NCBI RefSeq assembly: GCF_013141915.1
Contig: NZ_SROX01000006.1
Span: forward strand, 1 to 64,000
Source: Cupriavidus necator
GTDB lineage: Bacteria; Pseudomonadota; Gammaproteobacteria; Burkholderiales; Burkholderiaceae
Direction: 5' to 3'
DNA: 64,000 bases
Below are positions 1 to 64,000 of the stretch, one piece after another (position 1 is the first letter of the stretch; every line of letters starts with the position of its first letter). The notes beneath the pieces are model-generated. The model worked only from the letters and a program-made list of their open reading frames with translations. It was not told where the DNA came from and did not search any database. Position numbers and translations under genes: made by a program.

Positions 1-33
1 ATGGCGCCTATAGCGAACACACAGGAGAACGTG

Positions 34-960
34 ATGTCGAAGGTCCGCTCCCCCGCTTCCGTCAAGATGGTCAGCCTTATCGAGAAATTGGCGCCTAACG
101 AGGGCTACACGCAGTCGACGCTCGATAGCGTTCGGCTGATGCGTTCAGATCGGCCCCTTGGGCGCACGCCAGTGCTGTACGAGCCGAGCATCGTGATCGT
201 CTGCCAGGGCCGCAAGCTGGGCTTTCTGGGTGATGAGGTCTATGTCTACGACGCGCAGCACTATCTCGTGCTGTCTGTGCCGCTGCCGTTTTCGACGGAA
301 ACCCAGGCGTCGCCGGAGGAGCCGATGCTTGCGGTCTCCATCCGCCTGGACCTCCTCGAACTCAGCGACCTGATCACGCAGATCGGTGCGGCGGGAGATC
401 TTTCCGACGAGCCGCCGAATGGTATGGTGTCTACACGGCTTGACGAGACTCTGGCCGGCGCAACAGTCCGGCTGCTGGAGGCATTGACCGTGCCAATGGA
501 TGCGCAAATCCTGGGACCGAGCCTTGTGCGGGAGATCTGCTATCGGGTACTGACGGGCGCGCAGGGCGGCGCGATGCGTGCCGCACTTGTCCACCACGGA
601 CGGTTTGGCCGCGTCGCGAAAGCGCTGAAGCGCATCCACGCCGACTATGCTGCGCCGCTCAATGTGACACGTCTTGCCGAGGAAGCAGGCATGAGCGTGC
701 CGGCATTTCACGCGAACTTCCGCATGGTGACGCAGACTTCGCCAATCCAGTACATCAAATCGACCCGTCTCCACCAGGCGCGCCTGATGATGATCCGCGA
801 CGGCGTCACTGCCGCGGCGGCAGCAGGACGCGTCGGCTACGAAAGCCCTTCACAGTTCAGCCGGGAGTTCAAGCGCCTTTTTGGAAGAACGCCGGTTGAG
901 GAGGCACGCGACATGCGCGAGTCTTTCACCCTTTCGCCGGCGGTCCGCTTTGGTGCCTAG
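34..960 (+). CDS. AraC-family transcriptional regulator
   Basis: A 308-aa cytosolic DNA-binding regulator. Residues about 25-190 match the AraC-type N-terminal sensor region (stretch YEPSIVIVCQGRK followed by VYDAQHYLVLSVPLPF). The last 100 residues carry the paired helix-turn-helix: LAEEAGMSVPAFHANFR, then AGRVGYESPSQFSREFKR. An in-frame ATG lies at position 1, but AGGAG at 22-26 is 7 nt before the ATG at 34, so I choose 34. The window starts here, so its upstream partner cannot be seen. The stop is 29 bp from the first IS-like end module, so its right flank may have been rearranged. Target genes are unknown. Confidence 0.88.
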   Translation: MSKVRSPASVKMVSLIEKLAPNEGYTQSTLDSVRLMRSDRPLGRTPVLYEPSIVIVCQGRKLGFLGDEVYVYDAQHYLVLSVPLPFSTETQASPEEPMLAVSIRLDLLELSDLITQIGAAGDLSDEPPNGMVSTRLDETLAGATVRLLEALTVPMDAQILGPSLVREICYRVLTGAQGGAMRAALVHHGRFGRVAKALKRIHADYAAPLNVTRLAEEAGMSVPAFHANFRMVTQTSPIQYIKSTRLHQARLMMIRDGVTAAAAAGRVGYESPSQFSREFKRLFGRTPVEEARDMRESFTLSPAVRFGA

Positions 961-989
961 GGCAAGGTCTACTTGATCACGTCTAGAAC

Positions 990-1059
990 TGCAGGGAAAC
1001 CGAATTAGTGAGACTGTAGGCGAGTCCGTGAGACTGAAAAGACCGAATTGATGGGACTG
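990..1059 (+). repeat. IS-like 70-bp end module, copy A
   Basis: Begins TGCAGGGAAACCGAATT and contains three units ending in GACTG at offsets 26, 46 and 69 from the TG: GAATTAGTGAGACTG, TCCGTGAGACTG and GAATTGATGGGACTG. Three more copies (5508, 27476, 30315) have the same 70-bp geometry with no gaps and the same orientation. A 5' TG followed by several transposase-site-like repeats is the style of IS21-family ends. No transposase gene is nearby, so the family assignment is inference. Confidence 0.6.
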
Positions 1060-1728
1060 CTGGGATTGCCGTCCCGGCAAATCCCAGCGCCGAACGCACG
1101 TCTCGGCTACCCGGACCGACCCAAAACGACGGAGTTTCAGGATTTCGCTCAGCGAGAGGTTCCGTGGATTGCAACGACGTGTGTCTTGGCCCTGGCAAAG
1201 AGCGTCCCGGGCTTTTTAACGGCTTCCGCATCATCTCGCTCCCGGTTGCCCATGGACTCGGAGCCTCGTCGGTTTGGCATCCTCTGCCGACGGACATCGT
1301 CCCCGGTTTGAAACGTAATGCACCGCCAACAAGGCGCCTGCCGTCAGTTGTTCAGCGCCTGACGTGGGGAGGCAAATCCGTTAGTTGGCTGGTACCCATT
1401 TGGTGATGCTGGCCGAATGAGCCGGGTCGCTGCGAATGCCACGCTGATTCCAGCATCTGAGACTCGGCGTAATGCCGATTTCAATAAGTGGCGCGGAGCA
1501 CCACCCGCGGAACGCGAACATGAACTGTGCCCCCGCGCAGTATCGAACGCCCACGGGCGTCAATTCTTGATGCGGCGATACGTTCCACAATGCGGGCACC
1601 TTCTCCTGGCTCGGTCGTAGGCGCAGATCTGCTGCAATTCCTTTGTACGCTCCCCAAGCCGGCGGCCTGCCTCAGTTTATTTTCCGCTCCCGAGACAAAC
1701 GATTGGTCACAGATGCCGCGCATTCGCT
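1060..1728. other. Gene-free stretch inside IS-like end A, possibly decayed IS sequence
   Basis: No reading frame here looks like a protein. On the minus strand, about 1380-1500 has GGAAT- and GCATTCGCA-type short repeats like the non-coding tail beside the right end of some IS21-type elements. I cannot confirm this by eye. The stretch separates end module A from the enolase-superfamily gene. Confidence 0.25.
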
Positions 1729-2907
1729 TCACTGGTCCAATGGTGCGCCGTCTACCGTGCTGCGCATCGACACCGGGCGATAGAGCGGTGCCCGACGGTT
1801 CTCGACATCGTCGACCAGTTCGACACCGATGCCCGGCGCATCCGGCACGGCGATGAAGCCGGCCTTGGGCACCGGATGACTTTTCACTAGGTCCGAGCCC
1901 AGCAGCGTGTTGCCCGACTTGAGCACCAGGTTCTCGAAGCCCGTCGGATATTCCTGGATGGCGAAATTCGGTACCGCGGCGGCCACTTGCATGCAGGCCG
2001 CCAGGCTGATCGGCGACAGCGGGTTGTGCGGGGCGATGTCGACATTCTGGGCTTCCGCGAGTGCGGCGATCTTCTTCGCCCCGGTGATGCCGCCGCACAC
2101 GCACACCGAGGTGCGGGCATACCGCACTGCCCCGCCCGATAGCTGCAGCGCGAACTCCGCCGGGGTGCTGAAGCGCTCGCCCGTGGCGATCGGCACGCGG
2201 ATACTTTGCCCTACAGTGGTCATCTGCTGGTAGAACTCGGGACGCAGCGGATCTTCCAGCCACATCGGTGTCAGGGGCTCCAGCACCTGCCCGATGGCAA
2301 TGGCTTCCGCGGGGCTGAGGCGCCGGTGCATCTCGATCAGCAGGTCCACATCCGATCCGACCGCCTCGCGGAACGCCATCACGCGTTCCTTGGCATCCCG
2401 CACCTTGCCGGCGTGCGAGCGGAAATAGGACTGTCCTTCGGGCTCGTCGAGGAACGGGTTGATGTGGCCGACCGCGGTAAAGCCTTCTTCGCGCAGGCGG
2501 CGGCAATCGGCAAGCACCTCTTCCAGCGTTTCGGCATAGACATGGCCGTAGACGCGTAGCTTGTCGCGATATGCGCCGCCCAGCAACTGCCATACCGGCG
2601 CCTCCAGGCGCTTGCCGAGCAGATCCCACAGCGCGATGTCGATGGCCGAGACCGCGGCATTGACCGCTGTCCCGCGGAAGTGCGAGAAGCGCTGCATCAC
2701 GTTCCAGTGCAGCTCGATCTGGTTGGCGTCCTTGCCGACGAGGTAGCGGCCGAATTTTTCCAGCGCCGCGCTGGCGGCCTCGATATGGCCCCACGAACCG
2801 GCCTCGCCGTAGCCGGTCAGGCCGGCCTCGGTACGGATGCGGGCATAGAGGAACTGGCCGACGTGCAGTGCCTCGACGGAGGCGATGCGATGGATTTGCT
2901 TGGTCAT
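1729..2907 (-). CDS. Mandelate racemase/muconate lactonizing enzyme family (enolase superfamily) dehydratase or racemase
   Basis: A 392-aa cytosolic Mg-dependent enzyme expected to abstract the alpha-proton of a carboxylate, as in sugar-acid dehydration or racemisation. The N-terminal capping domain (about 1-115) is followed by the barrel. Likely metal and catalytic positions are the E and H of IEMHRRLSP, the E of WLEDP, the E of ATGER, and the H of IAPHNPLSPISLAA near residue 310. This resembles galactonate/mannonate-dehydratase relatives rather than true mandelate racemase. It starts with ATG at 2907. The Bug gene upstream on the same strand and the GntR gene beyond it suggest a sugar-acid uptake and dehydration unit. 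The substrate cannot be read from sequence. Confidence 0.85.
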   Translation of the reverse strand: MTKQIHRIASVEALHVGQFLYARIRTEAGLTGYGEAGSWGHIEAASAALEKFGRYLVGKDANQIELHWNVMQRFSHFRGTAVNAAVSAIDIALWDLLGKRLEAPVWQLLGGAYRDKLRVYGHVYAETLEEVLADCRRLREEGFTAVGHINPFLDEPEGQSYFRSHAGKVRDAKERVMAFREAVGSDVDLLIEMHRRLSPAEAIAIGQVLEPLTPMWLEDPLRPEFYQQMTTVGQSIRVPIATGERFSTPAEFALQLSGGAVRYARTSVCVCGGITGAKKIAALAEAQNVDIAPHNPLSPISLAACMQVAAAVPNFAIQEYPTGFENLVLKSGNTLLGSDLVKSHPVPKAGFIAVPDAPGIGVELVDDVENRRAPLYRPVSMRSTVDGAPLDQ

Positions 2908-2979
2908 GAAGATGTCTGCTGCGTGATGGGAGTCGTGACGTACGCGCGTGGCAAGCGCAATGGAACGGGCTTGCGCCCT

Positions 2980-3957
2980 TCAATCCACCCGGATGCCGGA
3001 CTTGCGGATCAGGTCGCCCCAGCGCTGGGTCTCCGACGCGATCCGCTTGCCGAAGGCCTCGGGCCCCGCGCCAACCGGGTCCGCGCCCGCGGCCGCCAGT
3101 TTGTCGCGCATGGCCGGGTTCTTCACCATGGCCTGCAGCGCGCCATTGAGCTTGTTGATGATTTCAGCAGGCGTGCCCTTGGGCGCTGCAAAGCCAAACC
3201 AGATGCTGAACTGGAAGGCGGGCAGTCCGGCTTCAGCGGCGGTCGGCACATTCGGCAGCGACGGGACACGGCGCGGACCGGCCACGGCGAAGGCGCGGAT
3301 CTTGCCGCTGGTGACGTGCGGCGCGATCGTCGGCGCCGCGGAACTCAGCAACTGGATTTGTCCGGCGATCAGATCGGTCACCGCGGCTCCCGAGCCCTTG
3401 TACGGCACATGCGTCATCGGTACGCCAGCCACCTGCTTGAGCAGTTCGCCGGCGATATGCGGGCCGCTGCCTGCGCCGCCGGAGCCAAAATTCAGCGCGC
3501 CCGGATGCAACTTGCCATAAGCCAGCAGCTCCTTCAGCGAATTCGCCGGAACATGCTGCGTGACGCCCAGGACCACCGGCGTCTCGGCGATCAGCGTGAT
3601 GGGTGCAAGATCCTTGATCGGGTCGTATTTCAGGTTTGGATAGAGCGCCGGCGTTGCGGTCTGGCCGACTTCGTTGGCAAGCAGCGTATAGCCGTCCGGC
3701 GCGGCCTTCGCCACCAACGCAGTCGCGATAGTGCCGCTGGCGCCCGGCCGGTTGTCCACGACAAAGCTCTTGCCCATGGTCTCGGTCAGGTACTGCGCTG
3801 CCAGGCGCGCGATGATGTCGGTGGTTCCGCCGGGCGAGTACGGCACGACGATCGTGACCGTACGGGACGGATACGGTTCCTGCGCGTGCGGGGCGCCGAC
3901 CATGCCGGTCAGGGCGAACGCCGCCAGCAGGCGGGCGGTGGTGGCAATACGGCTCAT
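2980..3957 (-). CDS. Bug/TctC-family periplasmic solute-binding protein
   Basis: A 325-aa exported receptor of the tripartite tricarboxylate type. The signal peptide spans about residues 1-25 and ends near GAPHAQ. The mature protein has family hallmarks VVPYSPGGTTDIIAR (ligand loop), VDNRPGASG and HVPYKGSGAAVTDLIAGQI. I start at ATG 3957, where GAGGAGACAGCCC precedes the codon; an upstream in-frame extension to 4020 would bury the signal peptide. It lies 72 bp ahead of the enolase-superfamily gene and is probably co-transcribed with it from the GntR-controlled region at 4062-4090. A carboxylate ligand is likely. Confidence 0.9.
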   Translation of the reverse strand: MSRIATTARLLAAFALTGMVGAPHAQEPYPSRTVTIVVPYSPGGTTDIIARLAAQYLTETMGKSFVVDNRPGASGTIATALVAKAAPDGYTLLANEVGQTATPALYPNLKYDPIKDLAPITLIAETPVVLGVTQHVPANSLKELLAYGKLHPGALNFGSGGAGSGPHIAGELLKQVAGVPMTHVPYKGSGAAVTDLIAGQIQLLSSAAPTIAPHVTSGKIRAFAVAGPRRVPSLPNVPTAAEAGLPAFQFSIWFGFAAPKGTPAEIINKLNGALQAMVKNPAMRDKLAAAGADPVGAGPEAFGKRIASETQRWGDLIRKSGIRVD

Positions 3958-4061
3958 GGGGCTGTCTCCTCTGTGTCCTGTATGTGGCGCAGCTTGCCTG
4001 CCGCCGCCATGTGCCTGCACTGTAAGGAGTTCGGCGCCCGCGGGGAATCAAATTCTATAGC

Positions 4062-4090
4062 GTTGATTCTATATTCTATATAGAATCAAC
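4062..4090. promoter_or_regulatory. Candidate GntR operator, 12-bp perfect inverted repeat
   Basis: Arms GTTGATTCTATA (4062-4073) and TATAGAATCAAC (4079-4090) are exact reverse complements around a 5-nt spacer. A second, 14-bp palindrome ATTCTATATAGAAT (4073-4086) is nested inside, and a half-site ATTCTATAG lies at 4052-4060. The site ends 2 nt before the GntR start and lies about 105 bp upstream of the divergent Bug gene. Autoregulation with control of the Bug/enolase operon is the simple reading. Confidence 0.75.
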
Positions 4091-4092
4091 CC

Positions 4093-4845
4093 ATGACTGA
4101 TTTCGACCTCAGCCCGGCCTTTGTCCGGTTGGCCCGGCATATCCGGGAGCGCATCGTCCGTGGCGAATGGCTGCCAGGCCAGCTCATGCCCGGGGAGGAA
4201 GTCCTCGCGAAGCAACTGCAGGTCAGCGTGGGAACGGTGCGCAAGGCCTTCGACGTTCTCAGCGGCCAAGGCCTAGTCACGCGTCATCGCGGCCGCGGCA
4301 CGTTCGTCGCACGGGCGACGCACGAACGCGCCTTCACCAGCTTTTACCGGCTGGTGGACCGCGACGACGGCATGCGGCGGATCCCGACCGATACGATCCT
4401 GCTGCGCGAGCGCGCGACGGCCGAGGCCGCCGAATGTGCGGCGTTGCGCTTGCCCGCCAACTCGCTTGTCTATCGCTTACGGCGCCGCCGTGCGTTGGAC
4501 GGCGTGCCGCTGGTGCTGGAGACAATCGCCTTTCCGTACGAACGTGTTGGCGGCAAAGAATGGGGAGAAGACGGTGCCGCGGCGCATCTGGTTTACTCGT
4601 TCCTGGAGCAGCAATGCGGCGTCTCGGTCAGTCGCGTGGAGGACCGGCTGCAGGCAGCACTGCTACCCGAAGAACTGTCCGCGGAATTCGGCATTGCTCC
4701 GGGTGAGCCGGTGCTGCTGGCAATCCGCGTGGCATTCGATCTGAACGGGGCTCCTGTCGAATATCGAAGGTCATGGATGGTGACCGCCGGGCATGACTAC
4801 CTGTGCGAACTACGCTGGGCCGGAACGGCGAGCAGCCCACGCTAG
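4093..4845 (+). CDS. GntR-family regulator, HutC/UTRA subfamily
   Basis: A 250-aa DNA-binding repressor. The winged helix-turn-helix is at about residues 10-75 (VSVGTVRKAFDVLSGQGLV, then RGRGTFVAR). A UTRA ligand-sensing domain fills about 95-240 (VYRLRRRRALDGVPLVLET, PVEYRRSWM). ATG 4093 is directly preceded by the operator palindrome, leaving almost no leader, which fits tight autoregulation. It diverges from the Bug/enolase-superfamily pair, which is the likely target. The inducer is probably the acid imported or processed by that pair. Confidence 0.9.
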   Translation: MTDFDLSPAFVRLARHIRERIVRGEWLPGQLMPGEEVLAKQLQVSVGTVRKAFDVLSGQGLVTRHRGRGTFVARATHERAFTSFYRLVDRDDGMRRIPTDTILLRERATAEAAECAALRLPANSLVYRLRRRRALDGVPLVLETIAFPYERVGGKEWGEDGAAAHLVYSFLEQQCGVSVSRVEDRLQAALLPEELSAEFGIAPGEPVLLAIRVAFDLNGAPVEYRRSWMVTAGHDYLCELRWAGTASSPR

Positions 4846-5344
4846 ACCGTGCGAGAGCCGACGCGTGCCCGCCACCGGCGCTATGCAGCATGCTGAACAC
4901 GGCGCCACAATGCCCTACCGGCAGGCCATGCGGGTCATGGACCTCTTGTTACCAACTTCCGGACGCGTTAGCCATGTCACCATCCGCAGTCACACCATGG
5001 CCGTAGGCAAATACCTCCAGCATGCAAGGCCGGCGCTGTGGTGCGAGGAAAGAAAACCCATTACCGAGCTTGGCATCGACGTTGGCTACGTTAAGCGGTC
5101 TTGCGAGGCTGAGCGGATGTGCAGCGTGCAGAAAGTCTTCATGTGTGAAACTCCGACACTGGACTGGCTATTCTTGCCGAAGACCCGGGCACGTCGGTGC
5201 GGAACCAGACACTTCGTCATGGGACCCACCCACTAGGGCCACAAGACATTTTCGTGGGCACAACGGACATCCGAACGTCTGGCCAATGGAGCGACTAAGC
5301 GGCCCTTCATGGCCGGCAACAGACAGTGAGCCAACTGGCGCGGA
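4846..5344. other. Gene-free gap after the GntR gene
   Basis: Apart from the AraC-like scrap at 4997-5101, I see no convincing coding frame, RNA gene or terminator. The gap runs into the inverted IS-like half-end at 5345-5374 and end module B at 5508. Confidence 0.4.
4997..5101 (+). pseudogene. Fragment resembling the second HTH of an AraC regulator
   Basis: One frame reads GKYLQHARPALWCEERKPI, then TELGIDVGYVKRS. This lines up with the AraC pattern in which a YLQ..RL..A helix is followed by I.EIA..VGY.S. Nothing before or after in that frame continues the domain, so I read it as a relic rather than a gene. It lies in the 950-bp gene-free gap between the GntR gene and the next operon. Confidence 0.35.
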
Positions 5345-5374
5345 CAGTCCAACGAATTCGCGCATCTCCTTACA
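5345..5374 (-). repeat. Inverted single IS-like end unit, possible opposite terminus
   Basis: Reads CAGTCCAACGAATTCG, the reverse complement of the unit CGAATTCGTTGGACTG. It then ends in TCCTTACA at 5367-5374, against the TCCGTACA expected from the complement of copy B. There is a 3-nt insertion relative to the direct copies. The orientation opposes copies A-D and the final dinucleotide is CA, as expected for the other end of a TG...CA element. Only one unit is present. Confidence 0.4.
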
Positions 5375-5507
5375 CCATGTGGAGCTTAATACGCGCGACC
5401 AAACACCCTGGAGAATATGAGGCGACACACAAAGCGCGACCAAGTCACCCTCCGCATGTATCGCACACTCCGCAGGCTCGGGAGGATGTTCCTGAGGCAG
5501 GATGCTG

Positions 5508-5577
5508 TGTACGGAACCCGAATTCGTGAGACTAGGTGCTTTTCCGTGAGACTAGAAATTTGGAATTAGTGCGACTG
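5508..5577 (+). repeat. IS-like 70-bp end module, copy B
   Basis: Starts TGTACGGAACCCGAATT. The three units end at the same offsets as in copy A: GAATTCGTGAGACTA, TCCGTGAGACTA and GAATTAGTGCGACTG. Sequence immediately after 5577 is not shared with the other copies, so the conserved block is only the terminal 70 bp. Confidence 0.6.
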
Positions 5578-5795
5578 GCGGGCGCTTCCCTTGAGACGGG
5601 GCGGGCTGCGCGCTAGGGTCCCGTAACCGTGGGGAAGCACTGACCGGGGGCGCATTTGACCGCATCCGGCCAGGAGGCGACGTTCACCATTGCCGTCCTG
5701 CGGGCGCCAACCGTCTTCCCCAAAACCAGTCCCAGATCGCCAGCCCGGGGAATTCAGGACAGCAAACCAACGCCGGACGTAGGCCGGCGAGCACA

Positions 5796-6755
5796 TTACT
5801 CAGGCTTGACGTTTCGGTCCGCAATCAATTTGGACCACTTGTCGCGGTCCGCACGAATCCGACCGGCAAATTCCGCAGCAGTCGACGGTGCCGGCGTCAG
5901 GCCCATCTTTGCCAGATTGGCCTTGACGTCCTTGTCCTCCAACGTCTTGCGGATGGCCTCATTCAGCTTCTGCACAACCTTTGGCGGCGTGCCCGCGGGC
6001 ACCATCATGCCGTACCAGTTCTCCGCATGGACGCCTTGGATGCCGCTTTCATCCAGCGTTGGCACGTCCGGGAGGTACGGCAGGCGTTTGGCCGTAGTGA
6101 CGGCGACAGGCTTCAGTTTCTTGCCCTCGATGAACGGTACGAGTCCCGAGGCATCGCCGAAGAACGCATCCACCTGCCCGCCGATCGTATCGGTGATAGC
6201 CGGCGCCGCACCTTTGTACGCCACATGCAGGAACTCGGCCGAGGTTGAGGCTTTGAACAGCTCGATCGCCATGTGCGGCATGCTGCCGATGCCGGAGGAC
6301 GCCAGCGACACCGGCCGGCCGGCCCGGCTCTGCGCCACCAGGTCCTTCGCCGAGCCAATCTTCGACTGCACTGGCACCACCAGCACCTGCGGCGTGGTGA
6401 CCACCAGCGAAACCGGCATCAGGTCTCGCTCTGGGCGGTACGCCAGGTTCTTGTATAAGGACGGGTTGATGACGATGGCCCCGGCACTGGTCAGGAAGAA
6501 CACCGAGCCATCTACCGGACCCTTGGTGACCGCGCTGACGGCGATGGCGCCGTTGGCCCCGGGCCGGTTGTCGATGATGACGGTGTGCTTGAGTTCCGTC
6601 TCCAGTTGCCTGGAAATCGCGCGCGCCAGCGCGTCCGCCGGTCCGCCCGCGGGGAATGCCACCACCATCCGCACCACGTCGCCGGCCATGGCCGCCTGGC
6701 CAAATGACATCGCCAGCGCCGCCGCCAGCGAACCCTTCAGGAAAGTCCTTCTCAT
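5796..6755 (-). CDS. Bug/TctC-family periplasmic solute-binding protein, operon-distal
   Basis: A 319-aa exported protein. The signal peptide begins MRRTFLKGSLAAALAM and cleaves near QAAMAGD. Characteristic loops are VVAFPAGGPADALAR, IDNRPGANG and HVAYKGAAPAITDTIGGQV. It starts at ATG 6755 and follows the SMP-30 gene by 33 bp, making it the last gene of the six-gene minus-strand operon led by the gene at 10499. It is the second receptor in that operon; its loop AAPAITDTIGGQVDAFFGD differs clearly from that of the first, so the two may bind different ligands. Confidence 0.9.
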   Translation of the reverse strand: MRRTFLKGSLAAALAMSFGQAAMAGDVVRMVVAFPAGGPADALARAISRQLETELKHTVIIDNRPGANGAIAVSAVTKGPVDGSVFFLTSAGAIVINPSLYKNLAYRPERDLMPVSLVVTTPQVLVVPVQSKIGSAKDLVAQSRAGRPVSLASSGIGSMPHMAIELFKASTSAEFLHVAYKGAAPAITDTIGGQVDAFFGDASGLVPFIEGKKLKPVAVTTAKRLPYLPDVPTLDESGIQGVHAENWYGMMVPAGTPPKVVQKLNEAIRKTLEDKDVKANLAKMGLTPAPSTAAEFAGRIRADRDKWSKLIADRNVKPE

Positions 6756-6788
6756 GTTGCAATGCCTCGCTTCTGTGGGTGCTTGCGC

Positions 6789-7748
6789 TCAGCCGCCGGC
6801 CGCGCCTTGCGTATTGACATACAGCGCATAGATGGACGTACAAGACGCCATGAACAGGCGGTTGCGATGGCGTCCGCCAAAACACAGGTTGGCGCAGCGC
6901 TCCGGCAGGCTGATATGCCCGATGGGTTCGCCGTCCGGGGCAAAGATGCGCACGCCGTCGAGTTCCGGCGTGCCCATGCCCCAGCCGCACCACAGGTTGC
7001 CATCAGTATCGACACGGAAGCCATCCGGGGTGCCGGGTCCGGCGTCAACCAGTACTCGGCTGTTGCCCAGCCCCTTGGCGCTTTCGCTGACCTGGAAAGC
7101 TCGGATGCGGCGAGGCCGTGTGCGCGACTCGATCACATACAGCACTTCCTCGTCAGGCGAGAATGCCAGGCCATTGGGCCCCCTGACATCATCGGCGACG
7201 ATGTCAAGGCGGCCGCTGACCGGTTCGATGCGGTAGATGCGCTCCGGCAGTTCCGAAGTCGCCTTCTCGCCCTGGTAGTAGCCGGCGATGCCGAACGGCG
7301 GATCGGTGAACCAGATCGAGCCGTCCGATTTCACCACCACGTCATTGGGCGAATTCAGCGGCTTGCCGTCATAGCGGTCCGCCAGCACAGTGATGCTGCC
7401 GTCATACTCGGTGCGCGTGACGCGCCGGCCGACATGTTCGCAGGTCACCAGTCGACCCTGCCGATCGCGGGTGTTGCCGTTGGCATGGTTTGACGGGCTA
7501 CGGAACTTGCTGGTGTTACCGGTCTCCTCATCCCAGCGCAGGATCCGGTTGTTCGGGACATCGCTCCACAGCAAGTAGCGGCCATCACCGAACCAGACCG
7601 GGCCTTCGCTCCAACGGCAGCCGGTGGCTATGCGGTCGATTGCGGCAAGGGGCAGGTGGTACTTTTCGAAGCGCGGGCTCAGTGCCTGGACGCGCGCATC
7701 CGGGTAGCGCACCGGCTCGGCCGGGGCAAGAAAAGAGTGCATGGTCAT
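6789..7748 (-). CDS. SMP-30/gluconolactonase/LRE family lactonase
   Basis: A 319-aa six-bladed beta-propeller hydrolase, expected to open lactones using one bound divalent metal. Metal-site signatures are E48 in SEGPVW, N and D in NSPNDVVV (about 132-139), and the GPNGLAFSPDE loop near 184. No signal peptide is visible, so it should be cytosolic. Start ATG 7748; MTM offers a second ATG two codons in. It sits between an amidohydrolase gene (29 bp upstream) and a Bug gene, so it plausibly hydrolyses a lactone in the same pathway. The exact lactone is unknown. Confidence 0.9.
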   Translation of the reverse strand: MTMHSFLAPAEPVRYPDARVQALSPRFEKYHLPLAAIDRIATGCRWSEGPVWFGDGRYLLWSDVPNNRILRWDEETGNTSKFRSPSNHANGNTRDRQGRLVTCEHVGRRVTRTEYDGSITVLADRYDGKPLNSPNDVVVKSDGSIWFTDPPFGIAGYYQGEKATSELPERIYRIEPVSGRLDIVADDVRGPNGLAFSPDEEVLYVIESRTRPRRIRAFQVSESAKGLGNSRVLVDAGPGTPDGFRVDTDGNLWCGWGMGTPELDGVRIFAPDGEPIGHISLPERCANLCFGGRHRNRLFMASCTSIYALYVNTQGAAGG

Positions 7749-7777
7749 CGTTCAGTCCGGAGGATCCGAAAAAGGGG

Positions 7778-8617
7778 TTATCCGTAAAGACGGGACGGGT
7801 TCTCCGACAACACGGCGCGCAGCAGTGAGTCATTGCCAGCCGCAGCTTGCAGCCAGCTCAGCAGCACGCGGTCGTCCGGCACCGGATAGGACAGGTTTGG
7901 ATGCGGCCAGTCCGTGCCCCAAATCGCGCGGCTGGGCGCCACTGCCAACAGGCGCTCCAGTACAGTGCGCACGTGCGGTGCGTCCAGGTCACCCGCGGTG
8001 ATGCGGTCGACGCCTGAGACCTTGATCCACACCGATTCATTGCGCAGCAACCCGCAGACGTTGTCGAGCTGGCGGGCCAGCCCGGCCTCGGAGACCGCCA
8101 CCCGCGCCATATGGTCGATGACAAGCGGGCTGCCGAGATGGCCCACGGCTTCGACCGCCTTGACCACATCCCCCGGCGTGCCATGGATCAGCGCGTGCCA
8201 GCCATATGGGCGGATGCGTGCGACCATCGCACGCACGCGACCCGCATCAAAGGCATTGCCGAGATGGCTCATCAGGCCGATACGTACGCCCTTGACGCCC
8301 CGTGCCGCCATCTGCGCCAGCAGCGTCTCGTCCATGTCAGGCGCAATCACGGCGATGCCGCGATACGCGCCATCGCCTGCTTCGAGCGCTGCCAGCAGCG
8401 CGCTATGGTCGCTGCCATAGCAGGCCGCCTGCACGATTACGCCGTGCGTGATGCCAAGCGACCGGTGCATGGCGCGCAGGGCATCGAACGGTGCCGCCTG
8501 CGGCGCATACACGGCATCGTCGGGCAGCGGGTGGCGGTCATAGGGGCCGTAGATATGCGTGTGGCAGTCCCACACTGCCGGCGAGGCGGGCATCTTGGCT
8601 TCGTCGCTGGCTGCCAT
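7778..8617 (-). CDS. Metal-dependent amidohydrolase, 2-pyrone-4,6-dicarboxylate hydrolase-like
   Basis: A 279-aa TIM-barrel hydrolase (amidohydrolase_2 type). D17-C-H19-T-H21 in WDCHTHIYGP gives the HxH metal pair, VIDHMARV supplies a further His, and GTDWPHPN near the C-terminus holds the catalytic Asp. This arrangement is that of LigI-like pyrone/lactone hydrolases. Its ATG shares one base with the TGA of the upstream Bug gene (TGATG), indicating translational coupling. With a lactonase and a carboxymuconolactone-decarboxylase-like protein in the operon, a ring-cleavage product or sugar lactone is a likely substrate. Confidence 0.82.
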   Translation of the reverse strand: MAASDEAKMPASPAVWDCHTHIYGPYDRHPLPDDAVYAPQAAPFDALRAMHRSLGITHGVIVQAACYGSDHSALLAALEAGDGAYRGIAVIAPDMDETLLAQMAARGVKGVRIGLMSHLGNAFDAGRVRAMVARIRPYGWHALIHGTPGDVVKAVEAVGHLGSPLVIDHMARVAVSEAGLARQLDNVCGLLRNESVWIKVSGVDRITAGDLDAPHVRTVLERLLAVAPSRAIWGTDWPHPNLSYPVPDDRVLLSWLQAAAGNDSLLRAVLSENPSRLYG

Positions 8618-9609
8618 CAGTTCGCCGTCGCGCCGGTGTCTTTCACCACCTTGGTCCAGCGGGCGTACTCGCCGTGGATCAGGTCCCGGTACTGGGCTGG
8701 TGTGCCGCCGGTAGGCTCCGCGCCTTGCGCATGCAGGGCCTTGATCACCTCAGGCGCCTTGAGCGTGGCGTTCAGTTCGCGGTTGAGCCGTTCGACCACC
8801 GGCGTGGGCGTGCCCCTTGGCGCCACAAGGCCCTGCCAGGTACCGGAATCGAACCCCGGCAGCACCGACTCATCCAGCGTCGGCACGTCCTGCAACACCG
8901 AAACCCGCTTGACGGTGGTGGCCGCGACCGCGCGCAGCTTGCCTTCCTTGATGAACGGCAGCACCGCGTTCAGGCTTCCCGACATCATGAAGTCGATGCG
9001 TCCGGCGAGCAGGTCCGGCAGTGCCGCGGCATTGCCTTTGTAGGGGACGTGGTTGAACCTGGTCTTGGTCTTGTCGGCAAACACCACGCCAGTCAGGTGA
9101 TCGATGGTACCGTTGCCGGACGAGCCGAAGTTGAGCTGCCCCGGTTTGGCCTTCAGCAGCTTGATGAAATCGGCCGGCGTCTTTACCGGCGATTCGGCGT
9201 TGACGATCAGCACCAGCGGCACCGTAGCAGCGTAGCCGACGGGCGCGAAGATATGGTCCGGATTGAGTTTGGTGTTGTTGAACAGCGCCGGCGAGATCGC
9301 GATCGACGAGCTGTTGTACAGCAGGGTGTAGCCATCCGCCGGCGATTTCGCCACGAACTCTGCTGCAATATTGCCACCAGCGCCGGGACGGTTATCGACA
9401 ATGATCTGCTGACCCAGCCGCGTGCTCATATCTCGCGCAATCACGCGGGCGAGGATGTCCGTCGGTCCGCCTGCCGAGAACGCCACCACCAGGCGAATCG
9501 GCTTGTCCGGGAACGTCGCGGCATGCGCGCCGGATGCCAGTGTGCCGAGCATGACGCCGGCGATCAGGCTCAGCGCCTGGCGGCGCCCGATGCCAAGTGA
9601 AAACTTCAT
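8617..9609 (-). CDS. Bug/TctC-family periplasmic solute-binding protein, operon-internal
   Basis: A 330-aa exported receptor. MKFSLGIGRRQALSLIAGVM starts the signal peptide, which ends near SGAHAAT. Mature motifs are VVAFSAGGPTDILAR, VDNRPGAGG and HVPYKGNAAALPDLLAGRI. I prefer ATG 9609, with TTGGAG 7 nt upstream, over the in-frame ATG at 9621 that falls on the ribosome site. The stop overlaps the start of the amidohydrolase gene by one base. It follows the SDR gene by 46 bp. Confidence 0.9.
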   Translation of the reverse strand: MKFSLGIGRRQALSLIAGVMLGTLASGAHAATFPDKPIRLVVAFSAGGPTDILARVIARDMSTRLGQQIIVDNRPGAGGNIAAEFVAKSPADGYTLLYNSSSIAISPALFNNTKLNPDHIFAPVGYAATVPLVLIVNAESPVKTPADFIKLLKAKPGQLNFGSSGNGTIDHLTGVVFADKTKTRFNHVPYKGNAAALPDLLAGRIDFMMSGSLNAVLPFIKEGKLRAVAATTVKRVSVLQDVPTLDESVLPGFDSGTWQGLVAPRGTPTPVVERLNRELNATLKAPEVIKALHAQGAEPTGGTPAQYRDLIHGEYARWTKVVKDTGATAN

Positions 9610-9655
9610 TTGCAACTCCAAAGCTATTGCCTGCTGGTTTTGCGCTTGATGCGAT

Positions 9656-10456
9656 TCAGTCGCAGCGCACGCTCATGCCACCGTCGACTACGATCTCCGT
9701 ACCGGTGACGAAGCGCGCTTCATCGGATGCCAGGAACAGCGCCGCATTGGCGGTATCGCGGCCATCGCCCATGAACCCGAGCGGAATACGTGCCTGGCGC
9801 TGGGCCAGCAGTGTGTCCACATCACCGCCCGCGCGTTGCCCGGCAAGACGTGCCTCCACCATCGGCGTATGCATCTGACCGGGGATTACCGTGTTGACGC
9901 GAATGTTCTTCTTGGCGTACTCGACCGCGACCACGCGCGAGAGCTGGATGATCGCCGCCTTGGCCGAGGCGTAGCCGACCTGGGCCGAACCGGTCCAGCG
10001 GATGCCCGAAGTCGACGCGGTATTGACGATAGCGCCGCCGCCCTGCTGCTCCATGTGCGGCAGCACGTGCTTGCAGGTCAGGAAGACACTCTTCAGGTTG
10101 AAGTTGAGCTGGCGGTCCCAGTCTTCTTCGCTAAGCTGCACCGGGCCACCCTTGGCCGAGCCGCCGACGTTGTTCACCAGCACATCCACGCGCCCGAAGC
10201 GCGCCACGCAGGCATCGACCATGGCCTTGACCGCTGCTGTGTCGGTCACGTCGCACAGGTGCGAGTCAAACTCCGCACCCGCGGCGCCCAGCCGCTCCAG
10301 CGTTTCACGCATCGCATCAGCGCTTTTGTCGACCACGAAAATCTTTGCGCCTTCCTGTGCAAAGCGCACCGCAACGGCGCGGCCATTGCCCCACCCGGGG
10401 CCGACGCAACCCGCGCCAGTAACGATGACAACCTTTCCTTCAAGACGGCCAGACAT
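9656..10456 (-). CDS. Short-chain dehydrogenase/reductase (SDR)
   Basis: A 266-aa classical SDR, NAD(P)-dependent alcohol/ketone oxidoreductase in the cytosol. The cofactor loop TGAGCVGPGWG is at 13-23, NNVGG is near 95, the catalytic Ser lies in VNTASTSGIRW, and the YASAK catalytic pair is near 163. The PGQMHTPM segment is the usual post-catalytic PG motif. It starts at ATG 10456, 42 bp after the preceding gene, and is second in the six-gene operon, where it could oxidise a hydroxy-acid or sugar acid before lactone or ring processing. Confidence 0.9.
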   Translation of the reverse strand: MSGRLEGKVVIVTGAGCVGPGWGNGRAVAVRFAQEGAKIFVVDKSADAMRETLERLGAAGAEFDSHLCDVTDTAAVKAMVDACVARFGRVDVLVNNVGGSAKGGPVQLSEEDWDRQLNFNLKSVFLTCKHVLPHMEQQGGGAIVNTASTSGIRWTGSAQVGYASAKAAIIQLSRVVAVEYAKKNIRVNTVIPGQMHTPMVEARLAGQRAGGDVDTLLAQRQARIPLGFMGDGRDTANAALFLASDEARFVTGTEIVVDGGMSVRCD

Positions 10457-10498
10457 ACGGAATCCTTTTGTGTTTCGGGGTAACGGTTTGAACGGGAA

Positions 10499-11053
10499 TC
10501 AGGCGCACACCAATTCCGGTGCGCTGCCGTCCGGGGGCGCGACATCAAAGACGTTGATGGTCATCGAGATCAGCGTGTAGTAGCCCGCCAGGCCAACAAG
10601 GTCCACCACCTGATCCTTGCCCAGCACCGCCATCGCGCGCTGGTAAAGGTCGTCCGGCACATTGCGCGTGGCATGCAGCACAGTCAGGAACTCATGGATC
10701 ACGCGCTCATCCTCGTTGACGAAGACCGGCTCACGCCCTGCGCGGATCGCCTCGACCACGTCTTCGGCCACACCTGCCTTCAGCGCGATGGGCTTGTGTG
10801 CCCACCATTCGAATTCCGACATCCAGATGCGGGCCATCACCAGGATGGCCAGCTCCGACAGCCGCGGTGACAACGACGAGTCATAGCGGCAGTACTGGCC
10901 CAGCGCCTGCGCGCGATTGGCCAGGCCCGGGCGGTGCAGCCACATCGCAAGCGGCCCGCGAACCTGCCCGCGTGGACCGGCGGCAATCGCCGCGTGGACT
11001 TCCTGCTGCTCGGGCGTCAGTTCTTCGGGTTTCAGTGGCTTGAGGCGTTCCAT
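10499..11053 (-). CDS. Carboxymuconolactone decarboxylase family protein
   Basis: A 184-aa helical protein of the CMD/AhpD fold. The core at about 50-140 has the motif EFEWWAHKPIALKAGV, the EW..H signature of this fold; no AhpD-type CxxC pair is present, so a peroxidase role is unlikely. I take ATG 11053 with GGAG upstream rather than the longer frame to 11152, which begins with a basic, low-complexity stretch. It is first in the minus-strand operon and has a sigma70-like promoter at 11172-11201. It may decarboxylate or isomerise an unsaturated lactone, or may have a different role, as many family members are uncharacterised. Confidence 0.85.
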   Translation of the reverse strand: MERLKPLKPEELTPEQQEVHAAIAAGPRGQVRGPLAMWLHRPGLANRAQALGQYCRYDSSLSPRLSELAILVMARIWMSEFEWWAHKPIALKAGVAEDVVEAIRAGREPVFVNEDERVIHEFLTVLHATRNVPDDLYQRAMAVLGKDQVVDLVGLAGYYTLISMTINVFDVAPPDGSAPELVCA

Positions 11054-11171
11054 TCGCTTGCGCTCCGTGTCGACGCTCAGAAACGGAACACAGGCCAGGG
11101 CACCGATGGGGCGCGCGATCCGACGGGGTCGGCCGGGCTGTCTCCGCTTCATTGTTGGTTTGATGGAAGCT

Positions 11172-11201
11172 ATTCTGGTCGCCGGCTACGATAGCGTCCA
11201 A
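11172..11201 (-). promoter_or_regulatory. Predicted promoter of the lactone operon
   Basis: On the minus strand TTGGAC (11196-11201) and CAGAAT (11172-11177) are separated by 18 bp. The bases just upstream, AACTGTA next to TTGGAC, also occur (as AACAGTA) at the promoter at 14655-14684. It lies in the divergent region shared with the LysR gene at 11277. Confidence 0.5.
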
Positions 11202-11276
11202 TACAGTTTTAGGAAGAGACTGATTCCGTTCTAGAATAAGTCGACTTGGTCGTCCCCTTTCTTCAGCCCACGCGCC

Positions 11277-12161
11277 ATGCTCGAACTCCGTACCCTCCGC
11301 CTCTTCCTCGTACTCGCCGAGGAGCTTCACTTCGGGCGCGCCGCCCAGCGCCTGCTGATCTCGCAGCCGCCGCTGACCAAGCACATCCAGCAGCTCGAAG
11401 AAGACCTCGGCGTGCTGCTTTTCGATCGCAACCGCCGCACGGTGCGGCTGACGCCCGCCGGCTCGGCACTGGTGCGCGAAGCGCGCCGCATGCTCAACCA
11501 GCTCGACGCCACCGTGGAGGCGGTGCGCAAGGCCGAGCACGGCGAGACCGGCCATCTGCGCATCGGTTTTGTCGCGGCAGTGCTGTACATGAACGTCGAG
11601 CGCATCGTGCAGAAGTTCGAGCACGATATCGGCGAGATCGATATCACCTGGGAGGAGACCAGCACCGCCGAGCAGGTCGATGCGCTGCAGCGCGACCGCA
11701 TCGACCTGGGGTTCGCGCAGATCGGCACGCCCCCGGGCGAGCTTCGCGCCCATGTCATCCACAAGGAGCGGCTGGTGGCGGCTTTGCCGGCATCGCACCC
11801 GTACGCCAAACGCAAGCGCATCGACCTGGTGCGGCTGGCCGAGATGCCCTTTGTCACGATCCCGCGCGACAGTGCGCCGGCGTACTTCGACCTGGTGACT
11901 TCCACCTGCGTCCAGGCCGGCTTCAGCCCGCATATCCGGCATTACGCCAAGCACCTGTTGTCAGTGGTCAGCCTGGTGGGGCTGGGCCGCGGCATCGCGT
12001 TGGTACCGGCCACGCTCGCGAAGGCCTCGCTGCCCGGCGTGGCCTTGCGCGACCTCACCGGCGAGCCCGCCGTCGCCGAGTACTCGGCGATCTGGAATCC
12101 CGACAACGGCTCGCCAGTGCTGCAGCGCGCGCTGCGTTCGCTCGGGGTGCCGCCAGCGTAG
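11277..12161 (+). CDS. LysR-family transcriptional regulator
   Basis: A 294-aa LTTR. The N-terminal helix-turn-helix is LHFGRAAQRLLISQPPLTKH, followed by the linker helix LFDRNRRTVRLTPAG; the rest is the two-lobed effector domain. Its N-terminus resembles the CatM/BenM/CbnR group, which sense muconate-type acids (family knowledge). It diverges from the six-gene lactone operon and is its likely activator. It converges with the MmgE/PrpD gene, leaving only 5 bp between stops. Confidence 0.92.
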   Translation: MLELRTLRLFLVLAEELHFGRAAQRLLISQPPLTKHIQQLEEDLGVLLFDRNRRTVRLTPAGSALVREARRMLNQLDATVEAVRKAEHGETGHLRIGFVAAVLYMNVERIVQKFEHDIGEIDITWEETSTAEQVDALQRDRIDLGFAQIGTPPGELRAHVIHKERLVAALPASHPYAKRKRIDLVRLAEMPFVTIPRDSAPAYFDLVTSTCVQAGFSPHIRHYAKHLLSVVSLVGLGRGIALVPATLAKASLPGVALRDLTGEPAVAEYSAIWNPDNGSPVLQRALRSLGVPPA

Positions 12162-12166
12162 CCCCT

Positions 12167-13552
12167 TCAGGCGACGGATTCGGCGGCGGCCAGGATGTGG
12201 CGCACCGGCGTCATCGTCAGCTTGCCAAATACGTCGATCAGCACCTCCGCCTGCGCGGGCGCAAGCACGCCCGCCGTCACGGCGCGGAACTTGTCCCGGA
12301 TGGCTGCCATGCGCGCCGGATTCTCCGCGGAGCCCGACGGATTGGCCTGGTACGCACGCACCCGCTCGCCGTTCTTTGACATCAGCTCCACCCAGCCACA
12401 GAAGCTGGCCGGATATAGCGCGTCGAGTTCGGGGTCGCGGACGATCTCGATCGCGTTGGCCAGCGCGACGATCTGCGCGTCCGCCAGGCGGGCCTGCCCG
12501 AACTGCGCCGGCAATACCTCGCCATCCAGCAGCGCCACCGCCAGCGCGTAGCGGGCACTCATCTGCGCGTTCAGCACGCTGCCCGGCGCGTAACGGTAGC
12601 CGCATTGCACATCGACTACGGTTGGCATGCCGACGCGAATCGGCCCCTGTCCCACCCAGTCGGCACGCAGCCGCAGCGCACAATCGACATGCGCATGGGC
12701 ACTGCCGCAGCACGCATAGGGCTTGAAATTGGTCCGCGGCATATGCCAGTCGCTGCCCAGCCCTTCCAGCAGCCTTTCCGGCTTGGGCGACTCCGAGAAT
12801 GCCTTGAGCCAGCCACCGTCTCCGGTCTCGAACAACTGCGTCGGGCCGGTGAGGCCGCGCGCCGCCAGTTCCGCAGCCATCACGCCGGCCTGCGCGCCGC
12901 GCCCAGGGTGGAAGCGCTTGGAATCCGTGCCGTCGCAAGCGAACGCAAACAGTCCGCCCGACTGGGTGCCGGCAAGACCCAGCGCCCACGCGGTGCGCTC
13001 GGCGTCGAGCCCCAGCATCACCGCCGATGCCGCTGCCGCGCCCAGCGGCGCGCACACGGCGGTCATATGCCACCCCTTCATCCTGGCCAGCGCCGGCTGC
13101 AGCGCCAGTGAGCAGCGGATCATGGCTTCGTAGCCGACGGCAATAGCGGTCTCGGCCCGTTCGGGCGGCACCTCGCGAGTCTCGGCCAACGCGAAGACCG
13201 CCGGCAATACGACCGCACCCAAGTGGACCTTTGCATTGTGAAAGTCGTCCAGCTCATAGGCGTGCGCAGCGGCGCCATTGACCAGCGCGGCATCGGCGGC
13301 CCGATACGTCATGCCCGGCCGGCCCCATGCGCGTGCCCCGCCACCGCGCGGAGCGAGGTAACCATCATCCGCCCAGCCACGGATGGCCTGCGACCAGGGC
13401 TCGTCATGTCCGGTCAGGGCGGCGCCAAACGTATCCAGGGAGAGGCCTGCGACCGCCTGCCGGACCGCGTCCGGCAGATCGGCATTACGGATCCCGGCGA
13501 TCCATCCTGCAAGTTCCCGGGTGATGGGCACCCCTTGCGTTTGCTGAGGCAT
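12167..13552 (-). CDS. MmgE/PrpD family protein
   Basis: A 461-aa cytosolic protein of the 2-methylcitrate dehydratase/aconitate decarboxylase fold. The helical domain (about 1-270) contains NGAAAHAYELDD and GWHMTAVCAPLGAAAAS; the second, smaller domain follows (FKPYACCGSAHAHVDCAL, with His and Cys in the usual active-site stretch). The track of codons also allows a TTG start at 13585 that would overlap the Bug stop by 3 bp; I prefer the ATG at 13552. It follows the Bug gene and probably shares its LysR-linked promoter. The likely chemistry is dehydration or decarboxylation of a polycarboxylate, but substrate is unknown. Confidence 0.85.
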   Translation of the reverse strand: MPQQTQGVPITRELAGWIAGIRNADLPDAVRQAVAGLSLDTFGAALTGHDEPWSQAIRGWADDGYLAPRGGGARAWGRPGMTYRAADAALVNGAAAHAYELDDFHNAKVHLGAVVLPAVFALAETREVPPERAETAIAVGYEAMIRCSLALQPALARMKGWHMTAVCAPLGAAAASAVMLGLDAERTAWALGLAGTQSGGLFAFACDGTDSKRFHPGRGAQAGVMAAELAARGLTGPTQLFETGDGGWLKAFSESPKPERLLEGLGSDWHMPRTNFKPYACCGSAHAHVDCALRLRADWVGQGPIRVGMPTVVDVQCGYRYAPGSVLNAQMSARYALAVALLDGEVLPAQFGQARLADAQIVALANAIEIVRDPELDALYPASFCGWVELMSKNGERVRAYQANPSGSAENPARMAAIRDKFRAVTAGVLAPAQAEVLIDVFGKLTMTPVRHILAAAESVA

Positions 13553-13581
13553 GCTTGCTGGTCCTTGTTCCTGTCTTTCGC

Positions 13582-14577
13582 TCAATCGATACGGATGCTG
13601 GCTGCCTTGACGATGCCCGCGACCTTGTCGATCTCATCCTTGATCACCACCTTGAACTGCTCAGGCGTGGACTGTACGGCTTCAAAGGCCAGCTCGTCGA
13701 AGCGCGCCTTGAGGCTGGCTTCACGCACGGCCTTGTTGAGTTCCAGCGACAGCTTGCGGGTGATGTCCGCAGGCAGGGCGGCGGGACCCCAAAGCCCGTA
13801 CCACGACAGCAGTTCAAAACCCGGCAGCCCACTCTCGGCAACGGTCGGCACGCCCGGAAGCTGCGGGATACGCTGGCTGCTCGTGACCGCCAGCACCTTC
13901 AGCCGCCCCGTCTTGACGAACGGATACGCACCCGGCATCGGCGACACCGCCGCCGACACGTGACCGCCCATCACGTCGTTCAACTGCGGCACGGCGCCCT
14001 TGTAGGACACGATATCCATTTCCAGCTTGAACGCGTGGCGGATCATCTCTTCGGCCAGGTGGCTGGTGGTGCCTAGCCCGGAGGTGGCCCAGGTATAGGT
14101 TCGCGGCTTCGCTTGCGCCAGCTTGACGAGGTCGCGCAGCGAGTTGGTGGGAAGGCTGGTGTTGGCAACGACGAGTAGCGGCACGTGCCCCACCTGTGCG
14201 ATCGGGGTGAAATCCCTGATGGCGTCGTAAGGAGCGTTCTTCGCGACCAGCGGCAGGTAGACCTGGCTGGAGGCATTGAAGAGCAGCGTGTAGCCGTCGG
14301 CCGATGCCTTCGCCACCGCCTCGGACCCGATCATGCCCGACGCGCCCGGCCGGTTCTCGATAACGATCGCTTGCCCAAGCTGGCGCTGCAGCTGCGCAGC
14401 CACCAGGCGCCCGACTGTATCGATCGAGCCGCCCGGGGTGTAAGGGATGATCATCTTGATCGGGCGATTGGGATACGCGTCGCTCGCGTACGCCACCGGC
14501 TGCGATCCGATCATCATCGCCATCGCAGCGATCACACCCAGCACCGTACGCCGCCCGTTTCTACCTGTCCTGCTCAT
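13582..14577 (-). CDS. Bug/TctC-family periplasmic solute-binding protein
   Basis: A 331-aa exported receptor. The signal peptide (MSRTGRNGRRTVLGVIAAMA onward) cleaves near VAYASD. Motifs: IIPYTPGGSIDTVGR, IENRPGASG and VSYKGAVPQLNDVMGGHV. ATG 14577 is preceded by GAGGAGACAGCC, nearly the same leader as the Bug gene at 3957, hinting at common ancestry of those 5' ends. Transcribed from the promoter at 14655-14684, it heads a two-gene unit with MmgE/PrpD, pointing to a tricarboxylate- or citrate-like ligand. Confidence 0.9.
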   Translation of the reverse strand: MSRTGRNGRRTVLGVIAAMAMMIGSQPVAYASDAYPNRPIKMIIPYTPGGSIDTVGRLVAAQLQRQLGQAIVIENRPGASGMIGSEAVAKASADGYTLLFNASSQVYLPLVAKNAPYDAIRDFTPIAQVGHVPLLVVANTSLPTNSLRDLVKLAQAKPRTYTWATSGLGTTSHLAEEMIRHAFKLEMDIVSYKGAVPQLNDVMGGHVSAAVSPMPGAYPFVKTGRLKVLAVTSSQRIPQLPGVPTVAESGLPGFELLSWYGLWGPAALPADITRKLSLELNKAVREASLKARFDELAFEAVQSTPEQFKVVIKDEIDKVAGIVKAASIRID

Positions 14578-14654
14578 GGCTGTCTCCTCGGTTTTTGCGC
14601 GGCTTCCTGGTCTTCCGGAGCCTTCCGTCCGCATGGCGCCGCGCTATGCAGGCC

Positions 14655-14716
14655 ACTGTAGGGACGGGCCGACGGACCGTCCAATACTGTTTCGCTCCAT
14701 GAGTTATAGGGCTGGC
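14655..14716 (-). promoter_or_regulatory. LysR-type promoter of the Bug-MmgE unit
   Basis: Minus strand: TTGGAC (14679-14684), an 18-bp spacer, and TACAGT (14655-14660). Seventeen bases upstream of the -35 lies a box whose plus-strand reading is AGTTATAGGGCTGGC (14702-14716). The same -10, spacer length and box position recur at 16644-16705. The LysR gene at 14792 is the obvious candidate binder. Confidence 0.6.
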
Positions 14717-14791
14717 ATATGACACGGCACTGCGCTCCCGTGCGTTGGTTGCGGCTATCCTAGTGCCCCGTCCCGCAAGGAAACCAGCACC

Positions 14792-15679
14792 ATGGAACTC
14801 CGGCAACTCCTCTATTTCGTGACCGTCGCGGATGAGTTGAACTTCAGCAAGGCCGCGGTGCGGCTGCACATGTCGCAGCCACCGCTCTCCCAGCAAATCA
14901 AGGCACTGGAGGACGAGATGGGCGTGGAGCTGTTGGCACGCAATCGACGGGAAGTCCGCCTGACTGACGCTGGCCGTGCCTTCCAGGCGGACTGCCGCAC
15001 CGTGCTCGAACAGTTGCGCGTCGCTGTGACCACCGCGCGGCGCACGGCGGCCGGTGACATCGGCACGCTGCAGATCGGCATGGTGACGTCAGGCATCTTC
15101 CACGTGCTGCCCACCATCCTGACACGCATGGCAGAGCGTTTCCCCGGTCTGCATATCGCCGTTACCGACATGGGCTCGGCCGACCAGGCGCATGCCGTGA
15201 TGCAAGGCAAGCTCGATATTGGCATCGTGCATTCGATCCCGACGCGCGGCGGCCTCGGCAAGGCACCGATCTTCACCGAGAATTTCACTATCGTCATGCC
15301 TGAGGACCACGAACTCGCCGCCCGGCCTGCACTGGCGCTCCGCGACCTGGAGGGGGTGCCGCTGGTGGCATTCTCGCGCGAGCACGCGCCGGCGCTGTTC
15401 GACGGCGTGATCGCCTCATGCCTGCATGCCGGCTTCAGTCCCGTCATTGCGCACACGGCGCGCAATCCACTGACCACCTTTCAGATGGTCAAGCTCGGCC
15501 TGGGGGTGGCGCTGGTGCCGCGTTCCTACGCCCGTGCAGGCCTCCCAGGCGTGGCGTTCCGCGAGATCGGGCATACCGCTGGCCACATCCAGCTCTATGC
15601 AATCTGGCGTGAGCAGGCCCCCAGCGATCTGGTCACGCGGGTGGTGAGCGAAGTGATGAGCGAACCAATCGGGGACTAA
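14792..15679 (+). CDS. LysR-family transcriptional regulator
   Basis: A 295-aa LTTR with the HTH at LNFSKAAVRLHMSQPPLSQQ and linker LLARNRREVRLTDAGRAF; the effector domain includes LQIGMVTSGIFHVLPTILT. It starts at ATG 14792 and diverges from the Bug/MmgE pair. The shared upstream box at 14702 and 16691 suggests it controls both that pair and the alpha/beta hydrolase gene, which lies convergent just downstream (21 bp between stops). Confidence 0.92.
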   Translation: MELRQLLYFVTVADELNFSKAAVRLHMSQPPLSQQIKALEDEMGVELLARNRREVRLTDAGRAFQADCRTVLEQLRVAVTTARRTAAGDIGTLQIGMVTSGIFHVLPTILTRMAERFPGLHIAVTDMGSADQAHAVMQGKLDIGIVHSIPTRGGLGKAPIFTENFTIVMPEDHELAARPALALRDLEGVPLVAFSREHAPALFDGVIASCLHAGFSPVIAHTARNPLTTFQMVKLGLGVALVPRSYARAGLPGVAFREIGHTAGHIQLYAIWREQAPSDLVTRVVSEVMSEPIGD

Positions 15680-15700
15680 GCCGCTTCCCGCAGCCGTCAG

Positions 15701-16585
15701 TCAAGCCACCGTGCTTTGTGACGGAGGTAGCGCGGCCACATAGTCGAGGATCGCGGCCACAACCTCGTCCAGCCGCTCCGGCAGCAACGCATGCGCGGCG
15801 TCGCGGATGGTGAGGTTGGTCACGCGCTCGCCCAGGTAGTCACGCAGCACATTGGCATAGCGCTGCGGTGCAATCACATCGTACTCTGCCTGGACATTCA
15901 GGATTGGCACGTTGCCGCCGGCAAAAAAGTCATCGACCGGCGTGCGCTTCTGCGCCAGCGTCTGCATCGTCATCAGTTCTGTGTTCCAGCCCTGCAGCCA
16001 GGGCGCAGGGTCATTGCACGGCGCGAAGAATACCGCGCGGAGGCTTTCCAGGCGAACCGTGTCCGGCAGGCTGGTATCACCGCAACGCTCGATCTGGGCG
16101 CGTACCTCCGGCGGAATCGGCACTGCATCGACCTCCTTCGGCACCTTTCCCGCCGAGCCGGCCAGCAGGACCAGCGCGCGCACCAAGTCAGGCCGGTCGC
16201 TGGCCACGGTGCGAGCGATCCAGTTGCCATGGGCATGCCCGACGATAACAACCGGCGCCTGGCCCGCATGCTCGATCACCGCCGCGATATCGCCTGCCCA
16301 GTCGTGCAACGTCTTGTCGGCAAGCGGACCAACGCTGCGGCCATTGCCGCGCGGCTCCGGGCAAAGCACGCGATAGCCGGCAGCCGAAAGCGGCGCGGCC
16401 AATTCCAGCATGTCCGTTGCGCCGCGGCCGAGCGACGGCAGCAAGACGACGGCCGGCCCGGCACCCAGCTCGTAGACCTCAATGGAGATCACCGCCGAGC
16501 GCGGTACTTCGTAGCGCCGGACTGCGCTTTGCTTGTCGCGGGCGTACGATGTTGCCTGCGCTTGCTGCTCCGTGTTGCCTGGCAT
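15701..16585 (-). CDS. Alpha/beta hydrolase-fold protein with Ala at the nucleophile elbow
   Basis: A 294-aa alpha/beta-hydrolase. The oxyanion-loop region is VVLLPSLGRGATDM and the elbow reads VVIVGHAHGNWIAR, so the usual GxSxG nucleophile is Ala in GHAHG. A candidate acid lies in VQAEYDVIAPQ and the terminal His in RDAAHALLPER. With acid and His kept but no Ser, Cys or Asp at the elbow, it may be non-hydrolytic, use another nucleophile, or belong to the GHAxG subgroup seen in some proteobacterial homologues. ATG 16585; promoter at 16644-16673. No signal peptide. Confidence 0.82.
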   Translation of the reverse strand: MPGNTEQQAQATSYARDKQSAVRRYEVPRSAVISIEVYELGAGPAVVLLPSLGRGATDMLELAAPLSAAGYRVLCPEPRGNGRSVGPLADKTLHDWAGDIAAVIEHAGQAPVVIVGHAHGNWIARTVASDRPDLVRALVLLAGSAGKVPKEVDAVPIPPEVRAQIERCGDTSLPDTVRLESLRAVFFAPCNDPAPWLQGWNTELMTMQTLAQKRTPVDDFFAGGNVPILNVQAEYDVIAPQRYANVLRDYLGERVTNLTIRDAAHALLPERLDEVVAAILDYVAALPPSQSTVA

Positions 16586-16643
16586 GACCTGGTCTCCTCA
16601 GTGTTCCGGTCAGGACAACGGCGTCCTGCACCTTGTCCGGCCC

Positions 16644-16705
16644 ACTGTACCGAGGCCACCGTGTAAATTCCAATATGGAATCTGACTGACAGTTATAGGG
16701 CTAGC
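16644..16705 (-). promoter_or_regulatory. LysR-type promoter of the alpha/beta hydrolase gene
   Basis: Minus strand: TTGGAA (16668-16673), 18-bp spacer, TACAGT (16644-16649). The plus-strand box AGTTATAGGGCTAGC at 16691-16705 is 17 bp upstream of the -35, exactly as at 14702-14716. Intervening bases differ, so the shared parts look functional rather than a simple duplication. Confidence 0.6.
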
Positions 16706-16748
16706 GCGGAACACGGCCAGCCTTTTCTGCCGGTTTAGTCAGGCAAGC

Positions 16749-16891
16749 TTAGTCAGGCTTGATCCCGATCTTCGTCACGATCTCCGACCAGGTCTTCACT
16801 TCGCGGCCCATCAGCGAGGCAAACTGCTGCGGCGTGCCGTCGGCCGGGGCGGCGCCGTCGGTGGCAAACCTGGCGGCGGTCTCGGGGGCAT
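16749..16891 (-). pseudogene. 3' remnant of a Bug/tctC gene
   Basis: About 47 codons ending in TAA. The reading includes DGTPQQFASLMGREVKTWSE and ends VTKIGIKPD, the typical C-terminal tail of a Bug protein. Homology stops abruptly near 16891, where the sequence changes character; no start or ligand-binding core remains. It sits directly upstream of the alpha/beta hydrolase promoter, so an intact Bug gene once headed this unit. Confidence 0.85.
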
Positions 16892-17151
16892 TGAAAAGGA
16901 GAGACGTTGTTAATTGTTGGAATCTTAAGTGTCCGTTTTACGGGCCATCTCGGTCGTCGAGGATCGGAAACGGACTGGCTCAAACGTCGTCTACGGAAGC
17001 TCGCGGACCCACTCTGCGTCGGTGCCTGAGCGCGACCGCCTCCGGCCATGAACGGTCGTTTGCGATTTGATCCGCGAAGGACCGTTCACGAAGGAAGTAC
17101 CGACTGTCGAGGCCGGCCAAAAACGGCGAGCCTGTTTTCCGGAAAAACATC
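16892..17151. other. Gene-free stretch after the tctC truncation point
   Basis: No coding frame is convincing. It contains an inverted repeat GAACGGTC (17050-17057) and GACCGTTC (17080-17087) with a 22-nt spacer, too far apart for a strong hairpin. The sudden junction with the tctC remnant suggests an insertion or deletion boundary. Confidence 0.35.
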
Positions 17152-17454
17152 CTACGACGCTACGGCTGTAATTCCTTCCAGCGCGATAATCCTTGTCGTC
17201 GCACATCTTTCACGGATCGCCTTAAGGCGGCCGTACTCTGGCGAGTCATACCATGCCATCAACGAATCCATATCCGGGAATTCGACAATGATAAGACGAT
17301 GCGGCTGCCAGTCACCTTCGAGAACCTTGGCCCGACCACCACGGCCTAAATATTTTCCACCGTAGCGCGCCTCAGTAGCCGGTACTTCTCTTTTGTACTC
17401 TTCAAAAAGGGCGGGGTCTGTTACGTCGACATCGGCAATCAGGTATGCAGACAT
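17152..17454 (-). CDS. DUF1330 domain-containing protein
   Basis: A 100-aa single-domain protein of the dimeric ferredoxin-like (alpha/beta barrel) DUF1330 family. It shows the family run AYLIADVDVTDPALFEEYKR, a GGKYLGRGG turn and PHRLIIVEFPDMDSLMAWY. Length is typical, so it is probably intact. No biochemical role is established for the family. It stands alone between a tctC remnant and a transposase scrap, so it may be cargo of a rearranged segment. Confidence 0.88.
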   Translation of the reverse strand: MSAYLIADVDVTDPALFEEYKREVPATEARYGGKYLGRGGRAKVLEGDWQPHRLIIVEFPDMDSLMAWYDSPEYGRLKAIRERCATTRIIALEGITAVAS

Positions 17455-17705
17455 GGCGCGCTCCTTTCCGCGGTAGCCTCACGGCCCATTGTCATTACAT
17501 GATTGTAGGCGGTGCTGCCGTGAAGTCGAGGATGGCCATACCACTGGGCATAATCGCCCAACGGCCTTCTGACCTCCGCAAGCTCATCCTGCCTGGCAAA
17601 GCTCGTTTCCTGACGACGATACCGGTTCGTCATGCCGACGACATCAAGCTTGTTGTCGCTGCCCATCCCGCGGCGCTTGCTGCTGGCTGTCAAGCCCAAG
17701 CTGGT

Positions 17706-17789
17706 GACGCCGATTTCGCCCCGGCGCTGGCCAGCGAGAAGCTGTACGGGCGCGATGGCATCGACCTGACTACGGAAACCACCGTGCGT
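17706..17789 (+). pseudogene. Fragment of an ISNCY-type transposase
   Basis: One frame reads DADFAPALASEKLYGRDGID, then LTTETTV. This matches the YADFGPTLAxEKLxERxGIxLSxETL block that precedes the catalytic core in ISNCY-family transposases. Only about 28 codons are recognisable and no core follows, so this is debris. It marks a former insertion between the DUF1330 gene and the disrupted serine dehydratase. Confidence 0.45.
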
Positions 17790-17823
17790 GCCGGATGCCT
17801 ACCTATCGAATTCGGACAACTTC

Positions 17824-19228
17824 TCAGCACTCCACCACATTGAGAGCAAGTCCGCCGAGCGACGTTTCCTTGTATTTGCTCAGCATATCTGCCCCGGTGT
17901 CTCGCATAGTTTTAATAACTTGGTCAAGACTGACATGATGCTCGCCATCACCATGCAACGCCATACGGGTCGCATTTACCGCCTTGACCGCAGCGATGGC
18001 ATTTCGTTCGATACACGGGATCTGCACGAGCCCACCGACTGGATCGCACGTCATACCCAAATGGTGTTCCATGCCGATTTCTGCAGCATTCTCTACCTGT
18101 TTCGGGGTGCCTCCCAGCACAGCGCAGAGTCCTGCTGCAGCCATTGAGCAGGCCACTCCAACCTCCCCTTGGCATCCTACGTCGGCTCCCGAGATCGATG
18201 CGTTCCTCTTAAAGAGCATACCAATCGCAGCCGCCGTAAGAAGATATTCTTCGACCCCATCTTCACAGGCGTTAGCCACAAACGTCGTGTAGTACTTCAG
18301 GACTGCCGGCACAATGCCTGCGGCACCGTTTGTAGGTGTTGTGACAATGCGGCCACCTGCGGCATTTTCCTCATTCACCGCCAACGCGTACAGGTTGATC
18401 CAGTCCATCGCAGCTATCGGATCGTTCATACCGGCGCCCGGCGTAGTCAATCGGCGAAATAATGCTGGCGCGCGCCGACGCACGCGAAATGCACCTGGCA
18501 ACACCCCTTCTGTGCGCATGCCGCGGGCAATCGACATCTGCATTACATTCCAGATCGACAACAGGCCATCGCGCGTTTGAGCATCGGTTCGCCAGCGGCG
18601 CTCACTACGGAGCATCACCCTCAGCAATACTGCATCCGGACAACTCAGCTTGATTGAGCAACTCCTTCGCAGAATTGAAAGGCATCTGGCCGATGCCAGC
18701 GGCGTGGGAATCCTGGGAAGGTACCAAATGTACCCGTTGCGCTTCGGCCGTTTCCTCTTCAAGCACAAAGCCGCCACCGATCGAATAGAAAATGCGACTG
18801 GCAATAGCATTGCCATCCTTCGACAGCGCAGTGAAACGCATGCCGTTTGGGTGCCCTGGCAATGATTGACGACGATGAAAAATCAGGTCATCCGCTTCAA
18901 TAAACTGAAAACGCAGGACATTCAGGTAGTCAATGCTATGACTCGCCCTGATCTGCTCCAGATACCCAGGAATCGACTCGACGTCAACCGTATCTGGTTG
19001 ATACCCAGACAAGCCGAGCAGGATGGCCTGGTCCGTCGCGTGACCCTTCCCTGTGGCGCCGAGGGAGCCGAATAGTTCGCAACGCACCCGATGCACGGTC
19101 CCGTCGACTGCATTTGACTGGAGCATTGCCGCGAATGTCGCGGCCGCCCGCATAGGTCCGACGGTATGTGAACTGGAGGGACCAATGCCCACCTTGAAGA
19201 TATCAAAGACACTCAGTCCCCTGTTCAT
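17824..19228 (-). pseudogene. sdaA: L-serine ammonia-lyase (SdaA-type) with a one-base frameshift
   Basis: Encodes an iron-sulfur L-serine dehydratase (L-serine to pyruvate and ammonia) in two frames. The first runs from ATG 19228 with the N-terminal domain (VFDIFKVGIGPSSSHTVGPM) to [11 protein letters not shown] and a TAG at 18605. The second resumes near 18618 with VMLRSERR and holds the catalytic half: [31 protein letters not shown] and cluster cysteines in [12 protein letters not shown] and [17 protein letters not shown]. Dropping one G of GGG at 18618-18620 restores a normal protein of about 467 aa. Its ATG overlaps the TGA of the upstream acyl-CoA dehydrogenase (ATGA). Either a recent inactivating insertion or a sequencing error. 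Confidence 0.85.
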
Positions 19229-20394
19229 GCTCCATATCCTTGCATGATTTCCTTGGCGATTGTGTTGCGCTGGATTTCGCTGGTGCCGGTGACGATCCGA
19301 TAAAGCCGGAGCCGTCGGAAGATGAACTCCACCGGATGGTTCTTTGTGACGCCCACGTTGCCATGGATCTGCACGGCCTTGTCGGCAATCTGGAAGCAGG
19401 CTTCCGAGACGAAGAGTTTGCACATCGACGCTTCCATGCGGACGTCGACGCCCAAGTCGGCCTTGCGTGCGGCCGCCAGCACCATGCTTTCGCAAGCGAA
19501 CAGGGTTGACGCCATGTCGGCCAGCATGTGCTGAATGGCCTGGAAACGGATGATCGGCCCGCCAAACTGGCGGCGCGCGTTTGCGTAGGCAATGGACAGG
19601 CGCAGCGCCTGGCGGGCCAAGCCGATCATAGTCGGGCAGTGGAGCAGCCGATTGAGGCTGACGCGGTTCATCGCAAGCCGGAAGCCGTTGCCTTCTCCGC
19701 CGATGCAGTTACTGCGCGGCACGCGGACGTGGTCGAAGATGATGTCGGCATCCACGTACTGCCCGGTAATTGGCACGCAAGCGGTATCAAGCGTAACGCC
19801 CTGGCTATCGAGATCGATGAAGATAGCAGAAATGCCTTCATTGCCTTTGTCGGGATCCGTGACGCACATCGTGAGCGCGTAGTCCGCGAATACCGAGGCA
19901 GTGATGAAGTGCTTTCGGCCGGTGATGATGTATTCGTCGCCGTCCACGACAGCGCGTGTCTGGATGCTTGCGGCGTCCGATCCCGAATTCGGTTCCGTCA
20001 TGGCAAAGCAGGCGCCGCGTTCGCCGGCGATCACGGGGTCGATAAAGCGTTTCCGCTGGTAAGGCGTGGCAAACTGGACGAGACTGCCCACGCGCGAAGG
20101 TCCGCCCCAGTCTCCCAGCACATGCGGAAACAGGATGGCACCCGACGCTGCCACATCGTCCTTGAGCTGGCACATCGCCTCCGCAGAAAGACCTTGCCCG
20201 CCTAGTTCGACGGGAAAATGGGCACCGTAAAGCCCCAACTCCCGGCTCCGCCGCCAGATCGAACGGACCAGTTCGCGCGAGATCCGGTCCTCGTAGCCGA
20301 TGTTCTGTTCCCGCTCCAATGGCAGTAGTTCGTCTTCCAGGTAGCGATGCAGCACGGCACGCAGGTCGCCAAAGTTGGCAGTAAAGTCGGGCAT
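19225..20394 (-). CDS. Acyl-CoA dehydrogenase
   Basis: A 389-aa FAD enzyme of the ACAD family. The FAD/substrate loop is CFAMTEPNSGSDAASIQTRA, followed by ITGRKHFITAS. The C-terminal domain has FQAIQHMLADM, QIHGNVGVTKNHPVE and IVTGTSEIQRNTIAKEIM. The usual catalytic Glu of the EGT motif is Thr here, and the isovaleryl-type alternative (LER) reads LNR, so the base is not obvious. ATG 20394 has AGGAG upstream. It is translationally coupled to sdaA and diverges from a LysR gene. Substrate unknown; perhaps a short branched or amino-acid-derived acyl-CoA. Confidence 0.88.
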   Translation of the reverse strand: MPDFTANFGDLRAVLHRYLEDELLPLEREQNIGYEDRISRELVRSIWRRSRELGLYGAHFPVELGGQGLSAEAMCQLKDDVAASGAILFPHVLGDWGGPSRVGSLVQFATPYQRKRFIDPVIAGERGACFAMTEPNSGSDAASIQTRAVVDGDEYIITGRKHFITASVFADYALTMCVTDPDKGNEGISAIFIDLDSQGVTLDTACVPITGQYVDADIIFDHVRVPRSNCIGGEGNGFRLAMNRVSLNRLLHCPTMIGLARQALRLSIAYANARRQFGGPIIRFQAIQHMLADMASTLFACESMVLAAARKADLGVDVRMEASMCKLFVSEACFQIADKAVQIHGNVGVTKNHPVEFIFRRLRLYRIVTGTSEIQRNTIAKEIMQGYGA

Positions 20395-20486
20395 TTTTGA
20401 CTCCTCTTCCGATCCAGACAGTGTTGACCGGCCGGCATTCCTCCCCCATGATCGGAACGTCAGTTTCGATAACGCGGCGGAATCAG

Positions 20487-21383
20487 ATGAGGCTTGAGGA
20501 CCTGAACTATTTTCTGGAAGTGGCGCAGGCCGGCCACGTGGGACGTGCTTCGCACAAGCTTGGCCAGAGTCAGCCGGCACTGACCAAAGGGGTGCAGCGG
20601 CTGGAGCAGGAACTGGGCATACAGCTCTTCGAACGCAATGCCAAGGGCATGACGCTGACGTCCGCCGGGACGGTATTCTTCGAACGCGTGCTGCAAGTAA
20701 GGTCCTCGCTCGACGATGCCATCAAGGAAGCCAACGACCTGCACCTCGGCAAGATCGGCCTGGTTCGCGTAGGTGTACCCGCTTCGATCCTGAGCATGTT
20801 CTTCTCGGAAGCCTGCACCGAACTCGTCAAACAACGGCCGGCTGCCCATATCCAGATCACCATAGGCCTCAACGATTCGCTCTACTCGTCATTGCGGCTC
20901 GGCGATCTGGATTTGTGCATCGCGGCACTGGCGCGCAAGGGCGATCCGGAATTCGAGCAGATTCCGCTGTTCGACGACGAACTCGTCGTGATCGCCCGTG
21001 ATCGGCATCCTTTGCTGGATCGGCGCTCGCTGCGGCTTGCCGACCTGTGCGACTACTCCTGGCTGCTGCCCAATGCCAAGGTGGTGGCGCGCCGCCTGGT
21101 GGAGGCGCGCTTCGCCGAAGCCGGCCTGCCTGCCCCAAACGTGGCCATGGAGACCAACTCGTCGGCCGCCGCCCTGCTCTCTGTCATCCACAGCAGCGAC
21201 CTCCTGACCGTGCTTGGCCGCCGCACCGTGGCACAGACCCAGGGCCTCGCCATCCTTGAAATCGCGTCGGCCCGCTGGCAGCGGTCCATCGGCGTGCTGC
21301 GTCGCAAGGATGCCTACCAGTCTCCGCTGGCAGAGCGCTTGATCGAAATCCTGCTGGAACGCTCACAGGTCTATCGCGATTAG
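20487..21383 (+). CDS. LysR-family transcriptional regulator
   Basis: A 298-aa LTTR starting at ATG 20487 (MRLEDLNYFLEVAQ). HTH AGHVGRASHKLGQSQPALTK, linker LFERNAKGMTLTSAG. The longer frame back to 20397 overlaps the leader of the divergent acyl-CoA dehydrogenase and is not used. It lies between that gene (minus) and the acyl-CoA ligase gene (plus), so it may control both. Confidence 0.92.
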   Translation: MRLEDLNYFLEVAQAGHVGRASHKLGQSQPALTKGVQRLEQELGIQLFERNAKGMTLTSAGTVFFERVLQVRSSLDDAIKEANDLHLGKIGLVRVGVPASILSMFFSEACTELVKQRPAAHIQITIGLNDSLYSSLRLGDLDLCIAALARKGDPEFEQIPLFDDELVVIARDRHPLLDRRSLRLADLCDYSWLLPNAKVVARRLVEARFAEAGLPAPNVAMETNSSAAALLSVIHSSDLLTVLGRRTVAQTQGLAILEIASARWQRSIGVLRRKDAYQSPLAERLIEILLERSQVYRD

Positions 21384-21521
21384 CTGAAGCCGCCCACGCA
21401 AGGGCCGGCTTCACCGTGGCCTTGACGATTCCGTGGCGTTATCGGCAAAGCACGCGCCGCTATCGGCATGCACTGCGCCCCTGCCTAGACTGATCGCCCC
21501 ATCTATCCACCGGGAAACATC

Positions 21522-23078
21522 ATGAATCTGGGGCGATTCGTCGCGCGCAGCGCACAGTACTGGCCCGACCGGCCGGCCATCCTCTTTGCCGACCGCCATA
21601 TCACCTTTACCGAACTCGACGCCCGTTCCAGCCGACTGGCCAACGCGCTCCTGGGCCTGGGCCTGCAAAAGGGAGACCGCGTGGCCGTCCAATCCTGGAA
21701 TCGGCCCGAGTTGATAGAACTCGAAACCGCGCTGTACAAGAGCGGGCTGGTCAAGGTTGCGCTCAACGCGCGGCTTTCCGATGACGAAGTGCTTGAGACG
21801 CTGCGCAATGCGGAGCCCGCCGTGCTGATCAGCGGCCCTGTCCACGCGGAGCGCCTGCATGCCTTGGCCGATGCCGTGCCGTCAGTGCGCCACCGGGTTC
21901 TGTTTGGTGGCACCGATCCGCGCTTTCTGGACTATGAACGGATGCTGTCGCAAGCTTCCAACGCCAATCCCGACGTGGAACTGGCCGATGTCGACTTGGC
22001 GGTGCTTCACTACACGTCCGGCTCCACCGGCAAGCTCAAGGCGGCCATGCAGACCATGGGCAACCGCATGGCGTCGCTGCGCAAGGTGCTGACCGGACGC
22101 ATGCGCGTCACCCCCGGCGACGTGCTGGCGCTGGCTGGCCCCATTACGCATGCCAGCGGCATGTTCATCCAGCCCTTCCTGTCGCAGGGCGGCACCATCC
22201 TGCTGCACGAGCGGTTCGAGCCTGAAGCCTTTCTGGCATCGGTGGCGGCGCATCGCGTCACGCATACCTTCGTCGTGCCCACCATGATCAACAAGCTGCT
22301 GGAAGTGCCGGACCGCGCGCGCTTCGATCTTTCCGCGCTCCGCTCGATGACCTACGGAGCCGCGCCGATGGCCCCGGCACGCATCGTCGAAGCCTGGCAC
22401 GCGTTCGGGCCGATCCTGTCGCAAGGCTATGGCGCCGGCGAAACCACTGGCGGACTGGTCGCCCTGACCATCGACGACCATCGCGAGGCCATCGAGCAAG
22501 GCAAGCCCGAGCGGCTGGCTTCGTGTGGGCGTCCGTTTAGTGAAGCGCGCGTGTGCCTGGTAGACGATGCTGGCCAGCAGGTGCCGGCCGGGAAAATTGG
22601 CGAAATCGTCATCGCGGGCCCCGAGGTGTTTGCCGGCTACTGGCGCGAACCCGAACTGACCGCCGCCGCGCTGCGCAATGGCTGGCTCCATACCGGTGAC
22701 CTCGCGCGCGCCGACGACCGGGGCTACCTGTACATCGTCGACCGCAAGAAGGACATGATCATCTCGGGCGGCTTCAACGTGTATCCCGCCGAGATCGAAA
22801 CGGTGCTGTACCAGCACCCCGCCGTCTACGAAGCCTGCGTGGTGGGCGTGCCGGACCCGGTCTGGGGCGAAAGCGTCAAGGCGGTAGTGGTGCTGCGCGA
22901 AGGCGCGAGCGCGCAGGCCAGCGACCTGATCCAGCATTGCGCCGAACGGCTGGCCGATTTCAAGAAGCCGAGGTCTGTCGACATGGTGGCCGAATTGCCC
23001 AAGAACGCCAACGGCAAGCTGTCCCGCAAGGCGGTACGGGAAGCGTTCTGGAAGGATCACGAACGGCGCGTAGCCTGA
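21522..23078 (+). CDS. AMP-dependent acyl-CoA synthetase/ligase
   Basis: A 518-aa ANL-superfamily adenylating enzyme that converts a carboxylic acid, ATP and CoA to an acyl-CoA in the cytosol. Motifs in order: P-loop LHYTSGSTGKLK (about 164-175), YGAGETTGG near 305, HTGDLARADDRGYLYIVD near 390, hinge DRKKDMIISGGFNVYPAE, and the C-terminal catalytic Lys in NGKLSRKAVRE. Length is normal. ATG 21522 follows GGGAAACATC. Downstream of the LysR gene, it probably activates the acid later oxidised by the divergent acyl-CoA dehydrogenase. Confidence 0.92.
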   Translation: MNLGRFVARSAQYWPDRPAILFADRHITFTELDARSSRLANALLGLGLQKGDRVAVQSWNRPELIELETALYKSGLVKVALNARLSDDEVLETLRNAEPAVLISGPVHAERLHALADAVPSVRHRVLFGGTDPRFLDYERMLSQASNANPDVELADVDLAVLHYTSGSTGKLKAAMQTMGNRMASLRKVLTGRMRVTPGDVLALAGPITHASGMFIQPFLSQGGTILLHERFEPEAFLASVAAHRVTHTFVVPTMINKLLEVPDRARFDLSALRSMTYGAAPMAPARIVEAWHAFGPILSQGYGAGETTGGLVALTIDDHREAIEQGKPERLASCGRPFSEARVCLVDDAGQQVPAGKIGEIVIAGPEVFAGYWREPELTAAALRNGWLHTGDLARADDRGYLYIVDRKKDMIISGGFNVYPAEIETVLYQHPAVYEACVVGVPDPVWGESVKAVVVLREGASAQASDLIQHCAERLADFKKPRSVDMVAELPKNANGKLSRKAVREAFWKDHERRVA

Positions 23079-23105
23079 CCAGCCCTTGCCGGTTCCGAAA
23101 CGACA

Positions 23106-23127
23106 AGACCCCGCGCAAGCGGGGTCT
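23106..23127. terminator. Bidirectional hairpin between convergent genes
   Basis: Perfect 9-bp stem AGACCCCGC / GCGGGGTCT with a GCAA loop, followed by CTCTGTC and preceded by GAAACGACA. It sits 28 bp after the ligase stop and 24 bp beyond the serine hydrolase stop on the other strand. The T-run is short, but position and stem strength fit a terminator. Confidence 0.72.
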
Positions 23128-23150
23128 CTCTGTCAGCGGAGGATGCGGTT

Positions 23151-24392
23151 TCAACCCATCAGCGTTTCTGCAATCTCGCGATGCAGGCGTGCGTACGGCA
23201 CTTCGAACGGATGCGGCGACTGCCCCGGTGCCGCGCCAAAGTGCGCGATCACGACATCGGCCGCGGGCGATACGTAAAGACGCTGTCCGTAGCGTCCTTG
23301 CGCCGACATACCCTGCAGGCGGTCGTGAGACAGGTAGAAGTAGTTGCGATAGGAGCCGCCTGGGTAAGCCGCCGCAAAGCGGCTTTCGGCAAACAACGCC
23401 TTGTCGCCGCCGGCGCGGATGTCGGCCAGCACGGCCGAGGGAATGATCTGCCGGCCGTTGAAAAAGCCATTGCCGCGGATGGTTTCGCCGAAGCGTGCCA
23501 GGTCGCGCAGCGTCAGGCTCAGCCCGCCGGAGGAAAACTCGGCACCTGTCTTGTCGACCGAGTAGAACCCGTCGCGCTCGGTCGACATCGGCTGGAACAG
23601 GTATGCCGACATCAGATCCGCAATCGATCTGCCCGTGACGCGCCGCAGCACCCAGGCCAGCGCCTCGGGCTGGCCGTTATCGTAGTACAGCCGCTCGCCA
23701 TGACGGCCGGCAACCGGTTTCTTGAGCACGAAATCGTAGAAATCGGTAGGAGATTCGGGCCGGCGCGGCAGTAGTCCAAGCACTTCGAACACGCCGCCGT
23801 CCTGGGCCCCGAGCGCGGACGGCCGGTCACCCAGGTCCGGTCGCACGATGCCGGCCTGCATGTCCAGCAACTGCTGGAGCGTGGCGCTGCCCATTGCCGT
23901 GCCGCGCATTTCGGGCACGTAGCTTTCCGCCGTGGCGCTTAGATCGAGCTTACCCTCGGCCGCGAGTATGCCGGCGACAATGCCCAGGTAGGACTTGCTG
24001 ATCGACGCGCTGCCGTGCCGCAGGTGAGGCGCCATACCATGCAGGTAGCGCTCGAACACCACCTTGCCTCGATGCAGCACCATGAAGGCATCGATTTCCA
24101 GTTTGCCCAGGGCCTCGTCCAGGCCCATTTTTAACCCGTCAGGCCCCGAAACCACCGTAGCACCATCGAGTGCCTCGCCCGACGGCAATGCCGAAGGCGC
24201 AGCGTCGCCGCGCCAGATGTCGACGGTCGGCACCGACAGCGAACGATGGATCAGCGACCAGCGCAGCCACGGTAGCTTGAACCAGTTTGTTGGCCCGACG
24301 CGCGTCTCCGGGGCCGGCGGGAATCCGGCCATGACCTGCTCTTCGGGCACGGCATCGGTATGGGCCTGCATTGTCGTCACTTGCGTAGTCAT
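23151..24392 (-). CDS. Beta-lactamase-fold serine hydrolase (class C/NylB/EstB-like)
   Basis: A 413-aa hydrolase. The SxxK nucleophile motif is S130-I-S-K133 in HGSASISKSYLG, the second motif is the Y and N of YYDNGQPEA, and the fold continues through SSGGLSLTLRDLARFGETIR. These are features of 6-aminohexanoate-dimer hydrolase, esterase EstB and class C enzymes; amide or ester cleavage is expected rather than antibiotic resistance. ATG 24392 with GGAG upstream begins 5 nt after the Bug stop; no signal peptide, so cytosolic. It is last in the porin-Bug-hydrolase operon. Confidence 0.87.
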   Translation of the reverse strand: MTTQVTTMQAHTDAVPEEQVMAGFPPAPETRVGPTNWFKLPWLRWSLIHRSLSVPTVDIWRGDAAPSALPSGEALDGATVVSGPDGLKMGLDEALGKLEIDAFMVLHRGKVVFERYLHGMAPHLRHGSASISKSYLGIVAGILAAEGKLDLSATAESYVPEMRGTAMGSATLQQLLDMQAGIVRPDLGDRPSALGAQDGGVFEVLGLLPRRPESPTDFYDFVLKKPVAGRHGERLYYDNGQPEALAWVLRRVTGRSIADLMSAYLFQPMSTERDGFYSVDKTGAEFSSGGLSLTLRDLARFGETIRGNGFFNGRQIIPSAVLADIRAGGDKALFAESRFAAAYPGGSYRNYFYLSHDRLQGMSAQGRYGQRLYVSPAADVVIAHFGAAPGQSPHPFEVPYARLHREIAETLMG

Positions 24393-24397
24393 GGTTG

Positions 24398-25411
24398 TCA
24401 GTCTCCAAATACACCGGAGCGGCGCACGAGCTCGCCCCATGCGGCGACCTCGGCCTGAAGCTGCTTCTGCAGTTCGGCCGGGGTCAGCGGTTTCCAAACT
24501 GACCACACCTCGTCGCGCTTGCGCGCCCACTCTGGCGTGGCATTGACCTTGTTGATCGACCGGTTCAGCGAGGCAACGATGTCAGGCGGCGTGCCGGCCT
24601 TGGCCATGAAGGCCGTCCAGCCGGTGCGCTCGTAGCCGGAGAAGCCGAGTTCGCGGAACGTCGGCACATCGGGCAGGTACTGCGAGCGGTCTGCACCGGT
24701 CACCGCCAGGATGCGCACCTGCTTCTTCGCCAGCAGCGGGCGCAGGTTGAACGTGTCGAGCATGATGTACGAGATCTGCCCGCGCAGCATGTCGATCAGT
24801 GCCGCGCCGGACGCCTTGTACGGAATATGGGTGGCTTCGAGCTTGAAGTCGTCGCGAATCTGGAAGCCGTACAGGTGCGATACCGATCCGTTGCCTAGCG
24901 ACGCGTAGTTCAGGGTGCCTCGCTGCTGCCCGGCCCATGCCACCCACTCCTTGAACGTGCGGGCTGGGTTCGATGCCGGCACCGCTAGCCCGATCGGGGC
25001 CGAGCCGGACAGCGCCACCGGCACGAAGTCCGACAGCGGCTTGTATTGGAGCTTGCGGAAGTACGACGGCGTGATCGTGAACGTGGCGTTGGCCAGCAGG
25101 AAATCGTAGCCTTCGGGCGGCGCCATCAGTACCGACTGGGCTGCGATCTGCCCGGCCGCACCGGTCTTGTTTTCCACGATCATCGGCGTGTTGCGGTACT
25201 CGTGCGCCAGCGTTTGCAGGAAGTCGCGCAGGCGTAGGTCCACCGGGTCGCCGGCGCCCGAATACGTGACGAAGCGCACCGTGCGCTCCGGCCATTGCGC
25301 CGCGAATGCGCGCAGCGGCAAGCCCATGGCGCCCATGGCGCTCAATCCCAGCAGGCCGCCGGCCCCGGCCATGAAACGGCGTCGATCCGCCGCAAAGTTC
25401 GATTTACTCAT
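24398..25411 (-). CDS. Bug/TctC-family solute-binding protein with Tat-type leader
   Basis: A 337-aa receptor whose N-terminus ADRRRFMAGAGGLLGLSAMG has the twin-arginine pattern, so it may be exported folded. The ligand loop is FVTYSGAGDPVDLRLR rather than the usual PGGxxD..AR, a marked variation; VENKTGAAG and HIPYKASGAALIDMLRGQI are conserved. ATG 25411. It sits between the porin (32 bp gap) and serine hydrolase genes. The altered loop suggests a ligand different from the other Bug proteins here. Confidence 0.88.
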   Translation of the reverse strand: MSKSNFAADRRRFMAGAGGLLGLSAMGAMGLPLRAFAAQWPERTVRFVTYSGAGDPVDLRLRDFLQTLAHEYRNTPMIVENKTGAAGQIAAQSVLMAPPEGYDFLLANATFTITPSYFRKLQYKPLSDFVPVALSGSAPIGLAVPASNPARTFKEWVAWAGQQRGTLNYASLGNGSVSHLYGFQIRDDFKLEATHIPYKASGAALIDMLRGQISYIMLDTFNLRPLLAKKQVRILAVTGADRSQYLPDVPTFRELGFSGYERTGWTAFMAKAGTPPDIVASLNRSINKVNATPEWARKRDEVWSVWKPLTPAELQKQLQAEVAAWGELVRRSGVFGD

Positions 25412-25443
25412 GCGTTACCTTCGGTGAGATGGGGTTGGCGCGA

Positions 25444-26502
25444 TCAGAAAATGTGCTTGATGCCCAGGCTGACGGAGTATCCATTGTCCCCGCTGCCCTG
25501 GTCGATCGGGATGGCGTTGATGGTGACGCTACTGCCTGGCGAATTGCGAATGTAGGCTACGCGGCTGTACACCAGCGTACGGCGCGACAGCGCGTGGTCC
25601 GCGCCGAACGCCATGCCCAGCGGCCGCTCGGTCATGCCCACCACGACGCGCTTGACTGCCGCGAGCTTGATCGTCCACGCCGGCGTGGCTACCCAGTCCA
25701 TCGTCAGCGCATAGTAGCGGGCAGCCGCGGTGGCGGCGATCTGGCTCGCGCTGTAGCCGAAGAACGCACCCAGCTCCACCTTTTTGGCGAAGTTGTAGGT
25801 GCCGCCCACGTAGTGGGAACGCGTCTGGCCTTGCGGAATGGCGGCCGTGGCCGGCTTGTTGGTGCTGGCCTGGAAGCCATACATTAGGTAGACCGGCCCG
25901 CGCAGGTACTGGATGTTCGCGCCATAGGTACTGGCTTGCTGCATTTCACCGGGCACCTCGCCGAATGCATAGGTGGCCGACGCGGTCAGTCCGTTCCAGT
26001 CCGGCGTGCTATAGGTGATGGCATTGTCGACGCGCGATGCGTAGGGCACGTAGCCCGTGCCCTGGGCGCTCGACTTGGCGACCAGCGTGAACGGCGAGAC
26101 CGCCGCATTGAGCGAGAAGGGATCGAGTCGCGCGATGACGTAGAAGGCGGGCGTGTACTGCCGCCCCATGCGCACTTCGCCCCAGTTGCCCTTCAGGCCG
26201 ACAAGGGCTTGCCGGCCGAACATCGACCCGTTGCCGAAGAACTCGGCGCCCGTGTCCGTGCGGAAACCTGCTTCGGCGACGAATATCGCCTTCAGGTTGC
26301 CGCCCAGGTCTTCCACGCCGCGCATGCCGAACCGCGAGGCCGCCTGGCGGCCGTCGTCGACGCGGACTACGCTGCGCGAGCCCTTGGCGTACTCCACCGC
26401 CTGGTCCGCCACCCCGTACAATTGCACCGACCCGGCATGTGCGGCGCCGGCACCTAGAGCTAGGCCGCCAATGGCAAGTCGCCTCCTCCATCCTCCTCCC
26501 AT
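25444..26502 (-). CDS. Gram-negative trimeric porin
   Basis: A 352-aa outer-membrane beta-barrel of the Burkholderiales porin_4 type. The short signal peptide ends at GAGAAHAGS and is followed by VQLYGVADQAVEY. It has the constriction-loop region FFGNGSMFGRQALVGLKG and ends in KHIF, the terminal Phe recognised by the Bam machinery. ATG 26502 starts an operon with Bug and serine hydrolase genes, suggesting a dedicated outer-membrane entry route for the substrate. The N-terminus MGGGWRRRLAI is short but sufficient for a leader. Confidence 0.92.
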   Translation of the reverse strand: MGGGWRRRLAIGGLALGAGAAHAGSVQLYGVADQAVEYAKGSRSVVRVDDGRQAASRFGMRGVEDLGGNLKAIFVAEAGFRTDTGAEFFGNGSMFGRQALVGLKGNWGEVRMGRQYTPAFYVIARLDPFSLNAAVSPFTLVAKSSAQGTGYVPYASRVDNAITYSTPDWNGLTASATYAFGEVPGEMQQASTYGANIQYLRGPVYLMYGFQASTNKPATAAIPQGQTRSHYVGGTYNFAKKVELGAFFGYSASQIAATAAARYYALTMDWVATPAWTIKLAAVKRVVVGMTERPLGMAFGADHALSRRTLVYSRVAYIRNSPGSSVTINAIPIDQGSGDNGYSVSLGIKHIF

Positions 26503-27475
26503 TTCGTTCCCCCTCTTCTAAGAATTTCTTGTCGTATGGCTCAGCGCAAAAGTTAGAGGAAGAGGGCGGGAGGAAGGATAACGCCGGCGACTTGTCTGAT
26601 AACGCAGCGGAATCGCAGGCTCGTAACACCCTGGTCATATACCGACTGGATTTAAGCAAGGCTTCCATGTGCCCGACTCATGGCTCCCGGATCGATCATT
26701 CAAGGCCGTGGCGTCTAATGACCAAGATGGGTCGACAGCGGTCTGGGGCGAATTCGTGTCAAGATGCGGCCCGAGAAGTTGGATCAATCACCGTGCAGGA
26801 ACCGGGGGCCCGTTATGACACTTGTAGTTGCCCATGCTGACGAGGAATAGGTTTCATAGTCGCAGACACACTACTGAGCTCCTCGGTAGCGCTGCGTGGT
26901 GAGGCTTGACCAGTGGGCGGCACAGGTCATACCCTAAAGATTCATGTGCTATCCGGCCATGTGTCTGTGGCATTCGCTGGCGATCCAAGTTTGGCATGCG
27001 AGTTGATAGCCGAGATCAACAACGACATTCAGGGCGGGGAGGCACACGATATTCCCCATCAACTCCTTGCCGTACAGCGTGCAACGCGTGCCTATATTGG
27101 CGACCCAGAGGGATATAGGGTACTGACGAGCTTGATAGGTCCTAGGAAGGCCCCGAGCTTCGCCATGTACAGCTTCCAGACGGGTCATTTCGCTGCGAGC
27201 GCTTTGAAGCACCGACCTCCGAGCAATGGTTCATCAGAGTTTCCCATGCTATGGAATCTCTCTGTCATAGCCGATCAGTTGCGACCGTTGGCGCGATTTC
27301 AGATGCAATCACTCGCGTAGTTGATGCATGCAGCTCGGGCGAACTCGAATATATGCAAGCCGCTTACGCAGTCCGTTCAGTTGAGGAGGACTACACGGGA
27401 TACACCCTTCTGGCTGCTAACGCCCGCCAGCGCGCCAATGGCCATATATTTTTACGCGGGAAGGTTTCCCCAGAT
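26503..27475. other. Gene-poor, lower-GC stretch, likely foreign
   Basis: Base composition and codon use look more AT-rich than in flanking genes. The only protein-like signal is the broken frame at 26913-27517 (separate entry). The first 400 bases presumably contain the porin promoter, but no clear -35/-10 pair stands out. It ends at IS-like end module C. Confidence 0.45.
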
Positions 27476-27517
27476 TGCAGGGAAACGGAATTAGTGAGAC
27501 CCAGCCGCTTTTCATGA
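26913..27517 (+). pseudogene. Unrecognised protein split across two frames
   Basis: The first frame, from a GTG at 26913 with a stop just upstream, gives 135 aa including KIHVLSGHVSVAFAGDPSLA and ELIAEINNDIQGGEAHD. The second frame, from about 27251, gives AISDAITRVVDACSSGELEY and YTGYTLLAANARQRANGHIF, and runs into end module C at 27476. Together these look like one degraded protein with a frameshift near 27250-27300, truncated at its 3' end by the IS-like end. The VLSGHVSVAFAGD stretch vaguely recalls Ntn-hydrolase beta-strands, but I do not assign a function. Neither part may be expressed. Confidence 0.35.
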
Positions 27518-27545
27518 GACTGGAAAAACGGAACGCGTGAGACTG
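27476..27545 (+). repeat. IS-like 70-bp end module, copy C
   Basis: Starts TGCAGGGAAACGGAATT, with 16 of 17 bases identical to copy A. Units end at offsets 26, 46 and 69 as in the other copies (GAATTAGTGAGACCC, TTCATGAGACTG, GAACGCGTGAGACTG). It truncates the unknown frame to its left. Confidence 0.6.
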
Positions 27546-28124
27546 GCTTGGGCTCGCGCGCGACGCGTAGTTGCGATGACATAAGGTCGGCGCGACTTCC
27601 GCCGTCGCCGGGCCGACAAGGCTACCGGCGAGAGGCAGCGGTCGATCCTGAAGCGCCTTTCAAAATTGGGACGCTGTGGCGACCGCTTTCGATGGAGCTG
27701 CACATCGGCGGCCAGCGGCTAGAGGTGAAGCTCGATGTTCTCGCGCCGCACCATGGCCCAGCCCGCACTGATCGCGACTTGGAGCGTAGGGGAACACTGG
27801 CATGGCTCTGACGTGCCGCCTCTTTCGAGCGCCCAGCGCTTTTCGGCCGGCACGGCGCAGATGATATCTGCAGCAGGTCGGCAGTCGTCGGGGTCACTAT
27901 GGGCGCCAAATAACGGTAACGGGGGCATTTCGGCCGCAGCGCAAGTCTTCAAGCGCGCAGCGGAATGCCGCAACTTGGCGTGGACCGATAATGGAGTCGT
28001 TCCGCTAGTCAATGATTGAAGCCCTGACTTCGGCCAGTAGCGTCGTACTCAACGTTGGCGGTTTGGCTGCGTCTGAGGCGGGTATTTGAAAAGGGCTGGC
28101 CGCGAAGTGCCACGCCCCATTGCC
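27546..28124. other. Gene-free stretch after end module C
   Basis: Several short overlapping frames exist on both strands, but none has a recognisable domain, a good ribosome site or consistent codon use. I see no RNA gene. It may be decayed element sequence. Confidence 0.35.
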
Positions 28125-29015
28125 CTACTGGTCTCCGAGAAGCGCCACCGTCAGGTCCACTAACGCCCGCAAGCGTGCCAGCCGCCGCAGGTCGCGGTGA
28201 ATTCCCAACCAAACGTCTCGCCCTGGCGGCGCCTCGCCCAGATCGATGCGCCGCAGGTCGGGCGTCGCATCGCCCAGCGCGCAAGGCAGCACTGCGAAGC
28301 CACCGCCCTCGGCGCACATGCGTGCCTGCACGCCACGGTTGTTGCTACGATAAGCAATACGTGCCCTGGGTAGCATTCGCCCGGCCCATGTCACGTCAGG
28401 AAGCGTGCCAAAAGCGGTATCCATACCGATGAGCGCGGCTCCTTGGCCGTCGCCGGCATGGGGCACCACCAAGTCCCGGTGACCGTACAGGGCGTACTGC
28501 ATGTGCAACAGCTTGCGCTGGATCACGTCGGGCTCCTCAAACGGCGTGATGCGAAAAGCCAGGTCGGCCTCGCGGCGCGCCAGGCTGTATTGGCGGGAAT
28601 CCGTCACCAATTCCACCGATACCTCCGGGTGCTGCCTGAGAAACGAGGCAAATACCGGGGTCAGCACATGCATGCCGAACCAGTCGGACGACGTGACACG
28701 CAGCGAGCCGGTCAGCGTGTTGCCCTGCCCGGCCAGTGCTCTGGAAAGTCCGAGTGCTTCTTCCTCCATGCGCTCTGCGTGGACAAGGGCGGAGCTACCT
28801 TCATCTGTCAGCACTAGGCCGTCGCTGGTCCGGTGGAAAAGGGAGTGCCCTACTGCATCCTCAAGCGCCCTTAGGCGACGGCCCATGGTCGGTTGTGTCT
28901 GGCCAATCACTCGCGCCGCCCCACCTAGCGTTCCGGCTCGGGCGATAGCGAGGAAGATCCGGACATCGCTCCATTCGAGTCTGCGGTCATTCATTTTTGA
29001 TTGGATGTCGTTCAC
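28125..29015 (-). CDS. LysR-family transcriptional regulator
   Basis: A 296-aa LTTR; ATG 28994 (MNDRRLEWSDVRIFLAIAR) is an alternative start seven codons in. HTH AGTLGGAARVIGQTQPTMGR, linker LFHRTSDGLVLTDEG, effector lobe starting GSLRVTSSDWFGMHVLTP. The sequence is of the class seen next to quinone oxidoreductase genes, and it diverges from one here. A short dyad at 29030-29043 in the shared region is a candidate site. Confidence 0.92.
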   Translation of the reverse strand: MNDIQSKMNDRRLEWSDVRIFLAIARAGTLGGAARVIGQTQPTMGRRLRALEDAVGHSLFHRTSDGLVLTDEGSSALVHAERMEEEALGLSRALAGQGNTLTGSLRVTSSDWFGMHVLTPVFASFLRQHPEVSVELVTDSRQYSLARREADLAFRITPFEEPDVIQRKLLHMQYALYGHRDLVVPHAGDGQGAALIGMDTAFGTLPDVTWAGRMLPRARIAYRSNNRGVQARMCAEGGGFAVLPCALGDATPDLRRIDLGEAPPGRDVWLGIHRDLRRLARLRALVDLTVALLGDQ

Positions 29016-29029
29016 AATTTTTTATTTCC

Positions 29030-29043
29030 ATGCGATTACGCAT
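29030..29043. promoter_or_regulatory. Short dyad in the LysR/oxidoreductase divergent region
   Basis: ATGCG-ATTA-CGCAT is a perfect 5-bp inverted repeat within an AT-rich tract (ATTTTTTATTTCC just before). It lies 15 bp upstream of the LysR start and 79 bp upstream of the oxidoreductase start, a normal place for an LTTR site. Confidence 0.35.
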
Positions 29044-29121
29044 AAACCATCATGAGTCCAACGACGCGCGGAAAGCAAGCCCTCCTAGCGTGATGACCGA
29101 ACCGAAACTCAGGAGATGACA

Positions 29122-30108
29122 ATGTCCATGCAGGCCCTGGTACTGAACCAATACAATGGCCCCCTCAAACCCACCACATTGGCCATGCCCGCCCCCGGCC
29201 CCGGCCAGGTTCTGGTGCGCATCGCTGCCAGCGGCCTCAACCCGCTCGACACCAAGATCCGGGCAGGCGCCGCCGCGCATGCGCGGCATCCGCTGCCGCT
29301 GGTGCTGGGCATCGACATGGCTGGCACGGTGGAGGCAGTCGGCGCGGGCGTTACCACTTTTCACCCCGGCGACGAAGTTTACGGCATGACCGGCGGCGTG
29401 GCCGGGCTTCAGGGTTCGCTCGCGCAGTACGCCGCCGTTGACGCCGACCTGCTGGCCCGCAAGCCATCGAATCTGTCCATGCGCGAAGCCGCGGCCCTGC
29501 CGCTGGCTTTCATCACTGCCTATGCCGGTATCGTCGATCGGGCGCACCTGCGGACCGGCCAGACCGTGCTCGTCCAAGGCGGCGCCGGCGGCGTGGGCCA
29601 TATCGCGGTGCAACTGGCACGCGCGCTGGGCGCCACAGTGTTTGCCACGGCCAGTGAGAAGGATCTTGACCTGGTGAGCGAGCTCGGCGCAACGCCCATT
29701 GACTACCGCGCGCAGCCCGTCGAAGCATACGTCGCCGCGCACACGCAGGGTGAAGGCTTCGAGCTGGTCGTCGACACGGTCGGCGGTCCGACGCTGGACG
29801 CCTCATTTGCCGCCGTCAAGCACTTCGGCCACGTGGTCAGCGCGCTCGGCTGGGGAACGCATGCGCTGGCCCCGCTGTCGTTCCGCGAAGCCACCTACTC
29901 CGGCGTGTTCACACTCTATCCGCTGCTCACCGGCAAGCTGCGCGCCCATCACGGCGAGATCATGAGCGAGGCCACGCGGCTGGTGGAAAGCGAACTGTTG
30001 CGGCCGGTGGTCGATCCGCGCCGCTTCACGCTGGCGCAGGCGGAGCAGGCATACGAACTTGTCACCGCAGGCACCGCGCGCGCCAAGGTGGTCGTCGAGA
30101 TCGAATGA
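29122..30108 (+). CDS. Zinc-independent MDR-family oxidoreductase (NADPH:quinone reductase-like)
   Basis: A 328-aa medium-chain reductase, cytosolic, expected to reduce quinones or enals with NADPH. The GroES-like N-terminal half contains LPLVLGIDMAGTVEAVGAGV; the Rossmann half has VLVQGGAGGVGHIAVQLARA (GGAGGVG) and TVFATASEKDLDLVSELGAT. Catalytic-zinc Cys/His residues are missing, as in quinone reductases. AGGAG at 29111-29115 places the start at ATG 29122 rather than 29116. It is divergent from its presumed LysR regulator. Confidence 0.9.
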   Translation: MSMQALVLNQYNGPLKPTTLAMPAPGPGQVLVRIAASGLNPLDTKIRAGAAAHARHPLPLVLGIDMAGTVEAVGAGVTTFHPGDEVYGMTGGVAGLQGSLAQYAAVDADLLARKPSNLSMREAAALPLAFITAYAGIVDRAHLRTGQTVLVQGGAGGVGHIAVQLARALGATVFATASEKDLDLVSELGATPIDYRAQPVEAYVAAHTQGEGFELVVDTVGGPTLDASFAAVKHFGHVVSALGWGTHALAPLSFREATYSGVFTLYPLLTGKLRAHHGEIMSEATRLVESELLRPVVDPRRFTLAQAEQAYELVTAGTARAKVVVEIE

Positions 30109-30169
30109 TGGCTGGGACGGGACTACGCCTTCTCGCCGGCCCGCTGGTGTGCTGAGCATGGCTGGGGAG

Positions 30170-30216
30170 CCGTCCAACGAATTCGTACTTCGCGTCAGGG
30201 CAGTCTCACTAGTTCC
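30170..30216 (-). repeat. Two inverted IS-like end units
   Basis: CCGTCCAACGAATTCG (30170-30185) and CAGTCTCACTAGTTCC (30201-30216) are reverse complements of the GAATT-GTGAGACTG-type units. The first shares the 14-mer GTCCAACGAATTCG with the inverted unit at 5347-5360. They are 31 bp apart, unlike the 43-bp spacing between GAATT units in copies A-D, and no clear CA terminus follows. Possible opposite end to copy C. Confidence 0.35.
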
Positions 30217-30314
30217 AGTTCTAAGACCAGCGAGCGACGACCGAAGTAGTTGATAAGTCGTTGAATTTTCGGAAGACGCATTCTCACGAATTTCCAGTTC
30301 CTCACAAGATTTTT

Positions 30315-30384
30315 TGTAGGAACGCGGAATTAGCCGGACTACCGATCAGATTGCTGGACTGGAAATCCGGAATTAGCCGGACTG
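30315..30384 (+). repeat. IS-like 70-bp end module, copy D (variant)
   Basis: Starts TGTAGGAACGCGGAATT and keeps the 26/46/69 unit offsets, but each unit carries CGGACT or TGGACT instead of GAGACT (GAATTAGCCGGACTA, TTGCTGGACTG, GAATTAGCCGGACTG). This points to a related but distinct element. Confidence 0.55.
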
Positions 30385-30459
30385 GGGTGAATGCCGTGAC
30401 GTTCAGCTAGGACCTGACAGCAACCGCCGCTTGTGTTCCAAACAAAATGGAACGCTGCA

Positions 30460-31389
30460 CTAGGTCGCCGCATCGCCCTGCGCCAGTGCTGCGATCAGGT
30501 CCATCAGCCACATCAGTCCGGCATCGCTGTCCCGCGCGGCCGTCCAGACCGACATCACGGTGAACTCCGGCATCGGCACGGGGGAAGGCGCATCGCGCAG
30601 GCCGGCGCTGTTGCACCATTGGCCGGCGAGTACCGCCGGCACCGTCGCCAGCGCGGGGCTTCCCATGAGGATCGCCGGCACGCTGGCAAAGCGTGCGCTG
30701 CTGTAGCGCACGTCCCTTGCCTGGCCCCGTTCCGCCAGCCAGGCGTCGGCCGCGCTGTCGAAGGCGCCGCGATAGGACACCAGCACATGGGGAAACCGCA
30801 GGTAGTCACGCAGCGACAGGCCCTGTCCGGCGCGCAGCGGCGCCGCGCCATAGACACAGCGAAAGCCCATGGTCCGCAGTGCGCGCTCGCGCCGCCATGC
30901 CGGCCCCCTGACGAAGGGGCCGATGCCGAGGTCCATCTCGTTGCGCTCCAGCATGTCCGTGCCACGGAACGGGTCGGTCGGCACGATGGCCAGCCGCACG
31001 CGCGGGGCCAGCGCATCGAGCCGGGCCAGTAGCGCCGGCGCAAGCCACAGTTCCACCCAATCGGGCATGCCCACGACAAAGGTCCGGTCCGACGTGGGCG
31101 GGTCGAACTCACGCCGTTCGAGGAGGGCGGTCTCGATATCTCCGAGTGCCGGCATCAGCCGCCGCTCGAGTTCCAGGGCGCGTTCGGTCGGCTCCATGCC
31201 GCGAGCGGTCCTGACCAGCAGCGGATCGTCAAACAGCTCCCGCAGCCGCGCAAGCGCACCGCTGACGGCCGGCTGCCCCAGGTGCAGGTGCGCCGCCGCT
31301 CGCGAGACGCTGCGCTCGCGCAGCAACACGGCCAGCGTGACCAGCAGGTTCAGGTCGACGCCGCGAAAATGGCTTTCCTTGATACTCAC
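30460..31389 (-). CDS. LysR-family transcriptional regulator
   Basis: A 309-aa LTTR with the NodD/SyrM-like beginning HFRGVDLNLLVTLAVLLRER. HTH SVSRAAAHLHLGQPAVSGAL, linker LLVRTARGMEPTERALEL. I choose GTG 31389 with GGAAGGTAGCC upstream; an in-frame ATG at 31452 gives an atypical N-terminus. Downstream of the amidase gene on the same strand (73 bp gap) and possibly co-transcribed with it. Confidence 0.9.
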   Translation of the reverse strand: MSIKESHFRGVDLNLLVTLAVLLRERSVSRAAAHLHLGQPAVSGALARLRELFDDPLLVRTARGMEPTERALELERRLMPALGDIETALLERREFDPPTSDRTFVVGMPDWVELWLAPALLARLDALAPRVRLAIVPTDPFRGTDMLERNEMDLGIGPFVRGPAWRRERALRTMGFRCVYGAAPLRAGQGLSLRDYLRFPHVLVSYRGAFDSAADAWLAERGQARDVRYSSARFASVPAILMGSPALATVPAVLAGQWCNSAGLRDAPSPVPMPEFTVMSVWTAARDSDAGLMWLMDLIAALAQGDAAT

Positions 31390-31462
31390 CTTGGCTACCT
31401 TCCGTCGGATTTGGCAGCATTGAACTATCGCGCGATGCCCGCGGCAAGGCAAGCCGTTATCG

Positions 31463-32944
31463 TCATCGCAGCGCCGGCGTACTGGCGGGCGGGCGGCGGT
31501 GGCGGGTCAGTTGCTCGAAAGCCGACGCCAGCGGCAGCAGCAGCGCATCGCTGCCTGCCCGGCCTAGCCACGACACGCCAGCGGGAACGCCGGCCGACGT
31601 GAATCCCATCGGCACGCTGATCTCCGGAAAGCCGGCGGCGCTCGCCATATGCATCGGCGCCAGGGGCTGTTCGGCGCGGCAGTGGTAGGTGGCATCGGCC
31701 ATGTCGAAGCGCGGCGATGCAGGGCATGCCAGCGTGGGGAATACCAGCGCCTCTACGCCGTCGGCACGGAAGATATCGTCGAGCATGGCGCCGAAGCGGC
31801 GTGCCGCCAGGCCATCGACTTGCGGCGGCAGGTCTCGCGTCTCGTACGCTTGCCGTAGCGCGGCAAGGGTAAGCGGATTCACCGGATGGCGGCCATCCGT
31901 TGCGGCCATGCGCGCAAGCAACGCGGACGTATTGCCAGGCGCGCCGGCAGGCAACTGCCCCAGCCAGGCATCGAGCCCGCGCACCCATTCAGCGCGGGCG
32001 ATATCGCCCAGCAGGTCGGTGTAGAGCGTGCGCGCGCCCGCCGGCAGGCGCACGAGTATGGTCTCGGCGCCTGCCTCACGCATGGTCTGCGTCGCCGCCA
32101 GGAAGCGCAGATCGATCTCGTCGTTGCCGCCCGCGAAGTCGGTCACGATGCCCAGCCGGCAGCCGCGCATCGACGCTGGCGTGTCGATGAAACCTGCGCC
32201 TGGGACCAGCGCGTCCAAAACGACGGCCGCATCGGCGGCACTGCGCGCCACCGGTCCTACGGTATCGAACGATGCTGCCAGCGGCAGTACGCCTTTCGCC
32301 TCAAGCAACCCATGGGTCGGCCGCATGCCGGTCAACGCATGCACACAGGCCGGACCGCGCACGGAACCGAACGAGTCGGTGCCAAGTCCGAAGGCCGCGA
32401 AGTTGGCCGCCACCGCCGCGCCGGTGCCGCTGCTGGAACCGCTGGCATTGCGCGACAGGCGATAGGGATTGCGCGTCAAGCCGTTGGCGGAGCTGTAGCC
32501 GAAGCGGCCGTTGGAAGCGGCCAGCTCCGACATATTGGCCTTGGCCAACACGATGGCACCGGCTTCGCGCAGGCGCGCCACGCACGGCGCGTCCGCGTTC
32601 GGATAAGCCTCGCGCAACGCCGAACACCCGGCAGTGGTGGGCATGCCGACGGTATCGATGTTGTCCTTGACCACCATGGGAATGCCGTGCAACGGCCCGC
32701 GCGGGCCGCTTGCGCGCAGTTCCCGGTCCAGTGCACGCGCCTCGTGCATGGCGGCGGGATTGACGCAACTGATCGCATTGATCAGCGGGCCGGACTTATC
32801 GAAGGCGGCGATGCGGGCGAGGTAGAAGGCGACCAAACCGGCCGCGGAAACGGTGCCAGCGCGCATGGCGGCAGCGAGTTCCCGGAGGGAGGCTTCGAAC
32901 GGGTCGAAGCCGTCAGTCGGAGCAGCGGAAGAATTGGGAGTCAT
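31463..32944 (-). CDS. Amidase (amidase-signature family)
   Basis: A 493-aa Ser-cisSer-Lys hydrolase that releases ammonia or amines from amides in the cytosol. Lys lies in GIPMVVKDNIDTVGM, the cis-Ser in NASGSSSGTGAAVA, and the nucleophile Ser in GTDSFGSVRGPA, where the usual Gly-Gly is Phe-Gly, a variation near the active site. The AKANMSELA helix and C-terminal MGFTSAGVPAGVSWLGR are typical. ATG 32944. It diverges from the LysR gene at 33098 and lies in a region rich in amide and acyl-amino-acid hydrolases. Confidence 0.9.
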   Translation of the reverse strand: MTPNSSAAPTDGFDPFEASLRELAAAMRAGTVSAAGLVAFYLARIAAFDKSGPLINAISCVNPAAMHEARALDRELRASGPRGPLHGIPMVVKDNIDTVGMPTTAGCSALREAYPNADAPCVARLREAGAIVLAKANMSELAASNGRFGYSSANGLTRNPYRLSRNASGSSSGTGAAVAANFAAFGLGTDSFGSVRGPACVHALTGMRPTHGLLEAKGVLPLAASFDTVGPVARSAADAAVVLDALVPGAGFIDTPASMRGCRLGIVTDFAGGNDEIDLRFLAATQTMREAGAETILVRLPAGARTLYTDLLGDIARAEWVRGLDAWLGQLPAGAPGNTSALLARMAATDGRHPVNPLTLAALRQAYETRDLPPQVDGLAARRFGAMLDDIFRADGVEALVFPTLACPASPRFDMADATYHCRAEQPLAPMHMASAAGFPEISVPMGFTSAGVPAGVSWLGRAGSDALLLPLASAFEQLTRHRRPPASTPALR

Positions 32945-33097
32945 CGTCGATCCTTCGGTAGGCGTGCAGTATTGGCCCGCCGGTGCCAGCAGGCAATGGA
33001 TGTTTTATCGGTCCATCTTTCCATCCCGGAATGAATGCACGACAATGCCGGCACGCGCCCCCGCAACCGGAATCGGCTTCCTGCCACGCCTACCGAC

Positions 33098-34006
33098 ATG
33101 AAAAGTACAAACGGCCGCCACCTGCCCGCGCTGGCGAACCTGATTGCATTCGAGACTACGGCGCGCACGGGCAGCGTCACCGGCGCGGCCGAAGAGCTGT
33201 GCCTGACGCAAAGCGCGGTCAGCAAGCAGATCACCGAGCTGGAATCCTTCCTCGGCGTGCGCATGCTGAACCGCCGCAAGGGCGCCGTGGCGGCGACGCC
33301 TGCCGGCGAGGAATACCTCAAGAGCGTGCGCAAGGCCCTGGCCATGCTGGAGGAAGCCACGATGGAAGTGCAGTCGGGGCGCGCCTCGGGCGGGCGACTG
33401 AACCTGTCGGTGCCGGTGTCGCTGGGCAATATCTGGCTGTTGCCACGCATGCTCAGGTTCGCGCGCGAACAGCCGCATATCCAGCTCAACGTTACCACCA
33501 AGGTCGGGCCGGTCGACCTCGAAAGCACCGGGCTCGATGCCGCCATCATGTATTGCGCGGGTCCGCCACCGCGCCATTTCAGCCTGAAGGTCATGCCGCT
33601 GGAACTGTATCCGGTGTGCGCCCGTGAATTGCTGCCGGCCGGCACTACGCTGGCCAAAGCGGTGAAGCGTCTGCCCTTGCTGCACCAGAACGCCGCGCTG
33701 GAAGCGTGGCCTGCCTATCTTGAGCAGACCGGCATCAAGCTCGCGCGCCCGGATGACGGCCCGCGTTATGGCCTGCTGACCATGGGCCTGCAGGCCGCCC
33801 TCGGCGGGATGGGCCTGGCGCTGCTGCCGGAGTATGTTGCCGGCGAAGACATCAAGGCTGGCCGGCTGCTGCGCCTGTCCGACGAGCCCTACGTCTCGCC
33901 CAAGGCCTACTACTTCATCTGCCGCGAGGACAAGCGCGACAGCCCTGCGATGGAGACCTTCATCGCGTGGCTGCTGGAGCAGACCGCCGGCGCAAACAGG
34001 CGCTAG
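33098..34006 (+). CDS. LysR-family transcriptional regulator (GcvA-like)
   Basis: A 302-aa LTTR beginning MKSTNGRHLPALANLIAFE, the GcvA-style opening. HTH GSVTGAAEELCLTQSAVSKQ, linker MLNRRKGAVAATPAGEEY. ATG 33098 is chosen since the earlier in-frame ATG at 33035 adds a basic, non-homologous leader. Divergent from the amidase and convergent with the deacylase gene (3 bp between stops); the amidase is the likely target. Confidence 0.91.
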   Translation: MKSTNGRHLPALANLIAFETTARTGSVTGAAEELCLTQSAVSKQITELESFLGVRMLNRRKGAVAATPAGEEYLKSVRKALAMLEEATMEVQSGRASGGRLNLSVPVSLGNIWLLPRMLRFAREQPHIQLNVTTKVGPVDLESTGLDAAIMYCAGPPPRHFSLKVMPLELYPVCARELLPAGTTLAKAVKRLPLLHQNAALEAWPAYLEQTGIKLARPDDGPRYGLLTMGLQAALGGMGLALLPEYVAGEDIKAGRLLRLSDEPYVSPKAYYFICREDKRDSPAMETFIAWLLEQTAGANRR

Positions 34007-34009
34007 GCG

Positions 34010-35461
34010 CTACCGCTGCGCCTTCACCAGGGTGGAGGTGACGAAGCGTCCGGGTCGGCTGCTGGCCGGCTGACCGTCGCGAAGGGTCGCCTTCCCCGCG
34101 ACGAACACGTGCCGCACACCAACGGAAGGCTGCCGCGGATCATCGAAGGTGGCGCGATCCTGGATCGTCGCCGGATCGAAGACGGTAATGTCCGCGACAT
34201 GGCCGGTCCTGAGCTCCCCGCGCCGCTCCAGCCCGAAGCGCTGTGCCGGCAAGCCGGTCATCTTGTGCACCGCGCGCTCCAGCGGGAACAGACCCAGGTC
34301 GCGCGAGTACAAGCCGAGCACGCGCGGGAACGTTCCCCACAGCCGCGGGTGCGGCGTTTCATCGGAAGGGATGCCGTCGGAGCCGACCATCGTGTCGGGA
34401 TAGGCCAGGATGTCGCGCACGTCGGTCTCGTCCATGATGAAGTACACGGCACCGCCCGGCACCAGCGCCTGGGCGACTTCATGCCGTGAGCGGCCCCATT
34501 CCTGCGCAAGGTCTTCGAGGTAGCGCCCGGCGGCTTCAGGGTGCGGGGCCGACCAGGTGATCAGGATGCGGTCGCATTGATGCACACGCTCGGGCCGCAA
34601 CATGGTCGACGACGCCGCATACGGATAGCAGTCCAGACACAGCGGCATGGTTTCGGCCAGCCCGCGCACCTGCGCCAGCGTGTGGCGGCTGCGTCCGTGA
34701 TTCTGCTTGCCCACCAGCTTGTGGTGCGAGATTACCGTCGATACCCCCAGTGCCTTGCCGATGCGCGCGGTCTCGTCGATCGACTCGCCGATGTTGTCGC
34801 TTTCATCGCGCATATGGGAGACCAGCACGCCGCCGAGCCGCTTCATCGGCTCGCACATGCGCACGATCTCATCCTCGGGCGCCGCGGCCGATGGCGGATA
34901 GAACGTGCCGGTGGACACCCCGATCGCCCCCTGGCGCAGCGCGGCGTCGACGTCTTGCCGCATGCCTTCGATCTCCGCATCGCTGGCGGGCAGGCCAAGC
35001 TGGCGCAAATGCCTGGCGCGCAGCGTGGACTGGCCGACCAGCACCGCGACATTGACCGCGGCCGGCTGCGCCGCGAACGATTCACGGTAGGCTCGCACGG
35101 AATCGAAGCGGTAGCCGCCGCGCATGATGTCGAGCGGAGCCGGCGGGATGCTGTCGGTCACCAGCGGGAACAGGCTGATGCCGCAGTTGCCGGCGATGAT
35201 GGTGGTGACGCCCTGCGTGACCTTGGGCAACATCTCCGGGGACTGGAACACCATCCAGTCGTCGTGTGTGTGGGTGTCGATAAAGCCGGGGGCGACGATC
35301 AGGCCGGTGGCATCGACTTCGGTGTCCGCCCGCGCCGCCGCGAGGTTGCCGATCGCGGCGATCTCGCCGTTCAACACGCCAATGTCGGCGGCGCGACGCG
35401 GCGCGCCGGTGCCGTCGATGAGGTCGCCGCTGCGGATGATCAGGTCATAGTGCATTTGCAT
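34010..35461 (-). CDS. N-acyl-D-amino-acid deacylase/D-aminoacylase family amidohydrolase
   Basis: A 483-aa zinc amidohydrolase. The composite beta-domain (YDLIIRSGDLIDGTGAP) is followed by metal motif APGFIDTHTHDDW, then GVTTIIAGNCGIS, whose Cys is a zinc ligand in this family, and VISHHKLVG. Reaction: removal of an acyl group from N-acyl-D-amino acids or related amides. ATG 35461 has TTGAGGAGCGCGCC upstream, directly after the Bug stop, so the two are co-transcribed. No signal peptide. With the neighbouring amidase it suggests use of N-acylated compounds. Confidence 0.88.
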   Translation of the reverse strand: MQMHYDLIIRSGDLIDGTGAPRRAADIGVLNGEIAAIGNLAAARADTEVDATGLIVAPGFIDTHTHDDWMVFQSPEMLPKVTQGVTTIIAGNCGISLFPLVTDSIPPAPLDIMRGGYRFDSVRAYRESFAAQPAAVNVAVLVGQSTLRARHLRQLGLPASDAEIEGMRQDVDAALRQGAIGVSTGTFYPPSAAAPEDEIVRMCEPMKRLGGVLVSHMRDESDNIGESIDETARIGKALGVSTVISHHKLVGKQNHGRSRHTLAQVRGLAETMPLCLDCYPYAASSTMLRPERVHQCDRILITWSAPHPEAAGRYLEDLAQEWGRSRHEVAQALVPGGAVYFIMDETDVRDILAYPDTMVGSDGIPSDETPHPRLWGTFPRVLGLYSRDLGLFPLERAVHKMTGLPAQRFGLERRGELRTGHVADITVFDPATIQDRATFDDPRQPSVGVRHVFVAGKATLRDGQPASSRPGRFVTSTLVKAQR

Positions 35462-35471
35462 GGCGCGCTCC

Positions 35472-36446
35472 TCAATCGACCCTGGCGCCGCTCTTGCGCA
35501 CCAGCTCGCCGAACTTGACGGTCTCCGTTGCGATCAGTTGCTGGAAGTCGCGCGCGGTGCCGCCCAGCGGATCGAACGAGAGCTTGTCCAGGTGCGCACG
35601 AAAAGCCGGATCCTTGATGATGGCGTTGACTTCCCGGTTCAGGCGCTCGATGGCCTCGGCAGGCGTGCCCGGCGCGGCCACAAGTCCCGCCCATGCGGTC
35701 AGCTCGTAGCCCTTCAGGCCGGCCTCCGCCATGGTCGGCAGGTCCGGGAATTTCGGCGAGCGCTTGCTCGACGTCACCGCCAGCGCGCGCACGCGGTTAG
35801 ACACCACGTAGGGCCCGATCGACGGCACGTTGTCGAACATCAGCTGTACGTTGTTGCCAACGAGATCCTGCAGCGCCGGCGTGCTGCCCTTGTAGGGCAC
35901 GTGGGCGATGTTCAGGCTGGCCATGACCTTGAACAGCTCGCCGCCCAGGTGGCTGGTGGTGCCGTTGCCGGCGGAGCCCATCGACAGCTTGCCCGGATTG
36001 GCGCGGGCATAGGCCACCAGTTCCTGCGTGGTCTTGACCGGCAGCGACGGGTTGACCGCAAGGATATTGAAGGTCGTGACCAGACCGACAATGGGCACCA
36101 GCTTGTCGGGGTCGTAGGGCAGCTTGCTGTAGAGGAAACGGTTGGTCGACAGCGTGGCGTTGTTGCCGTAGCCGATCGTGTAGCCGTCCGCCGGCGCGGC
36201 AAGCAGCGCTTGCATGCCGATATTGCCGCCCGCGCCTGGCCGGTTCTCGACGATCACGGCCTGGCCGAGCCGCTTCGACAGCGCATCGCCGAACAGGCGC
36301 GCAACGATGTCCGGTGCGCCACCCGGCGCGGTCGGTACGAGCAGGCGCACCGGCTTCTCCGGCCATGCCGCCTGCGCCGCCGCCGGCGCCAACAGCAGCG
36401 CGCCGAAGATCCCCGCGGCAAGTGCTTGAATTGCTGTCTTCCTCAT
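35472..36446 (-). CDS. Bug/TctC-family periplasmic solute-binding protein
   Basis: A 324-aa receptor with signal peptide MRKTAIQALAAGIFGALLLA cleaved near AAAQAAW. Motifs: LVPTAPGGAPDIVAR, VENRPGAGG, GNNATLSTNRFLYS and HVPYKGSTPALQDLVGNNV. ATG 36446 with GAGGAAATCAGC upstream. It is the first gene of the two-gene unit with the D-aminoacylase-like enzyme, so an N-acyl amino acid or similar amide is a plausible ligand (inference from context). Confidence 0.9.
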   Translation of the reverse strand: MRKTAIQALAAGIFGALLLAPAAAQAAWPEKPVRLLVPTAPGGAPDIVARLFGDALSKRLGQAVIVENRPGAGGNIGMQALLAAPADGYTIGYGNNATLSTNRFLYSKLPYDPDKLVPIVGLVTTFNILAVNPSLPVKTTQELVAYARANPGKLSMGSAGNGTTSHLGGELFKVMASLNIAHVPYKGSTPALQDLVGNNVQLMFDNVPSIGPYVVSNRVRALAVTSSKRSPKFPDLPTMAEAGLKGYELTAWAGLVAAPGTPAEAIERLNREVNAIIKDPAFRAHLDKLSFDPLGGTARDFQQLIATETVKFGELVRKSGARVD

Positions 36447-36713
36447 GCTGATTTCCTCGTCATCGTGGTGTAACTGTGGAGTTGAGTATCAGCGCCGGCC
36501 CGGCGCCAGCCTAGTGAAGTTTTGTGGTTGGATAGTTTCCGTGGCGGAATGAATGCCGCGGGGGCCACACTCCGCGCCGCACCTCCGGTGCGATATCGCC
36601 GACGACGATGCCGGCGATCATTCCAAACGATTTGTGCCAGGCCGCTCAGGCCACCAGAATCCTCACAACACGCCACAGACCGCCGTTCGCGGTCTACTTC
36701 GAGGCAAGCACAA

Positions 36714-37727
36714 ATGAACACTCCCCACTCCCCGCTAACGCCCTCCCCGTGGCAGCGCGCGCTGCTGGTCGGTACTTTTCTCTGGTCGGTGGTTGCCATG
36801 CCGGCCCATGCCGCGGCGCCCCAGCTCGGCACCCAGGCACCCGGCTACTACCGGATGAAATTCGGCAAGTTCGAGGTCACCGCACTGTCGGACGGCACCG
36901 TCAACGTACCGATCGGCAAGCTGCTCAAGCATGCGTCGCACGAGCACATCGCGTCGCTGCAGGCGCGCAGCTACCAGTCCACCGAGCCCGAGACCTCGAT
37001 CAACGCCTTCCTGATCAACACCGGCCAGCAGTTGGTGCTGGTCGATGCCGGTGCTGGCAGCCTGTTCGGTCCTGGCGTCGGCGGCAAGCTACCGGACAAT
37101 ATCCGCGCCGCCGGCTACCAGCCCGAGCAGATCGATGCGGTGCTGCTGACTCATATCCACGTGGATCACTCCGGCGGGCTCGCGGTCGACGGCAAGCCCG
37201 TGTTCCCGAACGCTGTGGTCTACGTCGACCGCCGCGATGCCGATTTCTGGCTCAACCCCGCCAACGCCGCAAAGGCGGCATCCGGCCAGCGGCATAACTT
37301 CGCGCAATCGGAAGCGGTATTCGCGCCTTACCTGAAGGCCGGAAAGGTCCGGCCCTTCGACGGGGAGCAGGAACTGTTCCCCGGCATCCGTCCGGTGCGC
37401 ATGCCGGGCCATACGCCGGGCCACGCGTTCTACGAGATCAGCAGTGAAGGGCAGCGCCTGCAACTGTGGGGCGATACCATCCACGCGCAGCACGTGCAGT
37501 TTCCGGAGCCGGGCGTGGCCATCGATTTCGATGTGGACTCCACCGCAGCGGTGAAGATGCGCAAGCTGGCGATGGCTGACGCCGCGGCCAAGGGCTATTG
37601 GGTGGGCGCGGCGCATATCTCGTTCCCGGGCCTCGGGCATGTGCGGCGCCAGGGCAAGGGCTATGCATGGGTGCCGGCCGAGTACAGCATGGGACGAGAA
37701 AAGGCGGAGGTGGGCGCGTCGCACTGA
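36714..37727 (+). CDS. Exported MBL-fold metallo-hydrolase
   Basis: A 337-aa metallo-beta-lactamase-fold protein with an N-terminal signal peptide (WQRALLVGTFLWSVVAMPA, cleaved near AHAAAP), so periplasmic. The metal motif is LLTHIHVDHSGGL; additional His are in RMPGHTPGHAFYE and WVGAAHISFPG. The arrangement resembles quorum-quenching lactonase/GumP-like family members. ATG 36714; the longer frame to 36522 lacks coding character. Divergent from the Bug/deacylase unit across 267 bp. It could hydrolyse a lactone or an ester outside the cytoplasm. Confidence 0.87.
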   Translation: MNTPHSPLTPSPWQRALLVGTFLWSVVAMPAHAAAPQLGTQAPGYYRMKFGKFEVTALSDGTVNVPIGKLLKHASHEHIASLQARSYQSTEPETSINAFLINTGQQLVLVDAGAGSLFGPGVGGKLPDNIRAAGYQPEQIDAVLLTHIHVDHSGGLAVDGKPVFPNAVVYVDRRDADFWLNPANAAKAASGQRHNFAQSEAVFAPYLKAGKVRPFDGEQELFPGIRPVRMPGHTPGHAFYEISSEGQRLQLWGDTIHAQHVQFPEPGVAIDFDVDSTAAVKMRKLAMADAAAKGYWVGAAHISFPGLGHVRRQGKGYAWVPAEYSMGREKAEVGASH

Positions 37728-37737
37728 GACTCCGCGC

Positions 37738-37887
37738 CCTGCTCAACCGTGCTTTTTCCGCGGTAATGCGGCCGCCATAGCGCTCGAGCAGCGCGTAGCT
37801 GATGGACAGGCCGAGGCCGGTTGCTACCTGCTTCTTGGTGGTGAAAAACGGATTGAACAGATTGGGCAGGTCTTCAGGCCTACCAGC
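37738..37887 (-). pseudogene. Fragment of a sensor histidine kinase ATPase domain
   Basis: About 50 codons reading DLPNLFNPFFTTKKQVATGL, then GLSISYALLERYGGRITAEK, the F-box and G2 region of HATPase_c domains. The N-box, dimerisation helix and sensor are missing and the frame then fuses to unrelated sequence. It abuts the MBL gene stop on the opposite strand, so it is a relic left by a rearrangement. Confidence 0.75.
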
Positions 37888-38133
37888 ACGCCCACCACCA
37901 GATCCCCTGTATTGCGGGGCCAGGACGGCCGGTTCGTTATGGTGACACCAGCGTAGATTTCCAGCGGGCGGGTCGGTGTATAAATTGAGAGGTAGGGAGG
38001 AAGTACAGTGTTGCGCGGTGCCCGCCACCGGCTGCAATGCAGCCGGCGAAGCGCATACTATTTCACGCTAGGGGACGTTGCCAGCAGCAAGCCACCACAG
38101 CCGGCCCAAAGATTAGCGGCCTGAAAGGGGATC
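37888..38133. other. Gene-free stretch before the SDR gene
   Basis: Holds a 19-bp near-palindrome, CCGGCTGCA-A-TGCAGCCGG (38028-38046), without a T-run. Nothing else recognisable; the SDR promoter must lie here. Confidence 0.35.
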
Positions 38134-39024
38134 ATGCCCATGGATCGCAGAAAGTTTCTTGCCGCAGGCGCCGGCCTGGGTCCGGCCCTGGCCGCGGGAT
38201 CGTTGATCGCCGCCACGACCTCCCGGGCGCAGACGCCGCCGGATCCCCGCACGCAGCCCCCCATGTCCAGCGCCCGACGTGGCGCAGGCCGCAAGGCCCG
38301 CGTGTTCATCACCGGCTCGTCCGACGGGCTGGGCCATGCCGCGGCCCGGACGCTGCTTGCCGACGGCCACCAGGTGGTCGTGCACGTCCGCTCGCAGGCC
38401 CGGCTGCCAGCCGTGAAAGCCCTCGTGGACCAGGGGGCCATCGCCACGATCGGCGACCTGTCGGAGGTTGCGCAGATCCGCGATCTCGCCCGCCAAGTCA
38501 ATGCGATCGGCCGGATGGACGCCGTCATTCATAACGCCGGCGTCATCTCCGGTGCGCAAGTGCTGGTGGTCAACGTCGTGGCGCCGTACCTGCTCACGGC
38601 GCTGGTCCAGCGTCCCCGGCGCCTGATCTACCTGAGCAGCAGCATGCACCGGGGCGCACGCGCCACGCTTGCCGGGATGGACTGGTCGGGCCGCACCGCC
38701 ACGGGCGGCTACTCGGAGAGCAAGCTCTTTATCACTACCCTTGCCGCGGCCGTTGCGCGCCTGTGGCCCGGTGTGATCAGCAACGCCGTCGACCCAGGGT
38801 GGGTGCCGACGAAGATGGGTGGCCCGGATGCGCCGGACAACCTGCGGCTGGGGCACCTGACGCAGGAGTGGCTCGCCACCAGTGACGACCCCGCGGCGCT
38901 GACGAGCGGCGGCTACTGGTACCACCAGCAGCGCCAGAGGCCACATCCCGCCGTCAACGACATCCGTTTCCAGGACTTGTTGCTGGCCGAACTGGCGCGT
39001 GCCACCGGTACCAGGCTGGGCTGA
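38134..39024 (+). CDS. SDR-family oxidoreductase with a Tat-like leader
   Basis: A 296-aa protein. Residues 1-35 (MDRRKFLAAGAGLGPALAAG, then AATTSRAQT) look like a twin-arginine signal ending in an Ala-x-Ala-type site. The SDR domain follows from about residue 50: FITGSSDGLGHAAARTLLAD, HNAGVIS, YLSSSMHRG and catalytic GGYSESKLFI (YxxxK). SDRs are normally cytosolic because they need NAD(P); a Tat leader would allow export with cofactor bound. The leader could instead be mis-assigned, with an internal ATG at codon 44 (MSSARRGAG) giving a cytosolic enzyme. The first ATG pair is 38134/38140. Confidence 0.8.
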   Translation: MPMDRRKFLAAGAGLGPALAAGSLIAATTSRAQTPPDPRTQPPMSSARRGAGRKARVFITGSSDGLGHAAARTLLADGHQVVVHVRSQARLPAVKALVDQGAIATIGDLSEVAQIRDLARQVNAIGRMDAVIHNAGVISGAQVLVVNVVAPYLLTALVQRPRRLIYLSSSMHRGARATLAGMDWSGRTATGGYSESKLFITTLAAAVARLWPGVISNAVDPGWVPTKMGGPDAPDNLRLGHLTQEWLATSDDPAALTSGGYWYHQQRQRPHPAVNDIRFQDLLLAELARATGTRLG

Positions 39025-39152
39025 GTGGCCGCGGGCGCTGCGGGTCTAGAGGTGCGCGCCGTCACCGCCGCGGTCGCGGAAATCCTGCGGTCAACCTCAG
39101 CTGGCGAACCGGTGCATGCCGAGCGGTAGCGGCACCGGGTCCGTCTTGACCA

Positions 39153-40181
39153 TCATTCCATCTGGAGCCCCACCGTCCTCGTCATGGCCTGGTAGGTCGG
39201 CCAGGTGCGGCCGATGAACCGCTGCAGCGCTTCACCGGTCAGGGGCGTGTCCTGGCTGCCCAACTGCTCGCGCACATTCCTGACCGCTTCCGATTCGGTG
39301 ACCGACTGCCGCACCAGCGTGGCGAGCGTCGAGACGATGCCGGCAGGCAGCCCGGCGGGCCCCAGCAGCATGTTGCACTCGGCCAGGTTGCTGAACACGG
39401 GGTCCGAGATGCCTTCGTCCGTCCAGGTCGGTATGCCGGGCAATTTGGCCGAACGCGGCCCGGAGATCACCAGCAGCGGCTTGAGCCCGCCGGACGCCAA
39501 CCCACCCGACATGCCGAGCAGCGAACCGGCGCCGATATCGATATGACCGGCCAGCAGGTCGCCGATCATCGCCCCCGTGCCCTTGTAGTTGATGATGTCG
39601 AGCTGGGCCCCGGTCAGCTTCTTCAACTGAGCCACCATCAATTGCCACCCCGAACCGATGCCGTAGTTGCCGACGCTGACCGGCCGCTTCTGCGCCAGTG
39701 CGATCAGTTCCTTGAAGGTGTTGGCGGGCAAACCCTTGGTCGCCACCATCACGCCGACGCCGGTACTCATCGACGCGACCGGCGTGAGCTCGCGCGAGGG
39801 GTCGATCGGCGGCTTCTTCAGCAGCACCGGCGCCTGCGCCAGCTGGCTGTGCAAGGTGCACAGCAGCGTGCACCCGTCGGGCTTTGCACGGGCCACTGCC
39901 TCGGCGGCGATCATGCCGATGCCGCCGGGCTTGTTTTCCACCACCACAGGCACCTTCAGCCTGGCGGAGAAGAACTCGGCGAACGCGCGCGCGGTGCTGT
40001 CGTTGGACGAGCCCGGCGCCTGCGCCGCAATGATCCGGATCGGGCGCGAGGGCCAGTCGCTGGCAAGCGACTGGCGGGGTAGCAGCCAGGGTAGCGCAGC
40101 CGCGGCGCCGAGCAATTGGCGTCGGCGCAGGTTGACGGTATCCGCGGGCAAGTCGTTGCCCGGACCAGGTATGGAATGCAT
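39153..40181 (-). CDS. Bug/TctC-family solute-binding protein, last gene of the CoA-ester operon
   Basis: A 342-aa receptor. The leader contains LRRRQLLGAAAALPWLLP, Tat-like, cleaved near QSLASD. The ligand loop reads AAQAPGSSNDSTARAF, replacing the common PGGxxD..AR; VENKPGGIG and NYKGTGAMIGDLLAGHI are kept. ATG 40181 with GGGAGAAGACCC upstream. It begins 95 bp after the malyl-CoA-lyase-like gene on the same strand and so closes the seven-gene operon starting at 46128; its ligand is probably the acid that operon degrades. Confidence 0.88.
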   Translation of the reverse strand: MHSIPGPGNDLPADTVNLRRRQLLGAAAALPWLLPRQSLASDWPSRPIRIIAAQAPGSSNDSTARAFAEFFSARLKVPVVVENKPGGIGMIAAEAVARAKPDGCTLLCTLHSQLAQAPVLLKKPPIDPSRELTPVASMSTGVGVMVATKGLPANTFKELIALAQKRPVSVGNYGIGSGWQLMVAQLKKLTGAQLDIINYKGTGAMIGDLLAGHIDIGAGSLLGMSGGLASGGLKPLLVISGPRSAKLPGIPTWTDEGISDPVFSNLAECNMLLGPAGLPAGIVSTLATLVRQSVTESEAVRNVREQLGSQDTPLTGEALQRFIGRTWPTYQAMTRTVGLQME

Positions 40182-40276
40182 GGGTCTTCTCCCGAATGCT
40201 TCAAGCCCGCGCCCGCACTGGAACGCGGGCACCCTGGCCGCGGCAATGCGCCACGGCCGGCACGGATGGCATGCCG

Positions 40277-41188
40277 TTACATGCCGATCAGGTCGGCGCG
40301 CTGCACCAGGTTCCTGACGATGCGCACCGAGGCGATGTCGATCATCTTGCCCTCGTACTGGACCGCGCCCAGGCCTTGCGACAGCGCTTCGTCATAGGCG
40401 CGGATCATGTCGCGGGCACGTGCCACGTCGGCAGCGGCGGGCGAGAAGACATCCTGCGCGAGTTCGACCTGCGACGGATGTATGGCCCACTTGCCAACCA
40501 TGCCGAGGATCATGGCGCGGCGCGCTTCCTCGCGGAACGCGTCGGGGCTGCGGAAGTCGGCGAACGGGCCGTCGACGGCATCGAGCCGGTGAGCGCGCGC
40601 GGCAATCGTCAGTCGCTGACGCTGGTAGTGCCAGATGTCGCCCGGATAACCTCCACTGCCGCCGATGTCGCGCATGGACACACCCTGGCTGGCCGAGTAG
40701 TCGCCCATGCCGAAGATCAGGCATTCCAGCCGCGGTGTCGACGCGGCGATGGCTTCGACGTTCATCATCGCCTCGACTTCCTCGATCAGCACGTCGATGC
40801 CGATGCGGTGGCGCAGGCCGAGCTTCTTTTCCATCATCGACAGCAGCTTGTCGACAAACTGCACGTCCGCCGCCGCCATGGCCTTGGGCAGCATGATGAC
40901 ATCGAGATTACGGCCGGCACCCTCGACCACTTCAATGATGTCCTCGTAGGCGTATTCGGTGGTCAGATCATTGATGCGCACGCAGCGCGTGGTGCGGCCC
41001 CAGTCGAGCCCGTTGAGAGCGTCGACGATCTTGCGCCGTGCCGGGCGCTTTTCGCTGGGTGCCACGGCGTCTTCCAGGTCGAGGAAGACGAAGTCCACGC
41101 CCATGGCCGCGGCCTTGGTCATCATCTTCTCGCTCGAGCCCGGCACGGACAGCTGGCAGCGGCGCAGCCGCTTGATCTTCTCCTGCAT
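40277..41188 (-). CDS. HpcH/HpaI (CitE-like) CoA-ester lyase, malyl-CoA lyase-like
   Basis: A 303-aa TIM-barrel lyase. RRCQLSVPGSSEKMMTKAAA, VDFVFLDLEDAVAPSEK (metal Asp/Glu), LNGLDWGRTTRCVRIN, RLECLIFGMGDYSASQG, GPFADFRSPDAF and GKWAIHPSQVELAQ closely follow malyl-CoA/beta-methylmalyl-CoA lyases, which split a 3-hydroxy-acyl-CoA into an oxoacid and a smaller acyl-CoA. ATG 41188 with CAGGAGACAACATC. It follows the CoA-transferase by 63 bp in the operon. The exact CoA ester (malyl, methylmalyl, citramalyl) cannot be told from sequence. Confidence 0.87.
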   Translation of the reverse strand: MQEKIKRLRRCQLSVPGSSEKMMTKAAAMGVDFVFLDLEDAVAPSEKRPARRKIVDALNGLDWGRTTRCVRINDLTTEYAYEDIIEVVEGAGRNLDVIMLPKAMAAADVQFVDKLLSMMEKKLGLRHRIGIDVLIEEVEAMMNVEAIAASTPRLECLIFGMGDYSASQGVSMRDIGGSGGYPGDIWHYQRQRLTIAARAHRLDAVDGPFADFRSPDAFREEARRAMILGMVGKWAIHPSQVELAQDVFSPAAADVARARDMIRAYDEALSQGLGAVQYEGKMIDIASVRIVRNLVQRADLIGM

Positions 41189-41251
41189 GATGTTGTCTCC
41201 TGCTTGTTGTATTCGTGTTGTCTGTCGCTTCGCCACGACGTGGCCCGATGC

Positions 41252-42493
41252 TTACTGCACCACGCCTTCCGCGCGCAGCGCGGCGATCTCGCCGGCATTG
41301 AAACCGAGGTCGGCGAGGGTACGGTCGGTGTGCTCGCCAATCATCGGCGCCCGCTGCCGTACGCCTCCAGGCGTGGCACTCATGCGCACCGGACTGCCGG
41401 CAATCGTCAGCGCGCGCGCAGCGCCGGGCTGCTCGGCCTCGACCAGCATCCCGCGGATGCGGAAATGCGGATCGTCGAAGATGTCGGCGGCATCGAACAC
41501 CGGCCCGAACGGCACCTCGCCGCCGAGCATTCCAGCGAGCGCGCGCTTGGTGTGACGCACGGTCCAGGCGGCGACCGCCTGCTCCACCTCGGCGCGGTGG
41601 CGAACGCGCAGCTCGTTGGTGGCAAAGCGCGGATCGTCGGTCCATGGCGGATGGCCCATCCGTTCCACCAGCAGCCGCCAGAAGCGGTCGTTCGGCACCC
41701 CCAGGCTGATATAACCGTCGCTGGCCGGGAACAGGCCGAACGGGCACAGCAGCGGATGACCGTTGCCCTCCGGTCCCGGCGCCTGTGCCGAGGCGCTGTA
41801 CTGGAACACCATGCGCTCGCACACGGCCAGCACGGCGTCGACCATGGCCACATCCACGAACTGGCCACGACCGGTGCGCTGCGCATGCCAGCACGCCGCC
41901 GCCACGCCATAGGCCAGGAACATGGCCGGCACGATATCGCCGACGCCCGGGCCGATCTTGGTCGGTGCGCCACCGCGCTGCGGACCGGTAATGCCCATGA
42001 TTCCGCCCATGGCCTGCGCGACGGGATCATAGGCGGGCCAGCCGGCGTAGGCGCTCGCGCCGCTGCGTGGGTCGCCGAAGCCGCGCAGCGCCGCGTACAC
42101 GAGTTTCGGGTTCTCCTCCGCGAGCCGTTCATAGCCCAGCCCGAAGCGCTCCATCACACCGGCGCGGTAGTTCTCGACCAGCACGTCGGCGCCGCGCACA
42201 AGCCGCAGCAGGGTCTCGCGCCCGGCGGGCTGTTTCAGGTCCAGCACCAGCGATTCCTTGTTGCGGTTGATGGAGCCGAAGTAGCCGCCAAACCCGCCTG
42301 CTTCCATCCGCAACGCGCCCTCGAGATGCGGGCCGTTGCGCCGGGTCTGGTCGCCCCCGGGCGGCTCGATCTTGATCACGCGCGCGCCCTGGTCGGCGAG
42401 CATCATCGAGCAATACGGGCCGGCCAGCATCTGGGTCAGGTCGAGCACCACCATGCCGTCGAGCGCGCCGCTGGGGTGGCCATCCGTGCTCAT
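41252..42493 (-). CDS. CaiB/BaiF-family (class III) CoA-transferase
   Basis: A 413-aa cytosolic CoA-transferase. VVLDLTQMLAGPYCSMMLAD and ARVIKIEPPGGDQTR open the domain, YDPVAQAMGGIMGITG follows, and the likely catalytic Asp is in GPGVGDIVPAMFLAYG; TGRGQFVDVAMVDAVL is typical. It would move CoA from a donor such as succinyl-CoA to a carboxylic acid. ATG 42493 overlaps the upstream MaoC stop (ATGA), showing tight coupling. It probably performs the activation step of the operon pathway. Confidence 0.92.
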   Translation of the reverse strand: MSTDGHPSGALDGMVVLDLTQMLAGPYCSMMLADQGARVIKIEPPGGDQTRRNGPHLEGALRMEAGGFGGYFGSINRNKESLVLDLKQPAGRETLLRLVRGADVLVENYRAGVMERFGLGYERLAEENPKLVYAALRGFGDPRSGASAYAGWPAYDPVAQAMGGIMGITGPQRGGAPTKIGPGVGDIVPAMFLAYGVAAACWHAQRTGRGQFVDVAMVDAVLAVCERMVFQYSASAQAPGPEGNGHPLLCPFGLFPASDGYISLGVPNDRFWRLLVERMGHPPWTDDPRFATNELRVRHRAEVEQAVAAWTVRHTKRALAGMLGGEVPFGPVFDAADIFDDPHFRIRGMLVEAEQPGAARALTIAGSPVRMSATPGGVRQRAPMIGEHTDRTLADLGFNAGEIAALRAEGVVQ

Positions 42494-42978
42494 CGTCCGC
42501 CCCAATGGCTCTTGCGCTTGATCAGCGCGGTGCGTTCCGCCTGCACGCACAGCTTGTCGTCCTGATTGACGCCGTAGTGGCGGAAGCGGACGATGCCGGC
42601 ATCCTCGCGATCGGCGTCTTCCTTGGCCAGCACCTCGGTGAAGGCGTAGAGCGTGTCGCCGTGGAACACCGGATGCGACAGGCGGATCTTGTCCAGCGTC
42701 AGTTCTTGCAGGCATTGCTCGGCGGTGTCCTGCGCGGCAAGCCCGAGCACCATCGACAGGTTGATCCCGCCGAAGACCACGCGTTGCGCGAAGATGCCGC
42801 CGGCGGCTCGCCGCATGGCGTCCTCGTTGAAGTGCCCTTCGGCCGTATTCATGACCATGTTGGTCAGCATGACGTTGTCCATCTCGGTCACCGTCTTGCC
42901 GCGCGCATGGCGGATCAGCATGCCCGGCTCGAAGTGCTCGAAGTACCCGTCGGAGCTGGTAAGTGCGCCGAGTTTCAT
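42490..42978 (-). CDS. MaoC-like hydratase, first copy
   Basis: A 162-aa hot-dog-fold hydratase. GKTVTEMDNVMLTNMVMNTA and the following EGHFNED give the hydratase-2 style active-site Asp/His neighbourhood; FGGINLSMVLGLAAQDT and HPVFHGDTLYAFTEVL complete the fold. It would add water to an enoyl-CoA such as mesaconyl- or itaconyl-CoA. Start ATG 42978 overlaps the acyl-CoA dehydrogenase stop (ATGA), and its own stop overlaps the CoA-transferase start. Confidence 0.88.
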   Translation of the reverse strand: MKLGALTSSDGYFEHFEPGMLIRHARGKTVTEMDNVMLTNMVMNTAEGHFNEDAMRRAAGGIFAQRVVFGGINLSMVLGLAAQDTAEQCLQELTLDKIRLSHPVFHGDTLYAFTEVLAKEDADREDAGIVRFRHYGVNQDDKLCVQAERTALIKRKSHWGGR

Positions 42979-44213
42979 GCCGCCTCCTTCGATTGCCGGA
43001 CCTGCCCCCCGAATGCGCGGCCGGCGATCATGCCCTCGACCTCGGACTTGCCGAGCAAGCTGTTGGCGATGATGCGTTGCTGGATCTCGGAAGTGCCTTC
43101 GAAAATCTTGGTGAGGCGTGCGTCGCGCCAGTAGCGCTCCACCGGGAACAGCCTGGTATAGCCCGCGCCGCCGAAGATCTGCAGCGCCTGCGAAGTCACG
43201 CGCTCAGCCATCTCCGAGGCGAAGTACTTCACCATCGACGCCTCCTTGTCGCAGCGGCGCCCGCTGTCGATCTCGTTGCAGACGAAGTAGAGCAACTGGC
43301 GCGCGGCCTCGACCTCGGTCGCCATGGTGGCGATCTTGAAGCGGATCGCCTGGTACTCGGCGATCGGCATGCCGAACTGGCGGCGTTCCAGCGAATAGGC
43401 GATCGCGTCTTCCAGCGCGCCCTGCGCCAGCCCGATCGCTCGGGCCGCCGTATGCGCGCGAGCGCCCTCCAGGCCCTTGGCCATCAGCAGGAAGGCCTTG
43501 CCCTCGGGGCCCATCAGGTTGCGCCTGGGCACGCGCACACCGTCGAGCGCCAGCTCGAAGGTCTTCCAGCCGAAATACCCGATCTTGGGGATCGGCGAGC
43601 CGGTCATGCCCGGCGGGAAGCCGCCCCGCTGCTTCTCGATCATGAAACACGAAATCCCTTCCCAGCGCTTGTCGGGCGATGGCGGCGCCGAGGTGCGCGC
43701 GAACAGGATCAGGTAGTCGGCGCCGTCGGCAAAGGTGCACCAGTATTTGTTGCCGGTCAGCACCCACTCATCGCCATCCGGCACGGCGCGGCACGAGATC
43801 GAGGCCAGGTCGGAACCGGTATCCGGCTCGGACAACGCGCTGGCATTGAGAAATTCGCCGCGCACCACGCGCGGCAGGTATTCGTGGCGCATGTCTTCGG
43901 GCATCGACTTCATGATCCAGCCGCCCTGTGCACGCGCCACGATCGACGCCACCGACATCCAGCCTCGCGACAGCTGCTCGCAGATCAGGCAATACTCGAA
44001 GATTCCCAGGCCGAGGCCGCCGTACTCCTCCGGGATGGTGATGCCGAAGTAGCCCATCTCGGCCATCTTGTCGCGCAGCGACATCGGGATCTCCGCATCC
44101 GGGCCGTCCAGCGCATTGGCAACCGGCAGCACCTCTTTCATCGTGAACTCGCGCGCCGCATCGCGGATCATGCAACGCGCTTCCGTCATGTACCCCAGAC
44201 CGTCTCCTGACAT
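42975..44213 (-). CDS. Acyl-CoA dehydrogenase of the CoA-ester operon
   Basis: A 412-aa FAD enzyme. Substrate-loop ALSEPDTGSDLASISCRA, GNKYWCTFADGADYLILFAR, and the C-terminal QIFGGAGYTRLFPVERYWRD with catalytic Glu in KIFEGTSEIQQRIIANSLLG, so all canonical residues are present. It would desaturate a saturated acyl-CoA for the MaoC hydratases. Methylsuccinyl-CoA dehydrogenases are longer (about 550 aa), so that assignment is not made. ATG 44213 is 2 nt beyond the upstream MaoC stop. Product may be an alpha,beta-unsaturated dicarboxyl-CoA. Confidence 0.92.
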   Translation of the reverse strand: MSGDGLGYMTEARCMIRDAAREFTMKEVLPVANALDGPDAEIPMSLRDKMAEMGYFGITIPEEYGGLGLGIFEYCLICEQLSRGWMSVASIVARAQGGWIMKSMPEDMRHEYLPRVVRGEFLNASALSEPDTGSDLASISCRAVPDGDEWVLTGNKYWCTFADGADYLILFARTSAPPSPDKRWEGISCFMIEKQRGGFPPGMTGSPIPKIGYFGWKTFELALDGVRVPRRNLMGPEGKAFLLMAKGLEGARAHTAARAIGLAQGALEDAIAYSLERRQFGMPIAEYQAIRFKIATMATEVEAARQLLYFVCNEIDSGRRCDKEASMVKYFASEMAERVTSQALQIFGGAGYTRLFPVERYWRDARLTKIFEGTSEIQQRIIANSLLGKSEVEGMIAGRAFGGQVRQSKEAA

Positions 44214-44215
44214 GC

Positions 44216-44752
44216 TTATCCCCTCATCCTGACCAGATTGGTACGCTTGAATTCGATCACCGCATCGCCCTGCTGATTGGTGCCGTGCGTGTGCCACGTA
44301 ACGATGCCGTAGCCGGGCCGGTTGCTGGCCGGCCTGCGCGACACCACGACGGAGCCGGCATAGAGCGTCTCGCCGGGGTAGACCGGGCGCAGGTAGGCCA
44401 GCTCGTCGACACCGAGAAAGGGACCGCCGCCCTCGGACAGGTCTTCCACCGACAATCCGAATACGGTGTTGAACACCAGCAGCGGATTGACCGGCACGCC
44501 GGGGTGGCCGTTAGCCCGCGCCACCGCCTCGTTGGTGTACTGCGGGTTGTAGTGCAGCGTCAGCACCGAGAACATTGTGTTGTCCGACACGGTGACGGTG
44601 CGGCCCCAGTGGTGGTTAAAGCGGCGGCCCGGCTCGAAATCCTCGTAGCGGTTGCCGCGGCCGCGCAGCCTGGCCTCGGCTTTCAGGCGCGCGACCACCG
44701 GATCGGTGGGGATCTCGGGGACGTGCCCGATGGCGGGTTGGGTGGATGTCAT
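44216..44752 (-). CDS. MaoC-like hydratase, second copy
   Basis: A 178-aa hot-dog hydratase distinct from the copy at 42490. It carries FNHHWGRTVTVSDNTMFSVL, LHYNPQYTNEA, GVPVNPLLVFNTVFGLSVED and YLRPVYPGETLYAGSVVV. The N-terminal 30 residues are an extra lead-in. Start ATG 44752 overlaps the MmgE/PrpD stop (ATGA). Two unlike MaoC proteins in one operon may form a heteromer or act on successive enoyl-CoA intermediates. Confidence 0.87.
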   Translation of the reverse strand: MTSTQPAIGHVPEIPTDPVVARLKAEARLRGRGNRYEDFEPGRRFNHHWGRTVTVSDNTMFSVLTLHYNPQYTNEAVARANGHPGVPVNPLLVFNTVFGLSVEDLSEGGGPFLGVDELAYLRPVYPGETLYAGSVVVSRRPASNRPGYGIVTWHTHGTNQQGDAVIEFKRTNLVRMRG

Positions 44753-46128
44753 TGCATTGCCTCAAACAAAGGTTCGACGGAAGGAAGCCGGTCGAGCGTG
44801 TCGACCACCGACACCAGCTTCGCGAACTTGGCCGCGCCGATGCGTGGCACGACGATGGCCTGCGCCTTGTCGACCAGGCGCCGCCACTGCATGGCGAGGT
44901 CCGTGGCCGGCACCGCGACATTGACCTGCGCGCGCAGCGTGCGGCCGTCGCGCGTCAGGATCTCGACCGTGGCGGCGTTGCGGTCCGGACCAGGCACCAC
45001 CTGCAGCGCGATCCGTTGCCGCGCCCTGACATAGCGCTGCGCGAGCGCGGTCTCTGGCGAATACAGCGCGAGCGACGCCGTGGGCGCGCCGTCCATCGCC
45101 AGCGCCGCCAGATGCTGGATCGCGAACTTGATCTCCAGGCCGGTCTGCGGGTTGGCGATATCGCACACGCCGCGATGCGGGCCGGACACGAAGATGGTCA
45201 TCGACTCGAGCGCGTCCAGGTCGACACGGTGCTCGCGGCAGGCCTGGCGCACGGCTTCGATGGTGGAGTGCGTGAGGTAGCAGGACGCATGGAATTTGAA
45301 CAGCGTGCGTTCGATCGCCATGCCTGCGCGGCCCTCGAAGGTCGCCGGAAACGCTGGCGCGGCGGGCGCCTGGGTGCGGCCGAAGCCTTGCTCGCACTCG
45401 ATGCCGCTGGCATTGGCAGTGAAGCCGCGCGCGGCCAGGCGGGCCGCGATCACACCGTTCATGGCGGCCTTGCCCGCGTGCAGCGGCTTGGCCATGGTGC
45501 CGAACATGCACTTGAGTCCGGCCGCCTGCGTCGCCGCGAGGCCGAGGGCGTTGGCGGTGCGCGCGGGGTCCAGACCAGCCAGCCGCGCACAGGCCGCTGC
45601 CGCGCCCAGCGTGCCGGTGGTGCCGGTAGGGTGCAGCCCGAGGCGATACTGCTCCGCACCCACCACCTCGCCGACCCGGCTTTCGACTTCATGCCCCAGG
45701 ATCAGCGCGCGCAGCAGATCCTTGCCGCTGGCGCCAGCCACCTGGGCCATAGCCAGCGCGGCGGGCGCCACCGGCACGGTCGGGTGCCCGTGCATAGCCG
45801 AGGCAACATCGTCAAAGTCCAGGGCATGGCCCGCGGCGCCGTTGATCAGCGCAGCCTGCGCCGGTTCCGCACGTAGCGGGCTGCCCACCAGCGCGCACGG
45901 CAGGTCGCGCAGGCCGGCATATTCGGCGACGAGCATTTCGACCAGCGGCTCGCGCGCGGCGGCGAGGGTCACCGCGATCCAGTCGAGCATGGCATGGCGC
46001 GCCCAGGCGAAGGCCGGCGCGCCGAGCTCGGCATCGTCAACCGTGCTGGTCCAGTCGGCCAGCGCCCGGGTGAAGCCGGTGCGGTCCGCGGCGTTGTCGA
46101 AGGTAAGTTCAGGTTCCACCGGAAGCAT
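44749..46128 (-). CDS. MmgE/PrpD family protein, first gene of the CoA-ester operon
   Basis: A 459-aa relative of 2-methylcitrate dehydratase. GAAGHALDFDDVASAMHGHP carries the helical-domain active-site DD and HGHP; LHPTGTTGTLGAAAACARLA, MFGTMAKPLHAGKAAMNGV and FKFHASCYLTHSTIEAV follow. I choose ATG 46128: the longer frame to 46227 would begin inside the operator palindrome and reads unlike the family. Possible roles are dehydration or cis-trans processing of a polycarboxylate or CoA-free acid ahead of activation. It is 66 bp downstream of the operator pair. Confidence 0.83.
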   Translation of the reverse strand: MLPVEPELTFDNAADRTGFTRALADWTSTVDDAELGAPAFAWARHAMLDWIAVTLAAAREPLVEMLVAEYAGLRDLPCALVGSPLRAEPAQAALINGAAGHALDFDDVASAMHGHPTVPVAPAALAMAQVAGASGKDLLRALILGHEVESRVGEVVGAEQYRLGLHPTGTTGTLGAAAACARLAGLDPARTANALGLAATQAAGLKCMFGTMAKPLHAGKAAMNGVIAARLAARGFTANASGIECEQGFGRTQAPAAPAFPATFEGRAGMAIERTLFKFHASCYLTHSTIEAVRQACREHRVDLDALESMTIFVSGPHRGVCDIANPQTGLEIKFAIQHLAALAMDGAPTASLALYSPETALAQRYVRARQRIALQVVPGPDRNAATVEILTRDGRTLRAQVNVAVPATDLAMQWRRLVDKAQAIVVPRIGAAKFAKLVSVVDTLDRLPSVEPLFEAMQ

Positions 46129-46193
46129 CGCCGCGTTGCCGGCGCCATGTTGTTGTCGATGGACCCAGTATTGGCGAACGCCGACGGGCGCGG

Positions 46194-46248
46194 CATCACA
46201 TATGTGATGAATCCCGGCCGCTGGCATCCATCACATATGTGATGGATG
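46194..46248. promoter_or_regulatory. Paired perfect palindromes, candidate operators
   Basis: CATCACATATGTGATG occurs at 46194-46209 and again at 46229-46244. The second copy is extended to a 24-bp perfect palindrome by CATC/GATG (46225-46248; half-site CATCCATCACAT). Centres are 35 bp apart, between three and four helical turns. They lie between the divergent MmgE/PrpD operon and the CitE-like gene at 46363. The nearby IclR and TetR genes are candidate binders; which one is not shown by sequence. Confidence 0.75.
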
Positions 46249-46362
46249 TGCGCGCGTGGGGGACCGAAACTTTCGTCCGTGGCCGTGCGCGGCGCCCAGT
46301 ACCGCGCATGGCCGCCCTATGCCGCCTTCGTCAACCTTTTCGCGTCCACGACGCCACCGCTC

Positions 46363-47265
46363 ATGACCATGACCCAGCCCGCACCCCGCCGCTCTGTGCT
46401 GTATGTGCCTGCCACCAATACCCGCGCCATCGAGAAGGCGCGCCACCTTCCCTGCGACGCCATCGTGTTCGACCTGGAAGACGCCGTGGCCCCGGCGATG
46501 AAAGCCCAGGCCCGGGATAACCTGTCCAGTGCGTTTGCCGCGCAGCCGTTCGCTGCGCATGAAACGGTGATCCGGGTCAACGCGCTGGCAACCACCGAGT
46601 TCGATGCCGATCTGCGCGTGGCCGCCACATGCGGGCCCGATGCCATCCTGCTCCCGAAGGTCGACACCGGTGCGGACCTGGAGCGCTTCGCCGCGGCCAT
46701 CGGCGCCATCGCCAACGGCCCGGCGCCCAGGTTATGGGCCATGATCGAAACGGCCGCCGCGATCCACCATATCGACGGCATATTGCAAGCCGGCCAGCGC
46801 CGGCAGGTGCAACTCGACTGCCTGGTGGTGGGCACCAATGACCTGGCCAAGGAAACCGGCGTCTATCCGGGCGACCATCGCGCGTACCTGCTGCCCTGGC
46901 TGATGGCGGTGGTGCTGGCGGCAAAGCGCCATGGCACGGACGTGCTCGACGGTGTGTGGAATGACTTTGGCGACCGCGCCGGCTTCGACAATGAAGTGCT
47001 GCAGTCGGTCAGGATGGGCTTTGACGGCAAGACGCTGATCCACCCGTCGCAGGTCGATCCGGCCAATGCGGCGTTCACGCCGTCAGACGCCGCCACTGCC
47101 GAGGCCCGGGCGATCGTCGCGGCCTTCGCGCGGCCCGAGCATGCCGCCGCGGGCGTGATCAACCTGGACGGGCGCATGGTCGAGCGCCTGCACCTGGAAC
47201 AAGCCACGCGCCTGCTGGCGCGGCTCGACGCCATCCGGGCGCGCAGGGAGCGGCCCGCCCACTGA
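46363..47265 (+). CDS. HpcH/HpaI (CitE-like) CoA-ester lyase, divergent copy
   Basis: A 300-aa CitE-type lyase: RRSVLYVPATNTRAIEKARH, AIVFDLEDAVAPAMK (metal Asp/Glu), ILLPKVDTGADLERFA, WAMIETAAAIHHIDGIL, CLVVGTNDLAKETGVYPGDH and GKTLIHPSQVDPANAAF. It resembles the stand-alone citramalyl/citrate lyase beta group more than the malyl-CoA type in the operon opposite. ATG 46363 (or 46369) follows a 115-nt leader below the palindromes and lacks a clear ribosome site. It converges with the IclR gene. Confidence 0.87.
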   Translation: MTMTQPAPRRSVLYVPATNTRAIEKARHLPCDAIVFDLEDAVAPAMKAQARDNLSSAFAAQPFAAHETVIRVNALATTEFDADLRVAATCGPDAILLPKVDTGADLERFAAAIGAIANGPAPRLWAMIETAAAIHHIDGILQAGQRRQVQLDCLVVGTNDLAKETGVYPGDHRAYLLPWLMAVVLAAKRHGTDVLDGVWNDFGDRAGFDNEVLQSVRMGFDGKTLIHPSQVDPANAAFTPSDAATAEARAIVAAFARPEHAAAGVINLDGRMVERLHLEQATRLLARLDAIRARRERPAH

Positions 47266-47281
47266 ACGCGCGCGCCAGTGC

Positions 47282-48019
47282 TCAGCAGTCCTGGGCCACG
47301 GCCAGCACCGCGGCCAGCAGCTTCTTGCGGCGCGCGTGCAGGCGCGCCACCGGGCCGCCGGTGCCGATGCCCAGCCACTGTCCGCGGATGGGTGTGGCCA
47401 TCAGCGTGGCAATCACGCCAGCCCCCGGCGTGGCCAGGCTGGCCGATTCGTAGTAGCCCTGGCGACGCGCCAGCGCGATCTCGCGCAGGATCTCGGCGGG
47501 TCGTGCCAGGGGCTCGCCGGCGGCCGCCTCGGCATTGTAGCGGCGCAGCAGGCGTCCGATCTGCTCGTCCTCCATCCGGCTCATCAGCATGATGCCGATC
47601 GCGGTGCGATGTATGGGCCGGAGAATGCCGGACGATACAGACAGGCGCAGCGCATGGCTGGATTCGATCACGGACAGGTATTGCAGCATGTTGCCGCTCT
47701 GGCGGCCCAACAGCACGGTCTCGCCGGTTTCGCTCGACAGGCGGCGCATGGCGTCGTGCACCGATGCGCCGGCGCCTTGCTTGCGCGTGGTCCAGCCGCA
47801 CAGGAAGGCGACCCGCACCGACGGGCAATAGGTGCGCAACTGCGCGTCGAACTCCATGTAGCCACGCGCGACCATGGTCCGCAGCAGCATCGAGACACTG
47901 GACTGCGGGATGCCGAGCCGCTCGGCGATCTCGCCGACGCGCAGCGGCCGGCGCACGCGCTCGAACAGTTCCAGCAGGTCGAACACGCGATTTGCCGACT
48001 TGACCATGCCGCTGTCCAT
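47282..48019 (-). CDS. IclR-family transcriptional regulator
   Basis: A 245-aa regulator. The winged HTH (LRVGEIAERLGIPQSSVSML, MVARGYMEFD) occupies about 5-70; the C-terminal effector domain includes SGILRPIHRTAIGIMLMSRM and ARRQGYYESASLATPGAGVI. Start ATG 48019. IclR proteins commonly control carboxylate degradation; the adjacent palindrome pair at 46194-46248, with the divergent lyase and CoA-ester operon, is a natural target. Repressor or activator status is unknown. Confidence 0.9.
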   Translation of the reverse strand: MDSGMVKSANRVFDLLELFERVRRPLRVGEIAERLGIPQSSVSMLLRTMVARGYMEFDAQLRTYCPSVRVAFLCGWTTRKQGAGASVHDAMRRLSSETGETVLLGRQSGNMLQYLSVIESSHALRLSVSSGILRPIHRTAIGIMLMSRMEDEQIGRLLRRYNAEAAAGEPLARPAEILREIALARRQGYYESASLATPGAGVIATLMATPIRGQWLGIGTGGPVARLHARRKKLLAAVLAVAQDC

Positions 48020-48061
48020 GGCAATCCCTCCCTGGCCCGCGCCGCTGCGGCGCTGTCTCGT

Positions 48062-48670
48062 CTACAACAACCACTCCCCGATCAGCCGCAGGATTTCCGC
48101 CTTAACGGCGGCCGGGTCCATGGAGGCCCGGTTCAGGCGATGCACGGAGATACCGCGCAGCAGGCTCATCAGAATGAAGGCCGCGGATTTTGCATCGACG
48201 TCAGCGCGGATCTGCCCCAGAGCCTTGGCTTCGTTGATCTTGTACTCGACGTAGGCCATGTTCTTTTCATTGTAGTCGTGGACAAAGCCATGCAGCGGCG
48301 AGTCCGCCACGGACGAGTCGAGTACGATGAAGAACATCGCCCGGATACTGTTGACCGCGCTTTCCGGGCGCTGGGTGTAGGCGTCCACCAGCGAATAGAT
48401 GCCATGAATGCCGCTGGTATCGCTGCCATCCTTCTTGCGCCGCGCATTGAATTCACGCGACAGCTGTTCCAGGCACTCCTCCAGCAGCTTTTCCTTGGAG
48501 CCGAAGTGCGTGTGCGCCAGGCCGCGGCTATAGCCTGCCCTGGTGCCGACTTCATTCATGGTCAGCCCCGCCAGGCCTTTCTCGGAAATCAGCTCGATAG
48601 CGGCCTGCACCATGCGGCTGACGGACTCTTCGCGCCGTTGCTCCTGGGTGCGACTGGATTGCTGCTTCAT
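48062..48670 (-). CDS. TetR-family transcriptional regulator
   Basis: A 202-aa regulator. N-terminal HTH: RMVQAAIELISEKGLAGLTM, NEVGTRAGYSRGLAHTHFGS. The C-terminal ligand domain (TetR_C, BetI/AcrR style) follows with YSLVDAYTQRPESAVNSIRA. ATG 48670. It precedes the IclR gene on the same strand (42 bp gap) and lies downstream of the Bug/ECH/ACAD operon, for which the inverted repeat at 52971-52988 is a candidate binding site. Confidence 0.9.
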   Translation of the reverse strand: MKQQSSRTQEQRREESVSRMVQAAIELISEKGLAGLTMNEVGTRAGYSRGLAHTHFGSKEKLLEECLEQLSREFNARRKKDGSDTSGIHGIYSLVDAYTQRPESAVNSIRAMFFIVLDSSVADSPLHGFVHDYNEKNMAYVEYKINEAKALGQIRADVDAKSAAFILMSLLRGISVHRLNRASMDPAAVKAEILRLIGEWLL

Positions 48671-48881
48671 AGGTAGTGAATGTGATGCCGCCTGCGGTGG
48701 TTGGTGGTGTCGTCGTGCCTCGTGTCGACCAAAGATCCGGCTGGTTCAACGCGAATCGTGCCGTACCAGATTGTACCGAAGGGAAATGCGTGCTTTCCAG
48801 GCAGCGCTGCCCCGCCGAGCCGCGTGCAATGCCGGCTGCCGCGTGCGCAAGTTGCCGGCGCAGCGGTGCGGGCCCGGCGGC

Positions 48882-49844
48882 TCAGCCGGGCTGGATATTG
48901 GCCTTTTCCGCCACACGCTTGAAGCGCAGGTATTCCGCGCGCTGGAATTCGCCCAACTCGCCCAGCGCCTTGTTCAGGAAAGTGCCGGCACGCTTGGCCT
49001 GGTAGGCCTTTGCCTCTTCCGTCTTCTGCGCGGCGGAGATGGCTGCGGCAAGCTCGTTGAGCTTGTCCTGCGGGGTGCCGGCCTTCATCGAGAAAGATGA
49101 CCAGACGTAGGATTCGAAGTCTGTGTAGCCCAGTTCCTTCATGGTCGGGACATTGGGCAACAGCTTGTCGCGCACCCCGCCGGTGATGGCAAGCACGCGC
49201 AGCTTCTTGCCCTTTTCCATGGGAGCGATGCCAGTGATATCGTTCAGGCCGATGTCCAGCCGGTTGCCGATCACGTCCGTCACCATCGGCGCGCCGCCCT
49301 TGTAGGGCACCGGCGTGGTCTTGATGCCCGTCGCCTGCGCCAGCCACTCGCCCACCAGCCGGTAGCCTTCGGAATAGTTGCCTACCGAGATTGGCTTGCC
49401 GGTGGTCTTGTAGGCGGCCACCACATCGGCAATGGTGTGGTACGGCGAATCGTTGCCAGCCACGAAGGCGGCGGCCGAGATGCCCACACCGTGCAGCGGC
49501 ACCAGGTCCTTGAACGGGTCGTAACCCAGGTTCTTCACCATCACCGGATTGACCGCGATCAGCGAGTTGCTGCCCAGCAGGATGGTATTGCCGTCAGCCG
49601 GCTCCGCCAGCACGGTGCGCACGGCGATGAGACCGCTGGCGCCCGGCTTGTTCTCGACCACGATGGCGCGGCCCAGGGCCTTGCCAATCTGCTCCGCGTA
49701 AAAGCGCGCGCCCTCGTCCGAGCCACTGCCCGCCGTGAACGGCACGATCACACGAATCGCCTTGCCCTGCGCCCGCGCGATGCCGGGCAATGCCAGCGTT
49801 ACCGCGCCCGCCAGCAGGGTGGCGCCGAATTGTCTGCGTTGCAT
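48882..49844 (-). CDS. Bug/TctC-family solute-binding protein
   Basis: A 320-aa receptor starting MQRRQFGATLLAGAVTLALP; the RRQF pair suggests possible Tat export, cleaved near IARAQG. The ligand loop is IVPFTAGSGSDEGARFYAEQ instead of PGGxxD; VENKPGASG and PVPYKGGAPMVTDVIGNRL are typical. ATG 49844 with AACGGAGACAAAGAC. It follows the enoyl-CoA hydratase by 45 bp as the last gene of the operon begun at 52958. Confidence 0.89.
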   Translation of the reverse strand: MQRRQFGATLLAGAVTLALPGIARAQGKAIRVIVPFTAGSGSDEGARFYAEQIGKALGRAIVVENKPGASGLIAVRTVLAEPADGNTILLGSNSLIAVNPVMVKNLGYDPFKDLVPLHGVGISAAAFVAGNDSPYHTIADVVAAYKTTGKPISVGNYSEGYRLVGEWLAQATGIKTTPVPYKGGAPMVTDVIGNRLDIGLNDITGIAPMEKGKKLRVLAITGGVRDKLLPNVPTMKELGYTDFESYVWSSFSMKAGTPQDKLNELAAAISAAQKTEEAKAYQAKRAGTFLNKALGELGEFQRAEYLRFKRVAEKANIQPG

Positions 49845-49889
49845 GTCTTTGTCTCCGTTATCGATTGTCATGGCCTGCCCCGCAGGCGA

Positions 49890-50672
49890 TCAGTCCTCAA
49901 AGACCGGGAGGCGTCGTTCGGCCATGGCCTTCACACCCTCGGCAAGGTCCGGCCCGGCGAACTGGACCGCCTGCTCGGCGCTCTCGCGCGAGATAGCATT
50001 GCGGATATGGCTGAGCGAGTCGGCCTTCAAGGTGTGGCGGGTGGACTGCAGTGCCCGCGGCGACGAAGTGGCCAGTTCCCGCGCCAGTGCCAGCGCGGCG
50101 CCGCGTACCTCCGTCCTGGGCACGAGGAAGTCCACCAGGCCCATCTCCCGGGCGCGCGCCCCATCGACGCGGATGCCGGTGTAAAGCATCCATGCCGCCA
50201 TTTGCTTGCCGATCAGCGCGGGCAGCGTGTACGAAAGCGCAAACCCCGGATGAAAGCCGAGACGGTTGAAGTTGGCGGAAAAGCGCGCCTCGGTGCACGA
50301 CACGCGAAAATCCGCCGCCAGTGCCAGGCCCAGGCCACCACCGACTGCCGGCCCTTCGATCGCTGCCACGATCGGCTTGCCGAAGCTGAAAATGCGCAAG
50401 GCCTCGAGATAGATTGGATTGATGCGCGAGGCGCTGCGCGGTGCCGCGGCGCCGTCGCGCCGCGAAAAGTCCGCACCCGCGCAAAACGCGCTGCCGCCCG
50501 CTTGCAGCAGCACCGCGCGGCAGGTCTTGTCGGCCTGCAGCCGGTCCAGCTCGTCGGCAATGCGGGCAATCATGTCCACATCGAAAAAATTGTGCGGCGG
50601 GCGGTTCAGCTCGACGATAGCGACATGGCCGTCGCGTCGGCTCAGGATGACTTGGTCCGTCGTATCAGGCAT
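49890..50672 (-). CDS. Enoyl-CoA hydratase/isomerase (crotonase) family protein
   Basis: A 260-aa crotonase. Oxyanion-hole segments SAFCAGADFSRRDG and AAIEGPAVGGGLGLALAADF are present. At the two usual catalytic Glu sites the sequence reads AEARFSANFNRLGFHPGF-like (CTEARFSANFNRLGFHPG), where the second position is His rather than Glu, so hydratase activity is uncertain and isomerase, thioesterase or decarboxylase chemistry is possible. ATG 50672 overlaps the preceding dehydrogenase stop by 8 bp. Confidence 0.88.
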   Translation of the reverse strand: MPDTTDQVILSRRDGHVAIVELNRPPHNFFDVDMIARIADELDRLQADKTCRAVLLQAGGSAFCAGADFSRRDGAAAPRSASRINPIYLEALRIFSFGKPIVAAIEGPAVGGGLGLALAADFRVSCTEARFSANFNRLGFHPGFALSYTLPALIGKQMAAWMLYTGIRVDGARAREMGLVDFLVPRTEVRGAALALARELATSSPRALQSTRHTLKADSLSHIRNAISRESAEQAVQFAGPDLAEGVKAMAERRLPVFED

Positions 50673-51822
50673 GGGTTGCGTTCCTTTCTGCTTGCATCGA
50701 TTCGGCGTGCCGGGCCGGCGCGCCCGCCGCGCCCTCTGCGCACGGCAGGGTGCGCGCCGTCAGGTTCGGCCAGAACTGCTCGGAGCCGGCCTGGATGAAC
50801 GCCTGGCCCAGGCGCTCGGCCCATTCGGTGCTGGTGCCGGCCTCGGCGCGCCAGGCCCACAGGCGCCGGGTGGCGAAATTCAGCGGGTATTCGTAGGTAA
50901 AGCCAATGGCGCCATGGACCTGGTGCGCGATCGAGGCGCCGGTGCGCACCGCGTCGCTGGCCGTCACCTTGGCGACCGCTGCGCTGAATTCCGCCTGCGG
51001 CGCGCTGTGCTGGTGGATCGCTGGCAGGTCGCGCAGCGCGGTCGTGGCCGCCGCATAACTGCAGGCCACTTCGCCGGCAAGCACCGCCAGTTGCTGCTGG
51101 ATCGCCTGGTTCTTGCCGATGGGCTTGCCGAACTGTACGCGGTCCTTCACATACTGCACCGCCAGGTCCAGCGCGTAGTCCAGCGCGCCGGTCAGCTGCG
51201 CCGCAGTGGTGGCGGCGTAGCACACTTCCAGCGGCCGGCTTAGGCCTGCAATGCCAGCAGCCAGCGTATGAGAAACCGGAGCCTGATCCAGCACCACCGT
51301 ATCGGCCGGCAGCGATGCGGCATCGGCCTTGAACGCTATACGCACGCCGGGCCCCTTGGCATCCACCAGTGCAAGGTCGCCACCGGCCTCGACCACCAGC
51401 CATTGGGCATGGCGCGCCCACTTCACGGCGGTCATCGTGCCGGACAGGGTGGCCGGCTTGCCGCCCTCGCCGCCGGACAATACCAATGACCGCGTCTGCG
51501 CTCCCGCGGCGAGCGCGAACACGCCGTCGGCCGCCAGGTCCAGCCCGCCGCGCGATGCCAGGTACTGGCCCAGCACGGCCTGCGCCAGCGGTACCGGCGC
51601 CTGCGTGTAGCCAACCTGGTAGAACAGCGGCAATGCTTCCGGCCAGGACGCTTCGATCCCGCCGTGCGCCTCGCGGCACAGGATCTTGGTCATGCCGCTT
51701 TCGGCAATGGTTTGCCACAGCGCGCCGGCGAATGCGCCGGCCTCGACCGCCGTCAGCAGGTCGCGGTCCACCTCGTTGGCCAGCAGTCGCCTGACGGTTT
51801 CTCCAATCATGTTGTCGTTCAT
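50665..51822 (-). CDS. Acyl-CoA dehydrogenase, second subunit of a likely pair
   Basis: A 385-aa divergent ACAD-family protein. The core lacks the canonical EPxSGSD loop; the C-terminal domain is recognisable from YVKDRVQFGKPIGKNQAIQQ, HQVHGAIGFTYEYPLN and RRLWAWRAEAGTSTEW, with no EGT Glu. ATG 51822 overlaps the stop of the upstream ACAD (ATGA). Adjacent, coupled, unlike ACADs of about 380 aa each match the alpha2-beta2 heteromeric ACADs known from steroid side-chain degradation (family knowledge); this one would be the subunit without a full active site. Confidence 0.85.
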   Translation of the reverse strand: MNDNMIGETVRRLLANEVDRDLLTAVEAGAFAGALWQTIAESGMTKILCREAHGGIEASWPEALPLFYQVGYTQAPVPLAQAVLGQYLASRGGLDLAADGVFALAAGAQTRSLVLSGGEGGKPATLSGTMTAVKWARHAQWLVVEAGGDLALVDAKGPGVRIAFKADAASLPADTVVLDQAPVSHTLAAGIAGLSRPLEVCYAATTAAQLTGALDYALDLAVQYVKDRVQFGKPIGKNQAIQQQLAVLAGEVACSYAAATTALRDLPAIHQHSAPQAEFSAAVAKVTASDAVRTGASIAHQVHGAIGFTYEYPLNFATRRLWAWRAEAGTSTEWAERLGQAFIQAGSEQFWPNLTARTLPCAEGAAGAPARHAESMQAERNATHA

Positions 51823-52958
51823 CGCAGCCCCAGTCCTTTCGCAATAATCCCGCGCAAAATCTCTCTCGTGCCCCCGCGCAGCGAGAACGATGGCGCCGCC
51901 AGCGTGACCAGGTTCAGCACCTGGTCAAACTCGCTGCCGTCGCCCAGCCGGGCAGGAAACACCTCATACGCAATGTCGGGCAGTGACTGCTCCAGTAGCG
52001 CGCCCTGGTCCTTGACGATGGAGGCGGCCAGCGACGGGTCCTGGCCCTCGGCCAGCATCAGCGCGATGCCCTGCGACATCTGCCGCAAGGTGGCATAGCG
52101 CGCGATCACCTTGCCAAGCGCCACAGCCTGCTGAGGGTTGCCGGCATCGGCGGCATCGAGCATCTCCAGCAGCAACTGCGTGCTGCTCAGGAAGCGCTCC
52201 GCGCCGGAGCGCTCGTACTTCAGTTCGTTGATGACCTGGCTCCAGCCCTTGCCCTCTTCGCCGACGAGGTGGTCGTCGGGGACAAACACATCGTCGAGGA
52301 TCACCTCGTTGAAGATGCGTGTGCCCAGTTGCGACACGATCGGGCGCACGGTCACGCCCGGCCGGTCCATCTCGATGAAGATCTGGCTCATGCCGGCGTG
52401 GCGGTCATCGCCGCGTTCGCTGGTGCGCACCAGCGCCACCATGTAGTGCGCATGGTGGGCGCCCGAGGTCCATACCTTGCGGCCGTTGATCTTCCAGCCG
52501 CCTTCCACCCGGGTACCGCGGGTGCGGATGGAAGCCAGGTCGGAGCCCGAGTCCGGCTCGCTCATGCCGATGCAGATAAAGGCCTCGCCGCGGCGGATCT
52601 GCGGAATGATCTTCGGGGCAAGCTGGTCGCGGCTGTAGCGGATCAGCAGGGGACCCATCTGCCGGTCCGCGGCCCAGTGCGCGCCCATCGGCGCGCCCAC
52701 CGCCAGCAGCTCTTCGAGCATCACATAGCGCTCCAGCATGCTCTTGCCGCCGCCGCCGACCTCGGTCGGCCAGGTCATGCCGAGCCAGCCCTTTTCGCCC
52801 ATCTCTTTCGAGAAGACGGGATCCCGCCCGGCCCAGTTATGCGCGCGCTCGACGCGGGAATACCGGGTCATGTGCTCTTTGGCGAATGCTCTGACTTCCT
52901 CGCGCAGCGCCTCGCATTCCTGCGGCAAGTCGCCAGCCGCAATGTGCAACGTATCCAT
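51819..52958 (-). CDS. Acyl-CoA dehydrogenase, first subunit of a likely pair
   Basis: A 379-aa ACAD with a full substrate loop (CIGMSEPDSGSDLASIRTRG) and NGRKVWTSGAHHAHYMVALV. The EGT position reads RGGTREILRGIIAKGLGLR, lacking Glu, but YERSGAERFLSSTQLLLEML supplies a Glu at the isovaleryl-CoA-dehydrogenase-type position, a plausible alternative base. ATG 52958; the longer frame to 53057 crosses the divergent promoter. It heads the operon ACAD-ACAD-crotonase-Bug. Confidence 0.87.
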   Translation of the reverse strand: MDTLHIAAGDLPQECEALREEVRAFAKEHMTRYSRVERAHNWAGRDPVFSKEMGEKGWLGMTWPTEVGGGGKSMLERYVMLEELLAVGAPMGAHWAADRQMGPLLIRYSRDQLAPKIIPQIRRGEAFICIGMSEPDSGSDLASIRTRGTRVEGGWKINGRKVWTSGAHHAHYMVALVRTSERGDDRHAGMSQIFIEMDRPGVTVRPIVSQLGTRIFNEVILDDVFVPDDHLVGEEGKGWSQVINELKYERSGAERFLSSTQLLLEMLDAADAGNPQQAVALGKVIARYATLRQMSQGIALMLAEGQDPSLAASIVKDQGALLEQSLPDIAYEVFPARLGDGSEFDQVLNLVTLAAPSFSLRGGTREILRGIIAKGLGLR

Positions 52959-52970
52959 GCTTATCCTTAC

Positions 52971-52988
52971 TTGCTTGCGAACAAGCAA
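52971..52988. promoter_or_regulatory. Inverted repeat in the ACAD/CoA-transferase divergent region
   Basis: TTGCTTG-CGAA-CAAGCAA is a perfect 7-bp inverted repeat, placed 13 bp upstream of the ACAD start and 60 bp upstream of the divergent CoA-transferase start. Size and symmetry fit a TetR-type operator, and a TetR gene lies at 48062. Confidence 0.6.
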
Positions 52989-53047
52989 AACTCTATAGTG
53001 AATGCATCGAGTTCGCTCTAGGTAATTACGAGGAGAAGCAGTCCACC

Positions 53048-54235
53048 ATGAAAGCAAGCGATATGACCGACCCGACGCAACCTCACGCCACGGGTTCCCG
53101 CGGCCCTCTCGCCGGTATCCGCGTCCTGGACCTGACCGCCGTGGTGCTGGGGCCGGTCGCCACCCAGGTGCTGGCGGACTACGGGGCCGAAGTGATCAAG
53201 GTCGAGCCGCCCGAGGGCGACCTGATGCGTGCCAACGGCGTAAGCCGCACGCCCGGCATGAGCTCGACCTTCATGAATATCAACCGGAACAAGAGCTCGG
53301 TCTGCATCGACCTGAAGACCGAGCCAGGCAAGGCGCAGCTGCGCCAGCTGATTGCCCGCTGCGACGTGCTGGTGCACAACATCCGCGTCAAGGCGATCCA
53401 GCGGCTGGGCTTTGGCTACGATGAGGTGGCACAGATCAACCCGGGCATTGTTTACTGCGCCGCCACTGGTTTTGGCGAGGGCGGCGCATTTGCCGGCCAG
53501 CCCGCGTTCGACGACATCATCCAGGGGGCCTGCGGCCTGGCCCACCTGGTGGGCCACGAAAGCGGCGTTCCGGACTATCCGCCTACGCTATTGGCCGACA
53601 AGATCGCCGGCCTGGCCACGGCAAACGCCATTCTCGGCGCACTGGTGCACAAGGCCCGCACCGGTGAAGGCCAGTACGTGGAAGTGCCGATGTTCGAAAC
53701 CATGGTGGCCTTTACCATGACCGAGCACCTGGGCGGCCATGGTTTCCATCCGCCCATCGGCGATGCCGGCTATGCACGCCTGCTCAAGGGCGGGCGCAAG
53801 CCCTCGCCGACACGGGACGGTTATATCGCCGTGCTGCCCTATACGGAGCAGCACTGGAGGGACTTCTTCCACCGCTTCGGGCGCGGCGAGTTCATCGAGC
53901 AGTTCAATATCAGCAGCCGCATCGAGCGCAACAAGAACATCCAGGCAATCTACGCGGAGTTGCGCAACATCACCGCGCAATACACCACCAGGGAAATGAT
54001 GGACGTTTGCCGGGAGATGGACATCCCGGTCGCGGAGATGTATTCGATCCACAGCATCCAGAACCATCCCCAGGTGCAAAGCACAGGCTTGTTCCAGACC
54101 ATGACGCACGCCACCGAAGGCGAAGTGGTGACGACCCGGCCAACAGCGCTTTTTTCAAGAACGCCTGCATCCATCTATAAGGCCGCTCCCAATCTGGGCG
54201 AGGATACCGAACGTATCCTGAACCGCGCGCCGTGA
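53048..54235 (+). CDS. CaiB/BaiF-family (class III) CoA-transferase
   Basis: A 395-aa CoA-transferase: VLDLTAVVLGPVATQVLADY, AEVIKVEPPEGDLMR, FMNINRNKSSVCIDLKTEPG, FDDIIQGACGLAHLVG, likely catalytic Asp in PPTLLADKIAGLATAN, and TGEGQYVEVPMFETMV. ATG 53048 with GAGGAG 12-13 nt upstream; ATG 53063 is an alternative. It diverges from the two ACAD genes across the inverted repeat at 52971 and probably activates the acid that they then desaturate. Confidence 0.91.
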   Translation: MKASDMTDPTQPHATGSRGPLAGIRVLDLTAVVLGPVATQVLADYGAEVIKVEPPEGDLMRANGVSRTPGMSSTFMNINRNKSSVCIDLKTEPGKAQLRQLIARCDVLVHNIRVKAIQRLGFGYDEVAQINPGIVYCAATGFGEGGAFAGQPAFDDIIQGACGLAHLVGHESGVPDYPPTLLADKIAGLATANAILGALVHKARTGEGQYVEVPMFETMVAFTMTEHLGGHGFHPPIGDAGYARLLKGGRKPSPTRDGYIAVLPYTEQHWRDFFHRFGRGEFIEQFNISSRIERNKNIQAIYAELRNITAQYTTREMMDVCREMDIPVAEMYSIHSIQNHPQVQSTGLFQTMTHATEGEVVTTRPTALFSRTPASIYKAAPNLGEDTERILNRAP

Positions 54236-54258
54236 CCCGATGGGGGTATCAGACCACA

Positions 54259-54279
54259 CTGGCACACGGGGCGTGCCAG
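54259..54279. terminator. Weak hairpin between convergent genes
   Basis: Stem CTGGCAC / GTGCCAG with a 7-nt loop, located between the CoA-transferase stop and the GAF gene stop. There is no T-run on either side, so it may only slow transcription. Confidence 0.3.
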
Positions 54280-54319
54280 CCTGTCATGCCGCGCCGGGCA
54301 GCGTTACCAGGCGCCGCCG

Positions 54320-54832
54320 TCAGGCTTGCGCCGCCAGCAGGTCACCCACGGCAGGCGTGGCCAGAGCCCCCAGCACACGCAACGCCACCAGTTCCGTCTC
54401 CGACCACACGGTGCGATCCGCCAGATAGTTGAAGGTCCCGATCACCCGCCCCTGCACGCACAGCGGCACATTGACCACCGCCGTGCAGCCAAGTCCGCGA
54501 ATCACCTGCACGTCATCGAACACCGCAGCCAGCGCGGCATCGCCCTCGCCGACAAAGACTTCGCCGCGCTCGAGCAACTGGCGCCGCCACGCGCTGTCGC
54601 CCTTCGACTTGCGTCCGCCGACCGGGTACGCCGAAGGATCGGAAGACCACAGGCGTTCAATTTGTGCTGGGCCGGCGTGCCAGGCGTTGATGGTCAGCAG
54701 GCCCGGCCCCATCGCCTGCAGGGTGGCGGCGCCGATCGCCGCGAACGCGGCAGCGGGGTCGCGGGCCTGCTGCAGCTGGTCACACAGGTCGTTGGCCGTG
54801 GTCACCAGCACGGCCGTGCGCAGGGGGCTCAC
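54320..54832 (-). CDS. GAF domain-containing protein
   Basis: A 170-aa protein consisting of a single GAF domain (ALVTINAWHAGPAQIERLW-like LLTINAWHAGPAQIERLWSS, then DVQVIRGLGCTAVVNVPLCV and GTFNYLADRTVWSETEL). No output domain or transmembrane segment is attached, so it may bind a small molecule or be a stand-alone sensor. ATG 54832 lies 1 nt after the upstream Bug stop. Its partner is unknown. Confidence 0.85.
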   Translation of the reverse strand: MSPLRTAVLVTTANDLCDQLQQARDPAAAFAAIGAATLQAMGPGLLTINAWHAGPAQIERLWSSDPSAYPVGGRKSKGDSAWRRQLLERGEVFVGEGDAALAAVFDDVQVIRGLGCTAVVNVPLCVQGRVIGTFNYLADRTVWSETELVALRVLGALATPAVGDLLAAQA

Positions 54833-54833
54833 G

Positions 54834-55811
54834 TCATTCCCCCTTGATGCCGAGTTCGCGAATCAACTTGCCGTAGCGGTCGGCATCGCGCTGCAGGATG
54901 GCGCCGAACTGCTGCGGCGTTGAGGTAGCGGTCTCGACGCCGATGGCGTTCATCTTGGACTTGACCTCGGGCAGCGACATCACCGCGTTGATCTCGCGGT
55001 TCAGGCGCGCGGCCAGGTCCGCTGGCATGCCCTTCGGCCCAAAGGCGCCGTACCACACCGCCAGTTCATAGCCGGGCACGGTCTCGGCCACGGTCGGCAC
55101 ATTGGGCAGCAGCGGCGAGCGCTTGCTCTCGGTGACGGCAAGCAGGCGCAGCTTGCCACCCTTCACATGCGGCAGCGTCTGCGTGCCGGCCGAGAACAGC
55201 AGCTGGGTCTGGCCGGCCACGGTGTCGACCACGGCGGGCGCGCCGCCCTTGTATGGCACGTGCAGCATCTGCACGCCGGCCATCTTCTCGAACAGCACCG
55301 CGCTCAGGTGGTTGGTCGACCCGGGGCCGGCACTGGCGTACGCCAGCTTGCCCGGGTTGGCCTTGGCGTAGGCGATCAGTTCCTTGACGTTGTGCGCCGG
55401 CACCGACGGGTGCACTACCATCGTGTTGGTCACGTAGGCCAGCAGGCCCAGCGGCGTGAAGTCCTCCACGCCGCGGAACGGCATGTTCGGCATCAGCGCC
55501 GGGTTCATCGCGTGCGTGCTCATCGAACCGACCAGCAGCGTGTAGCCGTCGGGCCGTGCGCGCGCCACCATGGCCGAGCCGATATTGCCCGAAGCCCCGG
55601 GCTTGTTGTCGACAATCACCGGCTGGCCCAGCGAGCGGGTCAGGTGTTCAGACAGCACGCGCGCCAGGATATCGGTCGAGCCGCCGGCGGCCCACGGCAC
55701 GATCAGCGTGATCGGCTTCTGCGGCCAATTGTCGGCCGCGCTTGCGGCGCCGCTCAGGCACATGGCCAGCGCGGCCATGCCGCCCAGCAGGGTCTTGGTC
55801 ATCCATCGCAT
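54834..55811 (-). CDS. Bug/TctC-family periplasmic solute-binding protein
   Basis: A 325-aa receptor with signal peptide MRWMTKTLLGGMAALAMCLS cleaved near GAASAAD. Motifs: IVPWAAGGSTDILAR, VDNKPGASG, HVPYKGGAPAVVDTVAGQT. ATG 55811 with GGAGAAACACC upstream; the longer frame to 56009 lies in the gamma-glutamyltransferase end. It follows that gene by 83 bp and precedes the GAF gene, so the three may form one unit. A gamma-glutamyl compound or related amide is a possible ligand. Confidence 0.9.
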   Translation of the reverse strand: MRWMTKTLLGGMAALAMCLSGAASAADNWPQKPITLIVPWAAGGSTDILARVLSEHLTRSLGQPVIVDNKPGASGNIGSAMVARARPDGYTLLVGSMSTHAMNPALMPNMPFRGVEDFTPLGLLAYVTNTMVVHPSVPAHNVKELIAYAKANPGKLAYASAGPGSTNHLSAVLFEKMAGVQMLHVPYKGGAPAVVDTVAGQTQLLFSAGTQTLPHVKGGKLRLLAVTESKRSPLLPNVPTVAETVPGYELAVWYGAFGPKGMPADLAARLNREINAVMSLPEVKSKMNAIGVETATSTPQQFGAILQRDADRYGKLIRELGIKGE

Positions 55812-55894
55812 GGTGTTTCTCCTCCGTTTTCGGTGGCGGGCGCACGATGCGCCGCGCCGTGTCGGTTTATCTGCAGGTCGAACCTGCCGGATCG

Positions 55895-57724
55895 TCAGCG
55901 CCCCGCGGCATAGCCCTGCATGCCGCGCGGATTGGCGCCGGCGCGCAGCACCAGCCGGCCGCGCGCATCGAACTCGCGCGCGCAGGCCGACATGCGGCCC
56001 TCGGACCACGGCTCGCCCACGCGCACGTCATGGCCGCGCTCGCGCAGCGCCGCGAGCGTGCCTTCCGGGAAGCGCGATTCGATGCTGATGCGATTGAGCA
56101 CGGTCTGGCGCGGCCAGAACGAGGCCGGGAAGTGGTCGACATGCCAGGCCGGCGCGTCGATGGCTTCCTGCAGGTTCATGCCATGCACGGCATGGCGCAG
56201 GAAGAACGCCAGCGACCACTGGTCCTGCTGGTCGCCGCCGGGCGTGCCGAACACCATGTAGGGTTCACCGTCGCGCAGCGCCAGCGACGGCGACAGCGTG
56301 GTGCAGGGCCGCTTGCCGGGCGCGAGGGTATTGGGCAGCCCCGGCTCCAGCCACGTCATCTGCAGGCGCGTGTTGAGCGCAAAGCCGAGCGCCGGGATGG
56401 TCGGGCTCGACGACAGCCAGCCGCCCGACGGCGTGGCCGCCACCATATTGCCGTGGCGGTCGATGACGTCGATATGGCAGGTATCGCCGACAAAGATCTC
56501 CTGCTCGGCCCATTCGGCCACTGGCGGCAGTTCGGCAAAGGTCGGCTCGCCCACGCCGAAGCGCACGTCGGCGCGCTGCAGCGTGCGTTCGGCCGCGGCC
56601 AGGTCGGGCAGGCGCGGCGCCATGCCGTTCACCGTGCCGGGGTCCAGGCCCAAAGCCGCCCGCGCGCCGATGCGCTGCGCGCGCGCCGCCAGGTAGCCAT
56701 CGTCCAGCAGCCCCGCCAGCGGGCTCTGGGCAAAATGCGGGTCGCCATACCACGCCAGCCGGTCGGCCATGGCCAGCTTGGCGGCCTCGGCAATGCGGTG
56801 CACGAACTCGGGCGACTCGGGCGCGTGCTGCTCCAGGCCGGCATGGCGCAGCATGCCAAGCTGCTGCAGGAACACCGGCCCCTGGCTCCAGATGCCGCAC
56901 TTGGCCACGGTATAGCGGCCGAAGTCCAGGGTCACCGGCGTCTCGATCTCGGGTGCCCAGCTGGCCATGTCGTCACGGCGCAGCAGGCCAGTGTGCTGCT
57001 CGCCGGTGGTGTCGCGCACGGGCGTCTGGCGGCAGAACGCGTCGATCTCCTGCGCGACGAAGCCGCGGTACCAGCAGTCCAGCGCGGCATCGATCTGGCC
57101 GGTGCGGGTATCGCTGCGGCGCTGGGCCTCCTCGACGATGCGGGTATAGGTGGCCGCCAGCACCGGCAGCGTATGCAGGCTGCCGGGGCGCGGCACCTTG
57201 CCGTCCGGCAGCCACGTCTGCGCCGAACTGTGCCATTCGTCGCGGAACAGCGCCTGCACCGCGAGGATCGCGCGGGCGATGCGCGGCACCAGCGGAAAGC
57301 CGTCGCGGGCATAGCCGATGGCCGGCGCCAGCACGTCGGCAAGCGACCACGTGCCATGCTCGCGCAGCATGGTCAGCCATGCGCCGAAGGCGCCGGGCAC
57401 GGCGGCCGGCAGCAGGCCGATGCCGGGCATCAGGTCCAGGCCCAGCGCGCGCAGCGCGGCCGGATCGGCCAAAGCCGGCGCCGGGCCCTGCCCGCACACC
57501 GAGCGCATGGCGCGCTCGCGCTCGCTCCAGTACAGGATCGGCACCTCGCCGCCGGGGCCGTTCAGGTGCGGCTCGACCACCTGCAGCACAAAGCCGGCGG
57601 CGGCCGCGGCGTCGAAGGCGTTGCCGCCGCGCTCGAGCACGCCCATGGCGGTCTGCGTGGCCAGCCAGTGCGTGGAGGCGGCGACGCCGAAGGTGCCAAT
57701 GATCTCGGGACGGGTGGTGAACAT
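55895..57724 (-). CDS. Gamma-glutamyltransferase-family Ntn hydrolase
   Basis: A 609-aa precursor expected to self-cleave before a Thr. The predicted new N-terminus is the Thr of VGDTCHIDVIDRHGNMVAAT, where the usual TTH reads TCH; the downstream GGWLSSSP and PCTTLSPSLALRDG loops correspond to the substrate pocket. No signal peptide is visible, unlike periplasmic GGTs, so it resembles cytosolic relatives such as oxamate amidohydrolase/HpxW-type proteins. ATG 57724. Divergent from a LysR gene, upstream of Bug. Gamma-glutamyl or amide bond cleavage is likely; substrate unknown. Confidence 0.88.
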   Translation of the reverse strand: MFTTRPEIIGTFGVAASTHWLATQTAMGVLERGGNAFDAAAAAGFVLQVVEPHLNGPGGEVPILYWSERERAMRSVCGQGPAPALADPAALRALGLDLMPGIGLLPAAVPGAFGAWLTMLREHGTWSLADVLAPAIGYARDGFPLVPRIARAILAVQALFRDEWHSSAQTWLPDGKVPRPGSLHTLPVLAATYTRIVEEAQRRSDTRTGQIDAALDCWYRGFVAQEIDAFCRQTPVRDTTGEQHTGLLRRDDMASWAPEIETPVTLDFGRYTVAKCGIWSQGPVFLQQLGMLRHAGLEQHAPESPEFVHRIAEAAKLAMADRLAWYGDPHFAQSPLAGLLDDGYLAARAQRIGARAALGLDPGTVNGMAPRLPDLAAAERTLQRADVRFGVGEPTFAELPPVAEWAEQEIFVGDTCHIDVIDRHGNMVAATPSGGWLSSSPTIPALGFALNTRLQMTWLEPGLPNTLAPGKRPCTTLSPSLALRDGEPYMVFGTPGGDQQDQWSLAFFLRHAVHGMNLQEAIDAPAWHVDHFPASFWPRQTVLNRISIESRFPEGTLAALRERGHDVRVGEPWSEGRMSACAREFDARGRLVLRAGANPRGMQGYAAGR

Positions 57725-57792
57725 GGTCGATGCTCCTGTGATACCGGCCAGTATAGGATTAGCGGATAACCAGCAGCGTCTGATTGGTTATT

Positions 57793-57812
57793 GTGGTATT
57801 ACCATTTGGTAA
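57793..57812. promoter_or_regulatory. Dyad in the GGT/LysR divergent region
   Basis: The plus strand reads TGGTATTACCATTTGGTAATA; the half-sites TATTACCA (57795-57802) and TGGTAATA (57805-57812) are exact inverted repeats around 2 nt. It lies about 70 bp upstream of the GGT start and 33-52 bp upstream of the LysR start, a good place for a LysR-type site. Confidence 0.6.
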
Positions 57813-57844
57813 TACGACTAGACCGCTGCATGGCGGCAAGCCCC

Positions 57845-58795
57845 ATGTCCATCGCCCCCGACAAAGTGGTCCACAACCTGGTATCGCGGCTGCGCCTGCG
57901 GCACCTGCCGCTGCTGCTGGCGCTGGCGCGGCAGCGCTCGGTGTCGCGCGTGGCGGCCGAGCTCAACCTGTCGCAGCCCGCCGTCACCAAGACCCTGCGC
58001 GAGATCGAAGACATCTTCATGGTGCCGCTGTTTACCCGCACCCGGCGCGGGCTGGAGCCCACCCCCACCGGCCGTGCGGTGCTGGCGCACGCCAGGCTGA
58101 CGCTGGCCGATGCCGATGCGCTGGGGCGCGAACTGGCGGCAATCGAAGCGGGGCTGTCGGGCCGGCTGCGCCTTGGCGTGATTCCCTACATCAGCCGCGG
58201 CGTGCTCGATACGGCGTGCACCTTCGGCCTGTCGCAGGCCCCGCGGGTGTCGGTGCTGGTGCGTGAGGGCACCACCGACGAACTGGTCAGCGCATTGCGC
58301 GAGCATGAGCTGGACTGCGTCATCGCGCGCACCTTCTATGCGCCGGGCGCGGATCTCGTGCAGCAGCCGCTGTATCGCGAAGAACCGGCGCTGGTGGTGC
58401 CCGCCGCGGCCGCGGCGCGGCTGGCGCGCGGCGCGCTCGACTGGCACCAGCTGGCCCAGCGCGACTGGATCCTGCCGCCGCCCAACACGCCGATCCGGCG
58501 CACTATCAACACCATCTTCGCGGTGGCGGGCGTGGCCCAGCCCACCCCCATCGTCGAGACCTATTCGATCAAGACCATGGCCACGCTGATGCGCAAGCAT
58601 CCGGGCGCGACCACCATCGTGCCCCGCGCGGTCGCCGCCGAACTGGCCGAGTCCAAGGGGGCGATGACGCTGCCGCATATGCTGAGCTGGGACCTGCCGC
58701 CGGTAGGCGTGATGTGGCGGCGCCAGCCGGTGGAGGACGATATGGTGGCGGCATTGGTCGCCAGCCTGCGCGCGCTGCCGGCAGACGTGGCCTAG
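57845..58795 (+). CDS. LysR-family transcriptional regulator
   Basis: A 316-aa LTTR of the GbpR/PcaQ-like group (VVHNLVSRLRLRHLPLLLAL opening). HTH RSVSRVAAELNLSQPAVTKT, linker FTRTRRGLEPTPTGRAVLAH; effector domain with LRLGVIPYISRGVLDTAC. ATG 57845 (or 57830). It diverges from the gamma-glutamyltransferase gene and is its likely regulator. A GGTATTACCATTTGGTAATA-like dyad (TATTACC-N-TTTGGTAATA, 57793-57812) lies in the shared region. Confidence 0.9.
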   Translation: MSIAPDKVVHNLVSRLRLRHLPLLLALARQRSVSRVAAELNLSQPAVTKTLREIEDIFMVPLFTRTRRGLEPTPTGRAVLAHARLTLADADALGRELAAIEAGLSGRLRLGVIPYISRGVLDTACTFGLSQAPRVSVLVREGTTDELVSALREHELDCVIARTFYAPGADLVQQPLYREEPALVVPAAAAARLARGALDWHQLAQRDWILPPPNTPIRRTINTIFAVAGVAQPTPIVETYSIKTMATLMRKHPGATTIVPRAVAAELAESKGAMTLPHMLSWDLPPVGVMWRRQPVEDDMVAALVASLRALPADVA

Positions 58796-58822
58796 CCCGC
58801 CGCGCGTGGCCGGGCGCCGCGC

Positions 58823-61033
58823 CTAGTTGCGCGTAAGCACGCGCACCGGCCCGCGCCGCTCCAGCACGTCGACCACCACGCGCTCGCCGGAGCGGCGCAC
58901 CGCCACGTCGGCGCTGCCGCCGCCGACCCCCAGATTGCGGAACACCACCTCATCCAGGAACGGCGGCAGCGACGGGTTCTCGAACGTGATCGCCGGCTCC
59001 TGCGTGTCGAAGTCCAGCCCCAGGCAGGCCTGCAGCATCAGCAGCGGCGCGGCCGCGGCCCACGCCTGCGGCGCGCACGCCACCGGATAGAAGGTCGGGC
59101 CCTGGCTGCGCTGGCGCGCGAAGCCGCAGAACAGCTCGGGCAGGCGGCGCAGGTCGATATAGCTGGATGCCGCGAACAGCCCCTCGAAAATGCGGTTCGC
59201 CTCGGGGTGGTAGCCGTAGCGCGCCATGCCCGCCGCGATCAGGGCATTGTCGTGCGGCCATACCGAGCCGTTGTGGTAGCTCATCGGGTTGAAACGCGCC
59301 GCATCCGCGGCGACGGTACGGATGCCCCAGCCACAGAAGGAACTGCTCTGCATCAGCGTGGCCACCACTGACGGCGCCCGCTCCGGCAGCGCGATGCCGG
59401 TCAGCAGCGTATGGCCCGCGTTGGACGCGCGGATGCGGCACGGCTGCTTGTTGCCGTCCAAGGCCAGCACATAGGTGCCCAGCGCTGCATCAAAGAAATG
59501 CTTGTCGAAGGCGTCGCGCAGCACTTCCGCCTTGGCGGCATAGATCGCCGCGCCCTCGCTGTCGCCCAGTGCCGCGCGTATCTGCGCCGCGGCCAGCCAG
59601 GCACCATAGGTATAGGCCTGGACTTCGGCCAGCGCGATCGGGCCGGCGGCAAGCCGCCCGTCCTCATGGAACACTGAATCGCGGCTGTCCTTCCAGCCCT
59701 GGTTGATCAGGCCCTCCGGCGACAGCCGGCCATATTCGACGAACAGGTCGCCGTCGCGGTCGCCATAATCGCTGATCCAGTCCAGCGCGGCTTGAAGGTT
59801 CGGCCACAGCGCGCGGATGGTGTCGACATCCCCGGTGCGCCGCAGGTAGGCGCCGGCCAGCAGCACGAACAACGGCGTGGCATCGACACTGCCGTAATAG
59901 AGCGCAAACGGGACCTCGCCCAGGCGGGCCATTTCGCCATGGCGCATTTCGTGCAGGATCTTGCCGGGCTCGGCATCGGCGTGCGGGTCGACCGTTTCGG
60001 CTTGCATCGCGGCGAGGTACTGCAGCACGCCGCGGGCGATCTCGGGATCGAGCCATAGCGTCTGCAACGCGGTGATCAGCGCATCCCGGCCGAACACCGT
60101 GCTGAACCATGGGATGCCGGCATACGGGTAAGGCCCGTGCGCGGTGTTGGTCAGCAGCATGTACAGGTCGGAGATGCTGCGCCGCGCCACTTCGTTGAAC
60201 AGTTCGTTGGAGGTGGTGATAGATGCCGCGCGCCCGCACGAGCGCCGCAGCTCGCGCCTGGACTGCAGCAGTGCGCCGAGGAAGGACTGGTTCTCCTCCT
60301 CTTCCCGGTCCACCGACTTGCAGCGGATCTCCATGCGCAGCAATTGCGCGCATGACGGCTTGAGCAGCAGCGTGAAGCTGGCGCGGCTACCGCTCAGCGC
60401 CTGTGGCACCGGATCGAACGAAATGCGGGTTTCGCGCCGCGCCTGGTCCAGGCCGGTGTAGCTCAGCGTGACCGCGGCGCCGTCGACCTGCGGTGCATGC
60501 AGGGTCCCGCGCCGCAGCCGCTGCGTGCCGCGCACTTCGAACAGGTCGGCAAAGTCCGCATCGAAGGCGATGTCGATGCGCACGCGCCGCGGCCGGTCGT
60601 CGAAGTTGCGCAAGCTCAGGCGCTCATAGCAGGCGCCGTTCCACAGAAACCGCGACCTGCGCAGGTGGATCAGGTCGTGCTCCAGCCACAGCGCGCCCTC
60701 CGGGTCGAACAGGTCGGGATTGGTCAGGTCGCAGGTCAGGGCGGCGTTGTCATCGCGCAGCGTTGACGACAGCAGCATCGGGCGCTGCCCTTCCACCGTG
60801 AGCCGCAGGAAGGACAGATGGCGGGTATCGAAATGGAACAGCCCCTCGGGGCTGCCCGGTGCACCGATGGCATCGCCGTTATGGTCGAACAGTGCGAAGG
60901 TGTCGCCATGCTTGAGGGTGCGCGGACGCCGCTCCTGCAGCGACGCCGCCGCCGGGATATAGAACTGCGCGACGTCACTGGCGCCGGCGACCGCCACCGA
61001 CCGGTTGGGATGTTCCGTGGATTCCGCGGGCAT
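58823..61033 (-). CDS. Amylo-alpha-1,6-glucosidase-type glycoside hydrolase (GDE_N and GDE_C domains)
   Basis: A 736-aa two-domain protein. Residues about 35-230 are the GDE N-terminal beta-domain (DTFALFDHNGDAIGAPGSPE, GLFHFDTRHLSFLRL); 280-690 is the (alpha/alpha)6 catalytic domain (FSTVFGRDALITALQTLWLD, GWKDSRDSVFHEDGR, WPHDNALIAAGMARYG). Such proteins debranch glycogen-like polysaccharide or act on related oligosaccharides. No signal peptide. It lies 32 bp after the glycosyltransferase gene on the same strand and so probably is co-transcribed. Confidence 0.88.
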   Translation of the reverse strand: MPAESTEHPNRSVAVAGASDVAQFYIPAAASLQERRPRTLKHGDTFALFDHNGDAIGAPGSPEGLFHFDTRHLSFLRLTVEGQRPMLLSSTLRDDNAALTCDLTNPDLFDPEGALWLEHDLIHLRRSRFLWNGACYERLSLRNFDDRPRRVRIDIAFDADFADLFEVRGTQRLRRGTLHAPQVDGAAVTLSYTGLDQARRETRISFDPVPQALSGSRASFTLLLKPSCAQLLRMEIRCKSVDREEEENQSFLGALLQSRRELRRSCGRAASITTSNELFNEVARRSISDLYMLLTNTAHGPYPYAGIPWFSTVFGRDALITALQTLWLDPEIARGVLQYLAAMQAETVDPHADAEPGKILHEMRHGEMARLGEVPFALYYGSVDATPLFVLLAGAYLRRTGDVDTIRALWPNLQAALDWISDYGDRDGDLFVEYGRLSPEGLINQGWKDSRDSVFHEDGRLAAGPIALAEVQAYTYGAWLAAAQIRAALGDSEGAAIYAAKAEVLRDAFDKHFFDAALGTYVLALDGNKQPCRIRASNAGHTLLTGIALPERAPSVVATLMQSSSFCGWGIRTVAADAARFNPMSYHNGSVWPHDNALIAAGMARYGYHPEANRIFEGLFAASSYIDLRRLPELFCGFARQRSQGPTFYPVACAPQAWAAAAPLLMLQACLGLDFDTQEPAITFENPSLPPFLDEVVFRNLGVGGGSADVAVRRSGERVVVDVLERRGPVRVLTRN

Positions 61034-61065
61034 GAGAAGGTTTCTCCAGCTGTGGTCGTGTCGGG

Positions 61066-62145
61066 TTACGCGAGCGCCAGTTCACCGGCCTCGCCATGTG
61101 CCGCGCCCGCGTCGCCGGGATTCGACAAGCCCTGGTAGATGCGCACGTAGTCACGCGCCATCCGCTCGACGGAAAAGCGCGCGTCGAACGCCGCGCGCAC
61201 GCCGGCGCGCGGCAGGCTGGCGGCGCTGGCGACGGCGGCCACCGCTTCATCAATGCCGTGCACGATATAGCCGCTGATGCCCGGCTCGATCACTTCCGGC
61301 ACCGAGCCACAGGCGAACGCAATCACCGGCGTGCCGCAGGCCATGGCTTCGATCATCACCAGGCCGAACGGCTCCGGCCAGGCAATGGGAAACAGCAGTG
61401 CGCGCGCATTGCCAAGGAAGGCGGACTTGGCGGACTCGTCGATTTCACCGATGTACTCGACGTTGGGGTGCGCCGCCACCAGCGGCCGGATCACATCCTG
61501 CCAATAAGCGCGGTCGACGCGGTCGACCTTGGCCGCGATCTTCAACGGCATGCCCGCGCGCACGGCGACCTCGATGGCATGGTCCGGGCGCTTCTCCGGC
61601 GAGATGCGTCCGAGAAAGGCCAGGTAGTCGCCGGCGGGATTGGCGCAATAGTCCAGCAGCGCCCCGGGGATGCCGTGGTGCACGGTGCCCACCCAGTTCA
61701 CCGGCGGCATCGGCGCGCGCTGCGCGGCGGACACCGACACCAGCGGAAAATCGGGGAAGTGCGCATAGAAGGGCTGCAGCTCCGGCAGGTCCAGGCGGCC
61801 GTGCAAGGTGGTCACCGCCCGCACCGGCATGCGCCGCAGCAGCGGGAAATGCAGCATGTCGATATGGAAATGCAGGACATCGAAGCGCCCGGCGCACGCC
61901 ATCACGCGATCCAGCATCGTGACGTAGTAGGGCAGATGCTCGCCGACGCGCGCATCCAGGCGCAGCGCCATGTCGCAACACGGCACCAGTTCGGCGCGCG
62001 TGACCGAATCACCGCTGGCGAACAGCGTGACCTCATGGCCTTGCCGCACCAGTTCTTCCGTCAGGTACGAGACGATGCGCTCGGTCCCCCCGTACAAGCA
62101 GGGCGGACAGCGTTCGGCGAGTGGTGCAATCTGCGCAATCTTCAT
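61066..62145 (-). CDS. Glycosyltransferase family 4 protein
   Basis: A 359-aa GT-B fold transferase. The N-terminal half has VPCLYGGTERIVSYLTEELV-like CLYGGTERIVSYLTEELVRQ, the C-terminal nucleotide-sugar half YLAFLGRISPEKRPDHAIEV and PEPFGLVMIEAMACGTPVIA (the E-x7-E region). It would add a sugar to an acceptor, perhaps in glucan or trehalose-type synthesis alongside the debranching-like enzyme. ATG 62145. Its two-gene operon is unrelated in theme to the catabolic modules on either side. Confidence 0.9.
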   Translation of the reverse strand: MKIAQIAPLAERCPPCLYGGTERIVSYLTEELVRQGHEVTLFASGDSVTRAELVPCCDMALRLDARVGEHLPYYVTMLDRVMACAGRFDVLHFHIDMLHFPLLRRMPVRAVTTLHGRLDLPELQPFYAHFPDFPLVSVSAAQRAPMPPVNWVGTVHHGIPGALLDYCANPAGDYLAFLGRISPEKRPDHAIEVAVRAGMPLKIAAKVDRVDRAYWQDVIRPLVAAHPNVEYIGEIDESAKSAFLGNARALLFPIAWPEPFGLVMIEAMACGTPVIAFACGSVPEVIEPGISGYIVHGIDEAVAAVASAASLPRAGVRAAFDARFSVERMARDYVRIYQGLSNPGDAGAAHGEAGELALA

Positions 62146-62331
62146 CGGCTTCCCCCGTCTGATAAGCAGGCTGCAGAGTGGATTGCCGCGACAGTGCCTG
62201 GGCTGATGAAGGCACCATAGAAAGCGGCGGCGGCTTTTTCAAGCTGGTCCGTACCATGCAGGCGCGGCATGCAGGCCATGCCGCAGCGCCATGATTGCGG
62301 GACAGCCCTGTCGGGACTTACCCTCACGCTC

Positions 62332-62367
62332 GCCGCTGCTATTTCGCCGTGCGGAATAGCCGGCGGC
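62332..62367 (+). other. Interrupted hairpin in the liv leader region
   Basis: GCCGC (62332-62336) pairs with GCGGC (62363-62367) and GCTATT (62338-62343) with AATAGC (62355-62360). TTTCCTTGAC follows. It could be an upstream terminator or part of a longer structured leader. Confidence 0.35.
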
Positions 62368-62423
62368 TTTCCTTGACGGTGCCTGTGGGCCTATGCAAAA
62401 GTCGGTGAAAACGAACGATCGTG

Positions 62424-62483
62424 CGGGAATACTTCCCGACACGGCGTCACCGGGTGGCAATGCCGCCCGGCTTGCCGGGCGGC
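62424..62483 (+). promoter_or_regulatory. Two stacked hairpins upstream of livH
   Basis: CGGGAA-TAC-TTCCCG (62424-62438) is followed by a 10-bp stem GCCGCCCGGC-TT-GCCGGGCGGC (62462-62483, tight loop). The second stem has no T-run. Together with the hairpin at 62332 they form an unusually structured leader before the small frame at 62515 and livH, consistent with post-transcriptional control. Confidence 0.4.
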
Positions 62484-62514
62484 CATCGTGCCGCATCGCA
62501 CAGGAGACACCGCC

Positions 62515-62631
62515 ATGCAGCATCCGCAGCACAGCATCGCGCAACGCCATCGCCACGGACCGCACGTGAACCCGTGCCGGCATACCTTGACGCACACCCC
62601 GGCACCACTGGGGGTGCTGGCGCCCGCCTGA
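62515..62631 (+). CDS. Possible 38-aa His-rich peptide upstream of livH
   Basis: ATG 62515 follows CAGGAGACACCGCC, a good ribosome site. The 38 codons contain seven His (for example MQHPQHSIAQRHRHGPH) and end in TGA at 62631, 110 bp before livH. It is not rich in Leu, Ile or Val, so it does not look like a branched-chain attenuator peptide. It may be a real small protein, a leader peptide, or chance. Confidence 0.35.
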   Translation: MQHPQHSIAQRHRHGPHVNPCRHTLTHTPAPLGVLAPA

Positions 62632-62741
62632 TCCCACCGCTTGTTTTTTGATCCGCGCGGCCGCGCCTGACGCCGCCGCGACGGCACACGCGCGGCACTC
62701 GCCGGCGCGTGCTGGTTTCCCGAACCGTACGAGGTACCCCT

Positions 62742-63605
62742 GTGGCATTGTTCCTTCAACAGTTCCTGAACGGCCTGACGCTGGGCGGCGTGTACAGCCT
62801 GGTGGCGCTTGGCCTGACGCTGGTCTACGGCATCCTGCACGTGCCCAACTTTGCGCACGGCGCCTTCTACATGGCCGGCGCCTATGTGTCGTACTACCTG
62901 ATGACCACGCTCGGTGTGAACTACTGGCTGGCGATGCTGGGCGCGGCGCTGGTGGTCGCGCTGCTGTCGATGCTGGCCGACCGGCTGGTGTTCCACCCGC
63001 TGCGCAATGCGCCCGAGCTGCACGACATGATCGCCGCCATCGGCATTCTGCTGTTCCTGGAAGCCGGCGCGCAGGCGTTGTGGGGCGCGGACTTCCACCG
63101 CATGCCCACGCCCTATGGCCAGATCGTCGAGGTGTTCGGGCTGACCGCGCCGCTGCAGCGCCTGCTGATCATCGGTGCAGCATTCGCGCTGATGGTGCTG
63201 CTGCACCTGTTCCTCACGCGCACCATGACCGGCGCCACCATCATGGCGATGGCGCAGAACCGCGAAGGCGCGGCGCTAGTCGGCATCGACGCCACGCGCG
63301 TAACGCTGCTGGTGTTTGCCATCTCCGGCGCGCTGGCCGCGATCGCCGCCACGCTCTACGCGCCGATCAACCTGGTCTACCCGAGCATGGGCAACCTGGT
63401 GATCACCAAGGCTTTCGTCATCATCATCCTCGGCGGCATGGGCAGCATCCCCGGCGCCATCGTCGGCGGGCTGATCATCGGCATGGCCGAGAGCTTCGGC
63501 GGGTTCTACGTTTCCACCGACTACAAGGACATCATCGCCTTCGTGCTGCTGGTGGTGATCCTGTCGATCCGGCCGCAGGGCCTGTTTGCCGGCAAGGCCG
63601 CCTGA
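62742..63605 (+). CDS. livH: Branched-chain amino acid ABC transporter permease, LivH family
   Basis: A 287-aa inner-membrane permease with about eight hydrophobic segments. Family features: LNGLTLGGVYSLVALGLTLV, YGILHVPNFAHGAFYMAGAY, and LGGMGSIPGAIVGGLIIGMA near the C-terminus, the loop that contacts the ATPase. Start GTG 62742 (ATP-independent choice from the hydrophobic beginning VALFLQQFLNGL); the upstream frame to 62709 lacks a ribosome site. The next gene begins 14 bp after the stop. Substrate could be an amino acid, urea, amide or aromatic acid, as the family is broad. Confidence 0.92.
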   Translation: MALFLQQFLNGLTLGGVYSLVALGLTLVYGILHVPNFAHGAFYMAGAYVSYYLMTTLGVNYWLAMLGAALVVALLSMLADRLVFHPLRNAPELHDMIAAIGILLFLEAGAQALWGADFHRMPTPYGQIVEVFGLTAPLQRLLIIGAAFALMVLLHLFLTRTMTGATIMAMAQNREGAALVGIDATRVTLLVFAISGALAAIAATLYAPINLVYPSMGNLVITKAFVIIILGGMGSIPGAIVGGLIIGMAESFGGFYVSTDYKDIIAFVLLVVILSIRPQGLFAGKAA

Positions 63606-63619
63606 GGGAGTCTGAAGAC

Positions 63620-64000
63620 ATGAAAGCACTGCAAGGAAAAACCGGCTGGATGCTGCTGCTGGCACTGGCCATCGCCTTCCCGCTGATCACGCCCAACAGC
63701 TATTACCTGACCGTGATGACGCTGGCCTTCATCTATGCCATCGCCACGCTCGGGCTGAACCTGATCACCGGCTACACCGGCCAGCTGAACCTGGCGCATG
63801 GCGGCTTCATGGCCATCGGCGCCTATACGCTGGGCATCCTGACCGTGGACCACCAGGTGCCATTCTGGCTGGCCTTCGTGCTGGCCGGGGTGATCTGCAT
63901 GGTGCTGGGCTATGTGGTCGGCGTGGTCTCGCTGCGCCTGAAGGGCCATTACTTCTCGATCTTCACCATGTGCGTGGGCTACATCATCTACCTGCTGATC
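63620..64000 (+). CDS. livM: Branched-chain amino acid ABC transporter permease, LivM family (cut by window end)
   Basis: The first 127 codons of a LivM-type inner-membrane permease, ATG 63620, running off the right edge. Hydrophobic segments are seen from the start (TGWMLLLALAIAFPLITPNS); LGLNLITGYTGQLNLAHGGF is the LivM signature region and VGVVSLRLKGHYFSIFTM follows. It pairs with LivH to form the membrane channel. ATPase and binding-protein genes are expected downstream, outside the window. Confidence 0.9.
   Translation, partial: MKALQGKTGWMLLLALAIAFPLITPNSYYLTVMTLAFIYAIATLGLNLITGYTGQLNLAHGGFMAIGAYTLGILTVDHQVPFWLAFVLAGVICMVLGYVVGVVSLRLKGHYFSIFTMCVGYIIYLLI

Follow-up and report, generated by a model that had tools for sequence, protein, structure and literature searches.

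The operon described here, from Cupriavidus necator, is likely to be a self-contained catabolic module for a 2-substituted succinate, R-CH(COOH)-CH2-COOH with R being methyl or larger, which would be degraded through a C1-CoA ester to glyoxylate and an acyl-CoA. This reading comes from sequence comparison with related enzymes that have been studied biochemically (PMC5798300, PMC3832036, PMC10164722 and sections of PMC12290011 and PMC5592240). The first-pass annotation of the window (the whole stretch of 64,000 nucleotides analysed) had proposed that these genes activate, desaturate, hydrate and cleave a branched dicarboxylate, and trees and active-site residues uphold and sharpen that proposal.

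Results

Organization of the locus

Seven minus-strand genes lie in the order Bug, Mcl-like lyase (lyase A), CaiB, MaoC (MaoC1), ACAD, MaoC (MaoC2) and PrpD, with a divergent CitE-like gene (lyase B; Table 1). All eight reading frames are open, with the order and strands first assigned to them, and their Pfam matches are to TctC (Bug), HpcH_HpaI (both lyases), CoA_transf_3 (CaiB), MC_hydratase/MaoC (MaoC1 and MaoC2), Acyl-CoA_dh (ACAD) and MmgE_PrpD (PrpD). The ATGA overlaps claimed earlier are present as three 4-bp junctions (prpD/maoC2, 44749-44752; acad/maoC1, 42975-42978; maoC1/caiB, 42490-42493). The spacing between maoC2 and acad is 2 bp, and the gaps upstream of lyase A and bug are 63 and 95 bp provided that the chosen starts hold; starts within the longest reading frames were predicted by eye for bug (40181), lyase A (41188), caiB (42493), acad (44213), prpD (46128) and lyase B (46363).

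Two features of the locus had been overlooked. The first is a gene adjoining the operon which we take, from homology, to be of the IclR type; relatives of at least 34% identity occur at 21 of the 35 loci with a full core gene set. The second is a pair of copies of a perfect palindrome in the gap between prpD and lyase B. This operator-like site is exclusive to the locus, as a search of the 6.97-Mb genome allowing up to one mismatch gave no further occurrence; at other copies of the operon, the 11 regions without the palindrome include one (L037) whose lyase B lies elsewhere. The IclR-type regulator presumably recognizes this site, and by acting on the two palindromes it would regulate transcription in both directions.

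Table 1. Features of the operon and its flanks, with predicted roles
Feature	Coordinates	Strand	Basis
Bug-type periplasmic receptor (TctC family)	39153..40181	-	PF03401, 127.8 bits
Lyase A: malyl-CoA/beta-methylmalyl-CoA-type; predicted beta-alkylmalyl-CoA lyase	40277..41188	-	Tree, residues, solved relatives
CaiB: class III CoA-transferase; predicted succinyl-CoA:2-alkylsuccinate CoA-transferase	41252..42493	-	PF02515
MaoC1: putative catalytic half of split mesaconyl-CoA-type hydratase	42490..42978	-	PF19315 positions 224-353; NTAxxHF
ACAD: predicted 2-alkylsuccinyl-CoA dehydrogenase	42975..44213	-	Best solved relative 6es9; residues
MaoC2: putative N-terminal-half subunit of split hydratase	44216..44752	-	PF19315 positions 14-167
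PrpD: MmgE/PrpD family; predicted epimerase of free 2-substituted succinate	44749..46128	-	PF03972/PF19305; residue set
Palindrome ATCACATATGTGAT, copy 1 (within CATCACATATGTGATG, 46194-46209): predicted operator	46195..46208	.	
Palindrome CATCCATCACATATGTGATGGATG, copy 2 (14-mer at 46230-46243): predicted operator	46225..46248	.	
Lyase B: CitE-like, Mcl2-type predicted malyl-CoA thioesterase	46363..47265	+	Own clade; Glu for Asp299
IclR-type gene: predicted cognate regulator	47282..48019	-	Homology; conserved with operon

The two lyases are of different types

In a tree of 96 lyases, kept after removal of near-identical rows and containing long branches flagged by the tool, lyase A falls in a clade of 40 rows (support 100/99) nested within a 74-row clade (100/98) that includes 5ugr, 4l9y and 4l7z. 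It groups with these characterized malyl-CoA lyases and not with CLYBL or citramalyl-CoA lyase, and its best solved relatives are 5ugr (279 bits) and 4l9y (263 bits). Neither lyase falls with citrate lyase beta or unrelated aldolases, an outcome of the phylogeny suggested in the first-pass annotation that rules out these identities for the pair. Alignment demonstrated that lyase A retains Arg76, Glu141, Asp168, Asp299, Glu44, Asp45 and the glyoxylate-lining Pro and Trp. Position Ala167, reported as 100% conserved in malyl-CoA lyase clusters (PMC3832036), is Gly in 49/49 aligned rows of the lyase A clade and in 6 rows outside it, some rows being one gene entered twice and rows that had in-frame stops or were poorly covered being left out. 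Lyase A was therefore filed as a sister type and not as Mcl1 itself.

Lyase B forms its own clade (100/98). Glu replaces the catalytic Asp299 in all 23 operon rows and in 13 of the 28 rows taken of its nearest homologues from Mcl1-bearing genomes. This substitution is the mark of the malyl-CoA thioesterase cluster, and lyase B is predicted to be an Mcl2-type, thioesterase-like protein. What had been described as paired lyases thus resolves, on the tree and the Glu-for-Asp299 change, into one Mcl1-type lyase and one probable Mcl2-type thioesterase-like protein.

A split hydratase

Judged by profile and motif, MaoC2 and MaoC1 are the two halves of a single mesaconyl-CoA-type hydratase, with the catalytic Asn/His in MaoC1 only. 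The two proteins align to separate parts of PF19315 (Table 1); the NTAxxHF motif is found in 42/42 MaoC1 rows and the catalytic motif is absent from MaoC2 in 40/40. This enzyme type has two hot-dog halves, with Asn226/His231 in the C-terminal half, encoded here as two proteins rather than one. The earlier view of a duplicated MaoC gives way to one split hydratase, and two independent MaoC enzymes are ruled out by the half-by-half mapping and the single catalytic motif. Against the NCBIfam model of the haloarchaeal mesaconyl-CoA hydratase the halves score 123.3 and 75.4 bits (cut-off 560). Counting against our preferred explanation, RipB/Ich gives MaoC1 on its own a higher score (92.9 bits) than the Mch models do (76.3 and 75.4 bits).

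Predicted dehydrogenase, CoA-transferase, epimerase and receptor

The best solved relative of the ACAD is 6es9 (302.6 bits), with an identity of 43.6% that is only slightly above the 40.2% to a short-chain ACAD. The carboxylate-binding and catalytic residues of methylsuccinyl-CoA dehydrogenase, Ser248, Arg252, Thr418, Arg421 and the catalytic Glu535, are kept in 43/43 operon rows; Arg376/Glu380 are missing and the methyl-pocket position 285 (Ala285 in PdMCD) is variable. At 412 amino acids, the protein aligns solely to residues 169-550 of 6es9 and is without the N-terminal extension of about 170 residues. It is predicted to work like a methylsuccinyl-C1-CoA dehydrogenase of the PdMCD type, yet was not filed as one. 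Because lyase A has Gly for Ala167 and the ACAD lacks one pocket Arg, the side chain may exceed methyl.

CaiB matches NF041294 (succinyl-CoA:mesaconate CoA-transferase) with 448.4 bits, under the cut-off of 700, and ranks second among 46 matches in the genome, the third scoring 334 bits. Its GNxH loop and catalytic-Asp region, K-[IV]-G-P-G-[VI]-G-D, are each present in 39/40 rows. A second locus in the genome (on C11) shares these features, with a CaiB of 468.8 bits for NF041294 and an ACAD with all five residues, and no lyase A-clade member was found there; its existence counts against our preferred explanation.

PrpD carries the two-base residue set of succinate-type epimerases, and epimerase activity is predicted. 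His85, Asp88, His99, Tyr145, His150 and Lys198 (iminodisuccinate epimerase, IDS, numbering) occur in 35/35 operon rows, and the seventh residue, Lys266, is present but offset by one alignment column. As a control, the Tyr of this set is absent from the true 2-methylcitrate dehydratase of the genome. Iminodisuccinate epimerase and methylsuccinate isomerase share His/Asp(Glu)/His/Tyr/His/Lys with the operon protein at identities of 30.5% and 33.0%. The first-pass annotation had listed PrpD and Bug among the features that do not fit the known routes; they are not anomalous, since according to sections of PMC12290011 the itaconate/methylsuccinate cluster of C. necator includes a methylsuccinate isomerase of the MmgE/PrpD family and has a Bug gene without assigned function close by. 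At other copies of the operon, Bug is replaced by importers from other acid-transporter classes.

Distribution and neighbourhood

A search with lyase A located 42 loci in named alpha-, beta- and gammaproteobacterial genomes, and 35 of these carry the complete five-gene core; the counts retain two genomes each entered twice with identical matches (L018/L028 and L019/L030). This recurrence indicates that the genes are associated more than by chance. PrpD is absent from 8/35 full-core loci and lyase B from 17/35; therefore neither is essential. Copies of this mobile operon also occur on plasmids and in a haloarchaeon; in one of them, two ISPam3 insertion sequence copies flank the core genes, whose order is unchanged, together with a TRAP importer.

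Neighbouring genes, as a clue to the side chain, differ among copies and agree on no single substrate. A GMC oxidoreductase, an aldehyde dehydrogenase, an SDR and a PF12806 ACAD lie near L062/L063; an SDR after lyase A is seen at five loci, an alpha/beta hydrolase at two; and L042 has a SnoaL-like protein and a hydrolase. The Variovorax plasmid copy has a match to pentalenolactone D synthase (658.6 bits, cut-off 1100), SDRs and beta-oxidation genes, and the Tistrella plasmid copy has biotin-carboxylase and carboxyltransferase genes. Sulfosuccinate and phenyl-, benzyl- and isopropylsuccinate were also considered and set aside for lack of gene evidence.

Discussion

We infer each reaction, the CoA regiochemistry and the substrate of the module from these assignments. 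Uptake of the acid would be aided by the Bug receptor, and PrpD would interconvert both enantiomers of the free 2-substituted succinate. CaiB would transfer CoA from succinyl-CoA to the C1 carboxyl, the one adjoining the side chain, and the ACAD would convert the ester to 2-alkylfumaryl-C1-CoA (mesaconyl-C1-CoA for R = methyl). The two-subunit hydratase would then form beta-alkylmalyl-CoA, which lyase A would cleave to glyoxylate and an acyl-CoA (propionyl-CoA for R = methyl). Lyase A could also make malyl-CoA from glyoxylate and acetyl-CoA, and lyase B may hydrolyse this to malate.

Within this explanation the substrate could simply be methylsuccinate (and mesaconate), in which case the operon would form propionyl-CoA and glyoxylate through C1-CoA esters, as a second route in addition to the known one that runs through C4-CoA esters and yields acetyl-CoA and pyruvate. 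All operon enzymes resemble those acting on methylsuccinyl-, mesaconyl- and beta-methylmalyl-CoA, a Haloarcula transferase is active with methylsuccinate (sections of PMC5592240), and a 2-methylcitrate dehydratase encoded in the genome serves the use of propionyl-CoA. However, the published methylsuccinate cluster already has a homologue elsewhere in the genome (C6), the malyl-CoA-lyase-invariant alanine is lost throughout the lyase A clade (PMC3832036), the ACAD pocket is altered, and 5 of 7 alphaproteobacterial carriers also have an Mcl1-like lyase. We regard this restriction to methyl as possible, while leaning against it.

A charged side chain, as in tricarballylate (R = CH2COOH), from which the lyase would return succinyl-CoA and glyoxylate, is unlikely. 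A tricarballylate-dehydrogenase-like gene adjoins the Halomarina copy (451.6 bits, cut-off 369), an MFS gene at the Rhodococcus locus weakly matches a tricarballylate symporter (167.7 bits, cut-off 445), and the family of the Bug receptors is named for tricarboxylates. However, these two loci are the only ones to hint at this acid, tricarballylate has no stereocentre and would therefore need no epimerase, and the change in the ACAD is the loss of an Arg, not a gain.

The itaconate/methylsuccinate cluster of C. necator and Pseudomonas aeruginosa (Ict, Ich, Ccl, Mcd and an MmgE/PrpD methylsuccinate isomerase) uses C4-CoA esters and citramalyl-CoA, with acetyl-CoA and pyruvate as end products (sections of PMC12290011). 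Like the operon, it has a succinyl-CoA-dependent class III CoA-transferase, an ACAD, a MaoC-type hydratase, a CitE-family lyase and an epimerase of the MmgE/PrpD family, and the C. necator version has a Bug gene close by. A variant of this itaconate/citramalate chemistry would accommodate these gene classes as well as sub-cut-off matches of the MaoC proteins to RipB and of lyases A and B to RipC (162.3 and 140 bits, cut-off 375). We nevertheless consider it very unlikely: lyase A falls with malyl-CoA lyases and not with the citramalyl-CoA-lyase homologue on C6, in which the glyoxylate-lining Pro and Trp kept in lyase A are missing, and a separate itaconate-type cluster is present in the same genome. 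The operon further differs in the C1-type carboxylate residues of its ACAD, its split Mch-type hydratase and its malyl-CoA-type lyase. Orthology of the two clusters is ruled out by the identity between the C6 homologue and the operon proteins (28-34%; 30-34% by tblastn) and by the lyase and ACAD residues.

The second half of the ethylmalonyl-CoA pathway (methylsuccinyl-C1-CoA dehydrogenase, mesaconyl-CoA hydratase, Mcl1 and Mcl2) has the same predicted C1-CoA reactions, related enzymes and a Glu-type thioesterase-like protein. In contrast, the operon adds a CoA-transferase, an epimerase and a receptor for an outside acid, its ACAD lacks the 170-residue N-terminal extension, its hydratase is in two genes and its lyase has Gly for Ala167. 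That Mcd-, Mch-, Mcl1- and Mcl2-like genes together serve acetate assimilation of this type, and not catabolism of an imported acid, is exceedingly improbable, as the genome has no crotonyl-CoA carboxylase/reductase (best match 93.9 bits, cut-off 378.55), the ground on which this pathway was rejected, the transferase, epimerase and receptor genes suggest that the acid comes from outside the cell, and Mcl1 does not belong to the lyase A clade. The haloarchaeal methylaspartate cycle (Mct, Mch, Mcl) likewise combines a profile-related CoA-transferase with a hydratase and a glyoxylate-releasing lyase; its mesaconate is internal, its hydratase is one two-domain protein, and sections of PMC5592240 describe no such dehydrogenase or epimerase.

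No description of the operon, or of its C1-CoA enzyme combination, was found in searches of the openly licensed PMC literature, and the gene set is apparently widespread and unstudied. Going beyond the module itself, we tentatively propose, as a plausible extension, that it represents an undescribed pathway spread horizontally among proteobacteria, Rhodococcus and a haloarchaeon, in which 2-alkylsuccinates whose side chain exceeds methyl are degraded, in either enantiomeric form, via a C1-CoA ester and beta-alkylmalyl-CoA to glyoxylate and the matching acyl-CoA, by means of a malyl-CoA lyase with an enlarged pocket and a mesaconyl-CoA-type hydratase that is heteromeric. If the module works as proposed, it would show how soil, marine and plant-associated bacteria catabolize a class of branched dicarboxylic acids, and would join two separately known modules, free-acid epimerization with CoA transfer and Mcd-Mch-Mcl-type cleavage. 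Synthetic pathways that use this chemistry would gain new parts, namely a lyase accepting bulkier acyl groups together with glyoxylate and a dehydrogenase acting on bulkier alkylsuccinyl-CoA esters. Finally, many genes that now carry no more than the label 'CoA ester lyase', 'MmgE/PrpD family protein' or 'MaoC family dehydratase' would gain a testable function.

Organization and predicted regulation of the operon

The window is part of contig C43 of a 6.97 Mb genome, and in a scan of named genomes the closest named relatives of the operon were in Cupriavidus. Every gene listed in the first-pass annotation was found, seven on the minus strand with lyase B diverging, and ATGA overlaps occur at three gene junctions. 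The regulator gene beyond lyase B is presumably of IclR type, judged by homology.

Genes of the operon and the neighbouring regulator gene (window coordinates)
Gene	Position	Strand
Bug	39153-40181	minus
Lyase A	40277-41188	minus
CaiB	41252-42493	minus
MaoC1	42490-42978	minus
ACAD	42975-44213	minus
MaoC2	44216-44752	minus
PrpD	44749-46128	minus
Lyase B	46363-47265	plus
IclR-type regulator (presumed)	47282-48019	minus

The gap between prpD and lyase B holds two copies of the perfect palindrome ATCACATATGTGAT (46195-46208 and 46230-46243), and a search of the whole genome allowing up to one mismatch found no others. Of 31 regions upstream of prpD that were examined, 20 have the palindrome; all 20 come from Burkholderiales-type loci, with two genomes counted twice among them. 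We infer that the neighbouring IclR-type protein binds this predicted operator.

A second acyl-CoA cluster adjoins the operon at 48062-54235, its genes being labelled from sequence and homology as a TetR-type regulator, Bug, enoyl-CoA-hydratase-like, two ACAD-like and a divergent CaiB; parts of it again adjoin the operon at three other loci (L016, L017 and L026).

Two lyases of different clades

The two best solved relatives of lyase A were malyl-CoA/beta-methylmalyl-CoA lyases (279 and 263 bits, against 157 for the next). A 96-row tree, for which the tool warned of long branches among outgroups, nested the lyase A family (40 rows, 100/99) in the clade of malyl-CoA lyases (74 rows, 100/98), with human CLYBL and this genome's citramalyl-CoA-lyase homologue falling elsewhere. 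The tree did not place the two lyases with citrate lyase beta or unrelated aldolases, the outcome named as refuting in the first-pass annotation. In a 139-row alignment, Arg76, Glu141, Asp168, Asp299 and the glyoxylate-lining Pro and Trp were kept in 49/49 family rows. An excerpt of PMC3832036 gives the conservation of Ala167 as 100% across both malyl-CoA lyase clusters and locates this residue close to where the propionyl group ends. In the present alignment the position is Ala in 40 Mcl1-type rows and Gly in 49/49 lyase A family rows, the Gly belonging to a GMGDY motif in lyase A; L021-L024, L064 and L065 contribute six more Gly rows from outside the family. Part of the loop next to this position is missing in lyase A and in several unlinked relatives.

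Lyase B forms a separate clade in the 96-row tree (17 rows, 100/98). Its catalytic Asp299 is replaced by Glu in 23/23 operon rows, as it is in 13 of 28 homologue rows from 14 genomes with Mcl1-like lyases, these being the 13 nearest (40-47% identity). The same excerpt of PMC3832036 describes Glu at this position as an exception that occurs in the cluster containing the R. sphaeroides malyl-CoA thioesterase, and on this basis we read lyase B as a predicted Mcl2-like protein.

Dehydrogenase, CoA-transferase and PrpD

The best solved relative of the ACAD was 6es9 (302.6 bits; next 278.5), which we equate with the Paracoccus methylsuccinyl-CoA dehydrogenase because all nine residue numbers given for that enzyme in an excerpt of PMC5798300 match the chain. 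Ser248, Arg252, Thr418, Arg421 and Glu535 were kept in 43/43 operon rows; Arg376 was replaced by Phe (His in two rows), Glu380 by Thr in all 43, and position 285 was variable (Ser, Ala, Thr, Val, Phe, Tyr). A short-chain ACAD control had Glu535 alone of the five kept residues, a paralogue on contig C11 of the same genome had all five, and a contig C6 homologue of the published methylsuccinyl-C4-CoA dehydrogenase had none, its alignment being less sure at 28% identity.

The succinyl-CoA:mesaconate CoA-transferase model gave 46 matches in the genome, led by a C11 paralogue (469 bits), the window CaiB (448) and a third protein (334), and none of the 46 reached its cut-off of 700 bits. For the Haloarcula succinyl-CoA:mesaconate CoA-transferase, an excerpt of PMC5592240 gives mesaconyl-C1-CoA as sole product and methylsuccinate as also accepted.

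In PrpD, His/Asp/His/Tyr/His/Lys were kept in 35/35 operon rows, and the seventh residue (Lys) is present, shifted one alignment column. The Tyr, which PMC12290011 proposes as an additional catalytic residue in methylsuccinate isomerase and iminodisuccinate epimerase, is present in the MmgE/PrpD homologues on C6 and C38; the 2-methylcitrate dehydratase of this genome, which scored 889 bits against a cut-off of 575, has Asn instead. A second MmgE/PrpD protein of the window (12167-13585, minus) has Ala at this position, so it probably catalyses a different reaction.

A predicted split hydratase

MaoC2 covers positions 14-167 of the mesaconyl-CoA hydratase model and MaoC1 positions 224-353. The motif NTAxxHF, equivalent to Asn226/His231, the proposed catalytic pair of the Methylorubrum enzyme (excerpt of PMC10164722), was found in 42/42 MaoC1 rows and 0/40 MaoC2 rows. 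Aligned with that enzyme, the window MaoC2 keeps the equivalents of Phe71, Ser79 and Arg142 and has lost Asn85, and MaoC1 keeps Asn226, His231 and Gly249 with Tyr248 replaced by Phe. In a quick 22-row tree MaoC2 fell with the N-terminal halves (SH-aLRT 92), and MaoC1 fell on the other side together with the C-terminal ones. The two proteins are thus predicted to be one enzyme. Against this reading, the RipB/Ich model scored MaoC1 on its own at 92.9 bits, above the scores of the Mch models (76.3 and 75.4).

Elsewhere in the genome (L072, G000:C11:611000-630900; 6795-8258, minus), a 487-aa protein resembles a mesaconyl-CoA-type hydratase in fused form and has at its C terminus a stretch that by eye resembles a CitE lid domain; nearby (14898-17307, plus) lie paralogues of the operon's ACAD (64%) and CaiB (57%).

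Conservation and mobility

With an alignment of six lyase A rows as query, 42 loci were located in named genomes, and 35 of them carried all five core genes (MaoC2, ACAD, MaoC1, CaiB and lyase A). Variovorax sp. Root473 and Paraburkholderia unamae are among the carriers. Among the other seven, two were ended early by contig ends (L025 and L039), L062 had no CaiB at 50% identity or more, and L061, L064, L065 and L066 had a lyase without other core genes. PrpD accompanied 27 of the full-core loci, lyase B 18, an IclR relative 21 and a close Bug 13. Hosts named for the full-core loci include Cupriavidus, Paraburkholderia, Variovorax, Hydrogenophaga, Polaromonas, Xenophilus, Acidovorax, Sulfitobacter, Pseudooceanicola, Bradyrhizobium and Pseudomonas. 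With the window's own genome counted, the ACAD was found at 92% identity or more in 14/60 genomes of the genus, and a lyase A relative reached 56% identity in 6/398 Pseudomonadota genomes, 61 of which had a relative at E <=1e-50.

Plasmid p5 of Paracoccus sediminicola (24 kb, typed conjugative) carries a cassette (L134, 6579-19832) of LysR, a three-gene TRAP transporter, PrpD, MaoC, ACAD, MaoC, CoA transferase and lyase, flanked on both sides by copies of one ISPam3 transposase, a possible composite transposon. Identical gene order was seen on a Pseudosulfitobacter plasmid and Tistrella pTM1. An archaeal Halomarina plasmid holds PrpD, lyase A (57%), MaoC2, ACAD, MaoC1 and CaiB in ~7 kb, and a Rhodococcus plasmid has relatives of all core genes dispersed over ~13 kb. 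The importer gene varies with host, being Bug in many betaproteobacteria, TRAP in several alphaproteobacteria and MFS plus porin in Paraburkholderia.

The Halomarina sp. PSR21 copy (plasmid, L149, 1240-18741) adjoins genes like those for homoaconitase large subunit, methylisocitrate lyase, isocitrate/isopropylmalate dehydrogenase and tricarballylate dehydrogenase. That of Variovorax boronicumulans (plasmid, L151, 387-23056) adjoins SDRs, a branched-chain-type ABC transporter, beta-oxidation genes and an FAD oxidoreductase with a sub-cut-off match to pentalenolactone D synthase, as if the operon were fed by breakdown of a cyclic compound. In the window's genome, a decayed partial second copy (L075, G000:C45:126000-145900; 8619-9458) retains Bug (97% identity across 217 aa), 62 aa of lyase A (94%) and fragments of CaiB that contain a stop; genes for an aconitase-family large subunit and a methylisocitrate-lyase-like protein lie within about 10 kb.

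Substrate and relation to known pathways

According to an excerpt of PMC12290011 (2025), the C. necator itaconate cluster breaks down methylsuccinate via the C4-CoA ester, its MmgE/PrpD being a (S)-(R)-methylsuccinate isomerase and its ACAD a methylsuccinyl-C4-CoA dehydrogenase, and its authors regard methylsuccinyl-C1-CoA as a dead end for C. necator. Contig C6 carries lyase, PrpD, CaiB and ACAD in a row, which we take to be the homologue of that cluster. Because this row is also present, at 30-34% identity to the window proteins, the window operon is a second, non-orthologous set, and it apparently serves the opposite CoA regiochemistry (C1 rather than C4).

The skeleton, a succinate with its side chain next to the thioester, is better fixed by the evidence than the side chain itself. 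Four observations lean towards a side chain larger than methyl: lyase A has Gly in place of Ala, the dehydrogenase has lost an Arg, the C6 cluster is present in the same genome, and 5/7 alphaproteobacterial carriers examined have a second lyase of Mcl1-like type (43-47%). None of these clues is decisive, since a mobile cassette has to work on its own in any host. The genes beside the operon copies, compared between copies, agreed on no common precursor.

The scheme of activation, desaturation, hydration and cleavage put forward in the first-pass annotation is upheld by the trees and by active-site residues. Its supposed anomalies are explained: the PrpD-like protein and the Bug receptor, by the MmgE/PrpD methylsuccinate isomerase and the nearby Bug gene published for the C. 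necator itaconate cluster; the duplicated MaoC, as two halves of one mesaconyl-CoA-type hydratase by model positions and an NTAxxHF confined to MaoC1; and the paired lyases, one in the malyl-CoA lyase clade and the other in its own clade with an Mcl2-like Glu. We found no description of the operon in the openly licensed literature searched. The pathway is best called a joining of two known modules, and the operon is coherent, widely conserved and mobile.
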